A stretch of 58,144 nucleotides of DNA from positions 1 through 58,144 of the forward strand of contig CAJBBX010000092.1 in assembly GCA_903951425.1 (NCBI GenBank), written 5' to 3'. The stretch is from an uncultured Chthonomonas sp. (GTDB lineage: Bacteria; Armatimonadota; Chthonomonadetes; Chthonomonadales; CAJBBX01). Below, in pieces: positions 1-58,144 of the stretch (position 1 is its first letter; the number at the start of each line of letters is the position of its first letter). The notes under the pieces were generated by a model that worked only from the letters and a program-made list of their open reading frames with translations, did not search any database and was not told the DNA's origin. A program made the translations under genes and the position numbers.

Positions 1-1341
1 CCCGGCACATGGCATCACCTGTCCATCCCGATCAGTTCCCTGACCGAGGATCTGTTCGAGGACGGGATCGGCTTCGACGGTTCGTCCATTCGTGGCTTCC
101 AGGCCATCAACGAGTCCGACATGCTGCTGGTGCCGGATCCGTCGACGGCGTTCGTGGACCCCTTCACCGAGGAACCCACCATCGTCATCATCGCCGATGT
201 TGAGGATCCCATCACCCGCGAGCGCTACTCCCGCGACCCGCGTAACGTGGCCAAGAAGGCCGAGGCCTACCTCAAGTCCACCGGCATCGCAGATACCGTC
301 TACTTCGGGCCGGAGGCCGAGTTCTTCATCTTCAACGATGTGCGGTACGACACGAACTCCCACTCCGGCTACTACTTCCTGGACAGCGACGAGGGGATTT
401 GGAACAGCGGCCGCGACGAGAAGCCGAACCTGGGCTACAAGGTCCGCTACAAGGGTGGCTACTACCCGGTTCCGCCCACGGACTCGCATCAGGACCTGCG
501 CACCCAGATGATGCTGACCCTGGGCGACGTGGGCATCGAGACCGAAGTACACCATCACGAGGTGGGCACTGCCGGGCAGAGCGAGATCGGCATGAAGTTC
601 GGCCCGCTGCTCGACTGCGCCGATGCGCTGATGAAGTTCAAGTACGTCATCAAGAACGTGGCCGTCCAGAACGGCTACACAGCCACGTTCATGCCGAAGC
701 CCCTGTTCCAGGACAACGGCTCCGGCATGCACTGCCACCAGTCGCTCTGGAAGGCCGGCGTCAACATGATGTACGACGAGCGCGGCTACGCGGGCCTCTC
801 GGAGACCGCCATCTACTACATCGGCGGCATCCTGAAGCACGCCGCGTCGATCCTGGCCCTGGCCGCTCCGACGACCAACTCCTACCGCCGCCTGGTTCCG
901 GGCTACGAGGCCCCGATCAACCTGATCTACTCGCAGCGCAACCGCTCTGCCTGCGTCCGCATCCCCATGTACAGCAAGTCGGCCAAGGCCAAGCGGATCG
1001 AGTTCCGCGCCCCGGATCCCACCTGCAACCCGTACCTGGCCTTCCCCGCCATGATGCTGGCCGGCCTCGACGGTATCGAGAACAAGATCCTGCCGCCGGA
1101 GCCCATTGACCGCGACCTCTACGAGATGGAACCCGAGGAGCGCCACGGCATCAAGATGACCCCCGGCAGCCTAGCCGAGGCGCTTGACGCGCTCGAGGCG
1201 GATCACGAGTACCTGCTGAAGGGCGGCGTCTTCACGCCGGACCTGATCTCCACCTACATCGCCTACAAGCGGCTCAACGAGTGCGACGCCGTGGCCCTGA
1301 GGCCGCACCCGCACGAGTTCCACCTGTACTACGACGCCTAG
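1..1341 (+). CDS. glnA: Type I glutamine synthetase, 5' truncated by the window edge
   Basis: Glutamine synthetase makes glutamine from glutamate, ammonia and ATP in the cytoplasm. The frame is open from base 1, so roughly the first 30 residues lie outside the window; 446 residues are visible. The visible start has the beta-Grasp motif [13 protein letters not shown]. Then come the metal/glutamate region GPEAEFFIF, the ATP-loop motif [14 protein letters not shown], the NRSACVRIP arginine block and the [18 protein letters not shown] block. Near the C terminus DLYEMEPEE aligns with the adenylylation-loop tyrosine of GSI-beta enzymes (E. coli Tyr397), so control by GlnE is possible; no glnE is in the window. 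The PII gene lies about 720 bases downstream on the same strand, which supports a nitrogen-control locus. A strong hairpin follows the stop. Confidence 0.97.
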
Positions 1342-1363
1342 GCGAACACCGCCGAGACCGATC

Positions 1364-1401
1364 CGCAAGGCCCGCACCCGGCAACGGTGGCGGGCCTTGC
1401 G
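1364..1401 (+). terminator. Hairpin terminator after glnA
   Basis: A perfect 12-bp inverted repeat (CGCAAGGCCCGC at 1364-1375 and its complement at 1390-1401) with a 14-base loop starts 22 bases after the glnA stop. There is no T-run, so it may be a weak or Rho-assisted terminator. It separates glnA from the Uma2-glnB unit. Confidence 0.7.
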
Positions 1402-1412
1402 TGCAAGAGGCC

Positions 1413-1441
1413 TTCGCGCCGCTCTGCACCGGCTGTATAAT
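1413..1441 (+). promoter_or_regulatory. Putative sigma-70-type promoter for the Uma2-glnB unit
   Basis: A perfect TATAAT at 1436-1441 lies 27 bases before the Uma2 ATG. A weak TTCGCG sits 17 bases further upstream as a possible -35 box. In DNA this GC-rich a perfect -10 hexamer at the right distance from a gene is meaningful, and the second Uma2 gene has the same arrangement. Confidence 0.5.
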
Positions 1442-1468
1442 GCAGCGGGGCCAGGAGGCTCCCCGACC

Positions 1469-2068
1469 ATGACCACCGTCATCGACGCAACGAGCGGCAT
1501 GACCTTTGAGGAGTTCTTGCGCCTGGACGGGCACTACGAGTACGTCAATGGAAAGGCGATCGAAATGTCCCCGATCTCAGAAGAGCACTCCGATATCGGT
1601 TGCTTCGTCGGCGCCCTCCTCAGGCTCTTCACCGAACAAGGTGGCGGCGGGCGCGTCCTTGGTCACCCCTATGTAATGAGGCCCGTTGCGGGCGAGACGG
1701 GACGCGCTCCCGACGTCATGTTCGTCAGTTCCGAGCATCTGGACCGCATCAAGCCCACCCACCTGGAGGGGCCCGCCGATCTGGTGGTGGAGGTCGTGAG
1801 CCCCGAGAGCCGCGTCCGCGACCGGGGCGACAAGTTCTACGAGTACGAGCAGGCCGGCGTGCGGGAGTACTGGATCATCGACTCGGACCACAAGCGCGCC
1901 GAGTTCTACCGATTGGGCAGCGACGGCGCCTACGAGCCGGCTCCTCGCGCCGCGGACGGCCGCTACGAGAGCGCCATTACGCGGGGCTCTGGATCGGCGT
2001 CGGATGGTTCTGGGACCGCCCGCCCGTCCTCTCGGTCCTGCGCGAATGGGGGATCATTGCCTGAATGA
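1469..2068 (+). CDS. Uma2 family (DUF820) PD-(D/E)xK nuclease-fold protein with apparent C-terminal frameshift
   Basis: Uma2 proteins are small restriction-endonuclease-fold proteins; their physiological role is mostly unknown. The ATG at 1469 is chosen because CAGGAGG sits about 10 bases upstream. The 199-residue product shows the family core: D82 (APDVMF), E108 in LVVEVVSP, K122 in DRGDKFYEYEQAGVREYW, and the WIID strand. The family's usual tail does not appear in this frame, which ends in a Ser/Gly-rich stretch unlike Uma2. The tail GLWIGVGWFWDRPP is encoded in the -1 frame, ending at a TGA at 2062-2064 that abuts the glnB ATG. One extra G in the GGGG run at 1982-1985 would join the two as SAITRGLWIGV. 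Either the gene is naturally shifted or a base is missing from the assembly. The core assignment is secure; whether the product is functional is not. Confidence 0.85.
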   Translation: MTTVIDATSGMTFEEFLRLDGHYEYVNGKAIEMSPISEEHSDIGCFVGALLRLFTEQGGGGRVLGHPYVMRPVAGETGRAPDVMFVSSEHLDRIKPTHLEGPADLVVEVVSPESRVRDRGDKFYEYEQAGVREYWIIDSDHKRAEFYRLGSDGAYEPAPRAADGRYESAITRGSGSASDGSGTARPSSRSCANGGSLPE

Positions 2069-2403
2069 AGCAGATTGAGTGCATCATCCGGCCCTACAAG
2101 CTCGACGAGGTGAAGATCGCCCTCAGCGAGATCGGCGTCACGGGGATGACCATCAGCGACGTGCGCGGCTTCGGCCGCCAGCGGGGCCACACCGAGCGGT
2201 TCCGAGGGGCGGAATACGCCATCGAGATGCCGCCGAAGGTCAAGATCGAGATGATGGTCCGTGACGAGGACGCCGAGGAGATCATTGAGACGCTGGTGCG
2301 CCATGCACGGACCGGCGAACCGGGCGACGGCAAGATCTTCGTCCTGCCACTGGAGGAGGCCGTCCGAATCCGCACCGAGGAGAGCGGCGACGAGGTGCTG
2401 TAG
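2065..2403 (+). CDS. glnB: Nitrogen regulatory protein PII
   Basis: PII senses 2-oxoglutarate and ATP/ADP and controls nitrogen enzymes, including glutamine synthetase through GlnE. The 112-residue length and sequence are standard. MKQIECIIRPYKLDEVK opens the fold. The T-loop GFGRQRGHTERFRGAEY carries Tyr51, the uridylylation site, while residue 46 is Phe rather than the Tyr of E. coli. TGEPGDGKIFVLPLEEAVRIRTEE is the B/C-loop nucleotide-binding segment. The ATG overlaps the Uma2 stop (ATGA), or directly follows the TGA of the alternative Uma2 tail, so glnB is probably translated by coupling; GGGGG lies about 12 bases upstream. No amtB is adjacent, so GlnB rather than GlnK is the safer name. 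Confidence 0.96.
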   Translation: MKQIECIIRPYKLDEVKIALSEIGVTGMTISDVRGFGRQRGHTERFRGAEYAIEMPPKVKIEMMVRDEDAEEIIETLVRHARTGEPGDGKIFVLPLEEAVRIRTEESGDEVL

Positions 2404-2433
2404 TCCCCGCCGCCGCACAGGCTCGCCCGCAGG

Positions 2434-2946
2434 CTATCGGACGGTGCGCCAGTCTCCGTTGTCGTCCATGTACTCCACCAGCGTTACGGGGCTGATGACA
2501 CCCTTGCCGGCGGCTTGCCCGGTCACCCGGAGCTTCGGCATCGTGTCGTTGAGCTTCTTCTGGGCCTTCGCCGCTCCGGTGAACATGATGAACCGCTGCA
2601 CGCCCCGGCGGGTCCAGGCGAAGCCCGGCCTGCGGGCCAGCGCCGGCGGAACCGTGGCGTGGCACGCGGTGCGGGCGGTGGCATCGGCCTCCTTGGCTGT
2701 GAGGACCTTGTCGGTCGAGTCGGTCAGGTCGAGGCGGATGCCCGCGCCGGCCTTCACGCCGACGACTACGTAGCCCTCGACGGAGGCCAGGGTCTTGGCC
2801 GGCAGCTTGGTGCGAACGTACTCGTCGACGGTGACATACTGGTGCTGAGGCTTGGGCGCTCGGGCGGCCCCGGTCTGCGCTGAAGCGGGCATCAGGAGAG
2901 CGGCCAGGGCCAGGGCGGCCAGCCCGCCCTTGATGGGCGAAGACAT
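2434..2946 (-). CDS. Small secreted protein of unknown function
   Basis: 170 residues with a clear Sec signal peptide: MSSPIKGG, a hydrophobic run to about residue 21, and a likely cut after ASA (ASA|QTG). The mature part is a small alpha/beta domain with no family I recognise. It contains a DEYVRTKLP helix, a VEGYVVVGVKAG strand pair, two cysteine-poor beta segments and a C-terminal LVEYMDDNGDWRTVR. The start is set by GGAGG 7 bases upstream; longer readings would run through the neighbouring promoter region. It is divergent from the glycosidase at 3070 and convergent with glnB. The VEGYVV pattern is reminiscent of short OB-fold-like secreted proteins, but I cannot name it. Confidence 0.75.
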   Translation of the reverse strand: MSSPIKGGLAALALAALLMPASAQTGAARAPKPQHQYVTVDEYVRTKLPAKTLASVEGYVVVGVKAGAGIRLDLTDSTDKVLTAKEADATARTACHATVPPALARRPGFAWTRRGVQRFIMFTGAAKAQKKLNDTMPKLRVTGQAAGKGVISPVTLVEYMDDNGDWRTVR

Positions 2947-3069
2947 CGTGCTATCCTCCTTCGGTCGGTGGGCGGCCGGCCCAGAGACCCCGAGTTGGTA
3001 CCGATACGATACCGCGAAGCCCCGCCCGACGTATGCCATAATGGGCCTCTCTCCCGCACTTCGGAGCCT

Positions 3070-5328
3070 ATGATCACCTCGCCCCTTCGCCGGTTGCGCC
3101 GTCGTCTGCGCTGGGCGTCGGCCGCGCTGTCGGCGCTGTCGGCTCTGGCGGCCCTTTCCACGGCTTCCGCCCAGACTCCCGAAGGACACACCAGCCCGGC
3201 TATGGGCCCCTTCCCGCGGGCCGCTGCAGTCGACTTCCGGTACCTTCTCGACGCCCCGGCCGGCAAGCACGGCTTCGTGGGCGCCGGTAAGCCCGGCAAG
3301 GGCTTCACCTTCGCCGACGGCCGCCGCGCCCGGTTCTGGGGCGTGAACATCAGCGGCAAGAGCGTCTTCGTGCCCGACGCCACCATAGCGCGGGTGGTCG
3401 ATGTGCTGGCCCGCGCAGGATGCAATATGGTGCGCCTCGAGGCCATCGACTCCGTGGGCGGCCTCCTCGACTCGCCCAGCGCCACCGCATCGCGCCGGCT
3501 GGACGAAGCGCGCCTGGCCCACATCGACACATGGACGCACGAGCTGCGGCAGCGCGGCATCTACTACTACTTCGACCTGCTCGACTTCCGGCAGTTCCGC
3601 GCCGCCGACGGCGTGGCCTCGGTGGCTGAAGTGGGCCGGGCTGCGCGCCCCTATGCCTGCTTCGACCGGCGGCTCATCGCCCTGCAGAAGGAGTATGCCA
3701 CCCAGCTCCTGAGGCATCGCAACCCGAGGACCGGCCTGCGGTATGTCGATGACCCGGCGCTGGCCCTGGTGGAGATCTGCAACGAGCACGGCCTCCTCAT
3801 CCGTCCCCGGGCGCTGGGCGCCCTGGCCGATCCCTACGCGGAGGCGCTGCAGCGCCAATGGAACGCCTGGTTGCTGGCGCGCTATGGCTCTAGGGCCCGA
3901 ATGGCCTCGGCCTGGGCTGCCGACGACTCCTCACCGTCGCCCGCCGGCGAGGACCCGGCGCTGGGCACGGTGGGGCTTCCCGACCTGTCCGGCGCAGCCC
4001 GAGCCCGCGTGGCCGACGGCGTACGGTTCTGCACCGCGACGCAGTCCGCCTACTTCGCCGAGATGCGCGCCCACCTGCGATCCATCGGCCTGCGCGTGCC
4101 CGTCACGGCTACGGTCTCGTCAGACAGCATGGCCGACGTGGCATCGACCAGCGGCATGGACTTCACAGCCGGCAACATCTACGCCGACCACCCGGTCTTC
4201 GCGGGACGCGACTGGCAGGGCGCATTCCTATTCAATGACGTCAACCCGCTCCGCGGCGCCTCTGCGTGGCACGCAGGGGCAGCGCTGGCCTCGCTAAGGT
4301 GGCGCGGCAAGCCTGTTGTGGTGCGCGAATGGGCGACGGTCTGGCCCAACCGCTACCGCTGCACCGCCGTGCCCGAGATGGCCGCCTATGCCGCCCTACA
4401 GGACGTGGATGCCGTGCTGCTCTTCGGGTACCAGATCGCAACCAAGCCGGAAGAGCTCTCCGACTTCGACCATCAGGCCGACCCTACCGTCTGGGGCCTC
4501 TTCGGCCACGGCGCGGCGGCCTTTCTGCGGCCCGGCGCACCGGCGGCCGACCGTGTCCGGGTCGCCCACTCCCCCGAGCGGCTGGCCGCGTGGCCCTGCA
4601 CCGTCAGCGATGTGCATCGGGCGGGCTGGTTCTGCGGAGTGGACAACCTCGTGGGCCCGGCGCCGGCCACAACGCGCCGCGTCGACGTGCGCGCCGAGGC
4701 GGGGATGCGCGGCGCCGTGAAGGTCATGATCCCCGGCTACGCGCCTGACCGGCTCGCCACGGCCTCCGAAGGCGTCTACATCGCGCTGGGCGGGCGCGTG
4801 GTGCGCAACACGGCGGCGGGCCGGATGCGAACGCAGACGCCCCACTCCGCCTCGCTGGCGGGCGAGATGACCCCCGGCGCCGGGCACCCCTTCGGCCCAT
4901 GGCGCCTGAAGACCGCCAGCCCCATAGCGGCCCTGATGGCAACCAGCCTGGACGGCAGGCCTTTCGCCACATCGCGCCACTACTCGGTGAAGATGGTCAC
5001 CCAGGCCGTCAACACCGGCCAACGCATGGAGCCCGCCGAGGCAGGCGCGCCGGCCCGGTTCCGCATCGCCGATTGGGGCACGCCGCCGGTGGTCACGATG
5101 GGCCGCGCCTCTGCGACGGCAACTGTCCTTACGCTGCATGGCCGGCCCCTGCTCAGCCTGGGAATGGTGGACGGCACGTGGGAGCTGGTCGTACGCGACG
5201 GTTGCGCCAGCCTGCTCTGCGACACCGGCGGCATCAAGGGCACGCTCTTCGGGCGCCGGATCACGACGGTGGCCGACCGCGTCGTGATGTCGCCCGCCAC
5301 AGCCGCGCCACGAAAGGGAAGCCCATGA
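3070..5328 (+). CDS. Secreted clan-A (GH5-like) glycoside hydrolase
   Basis: 752 residues. An arginine-rich N-region and hydrophobic core end at STASAQ (cut near residue 34), so the protein is exported. The domain up to about residue 430 resembles a (beta/alpha)8 cellulase-like barrel: RFWGVNISG early, NMVRLEAID on the third strand, E239 in EICNEHG as the likely acid/base, and E420 in VVVREWATVW as the likely nucleophile. These positions follow the clan-A pattern. Residues 430-752 form beta-rich accessory domains of unknown type. The ATG at 3070 is preferred to upstream in-frame codons because the signal peptide begins there. The stop overlaps the dapF start (ATGA). The glycan substrate cannot be inferred from sequence. 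Confidence 0.8.
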   Translation: MITSPLRRLRRRLRWASAALSALSALAALSTASAQTPEGHTSPAMGPFPRAAAVDFRYLLDAPAGKHGFVGAGKPGKGFTFADGRRARFWGVNISGKSVFVPDATIARVVDVLARAGCNMVRLEAIDSVGGLLDSPSATASRRLDEARLAHIDTWTHELRQRGIYYYFDLLDFRQFRAADGVASVAEVGRAARPYACFDRRLIALQKEYATQLLRHRNPRTGLRYVDDPALALVEICNEHGLLIRPRALGALADPYAEALQRQWNAWLLARYGSRARMASAWAADDSSPSPAGEDPALGTVGLPDLSGAARARVADGVRFCTATQSAYFAEMRAHLRSIGLRVPVTATVSSDSMADVASTSGMDFTAGNIYADHPVFAGRDWQGAFLFNDVNPLRGASAWHAGAALASLRWRGKPVVVREWATVWPNRYRCTAVPEMAAYAALQDVDAVLLFGYQIATKPEELSDFDHQADPTVWGLFGHGAAAFLRPGAPAADRVRVAHSPERLAAWPCTVSDVHRAGWFCGVDNLVGPAPATTRRVDVRAEAGMRGAVKVMIPGYAPDRLATASEGVYIALGGRVVRNTAAGRMRTQTPHSASLAGEMTPGAGHPFGPWRLKTASPIAALMATSLDGRPFATSRHYSVKMVTQAVNTGQRMEPAEAGAPARFRIADWGTPPVVTMGRASATATVLTLHGRPLLSLGMVDGTWELVVRDGCASLLCDTGGIKGTLFGRRITTVADRVVMSPATAAPRKGSP

Positions 5329-6188
5329 GACGCAGCCATCGTTTGATCCCATTCACCAAGATGCAGGGGGCCGGTAACGACTTCGTGGTGGTGGATGGAC
5401 GCGGCGTGCGCGACATGGACTGGTCGGGCTTCGCGCTGGAGGCCTGCGACCGGCACACGGGCATCGGCTCCGACGGGCTGCTTGTGGTGGACCGGGCGCG
5501 CCGGGCCGACGCCGCCATGCGCATGTTCAACCCGGACGGCACGCCCGATGTCTGCGGCAACGGGCTCCGGTGCATCGCCCGTTTCATCGCCGAGCGCGAT
5601 CCGGCGGCCATGGAGCGCGCACGCCTGGGCGAGCTTAGCATCTGCACCCTGGCCGGAGTGCGGCAGGCCCGAATCCTCGAGACAACTGCGGGCATCCGCG
5701 TAGCCGTGACCATGGGGCCACCCGCCTTCGATCCTGCGCGTGTGCCGGTGCTGGCGCCGGGCCCACAGGTCCTCGACTACCCGCTGGAGACTGCCGCGGG
5801 CCCCATCATCGTCAGCGCGCTCTCCACGGGCTCGACCCACGCCGTCACGTTCGTCGAGCGCTTGCCCGACGACGCCCGGTTCGGCGCCGTGAGCCCGCTG
5901 GTGGAGCGCCACGCCGTCTTCCCTGCCCGCACCAGCGTCATGTGGGCGCAGGTGATGGACCGGTCCACCATCCATGTCCGGATCTGGGAGCGGGGCGTCG
6001 GCGAGACGCTGGCCTGCGGAACGGGCGCCTGCGCCGTGGGCGTGGCGGCGATCCTGCGCGGCGAGGCGGACGGCGCGGTAGATGTGGTGAGCCGCGGCGG
6101 CGTCATCCACGTGGAGTGGGAGCCCGGCGGCTCGATCCGGCAGACCGGCGCCGCGGAGACCGTATACGAGGGCGTCTACACCACCTGA
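5325..6188 (+). CDS. dapF: Diaminopimelate epimerase
   Basis: DapF interconverts LL- and meso-diaminopimelate for lysine and peptidoglycan synthesis. The 287-residue product has the standard two-half fold. FTKMQGAGNDFVVVDG is at the start. The first catalytic cysteine is C77 in DVCGNGLRCIARF. The second is C231 in ETLACGTGACAV. GIGSDGLLV and the FNPDGT substrate loop are also present. The start codon overlaps the stop of the secreted glycosidase (ATGA at 5325-5328), implying coupled translation with an unrelated exported enzyme. It converges with dprA, 7 bases away. Presence of both cysteines argues for an active enzyme. Confidence 0.97.
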   Translation: MRRSHRLIPFTKMQGAGNDFVVVDGRGVRDMDWSGFALEACDRHTGIGSDGLLVVDRARRADAAMRMFNPDGTPDVCGNGLRCIARFIAERDPAAMERARLGELSICTLAGVRQARILETTAGIRVAVTMGPPAFDPARVPVLAPGPQVLDYPLETAAGPIIVSALSTGSTHAVTFVERLPDDARFGAVSPLVERHAVFPARTSVMWAQVMDRSTIHVRIWERGVGETLACGTGACAVGVAAILRGEADGAVDVVSRGGVIHVEWEPGGSIRQTGAAETVYEGVYTT

Positions 6189-6195
6189 CAGCCGC

Positions 6196-7281
6196 TCAGA
6201 GGACCCTCACGTAGGTGTTGCCGGGGAGGCGACGTACGTGGCCCGATAGCTCCAGCATCGTCAGCTCCACGGCCAGCTCCGAGGAGGGCAGCGCCAGCTC
6301 GGCCGCCAGGCCGTCCACGTGCTGCGGGCTCAGGCTCAGGGCCTCCAGCACGCGCCTCCGGGAGGGATCCATCTGCGTCGTGGGCACGGTGGCCCTCTGC
6401 CCGGGCCCATGGGTGCGAATATTGAGCGCCAGCAGTACGTCATCCGCCGACTGGATGAGCAGTGCGCCGTCGCGGATCAGGTCGTTGGTCCCGCGCGAGA
6501 AGGGCCTGTCCACGTTGCCCGGTATGGCCATGACGGTCTTGCCCTGCTCCGCGGCCTGCTGGGCGGTGATGAGGGCCCCGCTCTGCAGCCCGGCCTCCAC
6601 CACCAGCAGGCCCATGCCCAGTGCGCTGATGATCCGGTTGCGCTGGGGGAAGTGCCACGGCTCCGGCCCCGAACCCAGCGGGAACTCGGTGAGCAACGCC
6701 CCTTTGCCCTCGCGGACGATCCGCTCGAACATCGGCATGTTGTCCTGCGGGTAGCACTTGTCCAGCCCGCACCCCAGCACCGCGAGCGTCCGGCCTCCTG
6801 CGTCCAGCGCGGCCCGGTGTGCGGCGGCATCAATGCCTATGGCCCCGCCGCTGACAACGGTGAGGCCCGCCGCGGCCACGTCACCGACGATGGTCTTGGT
6901 GACGGCCCGGCCGTAGGGGCTGGCATGCCGCGAACCGACCACGGCCACTGCGAAGCGGTCGCGCTCGTCCAGCTCGCCGCGCATGAAGAGGATGGGCGGG
7001 GCGTCCTCCAGCTCGCGGAGCGCCTCCGGGTAGGCGGCGTCGTGGATCGTGAGCAGGCTTGCACCGAGCGCACGGAACCGGTTCATGTCGGAGTCGGTGG
7101 GCGCGTGGCGGGGATCGCGGAGCTTGGCCAGCGTGGCCGATTGTATTCCGGAGAGCTCGGACATCTCGTCGGTGTCTGCTGCCAGGATGGCTTCCGGGGA
7201 GCCCACTTCGTCCAGCAGGTGGCGCAGGCGCCGGGCGGGAAGCTGCACGTTGGCCAGGTTGATCCAGTGCTCAAGCGCCAT
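6196..7281 (-). CDS. dprA: DNA-processing protein DprA (DNA-protecting, competence)
   Basis: DprA loads RecA on incoming single-stranded DNA during natural transformation. The 361-residue product has the full order: an N-terminal helical SAM-like region (LSGIQSATLAKL), then the Rossmann-like core with VVGSRHASPYG, SGGAIGIDAAAHRAAL, FPLGSG, FPQRNRIISALG, EAGLQSGALITAQQAAEQG and VMAIPGNVDRPFSRGTNDLI. A C-terminal winged-helix-like domain (about residues 295-361) follows. Nothing is truncated. A prepilin-like gene at 20328 is the only other possible competence-related gene in the window, so competence is possible but not shown. Confidence 0.96.
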   Translation of the reverse strand: MALEHWINLANVQLPARRLRHLLDEVGSPEAILAADTDEMSELSGIQSATLAKLRDPRHAPTDSDMNRFRALGASLLTIHDAAYPEALRELEDAPPILFMRGELDERDRFAVAVVGSRHASPYGRAVTKTIVGDVAAAGLTVVSGGAIGIDAAAHRAALDAGGRTLAVLGCGLDKCYPQDNMPMFERIVREGKGALLTEFPLGSGPEPWHFPQRNRIISALGMGLLVVEAGLQSGALITAQQAAEQGKTVMAIPGNVDRPFSRGTNDLIRDGALLIQSADDVLLALNIRTHGPGQRATVPTTQMDPSRRRVLEALSLSPQHVDGLAAELALPSSELAVELTMLELSGHVRRLPGNTYVRVL

Positions 7282-7310
7282 TAATGTGCCGATCAGGCTT
7301 CTGATGTGCC

Positions 7311-7340
7311 GACAGGCGTGAGATCGCTCTCACGCCTGTC
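7311..7340 (-). terminator. Perfect 12-bp hairpin between PQQ-propeller gene and dprA
   Basis: GACAGGCGTGAG (7311-7322) pairs perfectly with CTCACGCCTGTC (7329-7340) around a 6-base loop. It lies 27 bases past the stop of the minus-strand propeller gene and 29 bases before the dprA start. No T-run follows on either strand, so it could equally be an operator or leader hairpin for dprA. Confidence 0.5.
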
Positions 7341-7367
7341 GAGTTCGAACGGGTTCAGGCCGTGCGG

Positions 7368-9095
7368 TTAGCCGCCGCCCATCCCCATGTTGCGTCCGCC
7401 GCCGCCCCGGCCCGAGCCGCGGCCGCTGCCCCTGCCGCCGCTTCCGGAGCCGGAGCCCATGCCGGGCATCCCCGAGCCGCCGCCGCCGGGGCCGCCGCGA
7501 AGGCCGCCCATGCCGCCCGGCCCCATGTTGTTCATCTGGTCGGTGGGCTTCTTGCGGGGCCGCTTGGCCACGGAGTTGTCCACCGTGAACGACCAGGTCT
7601 TGTTCACCATGTTGCCGGCCCAATCCGCGGCCGAGATGGTCACGGTGTGGCGGCCGTCGGGCAGCGGGCGAACCAGGGCTGCCGTGGTGGGCTCGGGCGT
7701 GTCATAGGTGACGGTGGCGTAGCGCAGGTCGAAGTAGTAACCGGGCTTGTCGTCGTTGTCTTTGCCGTCGGGCCGCCGGACGATGCCGTCGCCGTCGATC
7801 AGGACGCGGACCGTGGCGGGGTTCACGCCGGAACCGACATCGGCGATCTTGGCCTCGAATCGGATCGGCGGGTTGCCGTTCATGACGATGCCCATCTCGG
7901 GCTCCAGGATCGTCACGTCCGGGGGTAGCGAATCGAGCGCACCCGTCCGGAAGCAGGCCAGCGAGCCGTCGTCCGAGAGCACCAGCAACCGGTCATCGGC
8001 GACCACCGGCGTGGCTGCGACGTTGGTCCAGGTGGGCAACGCCTCGGGGTCTGTGGAAGCCGGCTGCGTGGTGTAGAGCCACTTGCTGGCGCCGGTGTTG
8101 CCGTCAATGACGTAGACCGCGCCCAGCACGGTGCCTACGACGAGCATGTCGCCCACGGCGGCCGGGGCGGCCAGGACGTCGTATTCCAGCTTCGGTGCGG
8201 TCTTCCAGCGGGGCCGGCCCAGCCGCGACTCAAAGCTGTAGAGGCGGCTATCGCGGGTGACCACATAGGCGCCAAACTCGTTGACCACGGGGCTGCAGGC
8301 GATGTCGTTGGGCAGCATCTGCGTCCAGCGCAACGAGAGGTTGCGGCTGGAGAAGCAGTAGAGCGTGGCGCCGGCGGCTACGTAGACGTTGTCTCCGTAG
8401 ACGACCGGGGCCATGCCGAGGACGCTGCCTCCGAGGCGCACGGTGGCCCGTTGCTTGCCGCTGGACGCGCCGACGGCGTGAAGCACCTGGTCCAGCGAGA
8501 GCACAAAGACGAGGCCGTTGGCCACTGCCGGCGCCGCGGCCACCTCGTCGCCGGCCTTGTAGCCGCCGCGCCAGGTGGGTACCTCGTTGCCGGTTCGCGT
8601 GTCGATAGCCCAGACCCGACCGTCGGCGGAGCCAAAGTACAGCACGCCGTCAGCCGCTACGGGCGACGAGCCGACCTGGCTGCGAGTGTCAAAGAGCCAC
8701 TTGCCGTGCCCGTTGGCCGTCTGGAGCGCGTAGAGCTTGCCGTCTTCGGCGCCGGCGTAGAGCATATCGCCGACGATGACGGGCGTCGTGCGGACCCGGG
8801 TGCTGAGGGGCTGGTCCTCCGGGTATCGCCACTTCATTGCGCCGGACGCGATGTCGACGGCGTACATGCGGTCGCCTGAGGCGAAGTAGACCGTGTCGGC
8901 GTCGGCCACAGGCGAGGCCGGGTTGTTGCCGTCACGGTTTGCGGTGTACTTCCAGTCCAGTGCCAGGGGCAGGGCCAGCTTGCCCGCGGCGTAGGCCGAG
9001 TTCGCAGATGCCGTCAGGGCCAGAAGACCGGCGGCGGCAAGTAGGACCCGGGGCACCCTGGCGCTCGGCATACGTCGGCTGCGCGCGTGGAGCAT
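7368..9095 (-). CDS. Secreted PQQ-type beta-propeller protein with glycine-rich tail
   Basis: 575 residues. A signal peptide (LLAAAGLLALTASANSAYA) is followed by about seven blades of PQQ-like repeats with motifs such as DTVYFASGDRMYAVDIASG, DGKLYALQTANG, DGRVWAIDTRTG and VYVIDGNTGASKWLY. The resemblance is to BamB-like WD40/PQQ propellers; PQQ-enzyme active-site residues are not apparent, so a structural or binding role is more likely than a dehydrogenase. From about residue 405 an Ig-like segment (VTILEPEMGIVMNGNPPI through ADWAGN) follows. The last about 55 residues are almost only Gly, Met, Ser and Arg. The first ATG (9095) is kept; GGGGG lies about 10 bases upstream. Cell-surface or periplasmic location is inferred. 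Confidence 0.85.
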   Translation of the reverse strand: MLHARSRRMPSARVPRVLLAAAGLLALTASANSAYAAGKLALPLALDWKYTANRDGNNPASPVADADTVYFASGDRMYAVDIASGAMKWRYPEDQPLSTRVRTTPVIVGDMLYAGAEDGKLYALQTANGHGKWLFDTRSQVGSSPVAADGVLYFGSADGRVWAIDTRTGNEVPTWRGGYKAGDEVAAAPAVANGLVFVLSLDQVLHAVGASSGKQRATVRLGGSVLGMAPVVYGDNVYVAAGATLYCFSSRNLSLRWTQMLPNDIACSPVVNEFGAYVVTRDSRLYSFESRLGRPRWKTAPKLEYDVLAAPAAVGDMLVVGTVLGAVYVIDGNTGASKWLYTTQPASTDPEALPTWTNVAATPVVADDRLLVLSDDGSLACFRTGALDSLPPDVTILEPEMGIVMNGNPPIRFEAKIADVGSGVNPATVRVLIDGDGIVRRPDGKDNDDKPGYYFDLRYATVTYDTPEPTTAALVRPLPDGRHTVTISAADWAGNMVNKTWSFTVDNSVAKRPRKKPTDQMNNMGPGGMGGLRGGPGGGGSGMPGMGSGSGSGGRGSGRGSGRGGGGRNMGMGGG

Positions 9096-9231
9096 AGCTA
9101 TCGCACCCCCTGTTTCGTTCGAGAAAGTGTCTGGGCAGGGACGGCTCGTTCACTCTACACGGGGTTGGACGTGCGCAATCCCGGGACAGTGACCCAATCA
9201 TCGGCAAGTATAGCGGACAGGTGGGGACGTG

Positions 9232-10125
9232 TCAAGCTTGAGGGCGGCTTCCGGGCCGAACGGCTCGAAGGCCACGCTTAACGGCGGAGCCCGCATGAAG
9301 GATTCCGTTCTTGCAGAGACCCAGCGCGATGACGCCCAGGACCGCCGCCGCGGCCACCGGCCCGCCCGTTTTGCGGTAGTAGAGGAGCTGGCTCTTGAGC
9401 AGTTGCTCGGTCATCCGCCGGCTCGACTGCCGCACGCTCCCCATCCAGTGGTGTACCACCTGGACGTCGGGCAGGTACCGCACCGACCAGCCGGCCCGCC
9501 GCAAGCGCCGGCACCACTCCACGTCCTCGTAGAACATGAAGAAGCGGTCGTCGAGGAGGCCCACCTGTTTCGCCGCCTCGGCCCGCACAAGGAGGCAGGC
9601 GCCGGAGACCTGGTCGACCTCCGCCTCCGCGCTGAAGTCCTCGCGCCCGTGTTCCATGGCCAGCTCATAACGCCTGGGCGCCAGCCGCCAGAGGCCAGTG
9701 ACGTGGAGAAGCTCGCGGAAAGGCGTGGGGAAGCGGCCGCCGTTGCGCTGCAGCGATCCGTCGGTGTTCAGCAGCATGGGGCCGCAGGCGCCCATTCGCG
9801 GGTCGGCGTCCATGTGCGCGACCGCCAGCGCCAGCGAGCCGGGCCGTGCCTCGGTGTCGGGGTTGAGCAGCAACAGGTACCGTGCGTCGGCCTGCTCCAG
9901 CGCCTGGTTGTTGGCCCGTGCGAAGCCCACGTTACGGTCGTTGGCCATCACGCGGGTCTCCGGGAACTCCCGTGCTGCCATCTCGGGGCTACCGTCCGTG
10001 GAGGCGTTGTCGATCAGCCAGACGGAGGTCCGCAGGCCTGCCGTCGCCGCCGACAGCGCCCGTAGGCAGTCGCGCAGCATATCCCGCGTGTTGTAGCTCA
10101 CGATCACAATGCAGAGGTCGTCCAT
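9232..10125 (-). CDS. Family 2 glycosyltransferase (rhamnosyltransferase-like)
   Basis: 297 residues. The GT-A fold is clear: LCIVIVSYNTRDML at the start, LIDNASTDGS for the nucleotide-binding Asp, NVGFARANNQAL, and LLLNPDTEA as the DxD-equivalent metal motif. QVSGACLLVRAEA and FMFYEDVEWCRRLRRAGW form the acceptor/base region, as in WbbL-like rhamnosyltransferases. A hydrophobic stretch near the C terminus (AAAAVLGVIALGL) may anchor it to the membrane. The start at 10125 matches the family N terminus; earlier in-frame codons would overlap the opposite-strand protease gene. The product likely builds envelope or surface glycans; the donor sugar is not determinable. Confidence 0.92.
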   Translation of the reverse strand: MDDLCIVIVSYNTRDMLRDCLRALSAATAGLRTSVWLIDNASTDGSPEMAAREFPETRVMANDRNVGFARANNQALEQADARYLLLLNPDTEARPGSLALAVAHMDADPRMGACGPMLLNTDGSLQRNGGRFPTPFRELLHVTGLWRLAPRRYELAMEHGREDFSAEAEVDQVSGACLLVRAEAAKQVGLLDDRFFMFYEDVEWCRRLRRAGWSVRYLPDVQVVHHWMGSVRQSSRRMTEQLLKSQLLYYRKTGGPVAAAAVLGVIALGLCKNGILHAGSAVKRGLRAVRPGSRPQA

Positions 10126-10255
10126 GGCGCCGATCGCGGGCCCGGCTTCCGGGCGTGTGGAGATGGGCGAAGCATACCCCAGAGCGCCCGAAGCCTGCGG
10201 CCACGGGCCTCCGCTGGGGTAGTCTGAGGGCGATGGAGACCGGCTGGGAGCGAGC

Positions 10256-11029
10256 GTGGGGCCAATGAGCGAACTGAAAGACGGCGGCGTGCTGCGGGTG
10301 GCGGGCCACGAGTATCTGGTGCGGATCGCCTCGTCGACGGGCCGCAAGGCGACTGCGCGGGTCCGGGGCGCCCAGATATCGGTCCGTGTGCCGTCCGCCG
10401 CCGAGCCGAACCTGCGTCGGACCATGCTGTCTGAACTGGAGGCGAAGCTCCGCTCCATGCTGGCAGGCGGCCCGCCCGCGGAGACCGGCGTGCAGCCGCT
10501 GCGGTTCTCTGACGGCGACACGGTGGCGATCCTGGGGCGACGCTACGTCGTGGACGTGGAGCAGGGCCATGCAGCCTCCAGCAGCGGACGCAGGGAGGAC
10601 CGGACCCTCCGCGTGTCGCTGGCGGCGGGGCTCACGGCCGCGGAGCGCATCGAGCACATCAGCAACCTGGTCCGGAGGCTCATCTCCTCCGAGGCCCTGC
10701 CGGGCGTGACCAAGCGCGTGGCGGAGCTGAATGGGAGGCATTTCGGTGTGCAGGTGCGACGGGTCATGCTGCGCGACCAGTACTCACGATGGGGCAGCTG
10801 CTCAGCCACCGGGACGATCAGTCTGAACTTCCGCCTGCTCATGGCCCCGCCCGGCGTGCTGGATTCGGTGATTATCCACGAGTTGGCGCACCTAAAGCAT
10901 ATGGACCACAGCCCGGAGTTCTGGGCCCTGGTTCGGCAGGCCATGCCCGACTACGACGCCGCGCGGAGCTGGCTCCGCGCCAACGCGGCTCGGCTGGGCG
11001 TGCGCCGAGCCGACGGTACCGAGGGATGA
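10256..11029 (+). CDS. YgjP-like (DUF45) zinc metallopeptidase
   Basis: About 257 residues, cytoplasmic. The C-terminal half has the diagnostic DUF45/YgjP elements: SRWGSCSATGTISLNFRL, then the zinc motif HELAHLKHMDHSPEFW with two His and Glu plus the downstream His, then a final helical segment. The N-terminal half (residues 1-130) is a beta-rich region typical of the family. A GTG at 10256 with GGGAG 6 bases upstream is taken as start; the ATG at 10265 is the alternative and would shorten the protein by three residues. It is divergent from the glycosyltransferase gene and lies 65 bases ahead of the PmoA-family gene. The substrate is unknown; relatives associate with restriction or repair loci, which is not the case here. 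Confidence 0.88.
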   Translation: MGPMSELKDGGVLRVAGHEYLVRIASSTGRKATARVRGAQISVRVPSAAEPNLRRTMLSELEAKLRSMLAGGPPAETGVQPLRFSDGDTVAILGRRYVVDVEQGHAASSSGRREDRTLRVSLAAGLTAAERIEHISNLVRRLISSEALPGVTKRVAELNGRHFGVQVRRVMLRDQYSRWGSCSATGTISLNFRLLMAPPGVLDSVIIHELAHLKHMDHSPEFWALVRQAMPDYDAARSWLRANAARLGVRRADGTEG

Positions 11030-11094
11030 GGACGGACCGCCTCCGGCTGGTCTGGAGGCGGTTCAGTGACGCCATACGCAAGAGGAGAGCAACG

Positions 11095-12201
11095 ATGAAG
11101 CGAGTCGTCATCGAGGCGGGCCGACACGCCCGCGCGGCGTGCCCAGTGGTGGCGCCATGGGATGGCCCGGCGCCGGAGGGCCTGGCCGCCGAGGGAGCGC
11201 TGACCGCCGCACAGGCTCACGACCAGGGCCTCGCCTTCGTCCTGCCCGCGCTGGCAGCGGAGGGCCGCACGGCCCTGGAGGCCGCGTCTGCCGCCCCGCC
11301 CGGTCCGGGCGTCTCGTTGCGCGACAACGGCAAGCAGGTCCACGTGGAGATCGGCGGCAGGCTCTTCACGGCCTACCGCTACGCCGACGTGCCGTCAAGG
11401 CCCTACCTTTGGCCCGTGATCGCCCCTGGCGAGGTCCAGGCCACACGCGCCTACCCGATGATCCCGGACGTCGCCGGTGAGACTCACGACCACAAGCACC
11501 ACCGATCCATGTACTTCGCCTACGGTGACGTGAACGGCGTCGACAACTGGAGCGAGGAGCCCGGCCACGGCCGCACCGAGCACCGGACCATCGACCGCAT
11601 GGTCTCCGGCCCGGTATACGGCCTGTTGGAGACCACCTCGGACTGGCTGAGCGCCGCCGGCGAACACGTCCTCCAGCAGAAGTTGGCGCTCACCTTCTGG
11701 AACACCGGGGCAGATCTGCGGATGGTCGACGTCGACCTGCGGCTCACAGCCGACACCGGCAACGTGCGCTTCGGCGACACGAAAGAGGGCGGCCTCATCA
11801 GCTTCCGCGTCGCCTCGTCCATGGACGTGCCCCGCGGCGGCAAGATCGAGAACTCGTGGGGCGGCATCAACGAGCCCGAGAACTGGGGCCTCGCCGCCCA
11901 CTGGTGCGACTATAGCGGTGCGGCCGAGGGCAAGGCCATCGGCATCTGCGTCATGGACCACCCCGACAGCTTCCGCTACCCCACCTACTGGCATGTGCGC
12001 GACTACGGGCTGTTCACCGCCAACCCCTTCGCCCTGCACGACTACACCCAGGGTCGTAAGGAAGGTAGCCACCTGCTGAAGCAGGGCGAGACGCTCCGCT
12101 TCCGCTACCGAGTCCTCATCCACGCAGGCGATGCCGGGGCGGTGGACGCCCGGGCGCGCTACCTGGACTTCGTGGCCCCGCCGCGGGCCGCAGGGGAGTA
12201 G
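11095..12201 (+). CDS. PmoA family protein (DUF6807)
   Basis: 368 residues without a signal peptide. The DUF6807 core covers about residues 100-365. It contains RPYLWPVIAPGEVQATRAYPM, ETHDHKHHRSMYFAYGDVNG with a His-rich cluster, GWGGINEPENWG-like ENSWGGINEPENWGLAAHW, and IGICVMDHPDSFRYPTYWHVRDYG. These are hallmarks of the family. The database label 'methane oxygenase PmoA' is historical; there are no membrane helices and no link to methane. The family commonly sits among sugar-catabolism genes. GAGGAG precedes the ATG by about 7 bases. It is followed 4 bases later by a 94-residue gene, then a large secreted protein, in a tight three-gene unit. Biochemical activity is not known to me. Confidence 0.85.
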   Translation: MKRVVIEAGRHARAACPVVAPWDGPAPEGLAAEGALTAAQAHDQGLAFVLPALAAEGRTALEAASAAPPGPGVSLRDNGKQVHVEIGGRLFTAYRYADVPSRPYLWPVIAPGEVQATRAYPMIPDVAGETHDHKHHRSMYFAYGDVNGVDNWSEEPGHGRTEHRTIDRMVSGPVYGLLETTSDWLSAAGEHVLQQKLALTFWNTGADLRMVDVDLRLTADTGNVRFGDTKEGGLISFRVASSMDVPRGGKIENSWGGINEPENWGLAAHWCDYSGAAEGKAIGICVMDHPDSFRYPTYWHVRDYGLFTANPFALHDYTQGRKEGSHLLKQGETLRFRYRVLIHAGDAGAVDARARYLDFVAPPRAAGE

Positions 12202-12205
12202 GCGA

Positions 12206-12490
12206 GTGAGAGTCCGCGTACTGCTCCGGGCCAAGGAGCAGACCCTGGAGGGCACCTTCAGCGGGGCCAACGCCGAGCAGGTGGTGGGGGCGATCCAGCG
12301 CGAGGCGGCAAGCCGGGCCGGGTTGCTCGTGCGCATGGCGATCATAGCCCTCTCGCCTCTCGCCTTCGCCCGCGAGGCCGTCCGGCTCCACAACGAGCAG
12401 TCCGGCGCGCGTCACCCGCTCCCCAACTCCTGCGCCGAGTTCTTGCAGGCGGCCATCGGCGCCGGCCTGGCCGAGATGCTGGAACCATGA
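12206..12490 (+). CDS. Small protein of unknown function (94 residues)
   Basis: The GTG at 12206 lies 4 bases after the stop of the PmoA-family gene, with GGGGAG about 7 bases upstream. The stop overlaps the next ATG (ATGA at 12487-12490), so position and spacing strongly support a translated gene. The N-terminal half is charged and beta-like (MRVRVLLRAKEQTLEGTF, then GANAEQVVGAIQREAA). The middle has a moderately hydrophobic helix (LLVRMAIIALSPLAF), and the end is helical. No family is recognised. Codon use matches its neighbours. Confidence 0.7.
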   Translation: MRVRVLLRAKEQTLEGTFSGANAEQVVGAIQREAASRAGLLVRMAIIALSPLAFAREAVRLHNEQSGARHPLPNSCAEFLQAAIGAGLAEMLEP

Positions 12491-14931
12491 TCCTGCGCGC
12501 CGCCGCCTTGCTGGGCCTCATGGCCGTCGTTGCCGCGCCCTGCGCCGGTATGACCGAACTGGCCATGGGACTGACGCCGGGTACGCCGGCCGAGCAGGCG
12601 GCGCTGATGCTGAACAACGGCTCGGCCGTCTCCGGCGGCGTGCGGCGGGCCGAGGTCGGCGGCGGCTGGATCTACGCCCTCACCATGCCGCCCGGCGCCC
12701 ACGTCGAACTGCGCATGGTGCGCGAAGGGCGCGCCCAGATCACGCTGGCCGACAGCGCCGCCAAGAAGGTGCCCTGTGCCGTCACCGTGGGCGGACAGAC
12801 CGTCTACGTGCGCTTCACGGTCCCCGCGGCGCACCCCGTGGGCGGCCGCATCCGCGTGAAGGTCAAGGCGGCGGCCGTGCCGCTCGCCATGAGCGGCTTG
12901 GAGGTTCGGGCAGCCCTTCCGGACAACGACGGCGACGGCGTCTCCGACCTCGTTGAGCGCCTTCTCGGCGATCCCAGCGGCGAGCGCGTGGCCCCCGCGC
13001 CCGTGCGCGATGTGCCCACGATCCTGGACATCGATGCCGCCGGACAGCCCACCACCGCCTGGACCCCGCCGGCCAAAGGCGAGCGGACTGTGCGCCTGAC
13101 GCTGGCCGACGTGGCTGCTCCGGTCCGCGCCATGGGCATCCGCAAGCCCCGTGCCTACGCCGAGGCCTGCCTTCGGGCCGCACTCCATGCCGCTGCCGCG
13201 CGCCAGGCGGGCCAGCCCATGCGGCTGGAGCTTCCGGCGTCGGCGCCGACCGACGCGGCCACCACCCTCGCGGCCGACGCGCTGGCGGGGGCGCTGGCAG
13301 GGGCGCAGACAGACATCTTCGCCGAGCAGGGCTCCGTGCCGGGCGCCGCGCTCCCTGCGGGCCTGAGAGCGGCGCTGGCCGGCCTCTGGCTCACGCCTTC
13401 CGTGGAGCCCGCGGCGGGCCGCCTCGGGTTGCTGGTGGGCGATCCGCTCTCCGCGCCCAACAGCTCACCGCTGGAGGCGCTCCGGGCGCTCTACATTCCG
13501 CTGGCCGAGCATGGCGCGGCGCCGGCGCTGATCCGGTCCGACATGCTGCAGGATGCCTCGGCCCTGCGCGGCATCTCGGCGCTCATCGTCTCCTTCGCCG
13601 TGGAGGCGCCGAAGGACGCGGCGGCCGTGCACTCGCTGGCCGAATGGGCGCGGGCAGGCGGCGTGCTCCTGGTGATCGGCGCCGACGCCGACGCCGCGCC
13701 CGACGCCGGCACATGGTGGCAGGCCGCCGGGCAGGCCGGCGCCACGGCCGCCCTCTTCGCGCAGGCGGGCCTGCCGGGCGCCGTCCCCCGCAAGGCAGCC
13801 CCGACAGCGCTGGACCTCCCCATCCCCTGGGTAGAGGCCGGTGCGCTGGCCGAGGCCGCACAGGCAGGGCAGTGGGCGCTGGACCTGGCCCCGCCGGTCC
13901 TCCGCGGCGGCGATTGGTTGCTGCGCCTGGAGCCGGGCGCGGCGGGACTGCCGTTGCCTGCCGTGGAGTCGATCGACCTTCGTGTGGCCGGCAGGCCCGC
14001 GGTGGCCTTCCGCTGCGGCACGGAGACCGAGACCCGTTTCTTGTGGGACGATGACGGCACTATCATCACCGGCAATGCCCGCACTCCCGCCGCCGAGGGC
14101 GCCTGGACCTATCGGTTCGCTCCACTGCCCGGCGTGGGCCCCGCACGGCTGACGCTGCGCCTGCGCGGGGCCTGCCGCGTCTCGATCGCCGCCGCGCCGC
14201 CGGCCGGTCCGCTCCTGGAGGCGCAGGGCGCGGGCCTTGGATCCCTCTTCGCTACCGTGCGGGCGGCGCGTCCCGAGTATGTCACCCCCTGCGGCGCGCC
14301 GCCCGGCGCCACGCTCCTGCTGAAGGTGCGCCAGGGAGGTGAGCCGGCCGCGTGGGAGGCGCCCTGCGGCAAGGGGCGCGTGGCCTATGCGGGCCTCGAC
14401 CCGCTTCATTTCGGCTCCTCCGTGCGGGCGGCGAGGCTGCTCCGCGCACTGGTCCGCCGGGCGTTCGACCGGACCGATGGCCAGTACAGCGAAACAGGGC
14501 TGGTGGTCTGGCGGCGGGGATCGCTGGTCACGGCCCACGCGGCGCTCAGGCCGCAGCAACTGGACGGCGCCTATGTGGACCTGCTCGACGCCGACCTGTC
14601 GGAGACACTGGATCCCAGCCTGCAGCCCGACGCCTCCGTCGTGCTGGCCGAGGTGCCTTCCGGCAGGCGCCCGCGAGTGGTGGCCTCCGACCGACCGCTT
14701 CCGGCCGTCTCCGAGGGACTGCAGTCCACGGGCTACGCTGTGGCGGCAGGACCCGAGGGGCGCGTCACCACACGCATCTCCCGGGGCCGGAGCCGTCCTA
14801 CCGGCGCCAAGGCCTTCAGCCTCTGGGGCGAGCCACTGGCCGTGCAGGTGCAGGAGGGTAGCCGGACCGTGGCCGTGCGTATCGCGGCCCCTGCGGACGG
14901 CGCGGTGGTGCGGCTGGGCTGGAAGCGGTAG
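12487..14931 (+). CDS. Large secreted protein with calcium-binding-type repeat and glutamine-amidotransferase-like domain
   Basis: 814 residues. A short signal peptide (MILRAAALLGLMAVVAAPCA) opens it. Residues 25-140 form a beta-sandwich-like domain. Residues 146-160 (DNDGDGVSDLVERLL) match a thrombospondin type-3 / dockerin-like calcium loop. Around residues 315-400 a GATase1-like pattern appears (LGLLVGDPL, IRSDMLQD, ISALIVSFAVEAP, WARAGGVLLVIGADAD), as seen in beta-galactosidase trimerisation-type domains. The remainder is beta-rich. No catalytic motif is evident. It is translationally coupled to the 94-residue gene upstream and converges with the GH127 gene 9 bases away. It may assist the PmoA-family protein in sugar handling; this is inference from the unit only. 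Confidence 0.75.
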   Translation: MILRAAALLGLMAVVAAPCAGMTELAMGLTPGTPAEQAALMLNNGSAVSGGVRRAEVGGGWIYALTMPPGAHVELRMVREGRAQITLADSAAKKVPCAVTVGGQTVYVRFTVPAAHPVGGRIRVKVKAAAVPLAMSGLEVRAALPDNDGDGVSDLVERLLGDPSGERVAPAPVRDVPTILDIDAAGQPTTAWTPPAKGERTVRLTLADVAAPVRAMGIRKPRAYAEACLRAALHAAAARQAGQPMRLELPASAPTDAATTLAADALAGALAGAQTDIFAEQGSVPGAALPAGLRAALAGLWLTPSVEPAAGRLGLLVGDPLSAPNSSPLEALRALYIPLAEHGAAPALIRSDMLQDASALRGISALIVSFAVEAPKDAAAVHSLAEWARAGGVLLVIGADADAAPDAGTWWQAAGQAGATAALFAQAGLPGAVPRKAAPTALDLPIPWVEAGALAEAAQAGQWALDLAPPVLRGGDWLLRLEPGAAGLPLPAVESIDLRVAGRPAVAFRCGTETETRFLWDDDGTIITGNARTPAAEGAWTYRFAPLPGVGPARLTLRLRGACRVSIAAAPPAGPLLEAQGAGLGSLFATVRAARPEYVTPCGAPPGATLLLKVRQGGEPAAWEAPCGKGRVAYAGLDPLHFGSSVRAARLLRALVRRAFDRTDGQYSETGLVVWRRGSLVTAHAALRPQQLDGAYVDLLDADLSETLDPSLQPDASVVLAEVPSGRRPRVVASDRPLPAVSEGLQSTGYAVAAGPEGRVTTRISRGRSRPTGAKAFSLWGEPLAVQVQEGSRTVAVRIAAPADGAVVRLGWKR

Positions 14932-14940
14932 CCTGCCGCC

Positions 14941-16854
14941 TCAGCCCGACGCCGAGACCGTAGGCAGTTCCGTCATGCGGAGGCGGGTGGCGCCATACGG
15001 CACGAGCGTCACCGCCTCCTTCTCGCCCGAGCCGGGGCAGGGGCTCTCGGGCGTGGGGCCCGCCGAGTTCATCACCAGTCCCCACTCCGGCACGCGGCGC
15101 GCGAGGGCCGAGGCCCGGAGCGGGTTGTGGGCGTCGGTGAAGGGCGACACATCGTCGCGCACGTCGCGCCAATCGACGGCCACATGCGGCGTGTCGTCGG
15201 AGCCCAGTTCCAGCGTGTAGGCCCACTCGCCGGTTGGCAGTAGCTCGTAGTCGGCGCTGCGCTGCCCCGGCTCCGGGTTCGGGTTGCCTGCGATGAGCCG
15301 GTACTCCGCGGGCACCTGCAGCGAGAGGACCAACGGGCCGTAGTGTAGCGCCGCCGCGCCCCGGTAGCGCCGCTCGCACCGGACGCGCATTGGGAGGTGG
15401 AGGTGGAGTTCGTCGCCGGCGCTCCAGACGCGGCGCACGGTGTGCCAGCCGGGCTCCAGGTCGTCCGAGCCGTCGGGGCTCGTCAGTTCGGCCCCTTCGC
15501 ACCAACCCGGCACGCGAACCGTCAGGCCGAAGGGCTCCGCCGCGCCGCTGACCACCCGGTAGGTGACGTCCATGTCGAACGGGTAGCCGGTGCGCTCCTC
15601 GATCACCACGTCGGCGCCGCCGACCCGGGTGCGGACCACCGACGGCGCCAGCACGGTCGACACGAGGCCGCCGTCGGGCGCCTGCATCCAGAGGCTCCGA
15701 ACCAGCTTGGGCCACCCCTGGTGCAGGTTGGCGGTGCAGCAGCCATAGTTGGGCTCCAGCCCGAAGGTGTTCGAGGTGTCGTCGTTGTTGGTCCAGTGGC
15801 GCGGCGCCACGGTACAGAGCGCCTGGTTGGCCTGCTGGTCGTACTGGTGGCCCCACATGTCCTCGGTGAAGGCCCCGGGCAACGCGTTATAGGCGATGCG
15901 CTCCAGGCGGTCGGCCAGTTCGTGCACGCCGGAGAGGGGCAGCAGTTCCTCGAGTGAGTACATGTACTCGACCACGGCGCAAAGCTCCGTGCCCTGCGTG
16001 GGGTCAAGGCCGGCGTAGTGCTCGTCGCCGGTGAAGATGCCCGAGGCCTGCCCGTGCCGGCTGTCCAACGCTTCCATGGCCTGTCGCGGCCCATCCGCGT
16101 CGGCCGGATCGCCGCTCTGCCGCCACCAGACGCCGGCGGTCTTCACGGCCATGGCGTTGTTGACGACGTGCGTGTGCAATACGCAGGCCTCACGCGGGGT
16201 CTTGGCAGTGTGGACGAAATCGGCGAAGTGGGCGCGCCAGTCGTAGCCCTGTTCGGCCAGCCGCGCGGCGACGTCGAGCAGCCAGGCCTCGCCGGTCCGC
16301 TGGTAGAGCCAGTGGATGGAAAGCACGCCGTCGGCCCAGCGGTGCTTGCCCCAGTCCCGGAGCGGCACGGCGGCCAGGTTGTCGCGAAGCCAGCGGCAGA
16401 AGCCCGTGACGGCAGGCACGACGCGCGGGTCGCCGGTGGCCTCGGCGTGCTGCACCAGCACCTTCAGGACCAGGAAGACGGGCCAGTGGTCGTAGGCCTG
16501 CCGGTCCGGAGCCTGCACGGGGCCGATCCAGCCGTCAGGCCGCACCATGCCCAGGATGCTGTCGATCCAGCGCTGGGCCTTCGCCTTCAGGCGCGGGTCA
16601 TCCAGCACGTGGGCCAGCGGGGTCAGGCCGTCCAGGTAGTAGGGGCCGCGCTCCCACCCCTCCGCGCCGCCGCCCAGCCACATGTTGCCTGGCCCCAGGT
16701 CGGGCCAGAACTCCTCGATGCGCCCGGTGATCGTGGCGGCCTGCAGACGGCATTGGGCATCCAGCCAGCCCAGCGGACGCACGGAGCCCAGCGGCAGGGG
16801 CGCGAAGGCGGTGGGCTGAAGTCCGGGCCGGTCGGCGGCAGGCGTGGCAGGCAT
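14941..16854 (-). CDS. GH127 (DUF1680) beta-L-arabinofuranosidase-type glycosidase
   Basis: 637 residues, no signal peptide. The DUF1680 alpha/alpha toroid is clear: LGSVRPLGWLDAQCRLQAA near the start, NMWLGGGAEGWERGPYYLDG, and IHWLYQRTG. The zinc-thiolate catalytic set described for Bifidobacterium HypBA1 (E338, C340, C417, C418) is matched by E290 and C292 in GTELCAVVEYM and by C372/C373 in YGCCTANLHQGW. This supports an active retaining enzyme that uses cysteine as nucleophile. The C-terminal third is the usual beta-sandwich pair. The ATG at 16854 has GGAG about 7 bases upstream. The substrate may be arabinofuranosides, but DUF1680 also covers other activities. Confidence 0.9.
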   Translation of the reverse strand: MPATPAADRPGLQPTAFAPLPLGSVRPLGWLDAQCRLQAATITGRIEEFWPDLGPGNMWLGGGAEGWERGPYYLDGLTPLAHVLDDPRLKAKAQRWIDSILGMVRPDGWIGPVQAPDRQAYDHWPVFLVLKVLVQHAEATGDPRVVPAVTGFCRWLRDNLAAVPLRDWGKHRWADGVLSIHWLYQRTGEAWLLDVAARLAEQGYDWRAHFADFVHTAKTPREACVLHTHVVNNAMAVKTAGVWWRQSGDPADADGPRQAMEALDSRHGQASGIFTGDEHYAGLDPTQGTELCAVVEYMYSLEELLPLSGVHELADRLERIAYNALPGAFTEDMWGHQYDQQANQALCTVAPRHWTNNDDTSNTFGLEPNYGCCTANLHQGWPKLVRSLWMQAPDGGLVSTVLAPSVVRTRVGGADVVIEERTGYPFDMDVTYRVVSGAAEPFGLTVRVPGWCEGAELTSPDGSDDLEPGWHTVRRVWSAGDELHLHLPMRVRCERRYRGAAALHYGPLVLSLQVPAEYRLIAGNPNPEPGQRSADYELLPTGEWAYTLELGSDDTPHVAVDWRDVRDDVSPFTDAHNPLRASALARRVPEWGLVMNSAGPTPESPCPGSGEKEAVTLVPYGATRLRMTELPTVSASG

Positions 16855-16978
16855 GGCGTTCTCCAGGGGCGGCATTCGGTGTGCGCGGATTCTACCCGGC
16901 GGCCATGCACGGTACCATAAGAGCCGCATGGGGCCGCGGACGCCACGGTGACGGCGACGGGCCCCGGGGGGGAGCCAG

Positions 16979-18073
16979 ATGAGGCATCGAAAAGCACGGA
17001 CGGTGGGCATTCTCACTTCGGGCGGCGACTGCCCGGGCCTCAACGCGGCCATCCGCGGCGTAGCCAAGGCCTGCATGGGCACCTACGGCATGGATGTCAT
17101 CGGCATCCTGGACGGCTTCACGGGGCTGGTCGAGAACCGCGTCATGCACCTCACCGAGCGTGACATGATCGGCCTGCTGACGCTGGGAGGCACCATCCTG
17201 GGCACCAGCCGCAACAAGCCGCACAAGATGCCGCGGGCCGACGGCACCACACGAGACATGACCGGCGCCGCCGTCGACACCTACCACCGGCTGGATCTGG
17301 ACTGCGTGATCTGCATCGGAGGCGGCGGCACGGCCAAGAACGCCATCCGCCTCGCCAACGAGGGCCTGAACGTCATCACGCTACCCAAGACGATCGACAA
17401 TGATGTGGCGGGCACGGACCTGACCTTCGGTTACGACAGCGCCATGTTCATCGCCGCCGAGGCCATCGACCGACTGCACACCACAGCCTCCAGCCACCAG
17501 CGCGTGATCCTGGTGGACATCATGGGCCACAACGCAGGCTGGCTCGCCCTGGGCGCCACGCTGGCCGGCGGCGCCGACGTCTGCCTGATCCCGGAGATCC
17601 CGTACAACAAGGAGGCCGTGCTGAAGGCCGTGGAGAACCGGCGCACCAAGGGCCGAAGGTTCAGCCTCGTCTCCGTGGCGGAGGGCGCCCGCCCGGCCGT
17701 CCCCGAGCGCGAAATCCCGGTGGGCGACGGACCCGCGGACCAAGCCACCGAGGAGCCGCTGGAGACCGTCACCAGCCTGAGCTTGGCCATGGAGATGGAG
17801 GCAGCGCTGGGCATCGAGACGCGGGTCACAACGCTGGGCCACGTCCAGCGCGGCGGCACCCCGACGCCCACCGACAGGCTTCTCGCCACGCAGCTTGGAT
17901 GCACCGCCGCCCGGCTCATCCACGAGAACGTCTTCGGCGTCATGGTGGCGGTGCGTGGCTCGCGGTTCGAGCCCGTGCCGCTGGACCAGGTGGCGGGCCT
18001 GAAGAAGACCATCCCGCTGGACCATCCCATGGTGGAGACCGCAAGGATGATCGGGGTCTGCCTGGGCGACTGA
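16979..18073 (+). CDS. pfkA: 6-phosphofructokinase, group III-like, with altered metal site
   Basis: Phosphorylates fructose 6-phosphate in glycolysis. The 364-residue product has GILTSGGDCPGLNAAIRG, LGGTILGTSRNKPH, PKTIDNDVAGTDLTFGYDSA (catalytic base D140), HTTASSHQRVILVDIMGHNAGW and LGHVQRGGTPTPTDR. The segment equivalent to the E. coli GGDGS loop reads ICIGGGGTAKNA: Gly116 replaces the Mg-binding Asp103, while Gly117 occupies the Gly104 position associated with ATP use. The overall sequence looks like group III PFKs, some of which use pyrophosphate, so the phosphoryl donor is uncertain. GGGGGGGAG lies just upstream of the ATG. A 16-bp hairpin follows the stop. Confidence 0.93.
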   Translation: MRHRKARTVGILTSGGDCPGLNAAIRGVAKACMGTYGMDVIGILDGFTGLVENRVMHLTERDMIGLLTLGGTILGTSRNKPHKMPRADGTTRDMTGAAVDTYHRLDLDCVICIGGGGTAKNAIRLANEGLNVITLPKTIDNDVAGTDLTFGYDSAMFIAAEAIDRLHTTASSHQRVILVDIMGHNAGWLALGATLAGGADVCLIPEIPYNKEAVLKAVENRRTKGRRFSLVSVAEGARPAVPEREIPVGDGPADQATEEPLETVTSLSLAMEMEAALGIETRVTTLGHVQRGGTPTPTDRLLATQLGCTAARLIHENVFGVMVAVRGSRFEPVPLDQVAGLKKTIPLDHPMVETARMIGVCLGD

Positions 18074-18083
18074 CAGGGACGAA

Positions 18084-18136
18084 CACGGACCTGCACGGAA
18101 TGCCTTGGCCTTTGGCGGTGTCCGTGCAGGTCCGTG
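18084..18136. terminator. Long bidirectional hairpin terminator between pfkA and the NIPSNAP gene
   Basis: CACGGACCTGCACGGA (18084-18099) is perfectly complementary to TCCGTGCAGGTCCGTG (18121-18136) around a 21-base loop. It lies between convergent genes, 10 bases after the pfkA stop and 6 bases after the opposite stop, so it can serve both strands. No T-run is present. Confidence 0.8.
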
Positions 18137-18142
18137 TGCCGT

Positions 18143-18886
18143 TCACTTGATCGGCGAGTAGTCCGTCGGCGTCATGTAGATCGACTCCGCCTTGTCCACC
18201 AGGCGCCCGTCACGCTCGGACTCGGTGCGGACGCGCGTCCACTCGGGATCCTGGCCGAACTCGCGCCACGACTTGTCGGCGGCCTCGCGGCTCTTGTGGG
18301 CCAGCAGGTAGATCAGCGTGTCGTTCATCCCCTGCTCCTGGCCCGTGGGGGTCCAGTAGCCGATGGATGTCATCCCGTGCTTGCGGAAGAGGCGCACGGT
18401 GTTGTCGCGGAAGCGGGCGTTGAGGGCGTCGAGCTTGCCCGGCGCCGCAGTGTAGATGCGCATCTCGAAGAGCCGGTCGCCGCGCGCGGACGAGCGGCGG
18501 ATGGCCGGCGAGTAGTCCGTGGCCGTGAGGAACTGTGACGTGATGCGCGTCACCAGCTTGCCGTTGGCCTCGGACTCGCGGGCGGCCTTCTGCCAGTCCG
18601 GGTCCTTCACGAACGCCGCGAACGAGGCGTCGCGGGCCTCCTGGGAGGGGCAGGCGATGACGTAGACCAGCTTGTTCTGCGCGTTGTCGACAGGCATCCA
18701 GTAGCCGATGTTCTCGATGCCGTGCTTGCGGAAGAGGCGCACGGTGGCGGTGCGGAAGCGCGCATTCAGGCCGTCCAGCTTGCCGGGCTCGGCGTAGTAG
18801 GTGCGAATCTCAAAGCAGCGTGGATCGCGGGCGGACTCGGCCGGCGGCAGGGCCGCGATGGCGCACAGGGCGACGAGCTGGACCAT
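18143..18886 (-). CDS. Tandem NIPSNAP-domain protein, probably exported
   Basis: 247 residues. A short signal-like N terminus (MVQLVALCAIAALPPAESA) precedes two NIPSNAP domains at about residues 22-125 and 137-245. They share the paired pattern CFEIRTYYAEPGKLDGLNAR / LFEMRIYTAAPGKLDALNAR, then TVRLFRKHG, IGYW, a YLLAH/YVIACP strand, a W-rich DPDWQKA/DPEWTRV helix and a final TATDYSP / TPTDYSP. The halves are clearly an internal duplication. NIPSNAP proteins are dimeric alpha-beta barrels of unknown biochemical role. GGAGGGGAG lies about 8 bases before the ATG at 18886. It is the last gene of the efp-acc run, 23 bases after accC. Confidence 0.88.
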   Translation of the reverse strand: MVQLVALCAIAALPPAESARDPRCFEIRTYYAEPGKLDGLNARFRTATVRLFRKHGIENIGYWMPVDNAQNKLVYVIACPSQEARDASFAAFVKDPDWQKAARESEANGKLVTRITSQFLTATDYSPAIRRSSARGDRLFEMRIYTAAPGKLDALNARFRDNTVRLFRKHGMTSIGYWTPTGQEQGMNDTLIYLLAHKSREAADKSWREFGQDPEWTRVRTESERDGRLVDKAESIYMTPTDYSPIK

Positions 18887-18909
18887 GGTGGGCTCCCCTC
18901 CGAGGCTGG

Positions 18910-20265
18910 CTACTCGGTGTCCGGCGTGATGTGCCGGGCGATGAAGTCGGTGGCGACCTCGCCGCGCCGGTAGGCCGGGGTGGCGATGATGCGCTTCTGC
19001 AAGCTGATGTTCGTCGGAAGCCCCACGATGCGGATTTCGTCCAGCGCGCCGGCCATCCGCGCAATCGCCTCGGGCCGCGTCGGCGCCCAGACGATCAGCT
19101 TGGCCAGCATCGGGTCGTAGTAGGGCGGCACGTCGTAGCCGGGGTAGATGTAGCTGTCCACGCGGACGCCGGGCCCGCCCGGGAAGTGGAGCGACTCGAT
19201 GCGCCCCGCCGACGGCGCGTAGCCCCGGTCGGGGTCCTCGGCCGTGATGCGGCACTCGATGGCGTGTCCGTTGATCTGCACGGACTTCTGGGCGATGGAT
19301 AGCGGCTCTCCGGCCGCGATACGGATTTGCTCATGGACGATGTCGAAGCCAGTGACCAACTCCGTCACCGGGTGCTCAACCTGCAGCCGCGTGTTCATCT
19401 CCAGGAAGTAGAAATCGCCCTTCTTGTCGACCAGGAACTCCACCGTGCCGGCGTTGCGGTAGCCCACGCTCTTGGCCAGGCGCACAGCAGATTCAGCGAT
19501 GCGCGTGCGGAGCGAACCGGGCAACTCGCCGGCGGGGGCCTCCTCCACTAGCTTCTTGTGGCGCAGGTTCTGCAGCGAGCACTCGCGCAACCCTAGGTGG
19601 ATGGCGTGGCCGCGGCCGTCGCCCATGATCTGGGCCTCGATGTGCCTGGGCGCCTCGATGAGCTTCTCCAGGTAGACCTCGGGGTTCCCGAAGGCGCCCT
19701 CGGCCTCGGACCGGGCCATCTGCAGGGCGCGAGGCAGCTGGTCGGGTTCATCGACGCGCCGGATGCCCGTGCCGCCACCGCCGGCCACGGCCTTGATGTA
19801 GACGGGGTAGCCGATCTTGCCGGCCACGCGCAACGCGTCGGACTCGCCGGCTATCTCGCCGCCGGAGCCGGGGATCACGGGGACGCGGGCCGCACGGGCG
19901 ATCTCGCGGGCCTGCGCCTTGTCGCCCATCTGCTCGATCACAGCCGCCGGCGGGCCGATGAAGGCCAGTTTGCAGGCCTCGCACGCCTCGGCGAAGCCCG
20001 CCTGCTCACTCAGGTAGCCGTAGCCCGGGTGGACCGCCTCGGCTCCGGTGATATGGGCAGCGCCGATGATGTTGGGCGCATGGAGGTAGCTGTCCTTGTT
20101 GGGCGGCGGACCGATGCAGACCGCCTCGTCGGCGAGCTTCACGTGCAGCGACTCGGCGTCGGCCTGGGAGTAGACCGCCACGGACTGGATCCGCATCTCG
20201 CGGCAGGCGCGGATGATGCGGACGGCAATCTCACCCCGATTGGCTATGAGGATCTTCTTAAACAT
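18910..20265 (-). CDS. accC: Acetyl-CoA carboxylase biotin carboxylase subunit, variant active-site loop
   Basis: Carboxylates biotin on the carrier protein (AccB) with ATP and bicarbonate, the first step of fatty acid synthesis. 451 residues. The ATP-grasp order is present: FKKILIANRGEIAVRIIRA, VHPGYGYLSE, GYPVYIKAVAGGGGTGIR, YLEKLIEAPRHIEAQI, and the catalytic FLEMNTRLQVEHPVTE with Glu, Asn and Arg intact. The loop normally reading GERDCS-QRRHQK is here GLRECSLQNLRHKKLVEEAP, with two substitutions and one extra residue near the Cys230/Lys238 region of the E. coli enzyme. The ATG at 20265 is preferred because GGAG lies 6 bases before it; an ATG 9 bases further upstream has no such site. accB is upstream on the same strand, with a prepilin-like gene between them. 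Confidence 0.93.
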   Translation of the reverse strand: MFKKILIANRGEIAVRIIRACREMRIQSVAVYSQADAESLHVKLADEAVCIGPPPNKDSYLHAPNIIGAAHITGAEAVHPGYGYLSEQAGFAEACEACKLAFIGPPAAVIEQMGDKAQAREIARAARVPVIPGSGGEIAGESDALRVAGKIGYPVYIKAVAGGGGTGIRRVDEPDQLPRALQMARSEAEGAFGNPEVYLEKLIEAPRHIEAQIMGDGRGHAIHLGLRECSLQNLRHKKLVEEAPAGELPGSLRTRIAESAVRLAKSVGYRNAGTVEFLVDKKGDFYFLEMNTRLQVEHPVTELVTGFDIVHEQIRIAAGEPLSIAQKSVQINGHAIECRITAEDPDRGYAPSAGRIESLHFPGGPGVRVDSYIYPGYDVPPYYDPMLAKLIVWAPTRPEAIARMAGALDEIRIVGLPTNISLQKRIIATPAYRRGEVATDFIARHITPDTE

Positions 20266-20327
20266 GCGCTCCATTCACTTGCAGGCCGCAGGCGGCCGGA
20301 GTGTGCGGGGTCGACCCGGCTGTGGTC

Positions 20328-20681
20328 TCAGAACCCCTCGTGCCCGGGGTGCGGGCAGGAGATGCGGCCTGTGGCCGGGTCATAGCGGTAAGGCTCGCCG
20401 CCCACGGCGCACTTGCGTAGGTCCCCCGTGATCTCGCGGACCTGCGAGAGGTCTGCCGGGTAGCCGCCGTCGGGGTCCGAGGCTTGCGCGGCCTCGATGC
20501 ACTGCCGGTCCGAACGGAGGTTCTGGACGCAGACGCTATCCTTCGCGTAGGTGATGACGCCCTTGGCCTTCCTGCCGTCCGGCGTCTTGCCCCCCGTGAG
20601 GCGCGGGATAAGGACCGCTGCCAGGATGACCAGCACGACCACCACGACCAGGATTTCGATGAGCCCGAACGCGCGGCGCAT
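20328..20681 (-). CDS. Type IV prepilin-like / pseudopilin protein
   Basis: 117 residues. The N terminus MRRAFGLIEILVVVVVLVILAAVLIPRL is a class III prepilin signal followed by the hydrophobic spine helix, with Glu at +5 if cleavage is between Ala3's successor Ala-4 and Phe (A|FGLIE). Position -1 is Ala instead of the usual Gly, and +2 is Gly instead of Thr. The C-terminal globular part is short, with four cysteines (VCVQNL, QCIEAA, KCAVGG, SCPHPGHEG). GEPYRYDPATGRISCPHPGH is typical of minor pseudopilins of Armatimonadota and Planctomycetota. The start lies 5 bases after the accB stop, so it is inserted between accB and accC. No other pilus or secretion gene is nearby. Confidence 0.85.
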   Translation of the reverse strand: MRRAFGLIEILVVVVVLVILAAVLIPRLTGGKTPDGRKAKGVITYAKDSVCVQNLRSDRQCIEAAQASDPDGGYPADLSQVREITGDLRKCAVGGEPYRYDPATGRISCPHPGHEGF

Positions 20682-20686
20682 GGCGT

Positions 20687-21130
20687 TCAGTCCTCGTCCG
20701 CCGCGCTGATGGCGAAGAGCGGCTGACCGTACTCGACCGAGGCGCCGTCCTCCACCAGCACATCGCGTACCACGCCGGTCGTCTCGCTACGGACCTCCGA
20801 CATGAGCTTCATCGACTCGACGCCGCCCACGACCTGCCCTTCGGATACCACGTCGCCCACAGCGATTGGCCTCTCCAGATGGTGGAACACCCCCACCAGC
20901 GAAGCGGTCACCTGCTCAGCTTCCGGCTCGGAGCTCACCGGCGCAGGCGCGTGCCCCGGGGCCGGATGGTCGGCGGACGACGCCGGCGCCTCGTGCTCCG
21001 GGCGACCTGCTGCGCTCGGCTCACGTCGGAGAACGATGCGGCGGTCGCCGGCGCGGAGCGAGACCTCGCGCACGGTGGAGCCGGCCAGGAGGCTCACGAT
21101 GGCCTCGACCTCTCGGATCAGATCTTCCAT
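20687..21130 (-). CDS. accB: Acetyl-CoA carboxylase biotin carboxyl carrier protein
   Basis: Carries biotin between biotin carboxylase and carboxyltransferase. 147 residues. An N-terminal helix (MEDLIREVEAIVSLLAGSTV) and a V-S-L-R strand are followed by a Pro/Ala linker. The C-terminal biotinyl domain is at about residues 75-145, with the attachment motif GGVESMKLMSEV; the modified lysine is K108 (Ser replaces the common Ala before Met). The start overlaps the end of the upstream membrane-protein gene by 13 bases, with no obvious ribosome site, so translation is probably coupled. Confidence 0.95.
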   Translation of the reverse strand: MEDLIREVEAIVSLLAGSTVREVSLRAGDRRIVLRREPSAAGRPEHEAPASSADHPAPGHAPAPVSSEPEAEQVTASLVGVFHHLERPIAVGDVVSEGQVVGGVESMKLMSEVRSETTGVVRDVLVEDGASVEYGQPLFAISAADED

Positions 21131-22392
21131 TGAAATATGCAGTGCTCCGTGAAGTGCAGGGCCCAGGTGAGGACCATGAGGATGAGGCTGCCAAGCAGCA
21201 CAATGTTGGCGATCTCGTTGCTCGAGGCCAGCTGTCCGATATCGATGCCGCGGGCCGTCTGCTCCAGCGACAGGCGGGACATCACCGTATCGGCCGATCG
21301 AAGGGCGACCTCCATGGCGGACTTCATGGTGCTGAACTGCGAGACGGCGAGGGCCGGGATCGCCAGGACGACTAGCGGGGAGACAAGCTGGTACTTCAGC
21401 CGCTGGTGCTCGTTGTAGATGATGCAGTTGCGGCAGCGCTCGCGCTTCTGCGCCGGGCTGACGGAGTTGTTCTGCGGGATCTTGACCTCGGCGCCCACGA
21501 CCTTGGGCGGCGGGGTGGCGACGAGCGGCTTGAAGGGAGAGACGGGCTTTGCGGCCCCCAGCGGGTCGTCCAGGTTGTACCGATTGGCGTTATCGACCGG
21601 CTCATTGTCCTCGGGAACCATGGAACGCGCTCGCGCCGCCTCGTGGGCCATGCCGACCATGGCCGTACGGATCACCTGCTCCTCACACATGCAGCCCACG
21701 CGCACGCGCCAACACCGCTTCTGCAGGTGGAAGACGGGGCAGTGGCTGCGGACGAACTCACGGCAGAAGGGGAGATGGTAGCACTTGGCCATGGCGCCGA
21801 TGAGGGGCGGCCGGATCGGCTCCTCCTCCTCAACCTCGGCGCCAAACTGCATGGCCGAGCGCTGGATCTTCTTGTGCGAGGATCCGTAGCGGACGCGGTT
21901 CACCAGGTCGATGATGACCAGGATGATGCCGGGGATGGCCAGAACCAGCCCCGCGATCCGCGCTTCGTTGTAGACGGCCAGCGCAGCGGTGTTGCGGCCG
22001 GTCAGCCAGTTGGTGACGAGGCCCGGCGCCCCCATTTCGACGCCAAGCGGCACGCCGTAGTAGAGGCCCGCGGCGAGGAGGACCAGGGCATAGCCGAGCC
22101 CCTCCTCAGCCCAGTAGAGGATCGATGACGTGAGGAGGAGCACCGCCAGCGAGATGTTCAGGTATGAGATAGCGCCCTGGATGTTGCCGATGATCCGAAC
22201 GCGCGCGTCGTGGTTGAGCGATTCCCACTGCCCGAGTCCGCCGCTCGTGAAGCCGTAGACCATGTAGCCCACCAGCACCAGCACGGCCAGCCCTGACAGG
22301 AACATCAGCTTGCGCGACGCGTCCAGAAGCCACTGCGTGACCTTTTCGGCGCCGCCGGAGGTTCTGGGCCTATTCCTTCTCACCGGGCGCAT
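21118..22392 (-). CDS. Multi-pass membrane protein with an eight-cysteine cytosolic loop, unknown function
   Basis: 424 residues. Four hydrophobic segments lie in the first half (about residues 29-48, 74-94, 100-118, 146-164) and two near the end (about 338-354 and 385-405). Between them is a soluble loop of about 170 residues. It has cysteines at 204, 210, 218, 227, 234 and 236 and again at 320 and 323 (RCRNC), spacings that suggest a zinc or iron-sulfur site. No family is recognised. The ATG at 22392 lies 25 bases after the efp stop; a GTG at VTQWLLDASRK is an alternative. Its end overlaps accB. The position between efp and accB suggests co-expression with lipid synthesis, nothing more. Confidence 0.7.
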   Translation of the reverse strand: MRPVRRNRPRTSGGAEKVTQWLLDASRKLMFLSGLAVLVLVGYMVYGFTSGGLGQWESLNHDARVRIIGNIQGAISYLNISLAVLLLTSSILYWAEEGLGYALVLLAAGLYYGVPLGVEMGAPGLVTNWLTGRNTAALAVYNEARIAGLVLAIPGIILVIIDLVNRVRYGSSHKKIQRSAMQFGAEVEEEEPIRPPLIGAMAKCYHLPFCREFVRSHCPVFHLQKRCWRVRVGCMCEEQVIRTAMVGMAHEAARARSMVPEDNEPVDNANRYNLDDPLGAAKPVSPFKPLVATPPPKVVGAEVKIPQNNSVSPAQKRERCRNCIIYNEHQRLKYQLVSPLVVLAIPALAVSQFSTMKSAMEVALRSADTVMSRLSLEQTARGIDIGQLASSNEIANIVLLGSLILMVLTWALHFTEHCIFQWKI

Positions 22393-22417
22393 CCCCCGAT
22401 CGGCGCGGCCGCCAAGG

Positions 22418-22987
22418 CTACTTGGCCCGCTCCAGGTAGTTGTCGGTGCGGGTGTCGATCTTGATCCGGTCGCCGACATTGATGAAGAACGGCACATTGA
22501 TGACGGCGCCGGTCTCGACGGTGGCGGGCTTGCTGCCGCCCGAGGCCGTGTCGCCTCGGACGCCCGGGTCCGTCTCCGTCACCTCAAGCTCCACGAAGAA
22601 GGGCACTTCGACGCCGATGATGACGCCGGCGTGGTCCACGACCTGGACCTCCATGCCGTCCTTCAGGTACTTCACCGGATCGCCTATGGCCGCCTTGGTG
22701 ACCGAGACCTGCTCGTAGGTCTGGCCGTCCATCAGGAAGTACTCGTCCTCCTGGTTGTAGAGGTACTGCATGGGCTTGCGCTCGATGTGCGCCTGCTCCA
22801 TCTTCTCTCCGGCTCGGAACGTCTTCTCGATGGTGGCCCCGGTCCGCAGGTTTCGAATCCGCGTGCGAACGAAGGCGCCGCCCTTGCCCGGCTTGACGTG
22901 CTGGAACTCCACGATAGTGAAGATATCGTTGTCCTGTATGATAGACAGGCCGTTCCTGAAATCACTGGTATCGATCAACTGACGCAA
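22418..22987 (-). CDS. efp: Elongation factor P
   Basis: EF-P relieves ribosome stalling at polyproline stretches. The 189-residue length is standard. The KOW-like N domain contains KPGKGGAFVRTRIRNL, whose lysine is the modified tip residue. The middle OB domain has GVEVPFFVELEVTETDPGVRGDTASGG, and the C-terminal domain ends FFINVGDRIKIDTRTDNYLERAK. The start is TTG at 22987-22985, placed 6 bases after CAGGAGG; the protein then opens MRQLIDTSDFRNG as expected. It heads the run through accB and accC, a common arrangement in other bacteria. Confidence 0.96.
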   Translation of the reverse strand: MRQLIDTSDFRNGLSIIQDNDIFTIVEFQHVKPGKGGAFVRTRIRNLRTGATIEKTFRAGEKMEQAHIERKPMQYLYNQEDEYFLMDGQTYEQVSVTKAAIGDPVKYLKDGMEVQVVDHAGVIIGVEVPFFVELEVTETDPGVRGDTASGGSKPATVETGAVINVPFFINVGDRIKIDTRTDNYLERAK

Positions 22988-23080
22988 TCCTCCTGTGGCC
23001 CAGGGGCGTGCGCCCCCACCTAGCAGACGGATAGTTTACCATAGGCCCGCCGACGCCCTCCCGAGGCCGGCCGCGCGGTA

Positions 23081-23848
23081 TCACTCCTCGTCGGTGTCCC
23101 ACCAGAAGAACCAGAAGTCCGACGCCATCAGCGACGCAGCCAACTCGGAGAGCGTATCCTGGAAATCGAGCAGGTCCGGGCAGTAGGCGACCATCTCGTG
23201 AGCGAGAGCCAGGGCCTCGCTCTCATCAGCGGGCCGCCGGGTCACGCTGCACTCGATGCAACTGCCGGTTATGGCGATCACCTCGGCGCCGTAGCGGAGT
23301 TGCCAGTCGCGCAGGAGTACCACGTGCTGCTCCGGCGGCGGGCACGCGAACCAGTCGCCGAAACGTACATGGGCCGGGACCTGCCAGCCGCTCGCGCATG
23401 GGATCCGGGCAATGGCAACTTCAGCAAACGGCTTTCGGGTGCGTGCATCCACGTGCGCCGTCGGTGCGATGGGCTCGATGTCGTCGTCGTCGGGCCACTC
23501 ACCGACCTCCACAGGACCAGGGCCATCGGGACCCTCGTCATCGCTCTCGTCGAGCGCCTCCTGCAGGGTCTGCAGGACGGCCTCGGCAGTCCAGTTGCGG
23601 GACGCGAAGAGGATATCCTCAGGTGCTTGGTCGCCCTGCCGGTAGACATCCAGCAGATCTGCGACATCGTCCGGGCTTCCCAAGATGACCGGCACGAAGC
23701 GCCCTTCGGCCTCGTCCGCCATCCGGGCGCGCCGTTCCAGCGCCTCGACGCCGGGCACGGTAATCGTCTCGAACGGGAAGCCTTGCGGAACCGGCGCGGC
23801 CTCGGTCTTCTCCTTGCCGACGCCCAGAAGTCGCCCCAACCAACCCAT
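23081..23848 (-). CDS. DUF4253 domain protein
   Basis: 255 residues. The C-terminal ~110 residues match DUF4253: a strand/helix with PPPEQHVVLLRDWQLRYGAEVIAITG, then IECSVTRRPADESEALALAHEMVAYCPDLLD, ending LMASDFWFFWWD. The N-terminal half is variable and acidic (ALDESDDEGPDGPGPVEVGEWPDDDDIEPI). GGGAGGT lies about 7 bases before the ATG at 23848. It is divergent from the LamG glycosidase gene. DUF4253 has no established function; related proteins are often antitoxin- or immunity-like, but no partner toxin is visible here. Confidence 0.82.
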   Translation of the reverse strand: MGWLGRLLGVGKEKTEAAPVPQGFPFETITVPGVEALERRARMADEAEGRFVPVILGSPDDVADLLDVYRQGDQAPEDILFASRNWTAEAVLQTLQEALDESDDEGPDGPGPVEVGEWPDDDDIEPIAPTAHVDARTRKPFAEVAIARIPCASGWQVPAHVRFGDWFACPPPEQHVVLLRDWQLRYGAEVIAITGSCIECSVTRRPADESEALALAHEMVAYCPDLLDFQDTLSELAASLMASDFWFFWWDTDEE

Positions 23849-23905
23849 GCCGCACCTCCCTCGGAGTGATACCGGCATGGTACCCATTGGCGTACGGGCG
23901 TAGCG

Positions 23906-23911
23906 CATAAT
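23906..23911 (+). promoter_or_regulatory. Possible -10 box for the LamG glycosidase gene
   Basis: CATAAT at 23906-23911 stands out in the GC-rich spacer between two divergent genes. Transcription starting a few bases downstream would exclude a start codon at 23917 and leave the ATG at 23974 with a 55-base leader. No convincing -35 box is seen. Confidence 0.3.
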
Positions 23912-23973
23912 GGCCTATGGCCGATCCCGCACTGCCGCGTTCGCGTTGGCGCGGTCGGCGGAAGGCGGCTCCC

Positions 23974-26685
23974 ATGAGGCTCCTACGATCGGCGGCGCTC
24001 GGCGCGGCCGCACTGGCCTGCGTCGCGCTGACGGCGGCGTTTGCACGTCAGCCCCAGCGGCTGACGGCCCGGTTCGCCGAGGGGCAGGATGGCTGGCTCG
24101 CCGTGCCCCCGCCCACGGCGCCGCCCACGCAGATCGGCCTGACCGAGGGCCCCGCGGCGAGCCGCTCATTGCGCCTCCGCTACACGGTGACGGCCAAGAA
24201 GCTGGCCGGCATCATCCACCCGGTCGACGGCCTCCTGGGCGGCGGCATCCGCCTGCGCGCAAGGACTGACACGCCCACGACGCTGGTGGTCGGGTGCATT
24301 GAGCGGGACGGTTCCTCCTACATGCGCACGCTGCAGACCCGGGCGGGCGAATGGGTCCGCTTCGAGGCGGCCTTCAGCTCCCTGACGCTGAGCGACGACT
24401 CCAAGGACGAGAACGGCGCGCTGGACCTGGCGCAGGTGGCCAACGTGGTCATCGCCGACGCGGGCGGCTTCATGCCCACCACGGGCATGGATCGGACGCT
24501 CTGGCTGGATGACATCGAGGTCGGCGCCAATGTGGCGAGCGCCGGCGCGGGCCCCTACATTCCGCTGTTGCCCGTTGGTCCCTCCTCGGCATCGGGCAGC
24601 CGTGCCACGCACGGCGTCCGGTACATGCCGGGCAGGTTCGGCCGGGCCATGGTGGCCGACCGGCCGGGCGCCCAGGGGCTCGTGCCGGTGCGCGTTGCCG
24701 CGGACGACTCCGGGTGGCGCTGGCAGCAGGGCGCTATCGAAATGTGGCTCTGCCCCACGGTGGACGTTGCCGCCATCCCGGACTTCAGCGGCGTTGTCTC
24801 GCTGCAGCAGGAGCCCTTCATGCCGGGCTTCAAGGGGAGCCTCCAACTCTTCATGACCGGCTCGCACCAATTGGCGTTCATGCTCAACGGCTCCATGGAG
24901 AACCTGGCCGCGTCGTTGCCCCTGCAGTGGAAGGCCGGCCGTTGGCGCCATGTGGCCGTCAGCTGGGGCCCGGCGGGCATGAGGATCTACCTGGACGGCG
25001 TCGCGGCGGGCTCCGGGCGCATCATGGGCGGCCCGTCGGCTCCGGCCGGCGACCTGGTGGTGGGCAGCCACGCATGGACCATCGTCTCGTCGCGCCCATC
25101 GATGATGGCCTTCGACGACCTGCGCGTCTCCTCGCGGCAGCGGTCCGACGCCGAGATCATGGCGTCGGCACTCCGCACCGAGCCGATCGCACGTGAAGCG
25201 GACACCGTTGCGCTGGAGCGGTTCGACGGCTCCCCCGCGGCGCCGGCCCCGCTAACGGGCGGTTCGTGGCCCTGGCACAGCTTCCGACCGGGACAGCCCA
25301 TTGCCCTGAGGGTTCCGGGGAAAGCACCTGTCGGGGGGCGCATCGCCGAGGCCGGCGGGCGCGCCGCAGCGACCCTGACCCCCTCCGCGGGAAGTCTCCG
25401 ATCCGCGGCACTGGCGCAACCGGGCCTATACCGCGTGACGGCTGGAACGGCCGACGAGTGGCTGCGGGTGACGCCCAGGGCCGCCATCCTGCGCGACCCG
25501 TTCTTCGGCGCCTCGGCTTGCTACGCGCAGCTGCCCGACGGCGAGCGCTTCTTCCAGCTTGCACGGGAGGCCGGCGTCCAGACGCTGCGCATGCCCTTCG
25601 AGTGGTTCGAGATCGAGCCGCAGGAGGGCCGGTTCGTCTGGGACAAGTACGACAGCATCGCGGCGTGGGCCGCCAGCCATGGCGTGGAGCTCATCCCCAC
25701 GTTCATCTGGGAGAAGCCGCAACCGGCGTGGGCTGGGCCCGGCGAGGCCAAGGCGGGCCTCGACAGCCAGGAGCGCTACCCGCCCACCGACATGGTCCGG
25801 TGGCGCCGGTTCGTGGGCGCCGTGGTGGCGCGGTACAAGGGGACGGTCCACTGGTGGATCCCCGCCAACGAGCCGAACCTGGCGCGCTACTGGCACCCGA
25901 AGCCCGACGCCCGCGCCTACACGGAGTTGCTCCGGCATACCCGCGAGGCCGCACGCCTGGCCGATCCGAGCGCCCGCATGCTGGGATTGAGCGCGTCGGG
26001 GATCGACCTCCGGTTCATGGAGGAGTGCTTCAAGGCGGGCGCGCTGAAGTACTGCGACGCCGTGGGCGTCCACCCGTACAACTGCCCGCGCGACCCCGAC
26101 GAGGCGGCGCCGATCAACATCATGGACCCGGCGTCTCGGAGCGGCACGTGGCGCGAAGGCCTTCGTGCGGCCGGCGCGCTGATCCGCCGCTACGGGGGCG
26201 CCCAGAAGCTCTGGCTGGATGAAGCCGGGCAGCCCTACCGCAACGACTTCCTGGCGCCGGACTGGGGCCGCCCCGAGCCCGAGGCGGCGCGCATCCTGGC
26301 CAAGGAGCTGGTGGAGGCGCGGGCAAGCGGCTGCGTCGATCGCGTCCTCTGGTTCTCGTTCTACGGCGGCGACTACGGCTCGTTCGCGCTGGTGCGGCCC
26401 GACGGCAGCCCGTCGCTACCGCTGGCGGCCTTCTGCGCCACGCGGGCCATGCTGGCGGGCTCCACCTATCTCGGTGACGGTAAGCGCGGTCTGGGAGTGG
26501 CCTCGCGGCGCTTCAGGACTGCCGGCGGCGACGTCGAGGTCGTGTGGAGCAGAGCCGGCGCGGCGACGGTGCGGCTACCGCGCGGGTCAGCCGCCTACGA
26601 CCTCTACGGCTTCCCGGTAGCCGTCGGCGGCGCCGAGCGGACGCTGAAGCTGACGGCGTCGCCGGTCACCCTCTTGGGGCGCTGA
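23974..26685 (+). CDS. Secreted LamG-type glycosidase with clan-A catalytic barrel
   Basis: 903 residues. Signal peptide MRLLRSAALGAAALACVALTAAFA. Residues 30-190 form a beta-sandwich. Residues about 210-400 are a LamG/concanavalin-type domain (IEMWLCPTVDVA, GSHQLAFMLNGSMENLA, RWRHVAVSWGPAGMRIYLDG, FDDLRVSSR). From about residue 500 a (beta/alpha)8 barrel follows: GASACYAQLPDGERFFQLAR, LRMPFEWFEIEPQEGRFVWD, then E633 in WWIPANEPNLARYW as acid/base and E750 in KLWLDEAGQPY as nucleophile. The pattern is like GH39/GH42-type exo-glycosidases. The ATG at 23974 fits both the signal peptide and the -10 box upstream. The substrate is unknown. Confidence 0.82.
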   Translation: MRLLRSAALGAAALACVALTAAFARQPQRLTARFAEGQDGWLAVPPPTAPPTQIGLTEGPAASRSLRLRYTVTAKKLAGIIHPVDGLLGGGIRLRARTDTPTTLVVGCIERDGSSYMRTLQTRAGEWVRFEAAFSSLTLSDDSKDENGALDLAQVANVVIADAGGFMPTTGMDRTLWLDDIEVGANVASAGAGPYIPLLPVGPSSASGSRATHGVRYMPGRFGRAMVADRPGAQGLVPVRVAADDSGWRWQQGAIEMWLCPTVDVAAIPDFSGVVSLQQEPFMPGFKGSLQLFMTGSHQLAFMLNGSMENLAASLPLQWKAGRWRHVAVSWGPAGMRIYLDGVAAGSGRIMGGPSAPAGDLVVGSHAWTIVSSRPSMMAFDDLRVSSRQRSDAEIMASALRTEPIAREADTVALERFDGSPAAPAPLTGGSWPWHSFRPGQPIALRVPGKAPVGGRIAEAGGRAAATLTPSAGSLRSAALAQPGLYRVTAGTADEWLRVTPRAAILRDPFFGASACYAQLPDGERFFQLAREAGVQTLRMPFEWFEIEPQEGRFVWDKYDSIAAWAASHGVELIPTFIWEKPQPAWAGPGEAKAGLDSQERYPPTDMVRWRRFVGAVVARYKGTVHWWIPANEPNLARYWHPKPDARAYTELLRHTREAARLADPSARMLGLSASGIDLRFMEECFKAGALKYCDAVGVHPYNCPRDPDEAAPINIMDPASRSGTWREGLRAAGALIRRYGGAQKLWLDEAGQPYRNDFLAPDWGRPEPEAARILAKELVEARASGCVDRVLWFSFYGGDYGSFALVRPDGSPSLPLAAFCATRAMLAGSTYLGDGKRGLGVASRRFRTAGGDVEVVWSRAGAATVRLPRGSAAYDLYGFPVAVGGAERTLKLTASPVTLLGR

Positions 26686-26699
26686 GGGCCTGCCGATGG

Positions 26700-27053
26700 C
26701 TATGGCGCGGCGCGGCCGCCAAGGGCGTCCTCCTCCTCCAGCAGGTGGGACTGGGCCTCGCGGCCGGACGCGGAGCCGAGGATGCCGCCGGCTACCTCGC
26801 CCGTGGCGCCCGGGCGCACGGCTGTGGCGGGGCGCGGAGCCGATGGGCGGACACCGTTGGCGACATCGGGCTTGGCGGCCCCCGGCCGCCGCCCGTTGGT
26901 GACGAGGACCATCAGCGCCAGGGCCAGGACCAGCGCTCCGAGCCAGACGACGAGGTCATGGCCCATTCGGTGATGCGGCTCGTGCGTGCCGTGGCTGTGG
27001 ATCGGCGGGACGCCGTGCGACCCGCTGTGGTCAATATGGACGACTCGCTGCAT
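26700..27053 (-). CDS. Small His-rich single-pass membrane protein
   Basis: 117 residues. The first 32 residues carry nine histidines (RVVHIDHSGSHGVPPIHSHG, then THEPHHRMGHD), a likely metal-binding N-terminal region. One transmembrane helix follows (LVVWLGALVLALALMVLVT), then a Pro/Ala/Gly-rich tail. The ATG at 27053 is chosen because GGGAG lies about 8 bases upstream; an ATG 39 bases earlier lacks a site. It converges with the LamG glycosidase gene and is 150 bases from the SGNH gene on the same strand. No family is recognised. A role in metal sensing or delivery is speculative. Confidence 0.65.
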   Translation of the reverse strand: MQRVVHIDHSGSHGVPPIHSHGTHEPHHRMGHDLVVWLGALVLALALMVLVTNGRRPGAAKPDVANGVRPSAPRPATAVRPGATGEVAGGILGSASGREAQSHLLEEEDALGGRAAP

Positions 27054-27203
27054 GGCGCACACTCCCAGCGACGGGATCACCCGAACCCGCATGGGACACC
27101 GAGGCGATCAAGAGGATTCGAGCGCCGCGCGTCGTGCTAACCATGTATACGCAGGGCGGCGGCCGAGGGGTTCACCTGGAGCCGCCGCCGTGCACCAAAG
27201 ATG

Positions 27204-28460
27204 TTACTGCGCCGCCTCCACGGTGTAGGTGTGCGGAACCGGACGGGCAGCCTGCCGCTGCTGCCGCGCGATGTCGGCGTCCCAGGCGTCCATGGCCGCC
27301 AGCGCGGCGTCGCTCTTGGGCGACTTGCACCAGTCCAGCGGCAGCTGCACCTGGCGCCACCGGGTGAAGTGGACCTGGTTGTGCGAGAGCGTCAAGGCGT
27401 GGACTCGGGCGGACTGCTGCGCCATGGGCGTGGCTGCCAACGCCAGGTTGACGCCCCGGGCAAGGTCGGAGGCGGGATAGACGCCCACTTCCTGGCCGTC
27501 GATGCTCAGCCGGTAGCTGCCACCGGAGAGGCTCGTCACGCGGACGATCTGGCGGTTGAGGGTCTCCTGGAAATCCGACGAGGCCAGCACCAGCGCGAAG
27601 GTCGGCTCCTTCGCGTCCACGGGCATAGGGAGCGCCTTGTCCAGCTGCGTCCAGGTGAGCTTGGCGCCGGGCGTGACGCCGCTGACGGTGCAGTTCTGGG
27701 TGCTGGTCGCCTTGCCCGCTCGGGCGTCGATCTCCACCGAGGAGACCAGCGCCGGGGCCTTCCAAGCCTTCAGGAGGCACGCGGCCATGGTCAGCTGCCC
27801 TGCCGGGCCGGGATGCACGCGGTCGGCGATGATCTTCTGCGCCAGCGCCGGGTCGGTGGAGTTGGCCTTCTTCAGCATGGCGACCACGTCCGCGCAGAGG
27901 TCGGCGACGCCCAGCTTCTTCTCGCCCGCAAGCTGCTGCACGAAGTCGCCGTAGCGAACGAGCACGCTGTTGTAGCCGCCGGGGAACGAGGGTGCACGGG
28001 TCACGTCGTCGAACGGCGAGGGGCGGATCAGCGTCATGCGCAGGCTCGGCAGGGCGCCCTTCATGGTGCTGACGATATTGCGATAGCCGTCGGCGTAGGT
28101 CTTAAAGATGCCCTCGTCGAACGCGCGGTACGAGCCGTCGTTCATGCCGAGCATCACGGTCATGACGGTGGGCTTGTAGGCGATCACGTCGCGCTTCAGG
28201 CGCACGTCGACGGGTCCGCCGCCGCCGCCCGTCACGCGGTCGCCGCCCCAGCCCGAGTGGGTAAACGTGACGTTCAGTCCGGGGAAGCGGGTGACCACGA
28301 AGGTCTCCACGAACGTCGTATAGAGCCTCTGGTCGGTGATGCTGTCACCGTAGAAGACGACCCGGTCGCCCTTCTTGAGCGCGAACTGGGCCTGGCAGGC
28401 CCCGCTCGCCAGCGTCAGCGCCAGTAGCGCCACCACCGTCGTCATGATCCTTCGCAGCAT
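27204..28460 (-). CDS. Secreted SGNH/GDSL-family hydrolase
   Basis: 418 residues. Signal peptide MLRRIMTTVVALLALTLASGACQA. SGNH blocks are in order: GDSITDQ with catalytic Ser40, GWGGDRVTGGG (block II Gly), LGMNDGSYR (block III Asn), and IIADRVHPGPAGQ with the Asp-His of block V. These enzymes are esterases, typically of acetylated sugars or peptidoglycan-type substrates. After about residue 245 there is an insertion/C-terminal domain of unknown type (VSGVTPGAKLTWTQ through LSIDGQEVGVYPAS). GGGAGGGAG lies about 6 bases upstream of the ATG. A polysaccharide deacetylase role is plausible given the many glycosidases nearby. Confidence 0.92.
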   Translation of the reverse strand: MLRRIMTTVVALLALTLASGACQAQFALKKGDRVVFYGDSITDQRLYTTFVETFVVTRFPGLNVTFTHSGWGGDRVTGGGGGPVDVRLKRDVIAYKPTVMTVMLGMNDGSYRAFDEGIFKTYADGYRNIVSTMKGALPSLRMTLIRPSPFDDVTRAPSFPGGYNSVLVRYGDFVQQLAGEKKLGVADLCADVVAMLKKANSTDPALAQKIIADRVHPGPAGQLTMAACLLKAWKAPALVSSVEIDARAGKATSTQNCTVSGVTPGAKLTWTQLDKALPMPVDAKEPTFALVLASSDFQETLNRQIVRVTSLSGGSYRLSIDGQEVGVYPASDLARGVNLALAATPMAQQSARVHALTLSHNQVHFTRWRQVQLPLDWCKSPKSDAALAAMDAWDADIARQQRQAARPVPHTYTVEAAQ

Positions 28461-28594
28461 AGTGCTCCCTCCCGCGGCCGGTTCCGTAGCGCCGGCTCCC
28501 TGCCGATCGCCGCGCCGCGTACCCCGTATTATGCACGTCAGGAGTATCGCGCCGCCGCGTCCTGCCGCCGGTAGCGCTGTAACCACACTTGCCG

Positions 28595-28600
28595 TATAAT
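28595..28600 (+). promoter_or_regulatory. Putative -10 box of second Uma2 gene
   Basis: A perfect TATAAT lies 30 bases before the Uma2 ATG at 28631. It matches the arrangement of the first Uma2 gene (TATAAT 27 bases upstream). No recognisable -35 box is present. Confidence 0.4.
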
Positions 28601-28630
28601 GCCATGGAAGGGTTGCGGACGGAGGAGCCC

Positions 28631-29191
28631 ATGAGCGTCGTCATCGAACCGATCGCCCGGATGGTGAAGTGGGACGAGCCTATTGATGCGCTGGTGCGGA
28701 TGCGTACGCGCGAGCGGGCCCGCCGCCGCCGCTTCATCGACGCCGTGCGCGAAGACCAGAAAGCAGAGTTCATCTACGGGGAGGTCGTCGTGCATTCGCC
28801 TGTCACGCTACGTCACAACGAAGTCTCATCGCGGCTCGCCACGCTGCTCCGCGCCCACTGCCAGCGCAAGTCCCTGGGGAAGGTGGGCATCGAGAAGGTG
28901 ATGATCTCGCTCTCCCGGAACGACTACGAGCCCGACGTCTGCTGGTTCGGCCCCGCCAAAGCGGTCGACCTGCGGCCCGAGCAGCGCCGCTTCCCGGCGC
29001 CGGACTTCGTGGCGGAGGTGCTGTCGCCGTCGACCGAGGCCAACGACCGTGGCGTGAAGCGGGTCGACTACGCCGCCCACGGCGTGGCCGAGTACTGGAT
29101 CATCGATCCCGAGGCCGAGACGGTGGAGCCCCTTTCGCTGCAAGGCGCGGCCTACCCCAGCGTGGCCCCTGTGCGCCACAGGCCAACTTAA
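28631..29191 (+). CDS. Uma2 family (DUF820) nuclease-fold protein, C-terminal tail out of frame
   Basis: 186 residues. GGAGGAG ends 3 bases before the ATG at 28631. The PD-(D/E)xK core is present: D102 in YEPDVCWFG, E129 in FVAEVLSPSTE, K143 in DRGVKRVDYAAHGVAEYWIID. The protein stops at a TAA at 29189 just after a short non-family stretch (QGAAYPSVAPVRHRPT). In the -1 frame directly downstream, TSAAIPGFRIAVQGLFDDQ is the expected Uma2 tail and ends at a TGA at 29287-29289. A single missing base between about 29150 and 29182 would restore one frame. It may be a pseudogene or carry a sequencing error. The nearest genes, SGNH hydrolase (divergent) and PQQ propeller (convergent), give no hint of function. 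Confidence 0.8.
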   Translation: MSVVIEPIARMVKWDEPIDALVRMRTRERARRRRFIDAVREDQKAEFIYGEVVVHSPVTLRHNEVSSRLATLLRAHCQRKSLGKVGIEKVMISLSRNDYEPDVCWFGPAKAVDLRPEQRRFPAPDFVAEVLSPSTEANDRGVKRVDYAAHGVAEYWIIDPEAETVEPLSLQGAAYPSVAPVRHRPT

Positions 29192-29299
29192 CGTCGGCTG
29201 CGATCCCCGGCTTTCGCATCGCTGTGCAGGGCCTGTTCGATGACCAAGCGTGCCACGCCGCCCTGGCCGCGCTCTTCTGCGAGCCCTGAGGGAATGGAG

Positions 29300-29328
29300 G
29301 CCCACGGCGGGGCAGGGCAGCCGTGGGC
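29300..29328. terminator. Hairpin between convergent Uma2 and PQQ-propeller genes
   Basis: GCCCACGGC (29300-29308) pairs with GCCGTGGGC (29320-29328), and flanking GGAG/CTCC can extend the stem past a small bulge. It lies between two converging genes, 22 bases from the minus-strand stop, so either strand may use it. No T-run. Confidence 0.5.
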
Positions 29329-29350
29329 TCCTCCGAACGCGGACCGGGCC

Positions 29351-30598
29351 CTATTTACCCTTGATGTCGTAACAGAGCAGCACGTCCTGATCGCGGATGT
29401 AGAGCTTGCCGTTCGCGATCACGGGGTGCGGCCAGCTGTTCTTGGTGCTACGCGACGGCTGGTCGAAGCGGCTGACCTCCTGGTACCCGGCGGGCGTGGC
29501 CTTCACCAGGGCGATGGTCCCAGGTCCGCCCTCCTGCCGGAGGATCAGCATACCGTCGGCCGCGACGATGGCGCCCTTGCCCGGCGCGTTGGTTCGCTCA
29601 GCCCACGCCACGTTGCCCGTGGCCATCTCCATGCAGACCCAGCCGCGCGTGTCTGAGTGGCCGTAGACGTGGCTACCGATCAGGACTACGCCGCCGTGGT
29701 GGTCCGCCATGGCCGTGTTCGCGTAGACCTGCTCCGCGGCGAAGGCGCCGCCAGAACTCGTCACCTTGATCAGGTTGCAGCCCACGCCGTAGCCCGAGGT
29801 GACGAAGAACATGCCGTCCTTGTGGACGGGCGTGGGGATCACGGCTACTCGGCCGGGTCGGTCGGCGCGCCAGAGCACGCTGCCGTCGGCCGGGGCGATG
29901 CCCGCCAGGCTCCGGTCCGTGAGGACGACGTACTGCTTCACGCCGCCGATGGTCACGGTGATGAGCGACGAGTAGGCCGCCGAGTCCGTGAGGCCCTTGC
30001 TCTGCCAGATGGTGGCGCCGGTGGTCCTGTTCAGAGCCGCCACGGTTCCGCCCGGGCCGCCGGGAGTGCAGACAAGCTTGTCGCCATCCACCAGCGGCGA
30101 TTCCGAGTAACCCCAGCCGGACATCATCTTGCCGCCGAGTTCGCTCATCTGCCGGCGCCAGGCTTCCGCACCTGTGGCGGCCTTGACGCAGACGACGTCG
30201 CCGTGCTGGTTGATGCCGTAGACCATGCCGCCGTCCACGGTGGGCGTGCAGCGCGTGCCCGCGTAGCCGCCGCCGCCGCCGGGCTGGCCCATCTTTGCGG
30301 TCCAGAGGACCTTGCCGTTGGCGGCGTTGAGGGCCAGCAGGCAGCTCGAGCCGGCCACGTCGCCCATGGTGTAGACCTTGGCGTCGACGACCGCCGGGCC
30401 CGAATAGCCCTCGCCGATCCCGGTAGCCGTCCAGACCAATGCCGGGCCGCCGGCGGGCCACTGCTTCAGCAGGCCGGTCTCGGCGGAAATGCCGTCGCGG
30501 CTCTTGCCGCGCCACTGCGGCCAGTCATCGGCGCGTGCCGCAAGGGGCCGGCCCAGTGTGACGGCGGCTAACGCAGCCAGTGCGAGGGTCTTGCGCAT
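29351..30598 (-). CDS. Secreted PQQ-type beta-propeller protein
   Basis: 415 residues. Signal peptide MRKTLALAALAAVTLGRPLAARA, cut before DDWPQWRGKSRDGIS, the WPQWRG motif common at the start of such proteins in polysaccharide-degrading bacteria. Repeated blades carry SCLLALNAANGKVLWTAKM, DVVCVKAATGAEAWRRQM, TVAALNRTTGATIWQSKG and CMEMATGNVAWAER. PQQ-binding residues of dehydrogenases are not apparent. It is similar in type to the propeller at 7368 but shorter and without the glycine tail. GGAG lies about 10 bases upstream of the ATG. Function is unproved; a scaffold or ligand-binding role in the periplasm is likely. Confidence 0.87.
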   Translation of the reverse strand: MRKTLALAALAAVTLGRPLAARADDWPQWRGKSRDGISAETGLLKQWPAGGPALVWTATGIGEGYSGPAVVDAKVYTMGDVAGSSCLLALNAANGKVLWTAKMGQPGGGGGYAGTRCTPTVDGGMVYGINQHGDVVCVKAATGAEAWRRQMSELGGKMMSGWGYSESPLVDGDKLVCTPGGPGGTVAALNRTTGATIWQSKGLTDSAAYSSLITVTIGGVKQYVVLTDRSLAGIAPADGSVLWRADRPGRVAVIPTPVHKDGMFFVTSGYGVGCNLIKVTSSGGAFAAEQVYANTAMADHHGGVVLIGSHVYGHSDTRGWVCMEMATGNVAWAERTNAPGKGAIVAADGMLILRQEGGPGTIALVKATPAGYQEVSRFDQPSRSTKNSWPHPVIANGKLYIRDQDVLLCYDIKGK

Positions 30599-30862
30599 TC
30601 TATGACACTCCTTCGGTCAGGTGGGGCAGGATGCACGCGAACACAACCGTCCGCAGTCGAGGGCGCGCACTCTGAGTCCATGATACGTTCGACTGCCGGC
30701 CGGAAGTACCGGTAACGTTGCCGCAACCGGCAGCGAAGTTGCGGATTCGGCGGCAGGAACACGCTACGGCGACGGTGAATACCATTAGCAGGTGCGCCCA
30801 GTTGCCCGGCGAGGCCGGCATCGGTGCGGGACGGCGCCTGAACCGCGTGAAAGGGGGGCGAG

Positions 30863-32236
30863 TTGAGCACAGACGCAACGCATCATACCGATCACACTGG
30901 TGTGACCTACGCCAGGGGGAAGCTGTTCCTTCTGAGCGTTATCGCACTGGTGACGGCAGGCATGGTCTTCAGTATTCGAGCCAGTAGCCTGAAGGAGATG
31001 GAGGACATCTTCTTCAAGGCCAGCGATCCCACGCACTCCGCCGCCCTCATCGGAGCGGTGGCCGGGGCGGCATTCCTGGGCTTCGCCATCTCCATCTTCG
31101 TCGGCAGCCCGCTCTGCGACTTCATGGGCATGGGGCGCCTTCTTGGCCTGTCGTGCCTCTGCTTCGTCGGCGGCACCGCGATCGCCATCACCACCAAGCC
31201 CGGCGGCTCCGCTTACGGGCTTCTGTGGGCCGGCATGTTCACCATGGGGCTGGGCCACGGACTGGTGGAGGCGGTGATCAACCCGCTGATCGCCACCATC
31301 TACCCTGACGACAAGACGCACCGCATGAACGTGCTGCACGCCTGGTGGCCCGGCGGCATCATCTTCGGCGGCCTCATCGGCTTCGGCATGGGCGCCGCGG
31401 GCCTCGCCTGGCAGTACAAGATGGCCGTCGTCCTGATCCCGGCCATCGCCTTCGGGATCATGCTCCTCACGACCAAGTTCCCCGCCACCGAGCGCATGGC
31501 CGCCGGCGTTTCGAACGCCGATATGCTGAAGGAGGCGTTCCGCCCGGCCTTCATCGTCCTCCTCCTCGCAATGCTGCTGACGGCCTCCGCCGAGCTGGCT
31601 CCCGGCCAGTGGGTGGACTCGGCCCTGACGCGCCTGGTGGGCTTCCAGGGCATCCTGCTGCTGGTCTACGTCAGCGGCCTGATGTTCGTGATGCGCCACT
31701 TCGCCGGCTCGCTGGCGCACAAGCTCTCGCCCATCGGCCTCATGTGGGTCTCGTGCCTGCTGGCGGCCCTGGGCCTTGTGGCGCTGGCCAAGGCCTCGTC
31801 GCCGGTCACCGGCCTCCTGGCCGCGACCGTCTGGGGCGTCGGCGTCTGCTACATGTGGCCGACCATGCTCGGCATCACCTCCGAGCGCTTCCCCAGGGGC
31901 GGCGCCCTGGCGCTGGGCCTCATGGGTTGCTCCGGCAATATCGCGATCTACTACATGCTGCCCACAATCGGCAAGTGGTTTGACGCCGCCAAGGTCGCCT
32001 CGTCCAAAGCCCTGGCGGGCTGCACGTTCGACGAGCTGCAGAAGCAGGCCGCCGACGCCGCCGCAAGCCCGGCCATCAAGGCGCAGTTGGACAAGGTCCT
32101 TGCCGAGGCGTCCAGTGATGCGTTCATGAAGGTGGCCGCACTGCCGGCCGTGTTGTTGGTGGTCTTCGGCATCTGGTGGATCATCGACAAGTCCAAGGGC
32201 GGCTACCAGGCCATCAAGCTGGAGGCCGGCGAGTAG
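30863..32236 (+). CDS. MFS sugar permease (FucP/FHS-like), TTG start
   Basis: 457 residues with 12 predicted membrane helices. After a His-rich cytosolic start (THHTDHTGVTYARGK) the helices run from LFLLSVIALVTAGMVFSI onward. Typical MFS signs are FVGSPLCDFMGMGRLLGL after helix 2, NPLIATIYPDDKTHRMNVLHAWWPGGI in the middle, and RHFAGSLAHKLSPIGLMW after helix 7. The NxLHAWWPGG pattern resembles the FHS (fucose-galactose-hexose:proton symporter) subfamily. TTG at 30863 is preceded by AAGGGGGG 4-9 bases upstream, so it is the likely start. A terminator follows. The transported sugar is not determinable; the many glycosidases suggest a glycan-derived sugar. Confidence 0.9.
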   Translation: MSTDATHHTDHTGVTYARGKLFLLSVIALVTAGMVFSIRASSLKEMEDIFFKASDPTHSAALIGAVAGAAFLGFAISIFVGSPLCDFMGMGRLLGLSCLCFVGGTAIAITTKPGGSAYGLLWAGMFTMGLGHGLVEAVINPLIATIYPDDKTHRMNVLHAWWPGGIIFGGLIGFGMGAAGLAWQYKMAVVLIPAIAFGIMLLTTKFPATERMAAGVSNADMLKEAFRPAFIVLLLAMLLTASAELAPGQWVDSALTRLVGFQGILLLVYVSGLMFVMRHFAGSLAHKLSPIGLMWVSCLLAALGLVALAKASSPVTGLLAATVWGVGVCYMWPTMLGITSERFPRGGALALGLMGCSGNIAIYYMLPTIGKWFDAAKVASSKALAGCTFDELQKQAADAAASPAIKAQLDKVLAEASSDAFMKVAALPAVLLVVFGIWWIIDKSKGGYQAIKLEAGE

Positions 32237-32269
32237 GGTCTCCTTCCGCAGGCTGTCCATTCGTCCATC

Positions 32270-32306
32270 GCAAGCCGGGCGCTCCCTCGCGGGACGCCCG
32301 GCTTGC
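32270..32306 (+). terminator. Terminator of the MFS permease gene
   Basis: GCAAGCCGGGCG (32270-32281) pairs perfectly with CGCCCGGCTTGC (32295-32306) around a 13-base loop, followed by TTGTTCC. It begins 34 bases after the permease stop. Confidence 0.8.
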
Positions 32307-32441
32307 TTGTTCCGTGGAGCCTATCGGCGCCGCTCAGGGAGTGCTGGGCCGGGCCGCGTCGTACGGGGAGGAGGAACAGCGCCGCAGATGGGCGGCGCTC
32401 TGCTGGCGCGTCCGCTCCGGCCGCGCGGGAGAACCTTACAG

Positions 32442-35400
32442 ATGCGTAGCATTTCAGCGATAGCGGCAGCAGCGGCGCTGGCGGCCGCACCGACCTGGGC
32501 ACTGCCAGGCGGCACGCCGACCGGCAAGACACGGTACGGCTCGCTTCCGTTGCAGTTTGTCCAGACCGGCCAGCCCGGGTCCTACCTTGCGCGAGGGAAG
32601 GGCTACGGCCTCGCCGTCTCGCAGCGAGGCGCCGTGTTGACCCTCGTGCGGGGCGATGGCAAGGCGGGCCCCAAAGCCGTCTCCTTCGGCATGCGCACGG
32701 TGGGAGGCAATCCCGACGCGGTGATGACCGCCTCGGGCAAGCTGCCCGGCGCCGTCTCCAGCTTCGTGGGCGATCGGTCCCAGTGGCGCGTGGGAATGCC
32801 CGCCTACGCCACCGTCCGCGTGGGACAGGTCTACCCCGGCATCGACCTCGTCTACACCGGCAACCAGAGGCAGGTCGAGTACGACTTCGTGGTGGCGCCC
32901 GGCGCCGATCCGTCGCGCATCCGGATGGCCTTCGAGGGGTTGCAGGGCTCCTCGCTGGATGCCGACGGCGGCCTGCGCATGGCCACGCGGCTGGGCGACC
33001 TGCGCAAGTCGCGCCCGACGCTCTACCAGGTCGTCGGCGGCAAGCGCGTGCAGGTGGCCGGCGGCTTCCGACCGATCCCGGGCCGCGCCGGCGAGTACGG
33101 GTTCCGGGTCGGGAGCTATGACCGCTCCCGGCGGCTCGTCATCGACCCCGTCTTCGAGTATTCCACCTTCTCCGGCGCTGGCGGAGCCGATGTGGGCGGC
33201 GGGATCGCGGTCAACGCCGCCGGCGAGGCCTACTTCACTGGTAACACCGCCTCGGGGGGCTATCCCGTCACCGTAGGCGCCTTCGACGTCACCTACAACC
33301 TCAACACCGACGCGTTCGTCACCAAGCTCAATGCCGCCGGATCGGCGCAGGTCTACTCGGCGTTCCTGGGCGGCGCAGGTCCCGATGACGGCGTGGGGAT
33401 CACGCTGGACGACACCGGCGCCGCCTACGTTGTGGGCCGCACAGCGTCGCCCAACTTCCCAACCAACGCCGGTGCGGTGCAATCGGTCTTCGCCGGAGGG
33501 CTGACGGATGGCTTCATCACCAAGGTCGACCCCTCAGGCGCCTCACTCGCGTTCTCGACCTACCTGGGCGGCAGCGGCGATGACGGCTGCACGGCCGTCG
33601 CCGTCAGCATGAACCACGCGCCGTACGTCACCGGCTACGCGCGCTCCGCAAACTTCCCGATCACGGCCGGGGCCTTCGATACGTCGTGGAACGGCCACTA
33701 CGACGCCTTCGTGGCCGTGCTGACGCCCAACGGCGGCTCCCTCGTCGGCTCCACCTACCTTGGCGGCAACGCCGAGGACTCGGGCATGGGCATCGGCCTG
33801 ATCGATAACGTGCCCATCATCTCCGGCTACACCGAGTCGCCCCAGTTCCCGACCTCGCAAGGGGCCTTCCAGACCGCCAGGCTCGGGCCGTCGGACGCCT
33901 TCTGTGCGCGCTTCACGGCCGACCTCACCGGTGCGCAGTACATCACGCTGGTGGGCGGGTCTGGGGCCGACATTGGCGCGGGCATGGCCATCAACAGCAA
34001 GCAGGAGGCAGCCTTCACCGGGTACACCGAGTCGGCCGACTTCCCCGTGCAGGCGGGCTCGTACCAGACCACGCTCAAGGGCGTCCGCGATGCCATTGTG
34101 GTGCAGGTCGGCAGCACCGGTACCACCCTCATGGGCAGCAGCTACCTGGGTGGCGATGCCGCTGACGAGGGGCACGCCATCGTGCTCGACTCGCAGGCCT
34201 ACGTGGTCGCCGGCACCACCGGCTCGTCGAACTTTCCCACCACCCTGGGCGCCGCGCAACCCGCCTTCAAGGGCGGCAGCGATGCCTTTGTCACGCGCAT
34301 CTGGGCGCCCTGCACCGGCGTGCCCTACTCCACCTATGTGGGCGGCGCCCAGCAGGACGAGGGCAACGGCCTGGCCATCGACACGACCGGCGCCGTCTAC
34401 CTCTCCGGCACCACGATCTCGGCCGGGTTCCCGGTGACCGTCGGCGCATTCCAGACGACGATCGGCGGCTCAAGCGACGCCTATGTGGTGAAGCTCCGCA
34501 CCTTCGGCCTGGCCGTGGTCACCGTCCTGCCGGCTCTGGGCAAGCCTGGCGCGGCCTCAGCGCTGCAAGCCTCGCTCAACCGAGCATCCGACGGAGCGGC
34601 GATCGTGGGCGCGATTCTTGGCTACACACTGGACGGCTCCTCGATCGGCTCGGCGACCACGACCGCCACCGGCCTTGCGTCGCTGTCGGTTCTCGTCACC
34701 GACGCGATGGCCGTTGGCGTGCACCCGATCGGCGTCTCCTTCGCCGGTGACGCCGACTTCGGCCCGACCGCCTCCAACGGCGTCCTAACCGTCTCGCAGG
34801 CCGCGACGGCGCTCTACGTTCCCGACCGGACCCAGATCATCACGCTACCCGTGGCCCTGAAGGCGTGGCTGAAGCGCACCACCGACGGCGGCTGGCTCGT
34901 GGGCCGCTCGGTGGCATTCGCCGTCGACGGGACTTCCGTCGGCTCGGCGACCACCGATGCCGGCGGACAGGCCGTGCTGACGTGGGTGGTCACCGGCGGG
35001 CCCGCCACTCGGACGATCAAGGCCGAGTTCGCCGGGGAGGTGCACTACCTCGCCTCTGCCGGCACGGCCACTCTCACGGCCCAGACCGTCGCGACTAAGG
35101 TCTACGTCGTGGATCGCCTGAACGTCAAGATCAAGACCTACACGGTTCTGAAGGCCTACCTCTACACGCTCGCCAGCGCCATCATCCCGGGCAAGTCGAT
35201 GACGATGGAGGTCGACGGCACGAGCCTTGGCTCGCAGGTCACCAACTCCGGAGGCTATATCAGCTTCGGCTACACAGTGCCCGAAGGCGTGGGGGCAGGC
35301 AACCGCGTGGTCAAGGCAATCTGGGCCGGCGACGGCGGATACCTGGCGTCGAGCAACACCGGCAAGCTGGGCGTGGTGCAGGGCAACCTCTACGTCTGGC

Positions 35401-35678
35401 CCTACGTCCGCTCCGGCAAGCGCGGCACGGTCCACCCGCTGAAGGCCTACGTGCGAAGCCTGCCGGATTACGTGATCCAACCCGGCAAGAGCATCACATT
35501 CAAGGTGAACGGCTCCGTTATCGGCTCCGCCAACGTGGCCGCCGACGGCTGGGCCACGGTGAACTGGTCCATCCCGGCCGGCGAGCCCACGGGCGCCCAC
35601 ACGGCCTCCGCCGAGTTCGCGGGCGACGCCTGGTACGCCGCGGTGAGCGCGAGCACCACCTTCAACGTGGTGCCGTAG
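32442..35678 (+). CDS. Large secreted SBBP beta-propeller / Ig-like repeat protein
   Basis: 1078 residues. Signal peptide MRSISAIAAAAALAAAPTWA. Residues 25-245 form a beta-rich N domain found ahead of SBBP repeats (YGSLPLQFVQTGQ, PGIDLVYTGNQRQVEYDFVV). Residues about 246-690 hold seven SBBP repeats, each with a GxIGVGI/DxGNAYVTG-like turn and a tail such as NFPTNAGAVQ, NFPITAGAFD or QFPTSQGAFQ. Residues about 695-1078 hold four Ig-like repeats, each with a TLDGSSIGSATT-type strand and ending in FAGD. GGGAG lies about 10 bases before the ATG. SBBP proteins are surface or matrix proteins; binding partner unknown. It stands alone between two terminators. Confidence 0.9.
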   Translation: MRSISAIAAAAALAAAPTWALPGGTPTGKTRYGSLPLQFVQTGQPGSYLARGKGYGLAVSQRGAVLTLVRGDGKAGPKAVSFGMRTVGGNPDAVMTASGKLPGAVSSFVGDRSQWRVGMPAYATVRVGQVYPGIDLVYTGNQRQVEYDFVVAPGADPSRIRMAFEGLQGSSLDADGGLRMATRLGDLRKSRPTLYQVVGGKRVQVAGGFRPIPGRAGEYGFRVGSYDRSRRLVIDPVFEYSTFSGAGGADVGGGIAVNAAGEAYFTGNTASGGYPVTVGAFDVTYNLNTDAFVTKLNAAGSAQVYSAFLGGAGPDDGVGITLDDTGAAYVVGRTASPNFPTNAGAVQSVFAGGLTDGFITKVDPSGASLAFSTYLGGSGDDGCTAVAVSMNHAPYVTGYARSANFPITAGAFDTSWNGHYDAFVAVLTPNGGSLVGSTYLGGNAEDSGMGIGLIDNVPIISGYTESPQFPTSQGAFQTARLGPSDAFCARFTADLTGAQYITLVGGSGADIGAGMAINSKQEAAFTGYTESADFPVQAGSYQTTLKGVRDAIVVQVGSTGTTLMGSSYLGGDAADEGHAIVLDSQAYVVAGTTGSSNFPTTLGAAQPAFKGGSDAFVTRIWAPCTGVPYSTYVGGAQQDEGNGLAIDTTGAVYLSGTTISAGFPVTVGAFQTTIGGSSDAYVVKLRTFGLAVVTVLPALGKPGAASALQASLNRASDGAAIVGAILGYTLDGSSIGSATTTATGLASLSVLVTDAMAVGVHPIGVSFAGDADFGPTASNGVLTVSQAATALYVPDRTQIITLPVALKAWLKRTTDGGWLVGRSVAFAVDGTSVGSATTDAGGQAVLTWVVTGGPATRTIKAEFAGEVHYLASAGTATLTAQTVATKVYVVDRLNVKIKTYTVLKAYLYTLASAIIPGKSMTMEVDGTSLGSQVTNSGGYISFGYTVPEGVGAGNRVVKAIWAGDGGYLASSNTGKLGVVQGNLYVWPYVRSGKRGTVHPLKAYVRSLPDYVIQPGKSITFKVNGSVIGSANVAADGWATVNWSIPAGEPTGAHTASAEFAGDAWYAAVSASTTFNVVP
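33181..35675 (+). repeat. In-frame repeat array (7 SBBP + 4 Ig-like units)
   Basis: From 33181 to about 34500 the same ~65-codon unit recurs seven times, recognised by repeated TxFPxTxGAF and STYLGG(S/N)GxDxG segments. From about 34540 a second ~95-codon unit recurs four times with KAYL, VDGTSLGS and FAGDxxYL blocks. The units have diverged, so recombination between copies would mostly be suppressed. Confidence 0.8.
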
Positions 35679-35702
35679 CCCGCAGTCGGCGGCGAGACGC
35701 TT

Positions 35703-35739
35703 CATACGGCCCCGGGGCATGGCGCTCCGGGGCCGTATG
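35703..35739 (+). terminator. Terminator of the SBBP protein gene
   Basis: CATACGGCCCCGG (35703-35715) pairs perfectly with CCGGGGCCGTATG (35727-35739) around an 11-base loop, 25 bases after the stop. No T-run. Confidence 0.75.
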
Positions 35740-35845
35740 CACGTGCGGAGGCGGTGGGAACCGCGACTGCACGGCGGGACCGTGCTGACACCACTGACCG
35801 GACTGACGGCGGGACGCCGGCGCGGCGGCGTGGCACGCAGCACAA

Positions 35846-35885
35846 AGCCCCGGGGCGGACGCCATGCGGCGCCATCCCCAGGGCT
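35846..35885 (-). terminator. Probable terminator of the DUF4965 gene
   Basis: On the minus strand an arm at 35876-35885 pairs 9 of 10 with 35846-35855 (AGCCCCGGGG on the plus strand), followed by TTT. It lies 19 bases past the stop of the minus-strand gene. The rest of the 225-base gap to the plus-strand gene's stop has only the other hairpin and no ORF I would support. Confidence 0.5.
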
Positions 35886-35903
35886 CTTGTACATGCGGCG
35901 GGC

Positions 35904-38474
35904 CTACTTCTTCTTGCTGACGCCGATACCCACGTCGATGAACTGGCCGCCGGTGGTCTGGCGGCAGTGGACCGCCAGCACGTGGCGGCCGGGGGTCAGC
36001 GCGGCTTGCGCGGCTTTGGCGACGGGCACGGTGACGTAGTCCGAGACGTAGCCGGTGAGCGCCGCCGCCTTGACGCCGTCGATGCTGATCTCGGCATCCT
36101 CGTCGTGATGCACCAGCAGCCCCAACGCGCCCGAAACGCCGGCGGGCCACTCGATCTCGCGGCGGAGCCAGATGTCGCCCGTGGACCACTCGGTGCCGAT
36201 GACGGCGCCGGGGGTGCCCTGGGTTCCGAAGCCGCCGTTGCCCGTCTGCCACGCCTCATCGGCGAAGCGGGGTTGCTGCCACCCTGCGGCGGGCTGCTGC
36301 GTGGTGTAGCGCCAGGTGGCCTCGCGGCCCGTGGGGATCACCACGGAGAGCTCGAGCCGCTCGGGAAGCGGGGCATAACCGGTGGGTCGGGAGGGGTTGC
36401 GCGAGGCCCACTTCTTCCAGAGCGCCTCGTCGTAGAGCAGCGGCAGGAGCGCTCCGCCCACCACCGGACGGGCCTGGAAGCCCACCTTCTTGGCGTTCTG
36501 GGTCCAGTACCAGTCGGTCATAGGCACGCGGTCTGTCGTATCCTGCAGCATGCCGGCCAGGGGTTTGACGAGCGCGTCGAAGTCCTCGCGGTTGCCCGTA
36601 AGCGTGGCGCTCCAGATCGTCCAATCCAGCTTGGTATAGGGCTGGCGGTTGTCCAGGGGCAAGCCGTAGCGGTTCAGGATGGAGCGGTAGTAGGCCACCT
36701 CGGTACGGCCCACCTCGGCGGGGAAGAGGCCCAGGCCGAGGATGCGGTCCCAGACGATGTTGTACTTCTGGCTCCAGGTGCCGGGCTTGTCGAAGGCGAG
36801 GCGCGTGTGGCCGCCGTCGTCGGCCATCTGCTGCCAGCGGGAGGCGAAACCCTTGGCCATGTCGGTGTACCGGGTGGCCGTGGCCGCGTCGCCGCGCATC
36901 TTGGCCAGCATACCGTAGGCCCCCAGCGCCACGATGGCCTTGGCGGAGAGGTTCACGTTGTGGGCCAGGTGGCCGGCGAAGTCATCGGTGCAGAGCTGGT
37001 TCTCGGGATCGAGGCCCTTGTCGCGGAGGTACTCGGCCCACTTGGTGAGCGTCGGCCAATAGTGGGTCGCGTAGTCGGCGTTGCCCTCCATCTTGGCCAG
37101 GCCGGCCATGAGGATGAGCAGGTTGCCCGTCTCCTCGACCGGCATCTGGTTCTCCTCGGTCCGCTCGCCGCCGCCATAGACCTGCGCGGTGGCGTGGGGG
37201 TAGGTGCCCAGGTCGTGGGGCGCGAAGGGCCACTTCCACCGGTCCGACGCGCTGTAGTCCATGACGGGCTGGAGCATGGCGCGGGCCGTGGCAGGGCCGA
37301 AGAGGAGGAACTGCGGGCCCATGGGATAGATCACATCCACGGTGGCAATGCAGCCGTTGCTGAAGTTCTCCTTGGGGAAGAAGAGGGGTTGCCCGGCGGG
37401 GTCGGCGGCGAGCTTGTTGCCCGCGAAGGCCTGGCGGTAGGCCAGCGTGGCAATCCACGCGAAGTCCGCGCCGCCCACGCGCTTGAGGTCCGCGGTGAGC
37501 TCGCGGTCCAGTGCGGCGCACCGCTTCTCCAGCGCGGGTAGGTCGGCCATGGCAGACTTGATCAGCTGCGCAGCGCCGGCGCCGTTGCGCGCCCAGTAGG
37601 GCTTCAGGTCGTTCTCGAAGTAGCGGATGCAGAGGCCGTCATCATACGCCACCAGCACGGTGCGGCTCACCGGCGCGGAGGTCACAGTGCCGAGCGGGAT
37701 GGCGATGGCCAGCGCGACGCCGCCCTCCTTCACGGGGCGCGGGGAGGCCGCATCGTCGGCCGGCAGGGCGCCCGAGCCGGCGAAGCTTCGGCGCATGAGG
37801 TCGCCGGACGCCGCGCACAGCTTGGCCGACTGGCCCGGCAGCGGCGCAAGGTAGAGCCGGCCCCAGTCGATGCGCAGGTTGTCGCCACGCTTGGCCAGCA
37901 CGGGCTGCTCGACGGTGCCGACGCAGAGGGCGGGAACGCCTCCGGGGCGCACGCGCTGCCACCGCACGGGTTGGTCCGGCGTGTTGACGGCGAGCTCCGC
38001 GCCGGCGTCGAAGTAGACCGCCACGGCGTGCTTCTTGCCGTCGGTGGCGTTCACCTTCCAGGTGATGTAGCCCAGCGAGCGCGAAAGCTGGTCCAGGTCA
38101 TCGGGCAGCATGGGCGTCAGGAAGGAGAGCTCCACGGCCACGCCCGCGCCGGCGAAGCGGTAGGTGCTGCGCGTGGGCGTGACGACGCAGGCGGTCTGCC
38201 GCATAGCGGGCAGGTCGGCGGTCTCGGAACCCATGAGGCGGTACGCGGCGCCGTCCACCCGGATGAGGGAGTGGAGGGGCTGCGTGGCGCCGGTCCAGTG
38301 GCTGGTCTCGCCGCCGGTGAGGGCGTCGGTGCAGGACCAGACGCTGAAGTAGGGATCAGTGGCCAGAAGCGGCACCGCGGGCGCGCGTCGGGCGCCCTCC
38401 GGCGCAGCCGAGGCGGCCGCGCACCAGAGGGCAAGGAGAGGGGCGGCCAGCAAGGCCGCACGAATCAGGGACAT
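35904..38474 (-). CDS. GtaA-like secreted protein (DUF5127-DUF4965-DUF1793) with C-terminal sugar-binding domain
   Basis: 856 residues. Signal peptide MSLIRAALLAAPLLALWCAAASA. The order is that of fungal glutaminase A-like proteins. The N-terminal DUF5127 region has VPLLATDPYFSVWSCTDAL and HWTGATQPLHSLIRVDG. The alpha/alpha toroid (about residues 315-650) has PMGPQFLLFGPATARAMLQPV, WKWPFAPHDLGTYPHATAQVYGG and LMAGLAKMEGNADYATHYWPTLTKW. The end (about 680-850) is a galactose-binding-like beta-sandwich. True glutaminase activity is doubtful for bacterial members, which often sit in glycan loci. AGGAG lies 7 bases before the ATG at 38474, so that start is preferred over one 15 bases upstream. 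Confidence 0.88.
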   Translation of the reverse strand: MSLIRAALLAAPLLALWCAAASAAPEGARRAPAVPLLATDPYFSVWSCTDALTGGETSHWTGATQPLHSLIRVDGAAYRLMGSETADLPAMRQTACVVTPTRSTYRFAGAGVAVELSFLTPMLPDDLDQLSRSLGYITWKVNATDGKKHAVAVYFDAGAELAVNTPDQPVRWQRVRPGGVPALCVGTVEQPVLAKRGDNLRIDWGRLYLAPLPGQSAKLCAASGDLMRRSFAGSGALPADDAASPRPVKEGGVALAIAIPLGTVTSAPVSRTVLVAYDDGLCIRYFENDLKPYWARNGAGAAQLIKSAMADLPALEKRCAALDRELTADLKRVGGADFAWIATLAYRQAFAGNKLAADPAGQPLFFPKENFSNGCIATVDVIYPMGPQFLLFGPATARAMLQPVMDYSASDRWKWPFAPHDLGTYPHATAQVYGGGERTEENQMPVEETGNLLILMAGLAKMEGNADYATHYWPTLTKWAEYLRDKGLDPENQLCTDDFAGHLAHNVNLSAKAIVALGAYGMLAKMRGDAATATRYTDMAKGFASRWQQMADDGGHTRLAFDKPGTWSQKYNIVWDRILGLGLFPAEVGRTEVAYYRSILNRYGLPLDNRQPYTKLDWTIWSATLTGNREDFDALVKPLAGMLQDTTDRVPMTDWYWTQNAKKVGFQARPVVGGALLPLLYDEALWKKWASRNPSRPTGYAPLPERLELSVVIPTGREATWRYTTQQPAAGWQQPRFADEAWQTGNGGFGTQGTPGAVIGTEWSTGDIWLRREIEWPAGVSGALGLLVHHDEDAEISIDGVKAAALTGYVSDYVTVPVAKAAQAALTPGRHVLAVHCRQTTGGQFIDVGIGVSKKK

Positions 38475-38556
38475 ACCAGACTCCTGCAAAGGGATGCCCC
38501 CAAGTTCGTCACCCCGCCTGGCAAGTCCTGCCCGCGCGGGAGGTGAGACCGCGAGC

Positions 38557-39642
38557 CTACAGCGAGGTGACGCCGTAGACCGTCAGGACGCCCAAAATCT
38601 CGTCCGCATGAGCGTAGATATCATCGAGCCCAATGATGTCGTGCCACTGCTCAACCTTGTTGGCCCCAAACACCACCAGCTGCTTGCGGCGCTCCGTGAA
38701 CTTGAACCGGCAGATTGGCTTGCGGTTGCTATCGTCAAGGATCACCGAGCAGTAGCTGAGGGCATCACGCAGGCAAATGCGGCTCTGGTCAACTCGCTGC
38801 CTCAGGATCGCCTTGACGATGTAGAACGCCTCCCACTCCTCCGGCGTCGTAACAACATCCTTGCTGGACGGCGGCGGCACTTCCGCGGCTGGTGGATCGG
38901 TGTCGCTTCGCAAAGGCAGGTCAGATGTTTCGTCGGCCAGAGCCTGCTTCAGGCGGTCGCTGATGCGGTCGCTCACTAGTTGGTTTACAGCCCGACGCAC
39001 GATGTCCGTGAACTGGGCGAGCACCGCCTGCGTCTTGTTGCCGCTGTAGACGCGGGCGACCAAGAACCTGACAAACTCCTGTGAGGGCGCCTGAAACTCC
39101 TCATTCAGAATCCGGCGCACTTCTTTGGTGTACTTAAGCTCGCTGGCCGTCGCGAGGATCGTGTCCAGGTCGAAGGTCGACTTGGTGAACTTCCGGAGCT
39201 CGTCGACGAGGGGTTCGCGGATGTCAAGCAGGTTGAACTCGAGGAACGGCTTCTGGTCCATCTTGTTGGTCTCGTCCAGGTCGGTGAAGAACCGGTAGAG
39301 GAGGCCGTTGGTCAGGATCGCGAATCGCGCCTTGGTGACGGTGAAGTACCGGAACAGCTGCGAGGCGTGCTCAGTGTCCAGGTCTGCCCCAGACCACTTG
39401 CATTCAATGAGAATGGCCGGCGTCCCATCACGGAAGATGGCGTAGTCGACTTTCTCGCCCTTCTTCGTGCCGACATCAGTGGTGAACTCGGGCACGACCT
39501 CGGTCGGGTCAAAGACATCGTAGCCAAGGGCCGCCAGGAACGGCAGAACGAGCGCATGCTTGGTGGCTTCCTCTGTCTGGAGGTTCGGCAGCTGCCGCTG
39601 CGCAGTGGCGTTCAGAGCGCGTATCTTGTCGATGAAATCCAT
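38557..39642 (-). CDS. Orphan HsdR_N-type restriction-endonuclease-fold protein
   Basis: 361 residues. The N-terminal ~140 residues match the type I restriction HsdR N-terminal nuclease domain: QTEEATKHALVLPFLAALGYDVFDPTEVVPEF, then D66 in KVDYAIFRDG, E80 and K82 in ILIECKWSGAD, a PD-(D/E)xK set, followed by YFTVTKARFAILTNG. The rest (about 150-361) is helical then a small alpha/beta domain (KFTERRKQLVVFG). No helicase motor, HsdM or HsdS is nearby, so this is not a full type I system. GC content is visibly lower than the neighbours, with AT-ending codons, suggesting transfer. GGGGAA precedes the ATG by about 7 bases. Such orphan proteins occur in defence islands, but function here is unknown. 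Confidence 0.88.
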   Translation of the reverse strand: MDFIDKIRALNATAQRQLPNLQTEEATKHALVLPFLAALGYDVFDPTEVVPEFTTDVGTKKGEKVDYAIFRDGTPAILIECKWSGADLDTEHASQLFRYFTVTKARFAILTNGLLYRFFTDLDETNKMDQKPFLEFNLLDIREPLVDELRKFTKSTFDLDTILATASELKYTKEVRRILNEEFQAPSQEFVRFLVARVYSGNKTQAVLAQFTDIVRRAVNQLVSDRISDRLKQALADETSDLPLRSDTDPPAAEVPPPSSKDVVTTPEEWEAFYIVKAILRQRVDQSRICLRDALSYCSVILDDSNRKPICRFKFTERRKQLVVFGANKVEQWHDIIGLDDIYAHADEILGVLTVYGVTSL

Positions 39643-39811
39643 GGTCGTATTCCCCTTGTCATGAACGCCGAAGTTCGGGGCAGCGGACTGCCGATGAGCA
39701 TCATATTCCGGAACCGTTGTCGGTGGCTACATGCCTATTTCGTCGCGCAGCCCCGATTGTCCTGCCGCTGGTCACCGATGGGGTATCCGTCCAGCTCCGC
39801 CGCAGTCCTCC

Positions 39812-41788
39812 TCACTCAGCCTTCAGCACGAAGTCCCTTACCATGAGCCAGTTTGTGCCCTGGTCGGCGGTGGCGCGGATGCGGACCGCGCGGATTGGAC
39901 GGCCCTGCAGCGCGGCGCGGGCCACTCCGTCGTCGGCGATGGTCGCCACGGTATCGAAGGTCTGGCCGTCTTCGGAGACCTCCAGCACGCCGTGGTGCAT
40001 CCGCGCGATCTCCACGCCGGGGCGGCCGGTATGGACCTCGGCGAGGCGCAGCCGCGTGGGTTGCTGGAGCGTGACGGTGACAGTATCGCCGGTGCGGATG
40101 GGACGGTCGTTCCAGTAGTAGGTGGCCAGATTGCCGTCGAAGGCGAAGGCGGGGGTGTAGGTCGTCCAGACGCCGGAGCTGGAGCTAACCGCGGCGGGCA
40201 GCGGCGGCTTCGCGGCGGGCCACTCGGAGGGGCCGCCCTCAACGGTCTGGTACGGCACGCGCAGGGCGGTCAGACGGCGCTTCTGCACCGCGAGCCGCCG
40301 GCTGAAGTCGGGCCAGGCCTTGCGGGCGCGGGGCGTCCAGGTGGCTTCGGCCAGGGCCAGCAGCCGGGGATAGAGCTGGCGGTCCACCTCCGGCTCGGTG
40401 CGGGCGATGTGGGTCCACATGTTGGCCTGTGCGCCGAGAACCAGCCTGCCCTGCGCCGGCGTGAGTTCCTTCGGCACGGGCTCATAGGCGTAGGCCGTGC
40501 GGGTGGAGATGGCGTCGTAGCCGTAGTCGAAGTAGCAGTGGCTGGTGGGCGACATGACGACCGTGTGGCCCATGCGCGCGGCCGCCACGCCCCCGGCCAC
40601 GCCGCGCCAGGACATCACCGCCGCGCCGGGCGCCAGCCCGCCCTCCAGTATCTCGTCCCAGCCGATCATGCGCCGCCCGCGGGAGGCGATGAAGCGCCCG
40701 ATGCGCCGGACGAAGTAGCTCTGCAGCTCCTCCTCGCTTTTCAGGCCCTCGGTTCGCATGCGGGCCTGGCAGCGCAGGCAGGCCTTCCAGCGGTCCTTGG
40801 GGCACTCGTCGCCGCCGATGTGGATGAACTTCGATGGGAAGAGGCGGATCACCTCATCCAGCGCGTCCTCCATCACCGCGAAGGCGCGGTCATTGCCGGG
40901 GCAGAAGACATCGGTCTGGATGCCGGGACCGGTGAAGTAGGGGTAGACCTCGTACTTGCCGCCGGTGCAGGAGAGGTCGGGGTAGGCCACCAGCGCGGCA
41001 TTGCAGTGGCCAGGCATCTCCAGCTCGGGCACGAGGGTGACGTGCCGCCGCTCGGCGTAGCGCACCAGCGCCCGGATATCATCCTGCGTGTAGTAGCCCT
41101 GACGCTCGGCGGGCTCGTGGAACCTCTCCGCGAACCGGGCGCCCGCCCGCGTCAGCCTCGGGTGGCTCTTGATCTCCACGCGCCAGCCCTGGTCGTCCGT
41201 CAGGTGGAGGTGGAGGACGTTCATCTTGTAGCACGCCAGCCGGTCGATCGTCCGCTCGAGGTAGGCCCTGCGCCAGAAGGTGCGGCTGCAGTCGACCATG
41301 AGGCCGCGCCAGCCGAAGCTGGGACGGTCGACGATACGCACGGACTGCAGCGCGGATTGCGCGGGCGCGCCCTCCAGCATCTGCCCCAGCGTCTGCCCGG
41401 CGTAGAAGAAGCCCGCCGCTCCCCGCGCACGGATGACCACCCCGCCGGGGCCCGCCACGAGGGAGTAGCCCTCCGACCCGAGGTCGGCGAGCGCGCCCCG
41501 GGAGGTGAGCAGCACGGAGCCGGGCCGAGCCGAGCCGCCGCCGACGAGCCTCACAGAGGCCCGGGGCCGACCGGCCGCTCGGAGCGTCTGCGCCACGCCC
41601 TCGGCCTCGCCGCGAGCCGCCGCCGAGCCCCGGTCGACCAGCACGCGAACGTCGGCGCCCAGCCGGAAGCTCCCGGCGCGCGGCTCCAGCAGGGCGGGTC
41701 GGGGGACGATGGGCGGCTCCGAGGCGGCGGCGCGCAGGGCGCACGCGACGAGCAGGAGCGGCCAGGCGGAGCGGCTTGCGGCGATCAT
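39812..41788 (-). CDS. GH20 beta-N-acetylhexosaminidase with C-terminal F5/8-type domain
   Basis: 658 residues. Removes terminal beta-GlcNAc/GalNAc by substrate-assisted catalysis. Signal peptide MIAASRSAWPLLLVACALRAAA. An N-terminal GH20b-like domain spans about 25-150. The (beta/alpha)8 barrel follows with FGWRGLMVDCSRTFW, NVLHLHLTDDQGWRVEIKSHP and VPELEMPGHCNAAL. D327-E328 in IHIGGDECPKDRW are the catalytic pair, with MIGWDEIL and GAQANMWTH later. Residues about 540-658 form an F5/8-type (CBM32-like) sugar-binding domain (TYYWNDRPIRTGDTV, VEIARMHHGVLEVSEDG). The ATG overlaps the stop of UROD-like gene A (ATGA at 41785-41788). Last gene of the eight-gene unit. Confidence 0.96.
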   Translation of the reverse strand: MIAASRSAWPLLLVACALRAAASEPPIVPRPALLEPRAGSFRLGADVRVLVDRGSAAARGEAEGVAQTLRAAGRPRASVRLVGGGSARPGSVLLTSRGALADLGSEGYSLVAGPGGVVIRARGAAGFFYAGQTLGQMLEGAPAQSALQSVRIVDRPSFGWRGLMVDCSRTFWRRAYLERTIDRLACYKMNVLHLHLTDDQGWRVEIKSHPRLTRAGARFAERFHEPAERQGYYTQDDIRALVRYAERRHVTLVPELEMPGHCNAALVAYPDLSCTGGKYEVYPYFTGPGIQTDVFCPGNDRAFAVMEDALDEVIRLFPSKFIHIGGDECPKDRWKACLRCQARMRTEGLKSEEELQSYFVRRIGRFIASRGRRMIGWDEILEGGLAPGAAVMSWRGVAGGVAAARMGHTVVMSPTSHCYFDYGYDAISTRTAYAYEPVPKELTPAQGRLVLGAQANMWTHIARTEPEVDRQLYPRLLALAEATWTPRARKAWPDFSRRLAVQKRRLTALRVPYQTVEGGPSEWPAAKPPLPAAVSSSSGVWTTYTPAFAFDGNLATYYWNDRPIRTGDTVTVTLQQPTRLRLAEVHTGRPGVEIARMHHGVLEVSEDGQTFDTVATIADDGVARAALQGRPIRAVRIRATADQGTNWLMVRDFVLKAE

Positions 41789-42732
41789 AGGGCGGCGGCC
41801 TCCCGGTTCACTTCGTCCACGGCCTGCACGAACGCGGTCAGGTTCTCCGGCGGGGTGTCGGGCTCCACCGTGTGTGCCGGCGCGACGATGAGCCCCGTGC
41901 CCGGGCCGAAGAGGCCCGTGAGGCGGCGCACCGCCGCCCGAACGTCGTCGGCCGATCCGCGGGCCATATCGCTCTGGGCGCCGATGCCGCCCCAGAAGGC
42001 CAGCCGGTCGCCGTAGAGGCGCACCAAGCAGGCCACGTCGTTGCACTCGGGCTGGATGGGCTCCAGGATATCGATGCCCACGTCGATGAGGTGCGGGACC
42101 AACGGCTCGATGTGGCCGCAGCTGTGGTATGCGATGGCCGCGCCCGGCGACGCGGAGCGGACCGCGCCGACGATGCGCTCCAGCGGCGGACGGAAGAAGG
42201 CGTGCCATGCCTCCTCGCGCACCAGCAGTGAACGCTGGGAGCCCATGTCGTCGCCGATGAAGACGATGTCGACCCCGGCTCGGGCGTAACCCGCGGCGAT
42301 ACGGGCCTTGTTGACGGCGATACGCTCCAAGAAGCTCCGCGTCTCGGCTGGATCGGTCATCAGGTCGAGCAGCAGGCCCTCCAAGCCGCGCACCTCGTGG
42401 GCCTGCTCGAACGTGCCGCACTCGTAGGAGGAGACGGCGGCGAGGCCCTGGGCGCGGACCAGGTCGGCCTGCCGCGCCACTCCTTCGAAGTCGAACAGGC
42501 GGTCGAACTCGGCCTGGCTGATCTCGGCGGCGAAGTCGAACTCCGCCGGGCGGCCGCCGGGCAGCCACTTCAGGTCGAGGCCGAAGAGCGCGTCGAGGTC
42601 GTCCTGGCCGGACGTCCGCATGAAGTGCTCCGCCAGCGCCGGGCAGGGACGCAGATGGCGCGGGAAGGGCGAAGGCCCCTGCCGCCGAGCCGCCCGAAGG
42701 ACCCGCTCGCGTCCCGTATACGTCGCGCTCAT
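41785..42732 (-). CDS. UROD-like protein A (MtaA/CmuA-type, not HemE)
   Basis: 315 residues, cytoplasmic. The UROD-fold is clear: ERVLRAARRQGP at the start, GVDIVFIGDDMGSQRSLL, H203-S-C205-G in AIAYHSCGHIEPLVPHLIDVG, DILEPIQPECND, then GDRLAFWGGIGAQ and VAPAHTVEPDTPPENL. True HemE has an RQAGRYLPEY arginine motif near the start; here it is absent, so uroporphyrinogen is unlikely to be the substrate. HSC corresponds to the HxC zinc motif of MtaA/CmuA methyltransferases. The usual third ligand Cys is replaced in the APAH segment by His. AAGGAGG precedes the ATG. Spacing to gene B is 20 bases; its stop overlaps the GH20 start. Confidence 0.85.
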   Translation of the reverse strand: MSATYTGRERVLRAARRQGPSPFPRHLRPCPALAEHFMRTSGQDDLDALFGLDLKWLPGGRPAEFDFAAEISQAEFDRLFDFEGVARQADLVRAQGLAAVSSYECGTFEQAHEVRGLEGLLLDLMTDPAETRSFLERIAVNKARIAAGYARAGVDIVFIGDDMGSQRSLLVREEAWHAFFRPPLERIVGAVRSASPGAAIAYHSCGHIEPLVPHLIDVGIDILEPIQPECNDVACLVRLYGDRLAFWGGIGAQSDMARGSADDVRAAVRRLTGLFGPGTGLIVAPAHTVEPDTPPENLTAFVQAVDEVNREAAAL

Positions 42733-42752
42733 GTCGCCTCCTTGGCCGGGCC

Positions 42753-43808
42753 CTAGCCGGCCACCTTCATCCCCTCGTCCAGCATGGTCAGGTAGTTCGC
42801 TACGGGCATGTAGTCGGTCAGCGAGTTGCCGGTGCCCAGAGCCCAATAGCCGTCGGCATAGCACTGCTCGATCTTGGAGCGGGTGGCGGCGCGGATCTCG
42901 GCCTCGGCGCCGCGACAGATGAGGTCGACGTCGAGCCCGCCCAGGGGCGTACAGCGGGCGCCGTACTGCCGCTTGAAGTCCTCAACGGGCATGATGGCCT
43001 CCTCGAAGGAGTGCTTGGCGTCGATGCCGCAGTCTTCGATCAGGTCATCATACACCGTGGCCAGGTTGCCGCAGGAGTGGAGTACGAAGGGCTTGCCGCG
43101 CTGGTGCGCCTCGTTGACGATGGCCTTGTAGATCGGGAAGACGTGGCGGCGCAGGTCGGCGGGCTTGAGGAAGGTGGCGGTCTTGAAGCCCAGGTCGTCG
43201 CCCTGGCGCGTGGCCACGACGTCCGGCATGGAGGCGATGCGCCGGTGCGCCGCCTGGTAGAGGCCTCCGAGTTTGCCGAAGACGAGGCCCACCAACTCCG
43301 GGTCGTCGAAGAGGGCCAGCGAGAGCCCCACAACGCCCATTAGAACAGTGGCCCACTCGTAGGGGCCGCCGCCGACGCCTCCCACGATCTTGACGCCGTC
43401 GGGCAGCAGCTTGGCCACGGTCTCGAAGTGGCGGTAGTCAATGTAGCCGTCGGCCTCGGGCCAAGGGTAGCGCTCGAACTCGTCCAGAGTGCGGATGCAG
43501 GCGTGGGCCTCGCTCTCGCGGCTGACGGAGCCTGAAGTGGAGTGTGCCGGCGGGAGCCACATGTTAGGACCCACCTCCAGCGGCACCACGTCGAAGCCCA
43601 TGTCGAGCCAGAAGTCGACGTACTTGGGCCAGAACGCGGGGTTGGCCAGTCCGCCGTCGGCGAAGTCGTGCCCGGTGCGCTGCTTGAAGAAGCCCATGCT
43701 GTAACCGTGCTCATAGAAGGGCAGGTGCGTGGGCCGCCCCTCGCGGCGCAGGACCTTGAGGAACTGGGTGTAGTCGGGCCGACGGCGGCGCAGGTTGGTC
43801 ATGGTCAT
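42753..43808 (-). CDS. UROD-like protein B (MtaA/CmuA-type, not HemE)
   Basis: 351 residues, no signal peptide. Starts MTMTNLRRRRPDYTQFLKVLRREG. It has LEVGPNMWLPPAHSTSGS, GGVGGGPYEW, then RQGDDLGFKTATFLKPADL, H244-S-C246-G in FVLHSCGNLATVYDDLIEDCG, and ARCTPLGGLDVDLICRG followed by GYWALGTGNSLTDYMP. The last segment has Asn where methyltransferases have the third zinc-ligand Cys. HemE arginines are absent. The ATG overlaps the stop of the secreted protein gene upstream (ATGA at 43805-43808). Substrate unknown; see the shared analysis of the three paralogues in the findings. Confidence 0.83.
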   Translation of the reverse strand: MTMTNLRRRRPDYTQFLKVLRREGRPTHLPFYEHGYSMGFFKQRTGHDFADGGLANPAFWPKYVDFWLDMGFDVVPLEVGPNMWLPPAHSTSGSVSRESEAHACIRTLDEFERYPWPEADGYIDYRHFETVAKLLPDGVKIVGGVGGGPYEWATVLMGVVGLSLALFDDPELVGLVFGKLGGLYQAAHRRIASMPDVVATRQGDDLGFKTATFLKPADLRRHVFPIYKAIVNEAHQRGKPFVLHSCGNLATVYDDLIEDCGIDAKHSFEEAIMPVEDFKRQYGARCTPLGGLDVDLICRGAEAEIRAATRSKIEQCYADGYWALGTGNSLTDYMPVANYLTMLDEGMKVAG

Positions 43809-46060
43809 CGTTTGCCTCTCTTCGGGGATGTCGCGGGAGCCGGCGCGGGCTTGGCGGGAGCCGGGCGGCCGGCGACGGCGTTCAGCTCTTCCTGCCAAAC
43901 GGCGTACCAGAAGGGCCCGCCGGCGCCGTAGATCTCCTGGCCGATCTGCCCCAGCTTGGAGTTGGCCTGGAACCACTCCATGTCTGTGCCCCAGCCGCCG
44001 TGGAAGTCCTCCAGCGGCACCATCTGGTCCGGCGCGACGCGGCCGCAGTCGCTCTCGGAGCCGTCGGCCGGGGCCATGTACTTGCCGGCCCCGGCGGCCG
44101 CGATGGTGGGCGGCAGGGCGAACCAGCTCTGGGTGGGGCCGCGCTGCCAGCAGTCGTCGAGCATGCGGCGGACGTCGGGGGCCAGCCGGGCGGACCCCAG
44201 GGCGACGTAGTCCTTCATGAACCGGCGCACCTGGTGGCTCTCGTACTCGCAGGAGTGCGGGTTGGAGGGGGTGCCGCTGAAGCCCCAGAAGGTGGTCAGG
44301 CTCTTGCCGATGCCGTAGTATCCCTGCCAGAGCCACGCCCATCGGAGCGTGTTGGCCAGCGGGATGTAGGCCAGGTCGCGGTAGCGGGCCTCACCGGCGG
44401 CCTCGGCGAGCCAGGCGCAGGCAGGGGCGCCGATGGCGGTCTGGTTGACCTCCCAGCAGAGGTCCATGCGCCGCCTGGCCAGCGCGTCGGCCGCGCCCCG
44501 AGCCGCGGCCAGGACCTCGGCGTCGGATCCGCCGCTCAGCTGGTGTAGACGCATCATGATGTGCAGGTACATGCAGGTGGTGTCGAACTGATAGAGCACC
44601 TTCTGGGTGCGGAGGTCGCTGGTGGAGACGTCGGCGAAGACGTAGCCGCAGTTGCGGCCCAGCTCCAGCAGCTTGGGACGGTAGCCGAGAAGCATGCGCC
44701 GGGCGTCGGCGTTGCCCGCGGCGGCGATGTCGGCCACCATGTAGACCGGGTTGAGCAGGTAAACGCCGGTGTAGTGCAGGTCCTGCGTGGGCGGCAGGTT
44801 GTTGGTGAAGCCCTGCCACTTCTCGTCCCAGAAGGCGGGTAGCGAGCGGGCCAGGTCGTCGCGCAGAGAGGCGGCCTCCTTCTGCGCTGGGTGCTTGCGG
44901 CAGTACTCTATGAGGGGTAGCAGGAGTTGCGATACGGTCCAGAGCTGGATGTCCTTGTGCTCATAGCCCACGTAGGCGCGGGGCCACCAGAGGCCGTTAG
45001 TGGTGTGCGTGTTCTCAGGCCGCCGCAGGTCTTTCACGAGTTGAGGGGCCACCCGGCCCGCCCAGTCGACGGCCACCAGCGGCGGCTTGGCCAGCCTGCG
45101 GTAGATGGGCGCGAGCATCTCGACGAAGGCCTTGCAGACGGCCACGTTGTCGTCGGGCAGGGCAGGCCGGAGCGCGAGGTAGGTGTCAGCGATGGTCAGC
45201 CGCTCGCCCTTCGGGATGCGGAAGCCCTCGGGCCGCAGGTAGCCGAAGCGCTCGTGGACCTCGACCTTCTCGGCGTAGGGAGCCGGCGGTTGCTGCTTGC
45301 CGCCCACCTCGGCGGGCTGGAACTCGCTGACGGCCGGGCCCATGCGCACAGCGCCCCGCTGCTCGCCGTCGGTGTAGCCCAGCCACGGGTTGGCCGCGCC
45401 GGTCAGCTCGTAGAGCCGGCTGAGCGACGTGAACTCCTCAAAGTAGAGCGCCTCGGTGGCCATCTCCAGGTCGCGGAAGTAGGCGATGCCCGAAGCCGGG
45501 CCGCGCTGCGACATATGCCGCACCACCTGGTGCCCGCCCCAGCCGCCCTTCACGCGGAACTCGCAGTCGGGCAGCGGCGGCTCGTAGACGGCCTTGTCCT
45601 GCCGCGCAGTGACCTTTACGGTCCAGCGCACGAGGCCGGGCGTCGCCTTGTAGGCCAGGAGCGTCCCCTCAAAGTCTGCCCAGGTGCGGCGCGACCGAAT
45701 GACCGCCACCACGGCGTCGGGCGTCTCCTTGCAGTCAAGCGAGCGGAAGGTGCTGAAGTCCTTCTTCGGCGTCTTGTGCTCGTAGCCGATGAAGGTGCCG
45801 TAGTCCGTGACGTTGAAACTGGGGCCGTGGGCCATGCGCGTGAAGATGGCCGCGTCGGGCATCGAGCGCCGCGTGATGCTGATGCCCGCGCCCAGCTTGC
45901 GCCCAGCCTCGGGGCCGTACTCAAGCCGGTACTCGCCGGTATCGATGGTGAAGGTGCGTGCGCCGGAGGCCGTCAAACGGACGTCGCCGGGCTGGGCCAC
46001 CGCCGCGCCGCCCAGGCAGGCCGCCAGCGCCGCCGTCATCATTGCCGACCAGGTCCTCAT
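43805..46060 (-). CDS. Secreted protein with probable alpha/alpha-toroid domain, unknown function
   Basis: 751 residues. Signal peptide MRTWSAMMTAALAACLGGAAVA. Residues 25-310 are beta-rich (ASGARTFTIDTGEYRLEYG, SLSRLYELTGAANPWLGY). Residues about 330-690 are helical with repeated W/Y-rich turns such as LWWPRAYVGYEHKDIQLW, LPPTQDLHYTGVYLLNPV, AIGAPACAWLAEAAGEARY and WAWLWQGYYGIGKSL, as in six-hairpin glycosidases and related lyases. The last 25 residues are a Pro/Ala/Lys-rich tail. I cannot name the family; a glycosidase or polysaccharide lyase is the best guess. Both ends overlap neighbours (ATGA upstream and downstream), so it is an integral member of the eight-gene unit. Confidence 0.75.
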   Translation of the reverse strand: MRTWSAMMTAALAACLGGAAVAQPGDVRLTASGARTFTIDTGEYRLEYGPEAGRKLGAGISITRRSMPDAAIFTRMAHGPSFNVTDYGTFIGYEHKTPKKDFSTFRSLDCKETPDAVVAVIRSRRTWADFEGTLLAYKATPGLVRWTVKVTARQDKAVYEPPLPDCEFRVKGGWGGHQVVRHMSQRGPASGIAYFRDLEMATEALYFEEFTSLSRLYELTGAANPWLGYTDGEQRGAVRMGPAVSEFQPAEVGGKQQPPAPYAEKVEVHERFGYLRPEGFRIPKGERLTIADTYLALRPALPDDNVAVCKAFVEMLAPIYRRLAKPPLVAVDWAGRVAPQLVKDLRRPENTHTTNGLWWPRAYVGYEHKDIQLWTVSQLLLPLIEYCRKHPAQKEAASLRDDLARSLPAFWDEKWQGFTNNLPPTQDLHYTGVYLLNPVYMVADIAAAGNADARRMLLGYRPKLLELGRNCGYVFADVSTSDLRTQKVLYQFDTTCMYLHIMMRLHQLSGGSDAEVLAAARGAADALARRRMDLCWEVNQTAIGAPACAWLAEAAGEARYRDLAYIPLANTLRWAWLWQGYYGIGKSLTTFWGFSGTPSNPHSCEYESHQVRRFMKDYVALGSARLAPDVRRMLDDCWQRGPTQSWFALPPTIAAAGAGKYMAPADGSESDCGRVAPDQMVPLEDFHGGWGTDMEWFQANSKLGQIGQEIYGAGGPFWYAVWQEELNAVAGRPAPAKPAPAPATSPKRGKR

Positions 46061-48288
46061 CGCTTCACCTCCGTTGGGTCTGCCAGGAACTCGATATCGC
46101 CGAAGACCGCCGCGCTGCCTGCCGGGCCAGTCACGCCGAGCTGTAGCATCCAGGGCTGTCCCGGCCTGGCGCGGACGCGACGGTCCAGCGGGACCTCAGC
46201 GACCGTAGGCGACGCAGCTCCGCCGAAGAACCAGTTGTCGTTCAAGCCGAAGCCGTCCAGGTCGCCGTAGAGCTTGAAGATCCACTCCACGCCCGTCCCG
46301 GAGAGCGACCGGATCGGCACGCGAACCCGCGTAGCGCCCGGCGGCACGAAGACGGCCGGCAGCGCCGCAACGGCCCAGGTCTTCCCCGGAGCGACGGCCA
46401 CGCGGAGCCCCGCGGACGTGCGCTCGACCCGAGCCTCGTTCAGCCGCTCGCTCCACCGCCCGGCATCGAGCATCAGCCCCGGCGACCAGGCGAGCGGCGC
46501 GGGCCGAGGCGCCGGCGGCGGCCCGGCAGATTGCGCCACCTGGCCGGCGAGGTGGAAGAAGGTGCCGCAGTCGACGATCTCGAACCGGGACGGGTCCAGC
46601 GCGGCGGCCAGCCTGGCGATCTCGCCCACCAGGTTGGCCTCGACCCCGTAGACATTGGCGAAGGCCGGTAGCGGCCCGGCGCGGTAGAGGCCCTCGAGGT
46701 GTTCGACGAACCGGGGCACGTCGATGCGGTACTCCTTCTGCAGGCCGGGGCGCGTCTGCCAGTACCAGAGCGCGATGGAGTAGCGCACCACGGGCACGCG
46801 CCGGCTACCTACGGCGAACAACTCGCCGCCGGGCCGCGCCTCATGCGGGGTGATGTCCATGCCCCGCAGGTTGGGCAGCAGCCGGGCGTAGTCGTCAAGC
46901 GCCGAGCGCGTGGGGTACCAGAGCCCCACCTCGCGGATGCCCATGGCCGGCATCGCCCGGGCCGTGTGGCGCAGGAAGGCGTCGAGATTCGGGTTGGCCG
47001 ATGGGCTCAGGTACCCTCCGCCGTTGGGGGCGCCCACGAAGGTATCGAGTGGCGTCCGCGTGGACTGGAAGTACTCGAAGACGGCGGGCCAGAGCGCCAC
47101 GCTGGCCGGGTTCACCGCCCAGTTGATGGCGACCTTCCCCCGCCCCGGATGGTAGGCCCAGGCGCGATTGTACATGAGGGTCTGCGACTTGATGGCGTCG
47201 CCCTCGTTGGCCACGAAGGCCAGGTACACCTTGCGCTCGGGCCGCTGGACGGTCGGCTTGCCGGGCTGCGTGTAGGGCGGACGCTTGAGCGGCTTCATGG
47301 CGGCATGGAAGGAGAGGTCGCAGGCGGCAGCCGTGCAGTTCACGTAGTGGCCGGCCGCCGAGACGCGCTCCACATAGACCGGCTCGGGCTCTGCCCAACC
47401 GAAGATAGGCGCCGGCGTTGTGGTCAGGCAGCCGAGAACGCGGTCGAGGATGCCGGCCATCTCGGCGTCGCCGTCGATGACCGACTCGCTATAGCGTGTC
47501 GGCGCCCGGATCGGCGAGAGGTTGAAGATAGGGCAGCGCCGGTAGAAGGCGTAGTCCAGTCCGTGCATGAAGCTCCAGTCGTCGCGCTGGCGCAGGTCAG
47601 CAAAGCCGGCGCAGAGGCTGTGGGCGGCCGTCCGGTCCATGCGCGGGTAGGCCTCGCGCAGGAGCCAGTCGTAGATGCGCCGCCGGTCCCAGCCCAGCCG
47701 CTCGACCCGCGCCACCACAGATAGGCCGCCTAGCGCCTCCCGGTGCTCCTCGTAGAGCCTGCGGCTGATGGGCAGGCACCGGTTGAGGCTGGCCAGGTTC
47801 AGCGCCAGCACGATGTTGTCCGACGGCATCGCTCCGCAATCCCAGTCGTAGACCACCAGTCCGTTCAGTGCGGGCGCCACCCGGCGCAGTAGCGCATCGG
47901 TCCCGCCGGTCAGCCGCGTAAAGGCCAGCCCCCGCGTCTTAGAGTAGTAGCTCCGCCATTCGAGCTCAGCCGACAGGTTGCTCTCCGGCCCTCCCATGAA
48001 GTCGACCATATCGAGCCACAGGAGCGGCCCGTCGCGGTTGACCAGCCCCGCGGCGGCGAGCTTCAGCACGTATTCGTCGAACCGGTGGCCCGTCGGCGCG
48101 TACGATGACACCGACGAGAAGGGGACGAGCCAGACCTCGCGCGGGCCGAGGCCGAGCATCTTCCGCGTCACGGTCCGCTTGGGCAGGCGGTAGTCGGCCC
48201 GGATGTCCGCGGCCGAGGCTACGCCCGCCGCTGTGGCTGCCGCAACAACGGCCAGCCAGGCGAACGCCGCCGCGCGACGGATCAGCAT
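46057..48288 (-). CDS. GxGYxYP family putative glycoside hydrolase, secreted
   Basis: 743 residues. Signal peptide MLIRRAAAFAWLAVVAAATAAGVASA. The N-terminal region (about 60-230) has LKLAAAGLVNRDGPLLWLD and LNGLVVYDWDCGAMPSDNIV with LASLNRCLPISRRL, a pattern shared by GxGYxYP N-terminal domains. The catalytic-type domain carries FVGAPNGGGYLSPSANPN, corresponding to the name-giving motif, and MGIREVGLWYPTRS. The last ~150 residues are a beta-sandwich (APGKTWAVAALPAVFVPPG). The ATG lies inside the last codons of UROD-like gene C, a 7-base overlap. Substrates of this family are unestablished. The gene belongs to the same coupled chain. Confidence 0.82.
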   Translation of the reverse strand: MLIRRAAAFAWLAVVAAATAAGVASAADIRADYRLPKRTVTRKMLGLGPREVWLVPFSSVSSYAPTGHRFDEYVLKLAAAGLVNRDGPLLWLDMVDFMGGPESNLSAELEWRSYYSKTRGLAFTRLTGGTDALLRRVAPALNGLVVYDWDCGAMPSDNIVLALNLASLNRCLPISRRLYEEHREALGGLSVVARVERLGWDRRRIYDWLLREAYPRMDRTAAHSLCAGFADLRQRDDWSFMHGLDYAFYRRCPIFNLSPIRAPTRYSESVIDGDAEMAGILDRVLGCLTTTPAPIFGWAEPEPVYVERVSAAGHYVNCTAAACDLSFHAAMKPLKRPPYTQPGKPTVQRPERKVYLAFVANEGDAIKSQTLMYNRAWAYHPGRGKVAINWAVNPASVALWPAVFEYFQSTRTPLDTFVGAPNGGGYLSPSANPNLDAFLRHTARAMPAMGIREVGLWYPTRSALDDYARLLPNLRGMDITPHEARPGGELFAVGSRRVPVVRYSIALWYWQTRPGLQKEYRIDVPRFVEHLEGLYRAGPLPAFANVYGVEANLVGEIARLAAALDPSRFEIVDCGTFFHLAGQVAQSAGPPPAPRPAPLAWSPGLMLDAGRWSERLNEARVERTSAGLRVAVAPGKTWAVAALPAVFVPPGATRVRVPIRSLSGTGVEWIFKLYGDLDGFGLNDNWFFGGAASPTVAEVPLDRRVRARPGQPWMLQLGVTGPAGSAAVFGDIEFLADPTEVKR

Positions 48289-49505
48289 GGCTCGCCTGCC
48301 GTCCTGTACATCGCGATTACCTTCTCCGGCGCCACTTCGGCCAGCAGGTTGTGGATGTTGTTGAAGACGTACCCGCCGTCGCCGCCCAGACAGGCGCAAA
48401 CCTGCCGGACTTCTTGCTCGACCTCCTCGACGGTCCCGGATGGGAGCGTATGCTGCGTGTCTACGCCGCCTCCCCAGAACGACGCGCGGCCCCGGACCTT
48501 CTCCTTCCAGGCCTCATAGCCGTGCCCGCCCGCCGGCCACTGGGCTGGGTTGATGATGTCGAAGCCGCTCTCCACCAGCATCTCCAGCAGGCCGTAGATC
48601 GCGCCGCAGGAGTGGAGGAAGGTCTTGAGGCCGGGAGCAAGGCGGTGGACCTCGGCGTTGTGGCGGCGGTAGTAGGGCAGGAACAGCTCGCGGAAGGTGG
48701 CAGGCGAGGCGATGAGCGAGCTCTGGGTGCCCCAGTCATCGCCGCAGGTGAGCGCGATGTCGACGTACGGTGCGATCTCGGGGACCAGCTTGCGGGCCTC
48801 GCCAGCCATGTGCTCGATGGTGATGCCGTGCAGTTCGTGGACGTAGTCGGGTTCCAGGAGGCAGACGACCGGGAAGACGCCCAGGCCGCCGTGCGCCGTG
48901 ATGGCGATGCGGGCGTTGAGATGGTCGGCGTAGAAGAGGGCCCGGTCCGTCGTCTCGCGCGCACGGCGGCAGAGATCGACGGCCACCTGAACCTGTTCGT
49001 CGGTCAGCGCCCAGGCCTCCAGGTCGCGCTTGTACTGCTTGAGGTCCAGCAGTGGCAGGGGCTGGTCCATACCCAGCACGGGCTGGCCATTGTGCTCCGA
49101 GTTGAAGACGAAGGAGGATGCGGGCATCTGGATGTTCCACTGCCGCTGCCAGACCGTGCCGTCGGCGTCGGTGGAGAAGGTCTCCGGATGCTGCACCCGG
49201 GCCGGGAGGCGGCCACCGAAGTCGGTGTCGTGCCACTTCTCGGGCTCCTCAAAGGCGTTGGTGACGCCGCCATCGATGGTCACCACGTCGCAGCCCAGGG
49301 CATCCAGCACGTCCAGGTCGGGCAGGGCCAACATCTGGTGCGTGTCATGCACCCTCGGACGCCGATAGGGCAGGCCCAGCGCCGCCACCAGCTTCGGGTA
49401 GGCGAAGGCGCTGATGCCCGTGGAGCGCATGGCGCCCAGGTCGCGGGGTAGCCTGTCGGGAGTCTGGAAGCTCAGTGCGCGCAGGACGCGTTCTCGTGAT
49501 GTCAT
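48282..49505 (-). CDS. UROD-like protein C (MtaA/CmuA-type, not HemE)
   Basis: 407 residues, longest of the three. Starts MTSRERVLRALSFQTPDRLPRDLG, a common opening of UROD-like methyltransferase relatives. It has YVDIALTCGDDWGTQSSLIASPATFRELFLP, H298-S-C300-G in KTFLHSCGAIYGLLEMLVESG, DIINPAQWPAGGHG and SFWGGGVDTQHTLPSGT, ending YVFNNIHNLLAEVAPEKV. The final ligand position again lacks Cys. HemE arginines are absent. GGAGGTTGG lies before the ATG. The start overlaps the stop of the six-hairpin glycosidase by ATGA (49502-49505). Confidence 0.86.
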   Translation of the reverse strand: MTSRERVLRALSFQTPDRLPRDLGAMRSTGISAFAYPKLVAALGLPYRRPRVHDTHQMLALPDLDVLDALGCDVVTIDGGVTNAFEEPEKWHDTDFGGRLPARVQHPETFSTDADGTVWQRQWNIQMPASSFVFNSEHNGQPVLGMDQPLPLLDLKQYKRDLEAWALTDEQVQVAVDLCRRARETTDRALFYADHLNARIAITAHGGLGVFPVVCLLEPDYVHELHGITIEHMAGEARKLVPEIAPYVDIALTCGDDWGTQSSLIASPATFRELFLPYYRRHNAEVHRLAPGLKTFLHSCGAIYGLLEMLVESGFDIINPAQWPAGGHGYEAWKEKVRGRASFWGGGVDTQHTLPSGTVEEVEQEVRQVCACLGGDGGYVFNNIHNLLAEVAPEKVIAMYRTAGEPC

Positions 49506-51973
49506 GGCCGTCCAACCTCCGCCGCCGTGATCAGCGCCTCGCCGCCGGGCTTCAGCTTGCGTACCAGCCGGCCTCGCTGCCACTCCACGACCACCTTGTC
49601 GCGGTAGGCGGTGACCTTGAGCCTGCGGCCGCGGAAGACCAGGCCGTCGACTCCTGCGAACTGCAGGCCCCTTGGCAGCCGCGGCCGCACACGGAGGCCG
49701 CGCAGGTCGGCGTCGATGCCGACGAAGGCGTAGAGGAAGGCTACCGGCGTGATACCGCTCTCGGGGAACTCGCCCCAGACGCCCACGGAGCCGGGAGGGC
49801 CGCCATGGTTGTTGATCTCGCCTCGGTAGAGCGGATTGCCGCCCACGAGATGGTCGGGCTCGGCGAAGCGGCCCAGGATCTTGCCGAAGCGGGCCCAGGC
49901 GTCGTCGGCGCCGGGCCAGAGCACCCTCGCCATGATCTCGTAGTAGGCCGTCCAGAGGATGGCGCCGCCGTCCTCGCACCACTCCTCGTACTTGTACCGG
50001 TTGTACTGCTCGGCGCAGTGGCTCGTGTTGGAGCGCGGGGCAAAGATCCAGCGGGTGAAGGTGTCTGGCCTGCCGCTTGCGGTAGGCTCCAGCGTCATCC
50101 ACCGCATCATGCGCTGGACCTGCGGCTTCGTGGCCAGTCCGTGGGCGGCGGCGATGAGGTTCACGTGCGTCATCCCCGGGTCGTGCTTGCCGCCCTTGGC
50201 GTCGATCCAACCGATATAGCGCCCGGCCTTGTCGTCCCAGAAGGCGGAGTTGAACTGCTCCCGGGCGCGGTCGGCCAGCCGCACCAGTTCGGGGGCACGG
50301 ACGGGGTCGCCGGCGGCCCGCTCCAGGTCGGCAGCGGCCCGCAGCGTCGGCGCGTAGAAGGCATTGATGTAGGCCACCCGGTGCCCCGCCGGGATGCAGT
50401 CCCAGTAGTCGCTGGGCCAGGGGACGATGCCGCCGATCTCGACACCGGCGTGCTGCTTGCTGTCGATGGTGAGGAGGCCCGTGTCGCCGTGCAGGGCGTT
50501 GAGCAGGTAGCCCGTGGCCTTGCGCACCGTGGGCAGACAGTTGGCCAGGAAGGCGCGGTCGCCGGTCCAGCAGTACCAGCGGTGGCAGGCCAGGATCCAC
50601 TGCGTGTTGCCGTCGTAGTGGCGGCTGTCGAAGGTAGCGCAGTCGCCTCCGTCCCACCCACGGGAGTCGCCGCGGCTCCAGATGAAGCCGTCCGGGTCGA
50701 TGCGGAAGGTGTAGTGGAGCAGCACGCGCTCCAGCGAGTCGTGGATGGGGCCGCCCACCCAAGCCAGCTTCAGTGTATCGAACTCATAAGTGGAGGGGCA
50801 CGAGGTATGGCTGGTCAGGTAGGTGAGCAGGAACTCGTTCAGCAACGCGTCGCGGGAGGGGTTCGACGTGAAGAAGCGCGGGAAGTGGAGCGGTAGGGCG
50901 GCGCCCGACGGCCTGGCCTCCAGGCTGCCACCCGAGCCGAGCAGGAGGCTGAGCCGATCGGCGTCCATGCGCGGCTGGAGGGCGCCGCGCCCGTGGGTCA
51001 GCGTCAGGTCGCAACCGTTGGCGCCCTGCAGGCGGGCCTCGGCGCAGGCGGGCTCCAGCGACCAGTCTGCCTCCAGCCGCTTGAATGCGTGGACCGGCAG
51101 CCAGTAGCCCGTGTCGGTGACAATGGATCGGAACGGCGTGGTCGCCGGGTTCGAGGTGTCGTAGCCGTCTCGGCGCCACGGGAACTCCAGGGCCAGGGCC
51201 GGGGCGGCAGAGGCCGATGCCGCAGGCGGCGACCCGATGGTCACCACGAGCCTGCGCCCTTCGGGCCGGACGGTCCAATCGGAGACGGTCACCTGCGCCA
51301 TGGCGAAGCCGAGCCGCCAGTCCCTGCCTGGCTGGGCCACACCGTTGACGTAGGCCTGGCCGCCGGCGAGCTGATCCGTGTTGCAGCCCCACCAGTAGGC
51401 GCCGCCATGCTTTGCGCCGATCTCCAGGTAGAAGACGCCCGGTTCGGCCGGTTCCGTCAGCGGCAGGTGGACTTCGGTGTCGTTGGGCAACGGCCGCACG
51501 CGTCGAGTGGCCACCACTGGACCCGCGGGGCCGTCGCGGCGGACCGTCATGGTGACCGCCGAGTCTGCCACGCCGCTGCAGGTGAGGAGCGCCCAGACAT
51601 CGGAGAGCCAGGGGCCGCCCGCCGGGACCGTGAAGCTCTGGCCCAGCGTGCCCGTGGGCGGCAGGTCCTCGCCGTGGTCGAAGGGCCCGCCGTAGCCGCC
51701 GCGCGCCACGTTGGGCACAAAGGCGCGCCCGCCGGTGATGCGCAATGCGCCGCCCTCCACCCGCACGTCGGCGGGAACTGATTGGCGGAAGGGCCGCAAG
51801 ACGGCGCCGCGCGGCAGGTAGCGCCCCTTGCCCGTGGGGTCGAACTCCACGCGGATACACCCGTCGCCGGGCCGCAGGCGGTAGGTCCCGTTGGCCACGA
51901 CAGCGGCGGGATCTGGAGCGCCGACCGCGGCTGCGGCCAGCGTTGCCAGCGCGGCCAGGCAGCTAAGGAGCAT
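49502..51973 (-). CDS. Secreted six-hairpin (MGH1/GH78-like) glycosidase
   Basis: 823 residues. Signal peptide MLLSCLAALATLAAAAVGA. The first ~430 residues are beta-sandwich accessory domains (AYWWGCNTDQLAGGQAYV, FPWRRDGYDTSNP). Residues about 440-740 form an alpha/alpha barrel typical of trehalase, GH63 and rhamnosidase-like enzymes: HDSLERVLLHYTFRIDPDGF, WDGGDCATFDSRHYDGNTQW, CHRWYCWTGDRAFL, VEIGGIVPWPSDYWDC and AYINAFYAPTLRAAADLERA. The end is a small beta domain (LRVRPRLPRGLQFAGVDGL). Family number is uncertain. The start lies inside the end of the GH130-like gene (11-base overlap). Confidence 0.83.
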   Translation of the reverse strand: MLLSCLAALATLAAAAVGAPDPAAVVANGTYRLRPGDGCIRVEFDPTGKGRYLPRGAVLRPFRQSVPADVRVEGGALRITGGRAFVPNVARGGYGGPFDHGEDLPPTGTLGQSFTVPAGGPWLSDVWALLTCSGVADSAVTMTVRRDGPAGPVVATRRVRPLPNDTEVHLPLTEPAEPGVFYLEIGAKHGGAYWWGCNTDQLAGGQAYVNGVAQPGRDWRLGFAMAQVTVSDWTVRPEGRRLVVTIGSPPAASASAAPALALEFPWRRDGYDTSNPATTPFRSIVTDTGYWLPVHAFKRLEADWSLEPACAEARLQGANGCDLTLTHGRGALQPRMDADRLSLLLGSGGSLEARPSGAALPLHFPRFFTSNPSRDALLNEFLLTYLTSHTSCPSTYEFDTLKLAWVGGPIHDSLERVLLHYTFRIDPDGFIWSRGDSRGWDGGDCATFDSRHYDGNTQWILACHRWYCWTGDRAFLANCLPTVRKATGYLLNALHGDTGLLTIDSKQHAGVEIGGIVPWPSDYWDCIPAGHRVAYINAFYAPTLRAAADLERAAGDPVRAPELVRLADRAREQFNSAFWDDKAGRYIGWIDAKGGKHDPGMTHVNLIAAAHGLATKPQVQRMMRWMTLEPTASGRPDTFTRWIFAPRSNTSHCAEQYNRYKYEEWCEDGGAILWTAYYEIMARVLWPGADDAWARFGKILGRFAEPDHLVGGNPLYRGEINNHGGPPGSVGVWGEFPESGITPVAFLYAFVGIDADLRGLRVRPRLPRGLQFAGVDGLVFRGRRLKVTAYRDKVVVEWQRGRLVRKLKPGGEALITAAEVGRP

Positions 51974-53741
51974 CTTCGAGGCCGCTCTCGATGCGGAGAT
52001 GGCGGGCCATGTCCTGCCCCATGGGGCGCCGCTCAAGGATGCGCCGCACCTCGTCTCGCACTTGCGCCGGCACACACTCCGACAGCGGACCCGCAGGGGG
52101 CTCGGGAGCCGTGCCCGCCGACCAGCCGGCCGTCTGCGTAGTGGCGCCGATCGGCTCGTCGGAGCGGTAAAGGATGCGCTCGGGGCACTCCAGGTCCAGC
52201 GCCATGACGCCAAGGGAAGCGACCGTGATGGGCCCGGCGGGGCCGTTCTCCCAGCGCACACCCCGGAAGGGTAGCAGCCAGCCGAGGCCCTCTACACGCT
52301 CAGGCGCCTGACCGTCGTAGAAGATGCCGTCGGCATCGAAGAAGCCAGGGCGCCCGGTGACGGGCCGCCGGATCTCCCGTTCGCCCAACCGCCTCACGAC
52401 GGCCAGTTGCCGTGCGGGACCATCGCCCTCGATTGCCCACTCCCAGCCGCACAGCGGCTCGGGCAGGGCCACCGTCGAGCAGGGCTCACACTCCAGCCGG
52501 ATAGGCCGCCGGGCGCGCCGAGCCTCGATGTCGGCCAGCACGTGTGGCGGCACGACATCGCGGAGGCGGAACGAGGCGCGTGCCACGGCGGTGTCGCCCA
52601 CGCCGGTGTAGAAGTGGAAGAGGTCATCGGGGCCGATCTTGCCGGCCTCCGCCTCCACCTGGCCGCCGGCGAACATGACGCCGTCCAGATGCGCCAGGTC
52701 GCGGACCCACTCGCCCTCCTCCACGAACTCGCGCCAGGTCTCGTCGGCCATAAGCAACGGCTCGGACGACCAGTAGAGGCACTCGCCCGTGTCGGCATCC
52801 ACCAGGCGCAGGTAGGGCAGGTAGAAGAGCCGCCAGCCGCTTCCGTCCTCATCGCACAGGGTGCGGTTGTGGACCCCGTGGACGACATCCACGAAGAGCG
52901 GTTGCGAACCCACGCCGGCGCGGATGGGCGTACCGTTGCAGCCGATATGCGAGTTGTCGAAGCGGCCCGGCCGGATGCTGCTCTGCACGACGCCGAAGTC
53001 GGCGATCCCGGCCTCGCTGGAGGGGCAGTGAGTCCGGCCCCTGGTGTCCACGATCGCCACATCGGGCACCGGACGGTGGAACATGCGCAATGACCCGTCG
53101 GTGAGGCGGATGAAGACGATATCGTTCTTGTTCGCCCACGAGGAGTAGATGCGGTTCGTGCCGCCCACGCCCGCGGGCTCCCAGACGCCCGGCGCCCACC
53201 AAAGCGCACGCCACTCATCCATGATCTCCTCGACCGGCGACGCGGTCAGCTCGATGCTGCGGTCCACGCGGGCCAAGAAGTCGGCGGCGGGCATCCGCAC
53301 GATGCAGTCGAAGACCTGGGTGACGGAGCCCTCGTGATAAATCATGTAAAGCCACGGGCCGTCCTCCCAGAAGCGGAAGTCGTGCAGCACGAGGATCTGG
53401 TCGCGGTGCGGCCCCTGCTGGTGCGCATCGAACTCCTCTTTGTCCTGCGGGAGCCAGACGGACCGCTCGATGGCGAAGATGGGTAGCGGCAGGCGGTGCG
53501 TGACCTGCTCGCCACGGGCGTCCAGTACCGCCAGGCCCAGGTGGCTCGCCCAGACGTCGTGGACATCGACGCGGAAGTAGTCGGCCGTGCCGCCGGCCCT
53601 ATAGCCCAGGAAGACCCGAGGGTCGAGGCTCAGGCGCATACAGCAGGGATTGGTGGCGTGATGCCCCTCCCAGCCGGCAGTGGGACCGGTTACGAGCGGC
53701 TGGATCAGGATCTCGGCGTGCTTGACGGCTCTCAAACTCAT
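51963..53741 (-). CDS. GH130-like five-bladed propeller enzyme (beta-mannoside phosphorylase/hydrolase-type)
   Basis: 592 residues, no signal peptide, so cytosolic. GH130 signatures follow in order: GHHATNPCCMRLSLDPRVFLGYRAG, D121 in ILVLHDFRFWEDGPWLYMIYH as the likely catalytic Asp, SSWANKNDIVF, GCNGTPIRAGVGSQPLFVDVVHGV (the IGxGxPP/YHG segment) and the C-terminal VMFAGGQVEAEA, DDLFHFYTGVGDTAVARASF. The final ~130 residues are an added domain. GH130 members phosphorylyse or hydrolyse beta-mannosides, including Man-beta-1,4-GlcNAc of N-glycan cores. Substrate here is inferred only. First gene of the unit; GGGAGC lies about 8 bases before the ATG, and a 12-bp palindrome sits 24 bases upstream. 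Confidence 0.8.
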   Translation of the reverse strand: MSLRAVKHAEILIQPLVTGPTAGWEGHHATNPCCMRLSLDPRVFLGYRAGGTADYFRVDVHDVWASHLGLAVLDARGEQVTHRLPLPIFAIERSVWLPQDKEEFDAHQQGPHRDQILVLHDFRFWEDGPWLYMIYHEGSVTQVFDCIVRMPAADFLARVDRSIELTASPVEEIMDEWRALWWAPGVWEPAGVGGTNRIYSSWANKNDIVFIRLTDGSLRMFHRPVPDVAIVDTRGRTHCPSSEAGIADFGVVQSSIRPGRFDNSHIGCNGTPIRAGVGSQPLFVDVVHGVHNRTLCDEDGSGWRLFYLPYLRLVDADTGECLYWSSEPLLMADETWREFVEEGEWVRDLAHLDGVMFAGGQVEAEAGKIGPDDLFHFYTGVGDTAVARASFRLRDVVPPHVLADIEARRARRPIRLECEPCSTVALPEPLCGWEWAIEGDGPARQLAVVRRLGEREIRRPVTGRPGFFDADGIFYDGQAPERVEGLGWLLPFRGVRWENGPAGPITVASLGVMALDLECPERILYRSDEPIGATTQTAGWSAGTAPEPPAGPLSECVPAQVRDEVRRILERRPMGQDMARHLRIESGLEDAP

Positions 53742-53764
53742 GGCGGGGCTCCCTTGGTGGCGGA

Positions 53765-53776
53765 CGTGCGCGCACG
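53765..53776. promoter_or_regulatory. Palindrome upstream of the eight-gene unit, possible operator
   Basis: CGTGCGCGCACG is a perfect 12-bp palindrome, 24 bases before the first ATG of the GH130-like gene. Its position is right for a repressor site. In DNA of this GC content it could arise by chance. Confidence 0.3.
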
Positions 53777-53822
53777 CTAAGTACGGCTCGGGACCCCGCG
53801 ACTCCTGCCCCGCGCGCCTCGG

Positions 53823-54497
53823 CTACTCGAAGAGGCTACCCATCTGCGGTGGCGGAGTAGGAGGCTTGGCGGCTCCCCTCGGCCTGCGCGGCTTCGCGGC
53901 CGGGGCGCCGGGCCGGTTCGTCACCTCGTGGCACGCGCGGCAGCGGGCCTCGTAGCTCTCCTCGGCGCCGATGAGGATGATGGGGTCGTGGTACGAGGCG
54001 GGCCGGCCGTCGATGAGCCGCTGGGTGCGGCTGGCGTCGGCTCCGCACTTCTTGCAGATGGCGTGAAGCTTGTAGACATCCTCGGCCAGGGCCAGAAGCC
54101 GGGGCATAAACCCGAAAGGCATGCCCCGGAAGTCCTGATCCAGCCCTGCCGCGATGACGGTGACGCCCCGATCGGCCAGCCGGCAGCAGAGGTCCACCAC
54201 CGGCTCGTCGAAGAACTGCACCTCCTCGATGGCCACCAGGTCGGTGTCCGGCTCGACGAGATCATCCATCTCGGCGGTATCGCGAACGGCCGCGGCACTG
54301 AAGACGATGCCGTCGTGGGTGCGAATCAGCTCCGTCTCCGCACGGGTCTCCAGCGCCGACTTGAAGACCTGCACGCGCCTGCGGGCATGCATGGCGCGAC
54401 GCACGAGCCGTATCAACTCCTCCGTCTTGCCGGCAAACATGCTGCCGGTGATGACGGTGATGGAGCCGGTCCGCTTGTCGGCCACGCGGCGCGTCAT
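53823..54497 (-). CDS. tdk: Thymidine kinase
   Basis: Phosphorylates thymidine in the salvage pathway. 224 residues of the type II (TK1-like) family. Walker A is GSMFAGKT (residues 18-25), followed by MHARRRVQVFKSALETR, DTDLVAIEEVQFFDEP (Walker B) and GLDQDFRGMPFGFMPRL (lasso and thymidine-binding). Zinc cysteines are CKKCG and CRACH. The tail is basic and Pro-rich (AAKPRRPRGAAKPPTPPPQ), longer than usual. The start overlaps the stop of the acyl-CoA synthetase (ATGA at 54494-54497). It lies 81 bases upstream of the GH130 operon on the same strand and may be read with it. Confidence 0.95.
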   Translation of the reverse strand: MTRRVADKRTGSITVITGSMFAGKTEELIRLVRRAMHARRRVQVFKSALETRAETELIRTHDGIVFSAAAVRDTAEMDDLVEPDTDLVAIEEVQFFDEPVVDLCCRLADRGVTVIAAGLDQDFRGMPFGFMPRLLALAEDVYKLHAICKKCGADASRTQRLIDGRPASYHDPIILIGAEESYEARCRACHEVTNRPGAPAAKPRRPRGAAKPPTPPPQMGSLFE

Positions 54498-56020
54498 GCT
54501 TCGCGGCCCAGTTCCAGCTCCTTGCGCAGGAGCCGCTTGAGGACCTTGCCCGTGTCGCTCCGGGGAAGCTGGTCGCGGATGATGACCTTGCGGGGCACCT
54601 TGTAGTTGGCCAGCTGCGACCGGCACCAGCCGACGATCTCGCGCTCGGAGAGGACGGCCTCGGGCTTGAGGACCACCACGGCGGTCACCAGGTCGCCGCG
54701 CAGGGGGTCGGGCGTGCCGATGACGGCGGCGTCGGCGATGGCGGGGTTGGCGTAGAGCACCTCCTCCACCTCGCGCGGATAGACGTTGATCCCGCCCACG
54801 AGCAGCATGTCCTTCTTGCGGTCGACGATGGTGAAGTAGCCGTCCTCATCCATGGTGCCCAGGTCGCCGGTGTGGTACCACCCGCTGGTCATGGCCTCGG
54901 CGGTGGCTTCGGGTTGGTTGTGGTAGCCCAGCATGATGTTGTCGCCGCGCACCACGATCTCGCCTACGACGCCTCGCGGGACCTCCTGATCGTTGTCGTC
55001 AAAGATGCGCATCTCCACGCCGGGGATCGCCGGGCCGATGGTGCCCGGCTTGCGCGGGCCCTCGGGCGGGTTGACGGCGGTGGCGGGGCTGCACTCCGTG
55101 GGTCCGTCGCCCTCCAGCACCACGACGTCAAAGCGCTCCTCGAAGAGGCGCATGACCGCCACCGGCATGGGCGCGCCGCCGGAGATGCAGTAGCGGACCG
55201 TGCGGAAGTCCTCGGCGCGGTCGGAGGCATACTGCGTGAGCGCGGCGTACATGGCGGGCACGCCGGGGAAGAGGGTCACCCTGTGCTGCGCCACGGCGTC
55301 CATGATCCGCGCGGGCTGGAAGAGCTCCACGATGGTGAAGCGGCAGCCGGAGAGGAGCGCGGCGTTCTGGCAGACCGTACCGGCGAACGAGTGGAAGAGC
55401 GGCAGCACACAGAGCAGGTTGTCGGTCCGCTCGAAGAAGAGGACCTGCAGGAACTGGCGGCAATTCGAGATGAGGTTCTTGTGCGACAGCACGGCGCCCT
55501 TGGGCTTGCCTGTGGTGCCGGAGGTGTAGATGAAGACGGCCGGGTCGGTCTCGGCGCAGCCATCGGTCGGCAGCGGCTCCGGCAATCCGAGGCCCTCCAG
55601 CCCGGCGAACGTCAGGTCGGCGCCATCGGCGGAATCGGTGACGACCAGCGTCGCGAGCTCGGGCAGGCCCTTGCGGGCCTCAACGGAGACGGACAGGCAG
55701 TGCGGGAATGTGATGGCCATGCGGGCGCCGGCATCGCCCCAGATATGCACAAGTTCGGGCGCCTTGAGCAGCGGGTTGGCGGGCACCGCGATGGCGCCGA
55801 TGGCCGTCGCCGCGTAGTAGGCTACGGTGAACTCGGGGCAGTTCGGCAGGAGGATGGCGACACGGTCGCCCTTGCCGATGCCCCGGGCCATCATGCCCCG
55901 TGCGGCGCACTGCACGCGGCGGGCCAGTTCGCCGTAGGTGATGGCCTGATCGCGGAAAAGAATCGCAGTATCCTGAGGATACTCCTCAGCCCCTTTGCGT
56001 ATCACATCGTATAGCAGCAT
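54494..56020 (-). CDS. Long-chain fatty-acid-CoA ligase-type acyl-CoA synthetase
   Basis: 508 residues of the ANL superfamily. Activates carboxylic acids to acyl-CoA via acyl-AMP. YTSGTTGKPKGAVLSH is the A3 AMP-binding loop. EGDGPTECSPATAVNPP stands for the GYGLTE A5 motif, with Asp and Pro substitutions seen also in a known subfamily. WYHTGDLGTMDEDGYFTIVDR is A7/A8, and RSDTGKVLKR holds the A10 catalytic Lys. An ATG doublet starts the gene; the second at 56020 sits 5 bases after GGAGG and is preferred, the first lies too close. Substrate is probably a fatty acid by similarity to FadD-like enzymes; not proved. It overlaps tdk. Confidence 0.93.
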   Translation of the reverse strand: MLLYDVIRKGAEEYPQDTAILFRDQAITYGELARRVQCAARGMMARGIGKGDRVAILLPNCPEFTVAYYAATAIGAIAVPANPLLKAPELVHIWGDAGARMAITFPHCLSVSVEARKGLPELATLVVTDSADGADLTFAGLEGLGLPEPLPTDGCAETDPAVFIYTSGTTGKPKGAVLSHKNLISNCRQFLQVLFFERTDNLLCVLPLFHSFAGTVCQNAALLSGCRFTIVELFQPARIMDAVAQHRVTLFPGVPAMYAALTQYASDRAEDFRTVRYCISGGAPMPVAVMRLFEERFDVVVLEGDGPTECSPATAVNPPEGPRKPGTIGPAIPGVEMRIFDDNDQEVPRGVVGEIVVRGDNIMLGYHNQPEATAEAMTSGWYHTGDLGTMDEDGYFTIVDRKKDMLLVGGINVYPREVEEVLYANPAIADAAVIGTPDPLRGDLVTAVVVLKPEAVLSEREIVGWCRSQLANYKVPRKVIIRDQLPRSDTGKVLKRLLRKELELGREA

Positions 56021-56061
56021 CATTGCCTCCGAAGTGTTAAGGTTTGTCCGGCTTACGCCTG

Positions 56062-57804
56062 CTACGCCGCGTCCGGCGCGACGCCTTGCACGGCGGGTTC
56101 CAGTCCGGCCCGGCGCGCCGCCGCCCGGCGGACCGCGGCGATCTCGGCCTCGACCTCCAGCGCCTCGGGCGAACCCAGAGCCTGCAGCGAGTCCCGTGCC
56201 GCCGCCAGCAGCGCCTCGGCGCGCTCGAACTGCTTCCGCGCCATGGCGATGAGGCCCAGGCGGCGCATGGAGGTCGCCACGCCCACCGGGTTGCCGTTGG
56301 CCCGGTGCATCTCCATGGCCTGCCGGCAGGCCTCCTCGGCTTCCTCCAGCGCGTGGGCGTCTGTCAGGGCGGCGCTGAGGTTCTGGAGGAACGAGGCCAT
56401 GGTGGGCGACGTGTTGAGGCGGTCCACCAGCTCCTGGCTCTTGCTGACCGTGGCGCGGGTGAGCATCTCGGCGGCCTGGGCCACCTCCCTGCCCAGGTCG
56501 GCGAGACCCACGCCCGCCTGGCCATCGGGACCTCGGAACATCTCTGCCGCCTTCTCCAGCGCGCCGGGCAGGCCGCCCAGCAGGCGCGTGAGGCGTCCGG
56601 TGGGCTTGGCGCGCTGCTCGGTGAGGCGGAAGTCCGGGCGGACCTCGGAGACGCGCTCCACGAAGAGGCGGCCGGCCTCGCTCTCCATCACCTCGCGAGC
56701 CGTGGGGCTCTCCTCGGGCAGCGAAAGGGGCGGCACCTCGACCTCGGCGGCCTCGGAGACATCCAGCGAGCGACGTGACGTGACTACGCAGCGGAGCGAC
56801 GGGGCGCCTGAGAGCAGCTCCCGTAGCAGGCGGCCGGCTTCGGGCGCGTTGCCGCAGTCGTCCAGGATCAGCAGGCACTCCCGCCGGGCCAGATGCTCGC
56901 GCACGGCGTCCACCGCCGTGGGATGGCCCGACAGGTCGATGCCGACCTCCGCCGCCACGGCGCGGGCGGCCGCCTCGGCATCGGGCAGGTCGCTGAGGCG
57001 CACGAGCCAGACGCCGTCGGGGAACCAGTCGATGCGCTCGGCGGCGGCCTGCAGGATGAGCCGCGTCTTGCCGACGCCCTCGGGTCCCGTGACGGCGGTG
57101 AGGCGCCCGCCGGCCTCGCCGAGCATCCGGGCGAGTTGCGCCACTTCGCGCTCACGCCCCACGAAGGTGGTGCGCTGTACGGGCAGGTTGTTGGGCCGCC
57201 CGTTCAGGGTGCGCGGCGGCAGGTGGCTGCGGGCGTCAAGGTCCGGGTGGCTCACGCTGAAGAGCCGCACGGCGAAACCCAGGTCCTTCAGGCGGTGGTG
57301 GCCCATGTCGGCGAAGACAGCGTGGGCGTCCAGGCCCGCCTCGGCCATGGCGGCGGCGTCCTCGGAGACCAGGATCTGCCCGCCGTGGGCGGCTCCGGCG
57401 ATGCGCGACGCGCGGTTCACCGTGGGGCCGAAGTAGTCGCCGGTCTGGTGGAAAGGATGCCCCGAATGGATGCCCATGCGCACCTCGACGGCGCCGATGT
57501 CGTCGGGCCACGGGTAGCGCTGCAGGGCGGCCTGGGCCTCTACGGCGCAGTTGATGGCATCGGCGGCGTTGGCAAAGGCCACCTTGAAGGAATCGCCTTC
57601 GGTCTTCACCACATAGCCGCTATGCTTGGCCACGGTCGAGCGCAGCACGGCGTCGTGCGTCTGCAGCACGGGCAGAAAGGCGTCGCCATGCCTCTCCCAC
57701 ATGTCGGTCGATCCGACGATGTCGGTGAAGAGGAAGGTGACGACCCCGGTCGGCGGCGTGCCCGCCTGGGGGGCGGACGAGGGTTCGGGCTGCGGCGCGC
57801 TCAT
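56062..57804 (-). CDS. Class III adenylate cyclase with NB-ARC ATPase and TPR domains
   Basis: 580 residues, cytosolic. Residues 20-185 are a class III cyclase: metal Asp28 in FLFTDIVGSTDMWE, Asp71 in KTEGDSFKVAF, Lys67 as the adenine-contacting residue, and N130/R134 in GPTVNRASRI for transition-state stabilisation. All key positions are intact, so cAMP synthesis is likely. Residues about 210-370 form an NB-ARC/AAA-type ATPase: FVGREREVAQL, Walker A GPEGVGKT at 240-247, Walker B LLILDD at 311-316. The rest is helical with TPR-like repeats (TDAHALEEAEEACRQAMEMHR, ARKQFERAEALLAAAR). STAND-type cyclases of this order usually sense unknown signals. GGAG lies about 6 bases before the ATG. It heads the tdk-ACS run. 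Confidence 0.88.
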   Translation of the reverse strand: MSAPQPEPSSAPQAGTPPTGVVTFLFTDIVGSTDMWERHGDAFLPVLQTHDAVLRSTVAKHSGYVVKTEGDSFKVAFANAADAINCAVEAQAALQRYPWPDDIGAVEVRMGIHSGHPFHQTGDYFGPTVNRASRIAGAAHGGQILVSEDAAAMAEAGLDAHAVFADMGHHRLKDLGFAVRLFSVSHPDLDARSHLPPRTLNGRPNNLPVQRTTFVGREREVAQLARMLGEAGGRLTAVTGPEGVGKTRLILQAAAERIDWFPDGVWLVRLSDLPDAEAAARAVAAEVGIDLSGHPTAVDAVREHLARRECLLILDDCGNAPEAGRLLRELLSGAPSLRCVVTSRRSLDVSEAAEVEVPPLSLPEESPTAREVMESEAGRLFVERVSEVRPDFRLTEQRAKPTGRLTRLLGGLPGALEKAAEMFRGPDGQAGVGLADLGREVAQAAEMLTRATVSKSQELVDRLNTSPTMASFLQNLSAALTDAHALEEAEEACRQAMEMHRANGNPVGVATSMRRLGLIAMARKQFERAEALLAAARDSLQALGSPEALEVEAEIAAVRRAAARRAGLEPAVQGVAPDAA

Positions 57805-57882
57805 GGTTTGCTCCGGCTAGATGATAGCACCGTGACGGCGAGGCAAGGACGGCGGCGGCGCGGCGTTGGGTAACCTGAAGCC

Positions 57883-58144
57883 ATGGAATTGCATGACACG
57901 AGCGGCCGCACGGCGGCGGCGCTACGGACGGGAGTAGCCATCACGGCGACGCTGCTGGCTTGCGGCCTGGCTGCGGGCTCGTGGCGCCACGCCACAGCGC
58001 TGCTGTACGCCGGCCTGTTCGCCGCGATCCTGACGCCGGTGGCCAGGCTGGCCGTTGCTGCGGACGCCGAGCGGCGCGCCGGCAACCGGGCTTCCGTGGC
58101 CGCGACGGCGCTCACGGCGGTCGCGCTGGCGGCGGCGGCGGCCA
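57883..58144 (+). CDS. Membrane protein, DUF1634-like, truncated by the window edge
   Basis: The frame from ATG at 57883 stays open to the window end, 87 codons. After MELHDTSGRTAAALR it has one hydrophobic helix (TGVAITATLLACGLAAG), a second (LLYAGLFAAILTPVARLAV) and the start of a third (SVAATALTAVALAAAAA). The LxxILTPVxRLAV pattern is similar to DUF1634 membrane proteins, which have three helices. The 3' end is missing. The cyclase gene on the opposite strand starts 78 bases away. Confidence 0.55.
   Translation, partial: MELHDTSGRTAAALRTGVAITATLLACGLAAGSWRHATALLYAGLFAAILTPVARLAVAADAERRAGNRASVAATALTAVALAAAAA

Follow-up and report, generated by a model that had tools for sequence, protein, structure and literature searches.

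A glycosidase gene cluster with three UROD-like genes as a candidate glycan-utilization operon in an uncultured Armatimonadota bacterium

OdmB and the Mlps are corrinoid methyltransferases of the UroD superfamily (PMC10418091). The window analyzed here, a 58,144-nucleotide stretch of DNA from an uncultured Chthonomonas sp., contains a predicted operon with three UROD-like genes whose products belong to the same superfamily as methylcobamide:thiol methyltransferases of the MtaA/CmuA type (TIGR01463; 4ay7), with which they share an H-x-C motif and weak TIGR01463 scores. As for MtaA/CmuA, OdmB and Mlps, the corrinoid activator RACo is present in the operon's genome. The three proteins differ from MtaA/CmuA in scoring far under family cut-offs and in a third ligand that is His or Asn rather than Cys. 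Unlike UroD-superfamily corrinoid methyltransferase systems, the operon is without a corrinoid or RACo gene and is placed among glycosidases. With HemE the proteins share the Pfam URO-D fold family, but not the RQAGR arginines.

GH130-centered mannan and mannoside loci likewise combine GH130-type enzymes with secreted glycosidases, and clusters sister to our operon carry an ABC sugar transporter and LacI. The operon departs from such loci in a strongly divergent GH130-like protein (g39), in two or three UROD-like genes and in a new partner family (g35). In marine Bacteroidetes loci, cytochrome P450 demethylates 6-O-methyl-D-galactose. The operon would serve the same end, removal of a methyl cap from algal sugars, by a chemistry that would be metal- or corrinoid-based instead of oxidative, and no P450 was identified among the genes studied. 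Searches of open-access papers found no description joining UROD with GH130, polysaccharide utilization, Armatimonadota or sugar demethylation.

Operon layout and conservation

Eight minus-strand open reading frames occupy positions 39812-53741 and follow one another, uninterrupted and tightly packed, in the transcription order g39, g38, g37, g36, g35, g34, g33, g32. Successive junctions from g39 to g32 are -11, -4 (ATGA), -7, -4 (ATGA), -4 (ATGA), +20 and -4 (ATGA); both extent and junctions agree to the base with the preliminary description of this DNA. A probable downstream companion on the same strand, g30 (35904-38474), encodes a predicted secreted GtaA six-hairpin protein (PF16335, 1e-133), and its counterpart in a relative, G001, lies ~80 bp after g32. 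A simple scan for sigma-70 sites and terminators in the 69%-GC operon region gave no more sites than shuffled sequence.

All eight genes are present in G001 in the same order and at 93.6% DNA identity, and the layout is therefore real and maintained. In G002, a second relative of the same genus, the eight genes are split over two loci; all eight are retained in 3 of 3 genomes of the genus. The start of g36 in G002 bears a 30-nt scar that matches the g37 start at 22 of 30 nt, the best of 1467 ATG sites (next best, 17). Judged by this resemblance, the scar indicates that g37 once lay inside the G002 operon and was later lost from it, and that the split came after the combined arrangement. Merger of two modules in the operon's own genome (G000) was rejected as an origin, since the scar points to loss of g37 from a combined operon.

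In MAGs labeled as five phyla, g35 and two UROD-like genes are again found together as a core, to which GH130-type enzymes are often added. UROD-like genes flank close relatives of g35 in 7 of 7 cases and distant relatives in 0 of 35, and the Poisson values for UROD neighbors per g35 locus run from 0.024 to 1.7e-4. Between loci of these cross-phylum MAGs, g35 is only 38-56% identical. GH130 genes are found near g35-family genes in both bacteria and archaea, and sister clusters also include a sugar-isomerase-like gene. The earlier proposal of a glycan-utilization unit with a small-molecule branch is supported by recurrence of the core with ABC sugar-transport genes or LacI in MAGs of other phyla. 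The conserved unit is not the full set of eight but the core g34/g35/g37, often with g39 or GH130, whereas the GH20, GxGYxYP and g38 genes are mostly genus-level company, and no GH20 or g38 orthologue was found beside g35 outside the genus. Scatter of homologues, raised as the mark of a chance neighborhood, is seen where part of the operon splits in G002, but not in the retention of eight genes throughout the genus or of the core in other phyla. GH130-UROD linkage is not general in the operon's own genome, because, of four GH130 stretches retrieved from it, a single one includes a UROD-like gene. Among the 74 operon mates counted for all UROD genes, Pfam distinguished 99 families, a mixed picture, and we do not claim that every UROD belongs to a sugar operon.

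Glycosidase-type proteins and g35

The last gene, g32 (39812-41788; 658 aa), encodes a predicted secreted GH20 beta-N-acetylhexosaminidase-like enzyme with an F5/8 domain (PF00728, E 1.6e-105, 354 bits; further Pfam domains PF02838 and PF00754) that keeps the GH20 catalytic Asp-Glu pair in HIGGDE at residue 323. The product of g36 (46057-48288; 743 aa) is a GxGYxYP protein (PF14323, E 6.5e-25), and that of g38 (49502-51973; 823 aa) is an (alpha/alpha)-type glycosidase-like protein with GH116/GH65/MGH1-like matches of ~4e-4, under the Pfam cut-off. N-terminus prediction gave signal-peptide-like sequences for four enzymes (g32, g35, g36 and g38) and no apparent secretion signal for g39, g33, g34 and g37.

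The first gene, g39 (51963-53741; 592 aa), has no Pfam match at all, PF04041 (GH130) being absent at E 0.01, and its NCBIfam GH130 matches are present but weak. Alignment against GH130s by hhalign covered 244 columns of the catalytic region (E 1.2e-6, probability 91%) and placed HDFR of g39 on the GH130 EDPR region. The predicted structure is of low confidence (pLDDT 45), and the GH130 assignment thus rests on profile comparison, by which g39 is a strongly divergent GH130. Orthologues occur at two loci outside the operon, L103 (55%) and L114 (47%).

The core protein g35 (43805-46060; 751 aa) has no family in Pfam or NCBIfam, and a sequence search of the PDB gave no useful match. Its model (pLDDT 74) consists of a beta-rich N-terminal part followed by an (alpha/alpha)6 barrel. 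The modeled barrel superimposes on the GH76 fold with Z 23 and rmsd 4.0 over 323 residues at 10% identity, without a sequence-family match. The same fold is also found in glucuronyl hydrolases and epimerases, and a GH76-like barrel is one among many (alpha/alpha) families; no activity is claimed from it. Relatives at 40-95% occur in the MAGs of five phyla. The g35 protein may represent a new family of glycosidases linked to GH130.

UROD-like proteins and the corrinoid context

The products of g33 (41785-42732; 315 aa), g34 (42753-43808; 351 aa) and g37 (48282-49505; 407 aa) match PF01208 (URO-D) with E values of 1.7e-21, 9.3e-14 and 7.2e-15, respectively. The closest solved relative of g33 is the methylcobalamin:CoM methyltransferase 4ay7 (E 4e-7). 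Orthologues of g37 occur at 55-80% in L102, L103, L106 and L114, and relatives of g34 at 32-77% in L103, L104, L105, L106 and L114. As first described, none of the three is HemE: TIGR01464 gave 18.4 bits for g33 against a cut-off of 303 and no match for g34 or g37, and the columns aligned with the RQAGR arginines, in a region of weak alignment, hold E/H/R, Q/R/H and A/A/L. The true HemE is a separate gene elsewhere in the genome (C142, 447 bits). TIGR01463, the MtaA/CmuA family model, likewise gave only 48, 24 and 37 bits for g33, g34 and g37 against a cut-off of 235. Of the MtaA/CmuA zinc ligand set His-x-Cys...Cys, all three keep His-x-Cys, resembling the Zn site, and the third Cys is replaced by His in g33 and g37 (His-Cys-His) and by Asn in g34 (His-Cys-Asn). 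In all phyla examined the triad of g37 is unchanged, and that of the g34 type almost unchanged. The three appear to belong, as metal-site proteins of methyltransferase type, to a UROD expansion that spans the genome.

That expansion comprises ~60 UROD-like genes, set against only four B12-binding_2 matches; the paralogues differ greatly in their site residues, and some have no ligand-like triad at all. Across 291 Armatimonadota genomes, a UROD count of at least three tracks RACo (151/2/2/136, a statistic that ignores phylogeny), and the co-occurrence holds even within a genus. RACo was found in the operon's own genome and in 6 of 6 other g35 genomes examined, and may serve only the adjoining MtaA-like gene. 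Neither the operon nor the sister clusters read include a gene for a corrinoid protein. The closest gene dedicated to one lies at C63, and function in trans is possible. Elsewhere in the genome, a corrinoid protein/UROD/S-methyltransferase locus adjoins a GH2 gene whose product has a mannosidase-Ig domain, and one UROD of this locus is 41.6% identical to a UROD of an Anaerolineales g35 cluster. The B12-binding protein encoded close to the Anaerolineales cluster, at L159:2792-3868, is a phycobilisome-like fusion and no corrinoid carrier.

A possible decapping branch and its alternatives

The explanation we tentatively favor, at somewhat below an even chance, is a glycan-catabolic operon in which UROD-like proteins carry out metal-dependent, possibly also corrinoid-dependent, methyl or alkyl decapping. 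Its glycan unit is well supported; its chemistry we infer. Secreted g32, g35, g36 and g38, perhaps with g30, would shorten a probably mannoside-containing glycan outside the cell, and the GH130-like g39 would complete the breakdown of imported pieces in the cytoplasm. There g33, g34 and g37 would use a bound metal to remove a methyl or similar alkyl cap from the sugar. The acceptor of the cap would be either a corrinoid or a thiol, the corrinoid protein and RACo being encoded elsewhere in the genome. This methyl-transfer step, drawn from sequence comparison, is the least certain. Points for the explanation are the order kept in G001, the G002 scar, the flanking UROD genes, GH130 near the g35 family, the LacI, ABC and isomerase-like neighbors, the predicted outside/inside split, the loss of the HemE arginines alongside a kept H-x-C, the affinity of g33 to 4ay7, the RACo correlation, RACo in the other g35 genomes, and the corrinoid/UROD locus by GH2 with its UROD akin to one of the Anaerolineales cluster. 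Points against it are a cluster without a corrinoid gene, the excess of URODs over B12-binding_2 proteins, the His/Asn third ligand, the GH130-UROD linkage that is not general in the genome and a RACo correlation blind to phylogeny. A broader version, in which a shared corrinoid/RACo pool feeds UROD metalloproteins that strip O-methyl or alkyl caps for GH130-type enzymes, as a new class of polysaccharide utilization, is rather unlikely.

The UROD-like proteins could instead be corrinoid-independent metallo-TIM-barrel enzymes of a glycan operon, acting directly on sugar or aglycone as a lyase, epimerase or decarboxylase, or by moving an alkyl group directly, as MetE and epoxyalkane:CoM transferase do. 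URODs far outnumber corrinoid proteins, the operon triads are unlike the His-Cys-Cys of thiol methyltransferases, and several glycosidase neighborhoods with URODs, such as L067, lack corrinoid genes; the almost perfect co-occurrence of UROD expansion and RACo speaks against this reading, which is possible, if on balance doubtful. A non-catalytic or regulatory role, as TIM barrels that bind a ligand and so sense a product of breakdown, would fit the variable paralogue sites, but is improbable given the constancy of the g37 and g34-type triads, the lack of any matched DNA-binding domain and the separate LacI regulators of sister clusters. A chance neighborhood of unrelated genes sharing a strand, compatible with the two loci of G002 and the missing GH20 and g38 orthologues, is very improbable and already contradicted by the cross-phylum core, the eight genes in every genome of the genus and, as regards a single contaminating organism, the low g35 identity between loci.

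In genomes of several phyla, dozens of UROD-like genes bear annotation names derived from heme synthesis. The operon gives a physical and cross-phylum link of two defined UROD types to glycan breakdown, and the RACo correlation supplies a concrete cofactor hypothesis, so that three or four purified proteins would suffice to test what a large orphan superfamily does. The recurrence of parts of the operon together in five bacterial phyla suggests an undescribed way of consuming chemically capped, perhaps methylated, sugars. If the broader version above is true, the many UROD-like proteins of Armatimonadota and the other lake phyla would amount to a library of sugar-decapping enzymes. The carrier of the operon is itself a lake bacterium.

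Operon layout and predicted products

The operon lies on a 58,144-bp contig (GC 69.5%) of a 6.08-Mb genome, G000. Eight minus-strand genes were located within 39812-53741, in agreement with the preliminary description, whose account of the junctions (ATGA overlaps at four, 7- and 11-base overlaps at two, and a 20-base gap at one) held at all seven. A thymidine kinase gene at 81 bp and an acyl-CoA ligase gene occupy the 5′ side, and an HSDR_N gene and the GtaA six-hairpin gene g30 (35904..38474, minus strand) the 3′ side. Over the operon region, DNA of the congener G001 ('Armatimonadetes bacterium LacPavin_0920_WC57') is 93.6% identical to that of G000; all eight genes are collinear there, and g30 directly follows g32. 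The restriction-nuclease-like HSDR_N gene (38557-39642) sits 3′ of g32 in the window, has a 93% identical counterpart (L154:1996-3087) between g33 and g32 in a further congener, G002, and is absent between g32 and g30 in G001; thus, this gene moves around the operon. Positions 32550-35678 encode a large protein that combines DUF7948, SBBP beta-propeller repeats and Ig-like domains, and relatives of this protein are frequent among UROD loci fetched from G000.

Encoded products comprise a divergent GH130 (g39), a GH116/GH65-like protein (g38, weak match), a GxGYxYP protein (g36), a GH20 with an F5/8 domain (g32) and three URO-D family proteins (g33, g34 and g37). Searches of Pfam and NCBIfam matched no family to g35. 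Its predicted model (pLDDT 74, pTM 0.83) places an (alpha/alpha)6 barrel after a beta-rich N-terminal part. GH76 is the closest match to this barrel (Z 23, with 10% identity over 323 residues), a likeness of fold, not activity. By a simple hydrophobicity test, N-termini of g30, g32, g35, g36 and g38 resemble signal peptides, none of g33, g34 and g37 has such an N-terminus, and a signal peptide is not evident in g39. This pattern predicts that polymer-cutting enzymes act outside the cell and that GH130-like and UROD-like proteins reside inside.

Recurrence and history of the gene cluster

A g35 search of GTDB genomes returned 42 loci, seven of them close relatives (40-95% identity) in MAGs labeled Armatimonadetes, Chthonomonas (two), Sumerlaeota, Planctomycetaceae, Anaerolineales and Hydrogenedentes. 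Five of these MAGs are named after samples from Lac Pavin or La Plata. Every close locus has between one and three UROD-like genes near g35, and none of the remaining 35 has any; the latter include three in Armatimonadota MAGs and several that end at contig edges. Against genome-wide URO-D counts of 15-64, the Poisson chance of the observed neighbors was 0.024 to 1.7e-4 per locus for five close loci, a set without L114, where g35 is split over two frames. Phylum labels are bin assignments, and short contigs may be misbinned; nonetheless, g35 sequences of three of the non-armatimonad loci differ by 44-62%, placing them in different organisms whatever their labels.

Other operon genes recur in these neighborhoods: g37-type relatives (55-80% identity) in L102, L103, L106 and L114, g34-type relatives (32-77%) in L103-L106 and L114, g39 counterparts in L103 and L114, and clear GH130 genes in L103, L105 and L114. 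A large family-less protein with distant, profile-level likeness to g35 occurs in L103, L104, L105, L114 and one G000 UROD locus. Some close clusters also hold LacI regulators, ABC sugar-transport genes and a sugar-isomerase-like gene. GH130 genes accompany distant g35 relatives of archaea, TA06, Eremiobacterota, Calditrichota and one Flavobacterium, and eight such loci (L107, L108, L111, L112, L122, L124, L129 and L136) have no URODs. Thus, GH130 is a more widespread companion of the g35 family than UROD is, and distant g35 members are possibly a new GH130 partner family.

In G002 the operon genes occupy two loci, with breakpoints at gene boundaries. The first, g39-g38-g36-g33-g32, shows 86-93% protein identity, near the 90-93% of three further orthologue pairs from the same genomes; the second, g37-g35-g34, shows only 71-80%. 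The G002 g36 gene begins with approximately 30 nt resembling the g37 start (22/30, the best of 1467 ATG sites; runner-up 17) before g36 sequence takes over. Judged from this scar, which concerns g37 only, the combined order looks older than the G002 split, with g37 deleted in G002. The diverged g37-g35-g34 set adjoins a UROD gene whose G000 counterpart belongs to a GH106-like/GH43-like/GH2/UROD operon. L067 (G000:C8:1-15000) is a second operon of similar style, with GH106-like, GH43-like and GH2 genes, then a UROD-like gene.

UROD-like proteins, corrinoid context and proposed role

G000 encodes approximately 60 URO-D members, among them one true HemE and an MtaA-like gene adjoining RACo, the corrinoid reductive activator; first-look counts reach 130 in other Armatimonadota genomes. 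At the aligned metal site, HemE has Phe-Thr-His, and the RACo-linked protein His-Cys-Cys, the triad of characterized S-methyltransferases (PMC10418091). His-Cys-His is invariant in g37 and its relatives, and g34 and most of its relatives have His-Cys-Asn. These triads set g33, g34 and g37 apart from HemE; with two of three known ligands kept, the three proteins probably bind metal.

Gene order, homology, recurrence and association of the operon genes are matters of observation, and a functional glycan-catabolic unit is very probable. Secreted enzymes would depolymerize a glycan outside the cell, the pieces would be taken up, and the GH130-like enzyme would finish them in the cytoplasm. UROD-like proteins may remove an alkyl cap, most likely methyl, in a metal-dependent manner, with corrinoid and RACo supplied from outside the operon.

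Corrinoid-linked methyl or alkyl transfer is a tentative assignment for the UROD step, and some other metal-dependent reaction is nearly as plausible. Among 291 Armatimonadota genomes, 151 have both RACo and at least three UROD genes, 136 have neither and 2 + 2 are discordant (Fisher test, ignoring shared ancestry); only this split was used because UROD counts cover the best approximately six scored matches per genome. The coincidence of UROD number with RACo also holds inside one genus, and RACo is present in all six other close-g35 genomes examined. G000 has just four B12-binding_2 matches, one in a MetH-sized frame and none inside the operon, which counts against a simple corrinoid reading. 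One dedicated corrinoid/UROD locus of G000, L057 (G000:C63:3500-23400), encodes in order a GH2 with a mannosidase-Ig domain, a corrinoid protein, two URODs, a homocysteine S-methyltransferase, DUF1638, a methyltransferase, a UROD and Gfo/Idh/MocA, and is a corrinoid methyl-transfer locus adjoining a glycosidase. A UROD of this locus shares 41.6% identity with one in the Anaerolineales g35 cluster. Elsewhere, L159:2792-3868 (G294:C251) encodes a fusion of a phycobilisome-like domain with B12-binding_2 and B12-binding domains, a candidate odd B12 sensor with histidine kinase and PadR/GyrI-like genes as neighbors.
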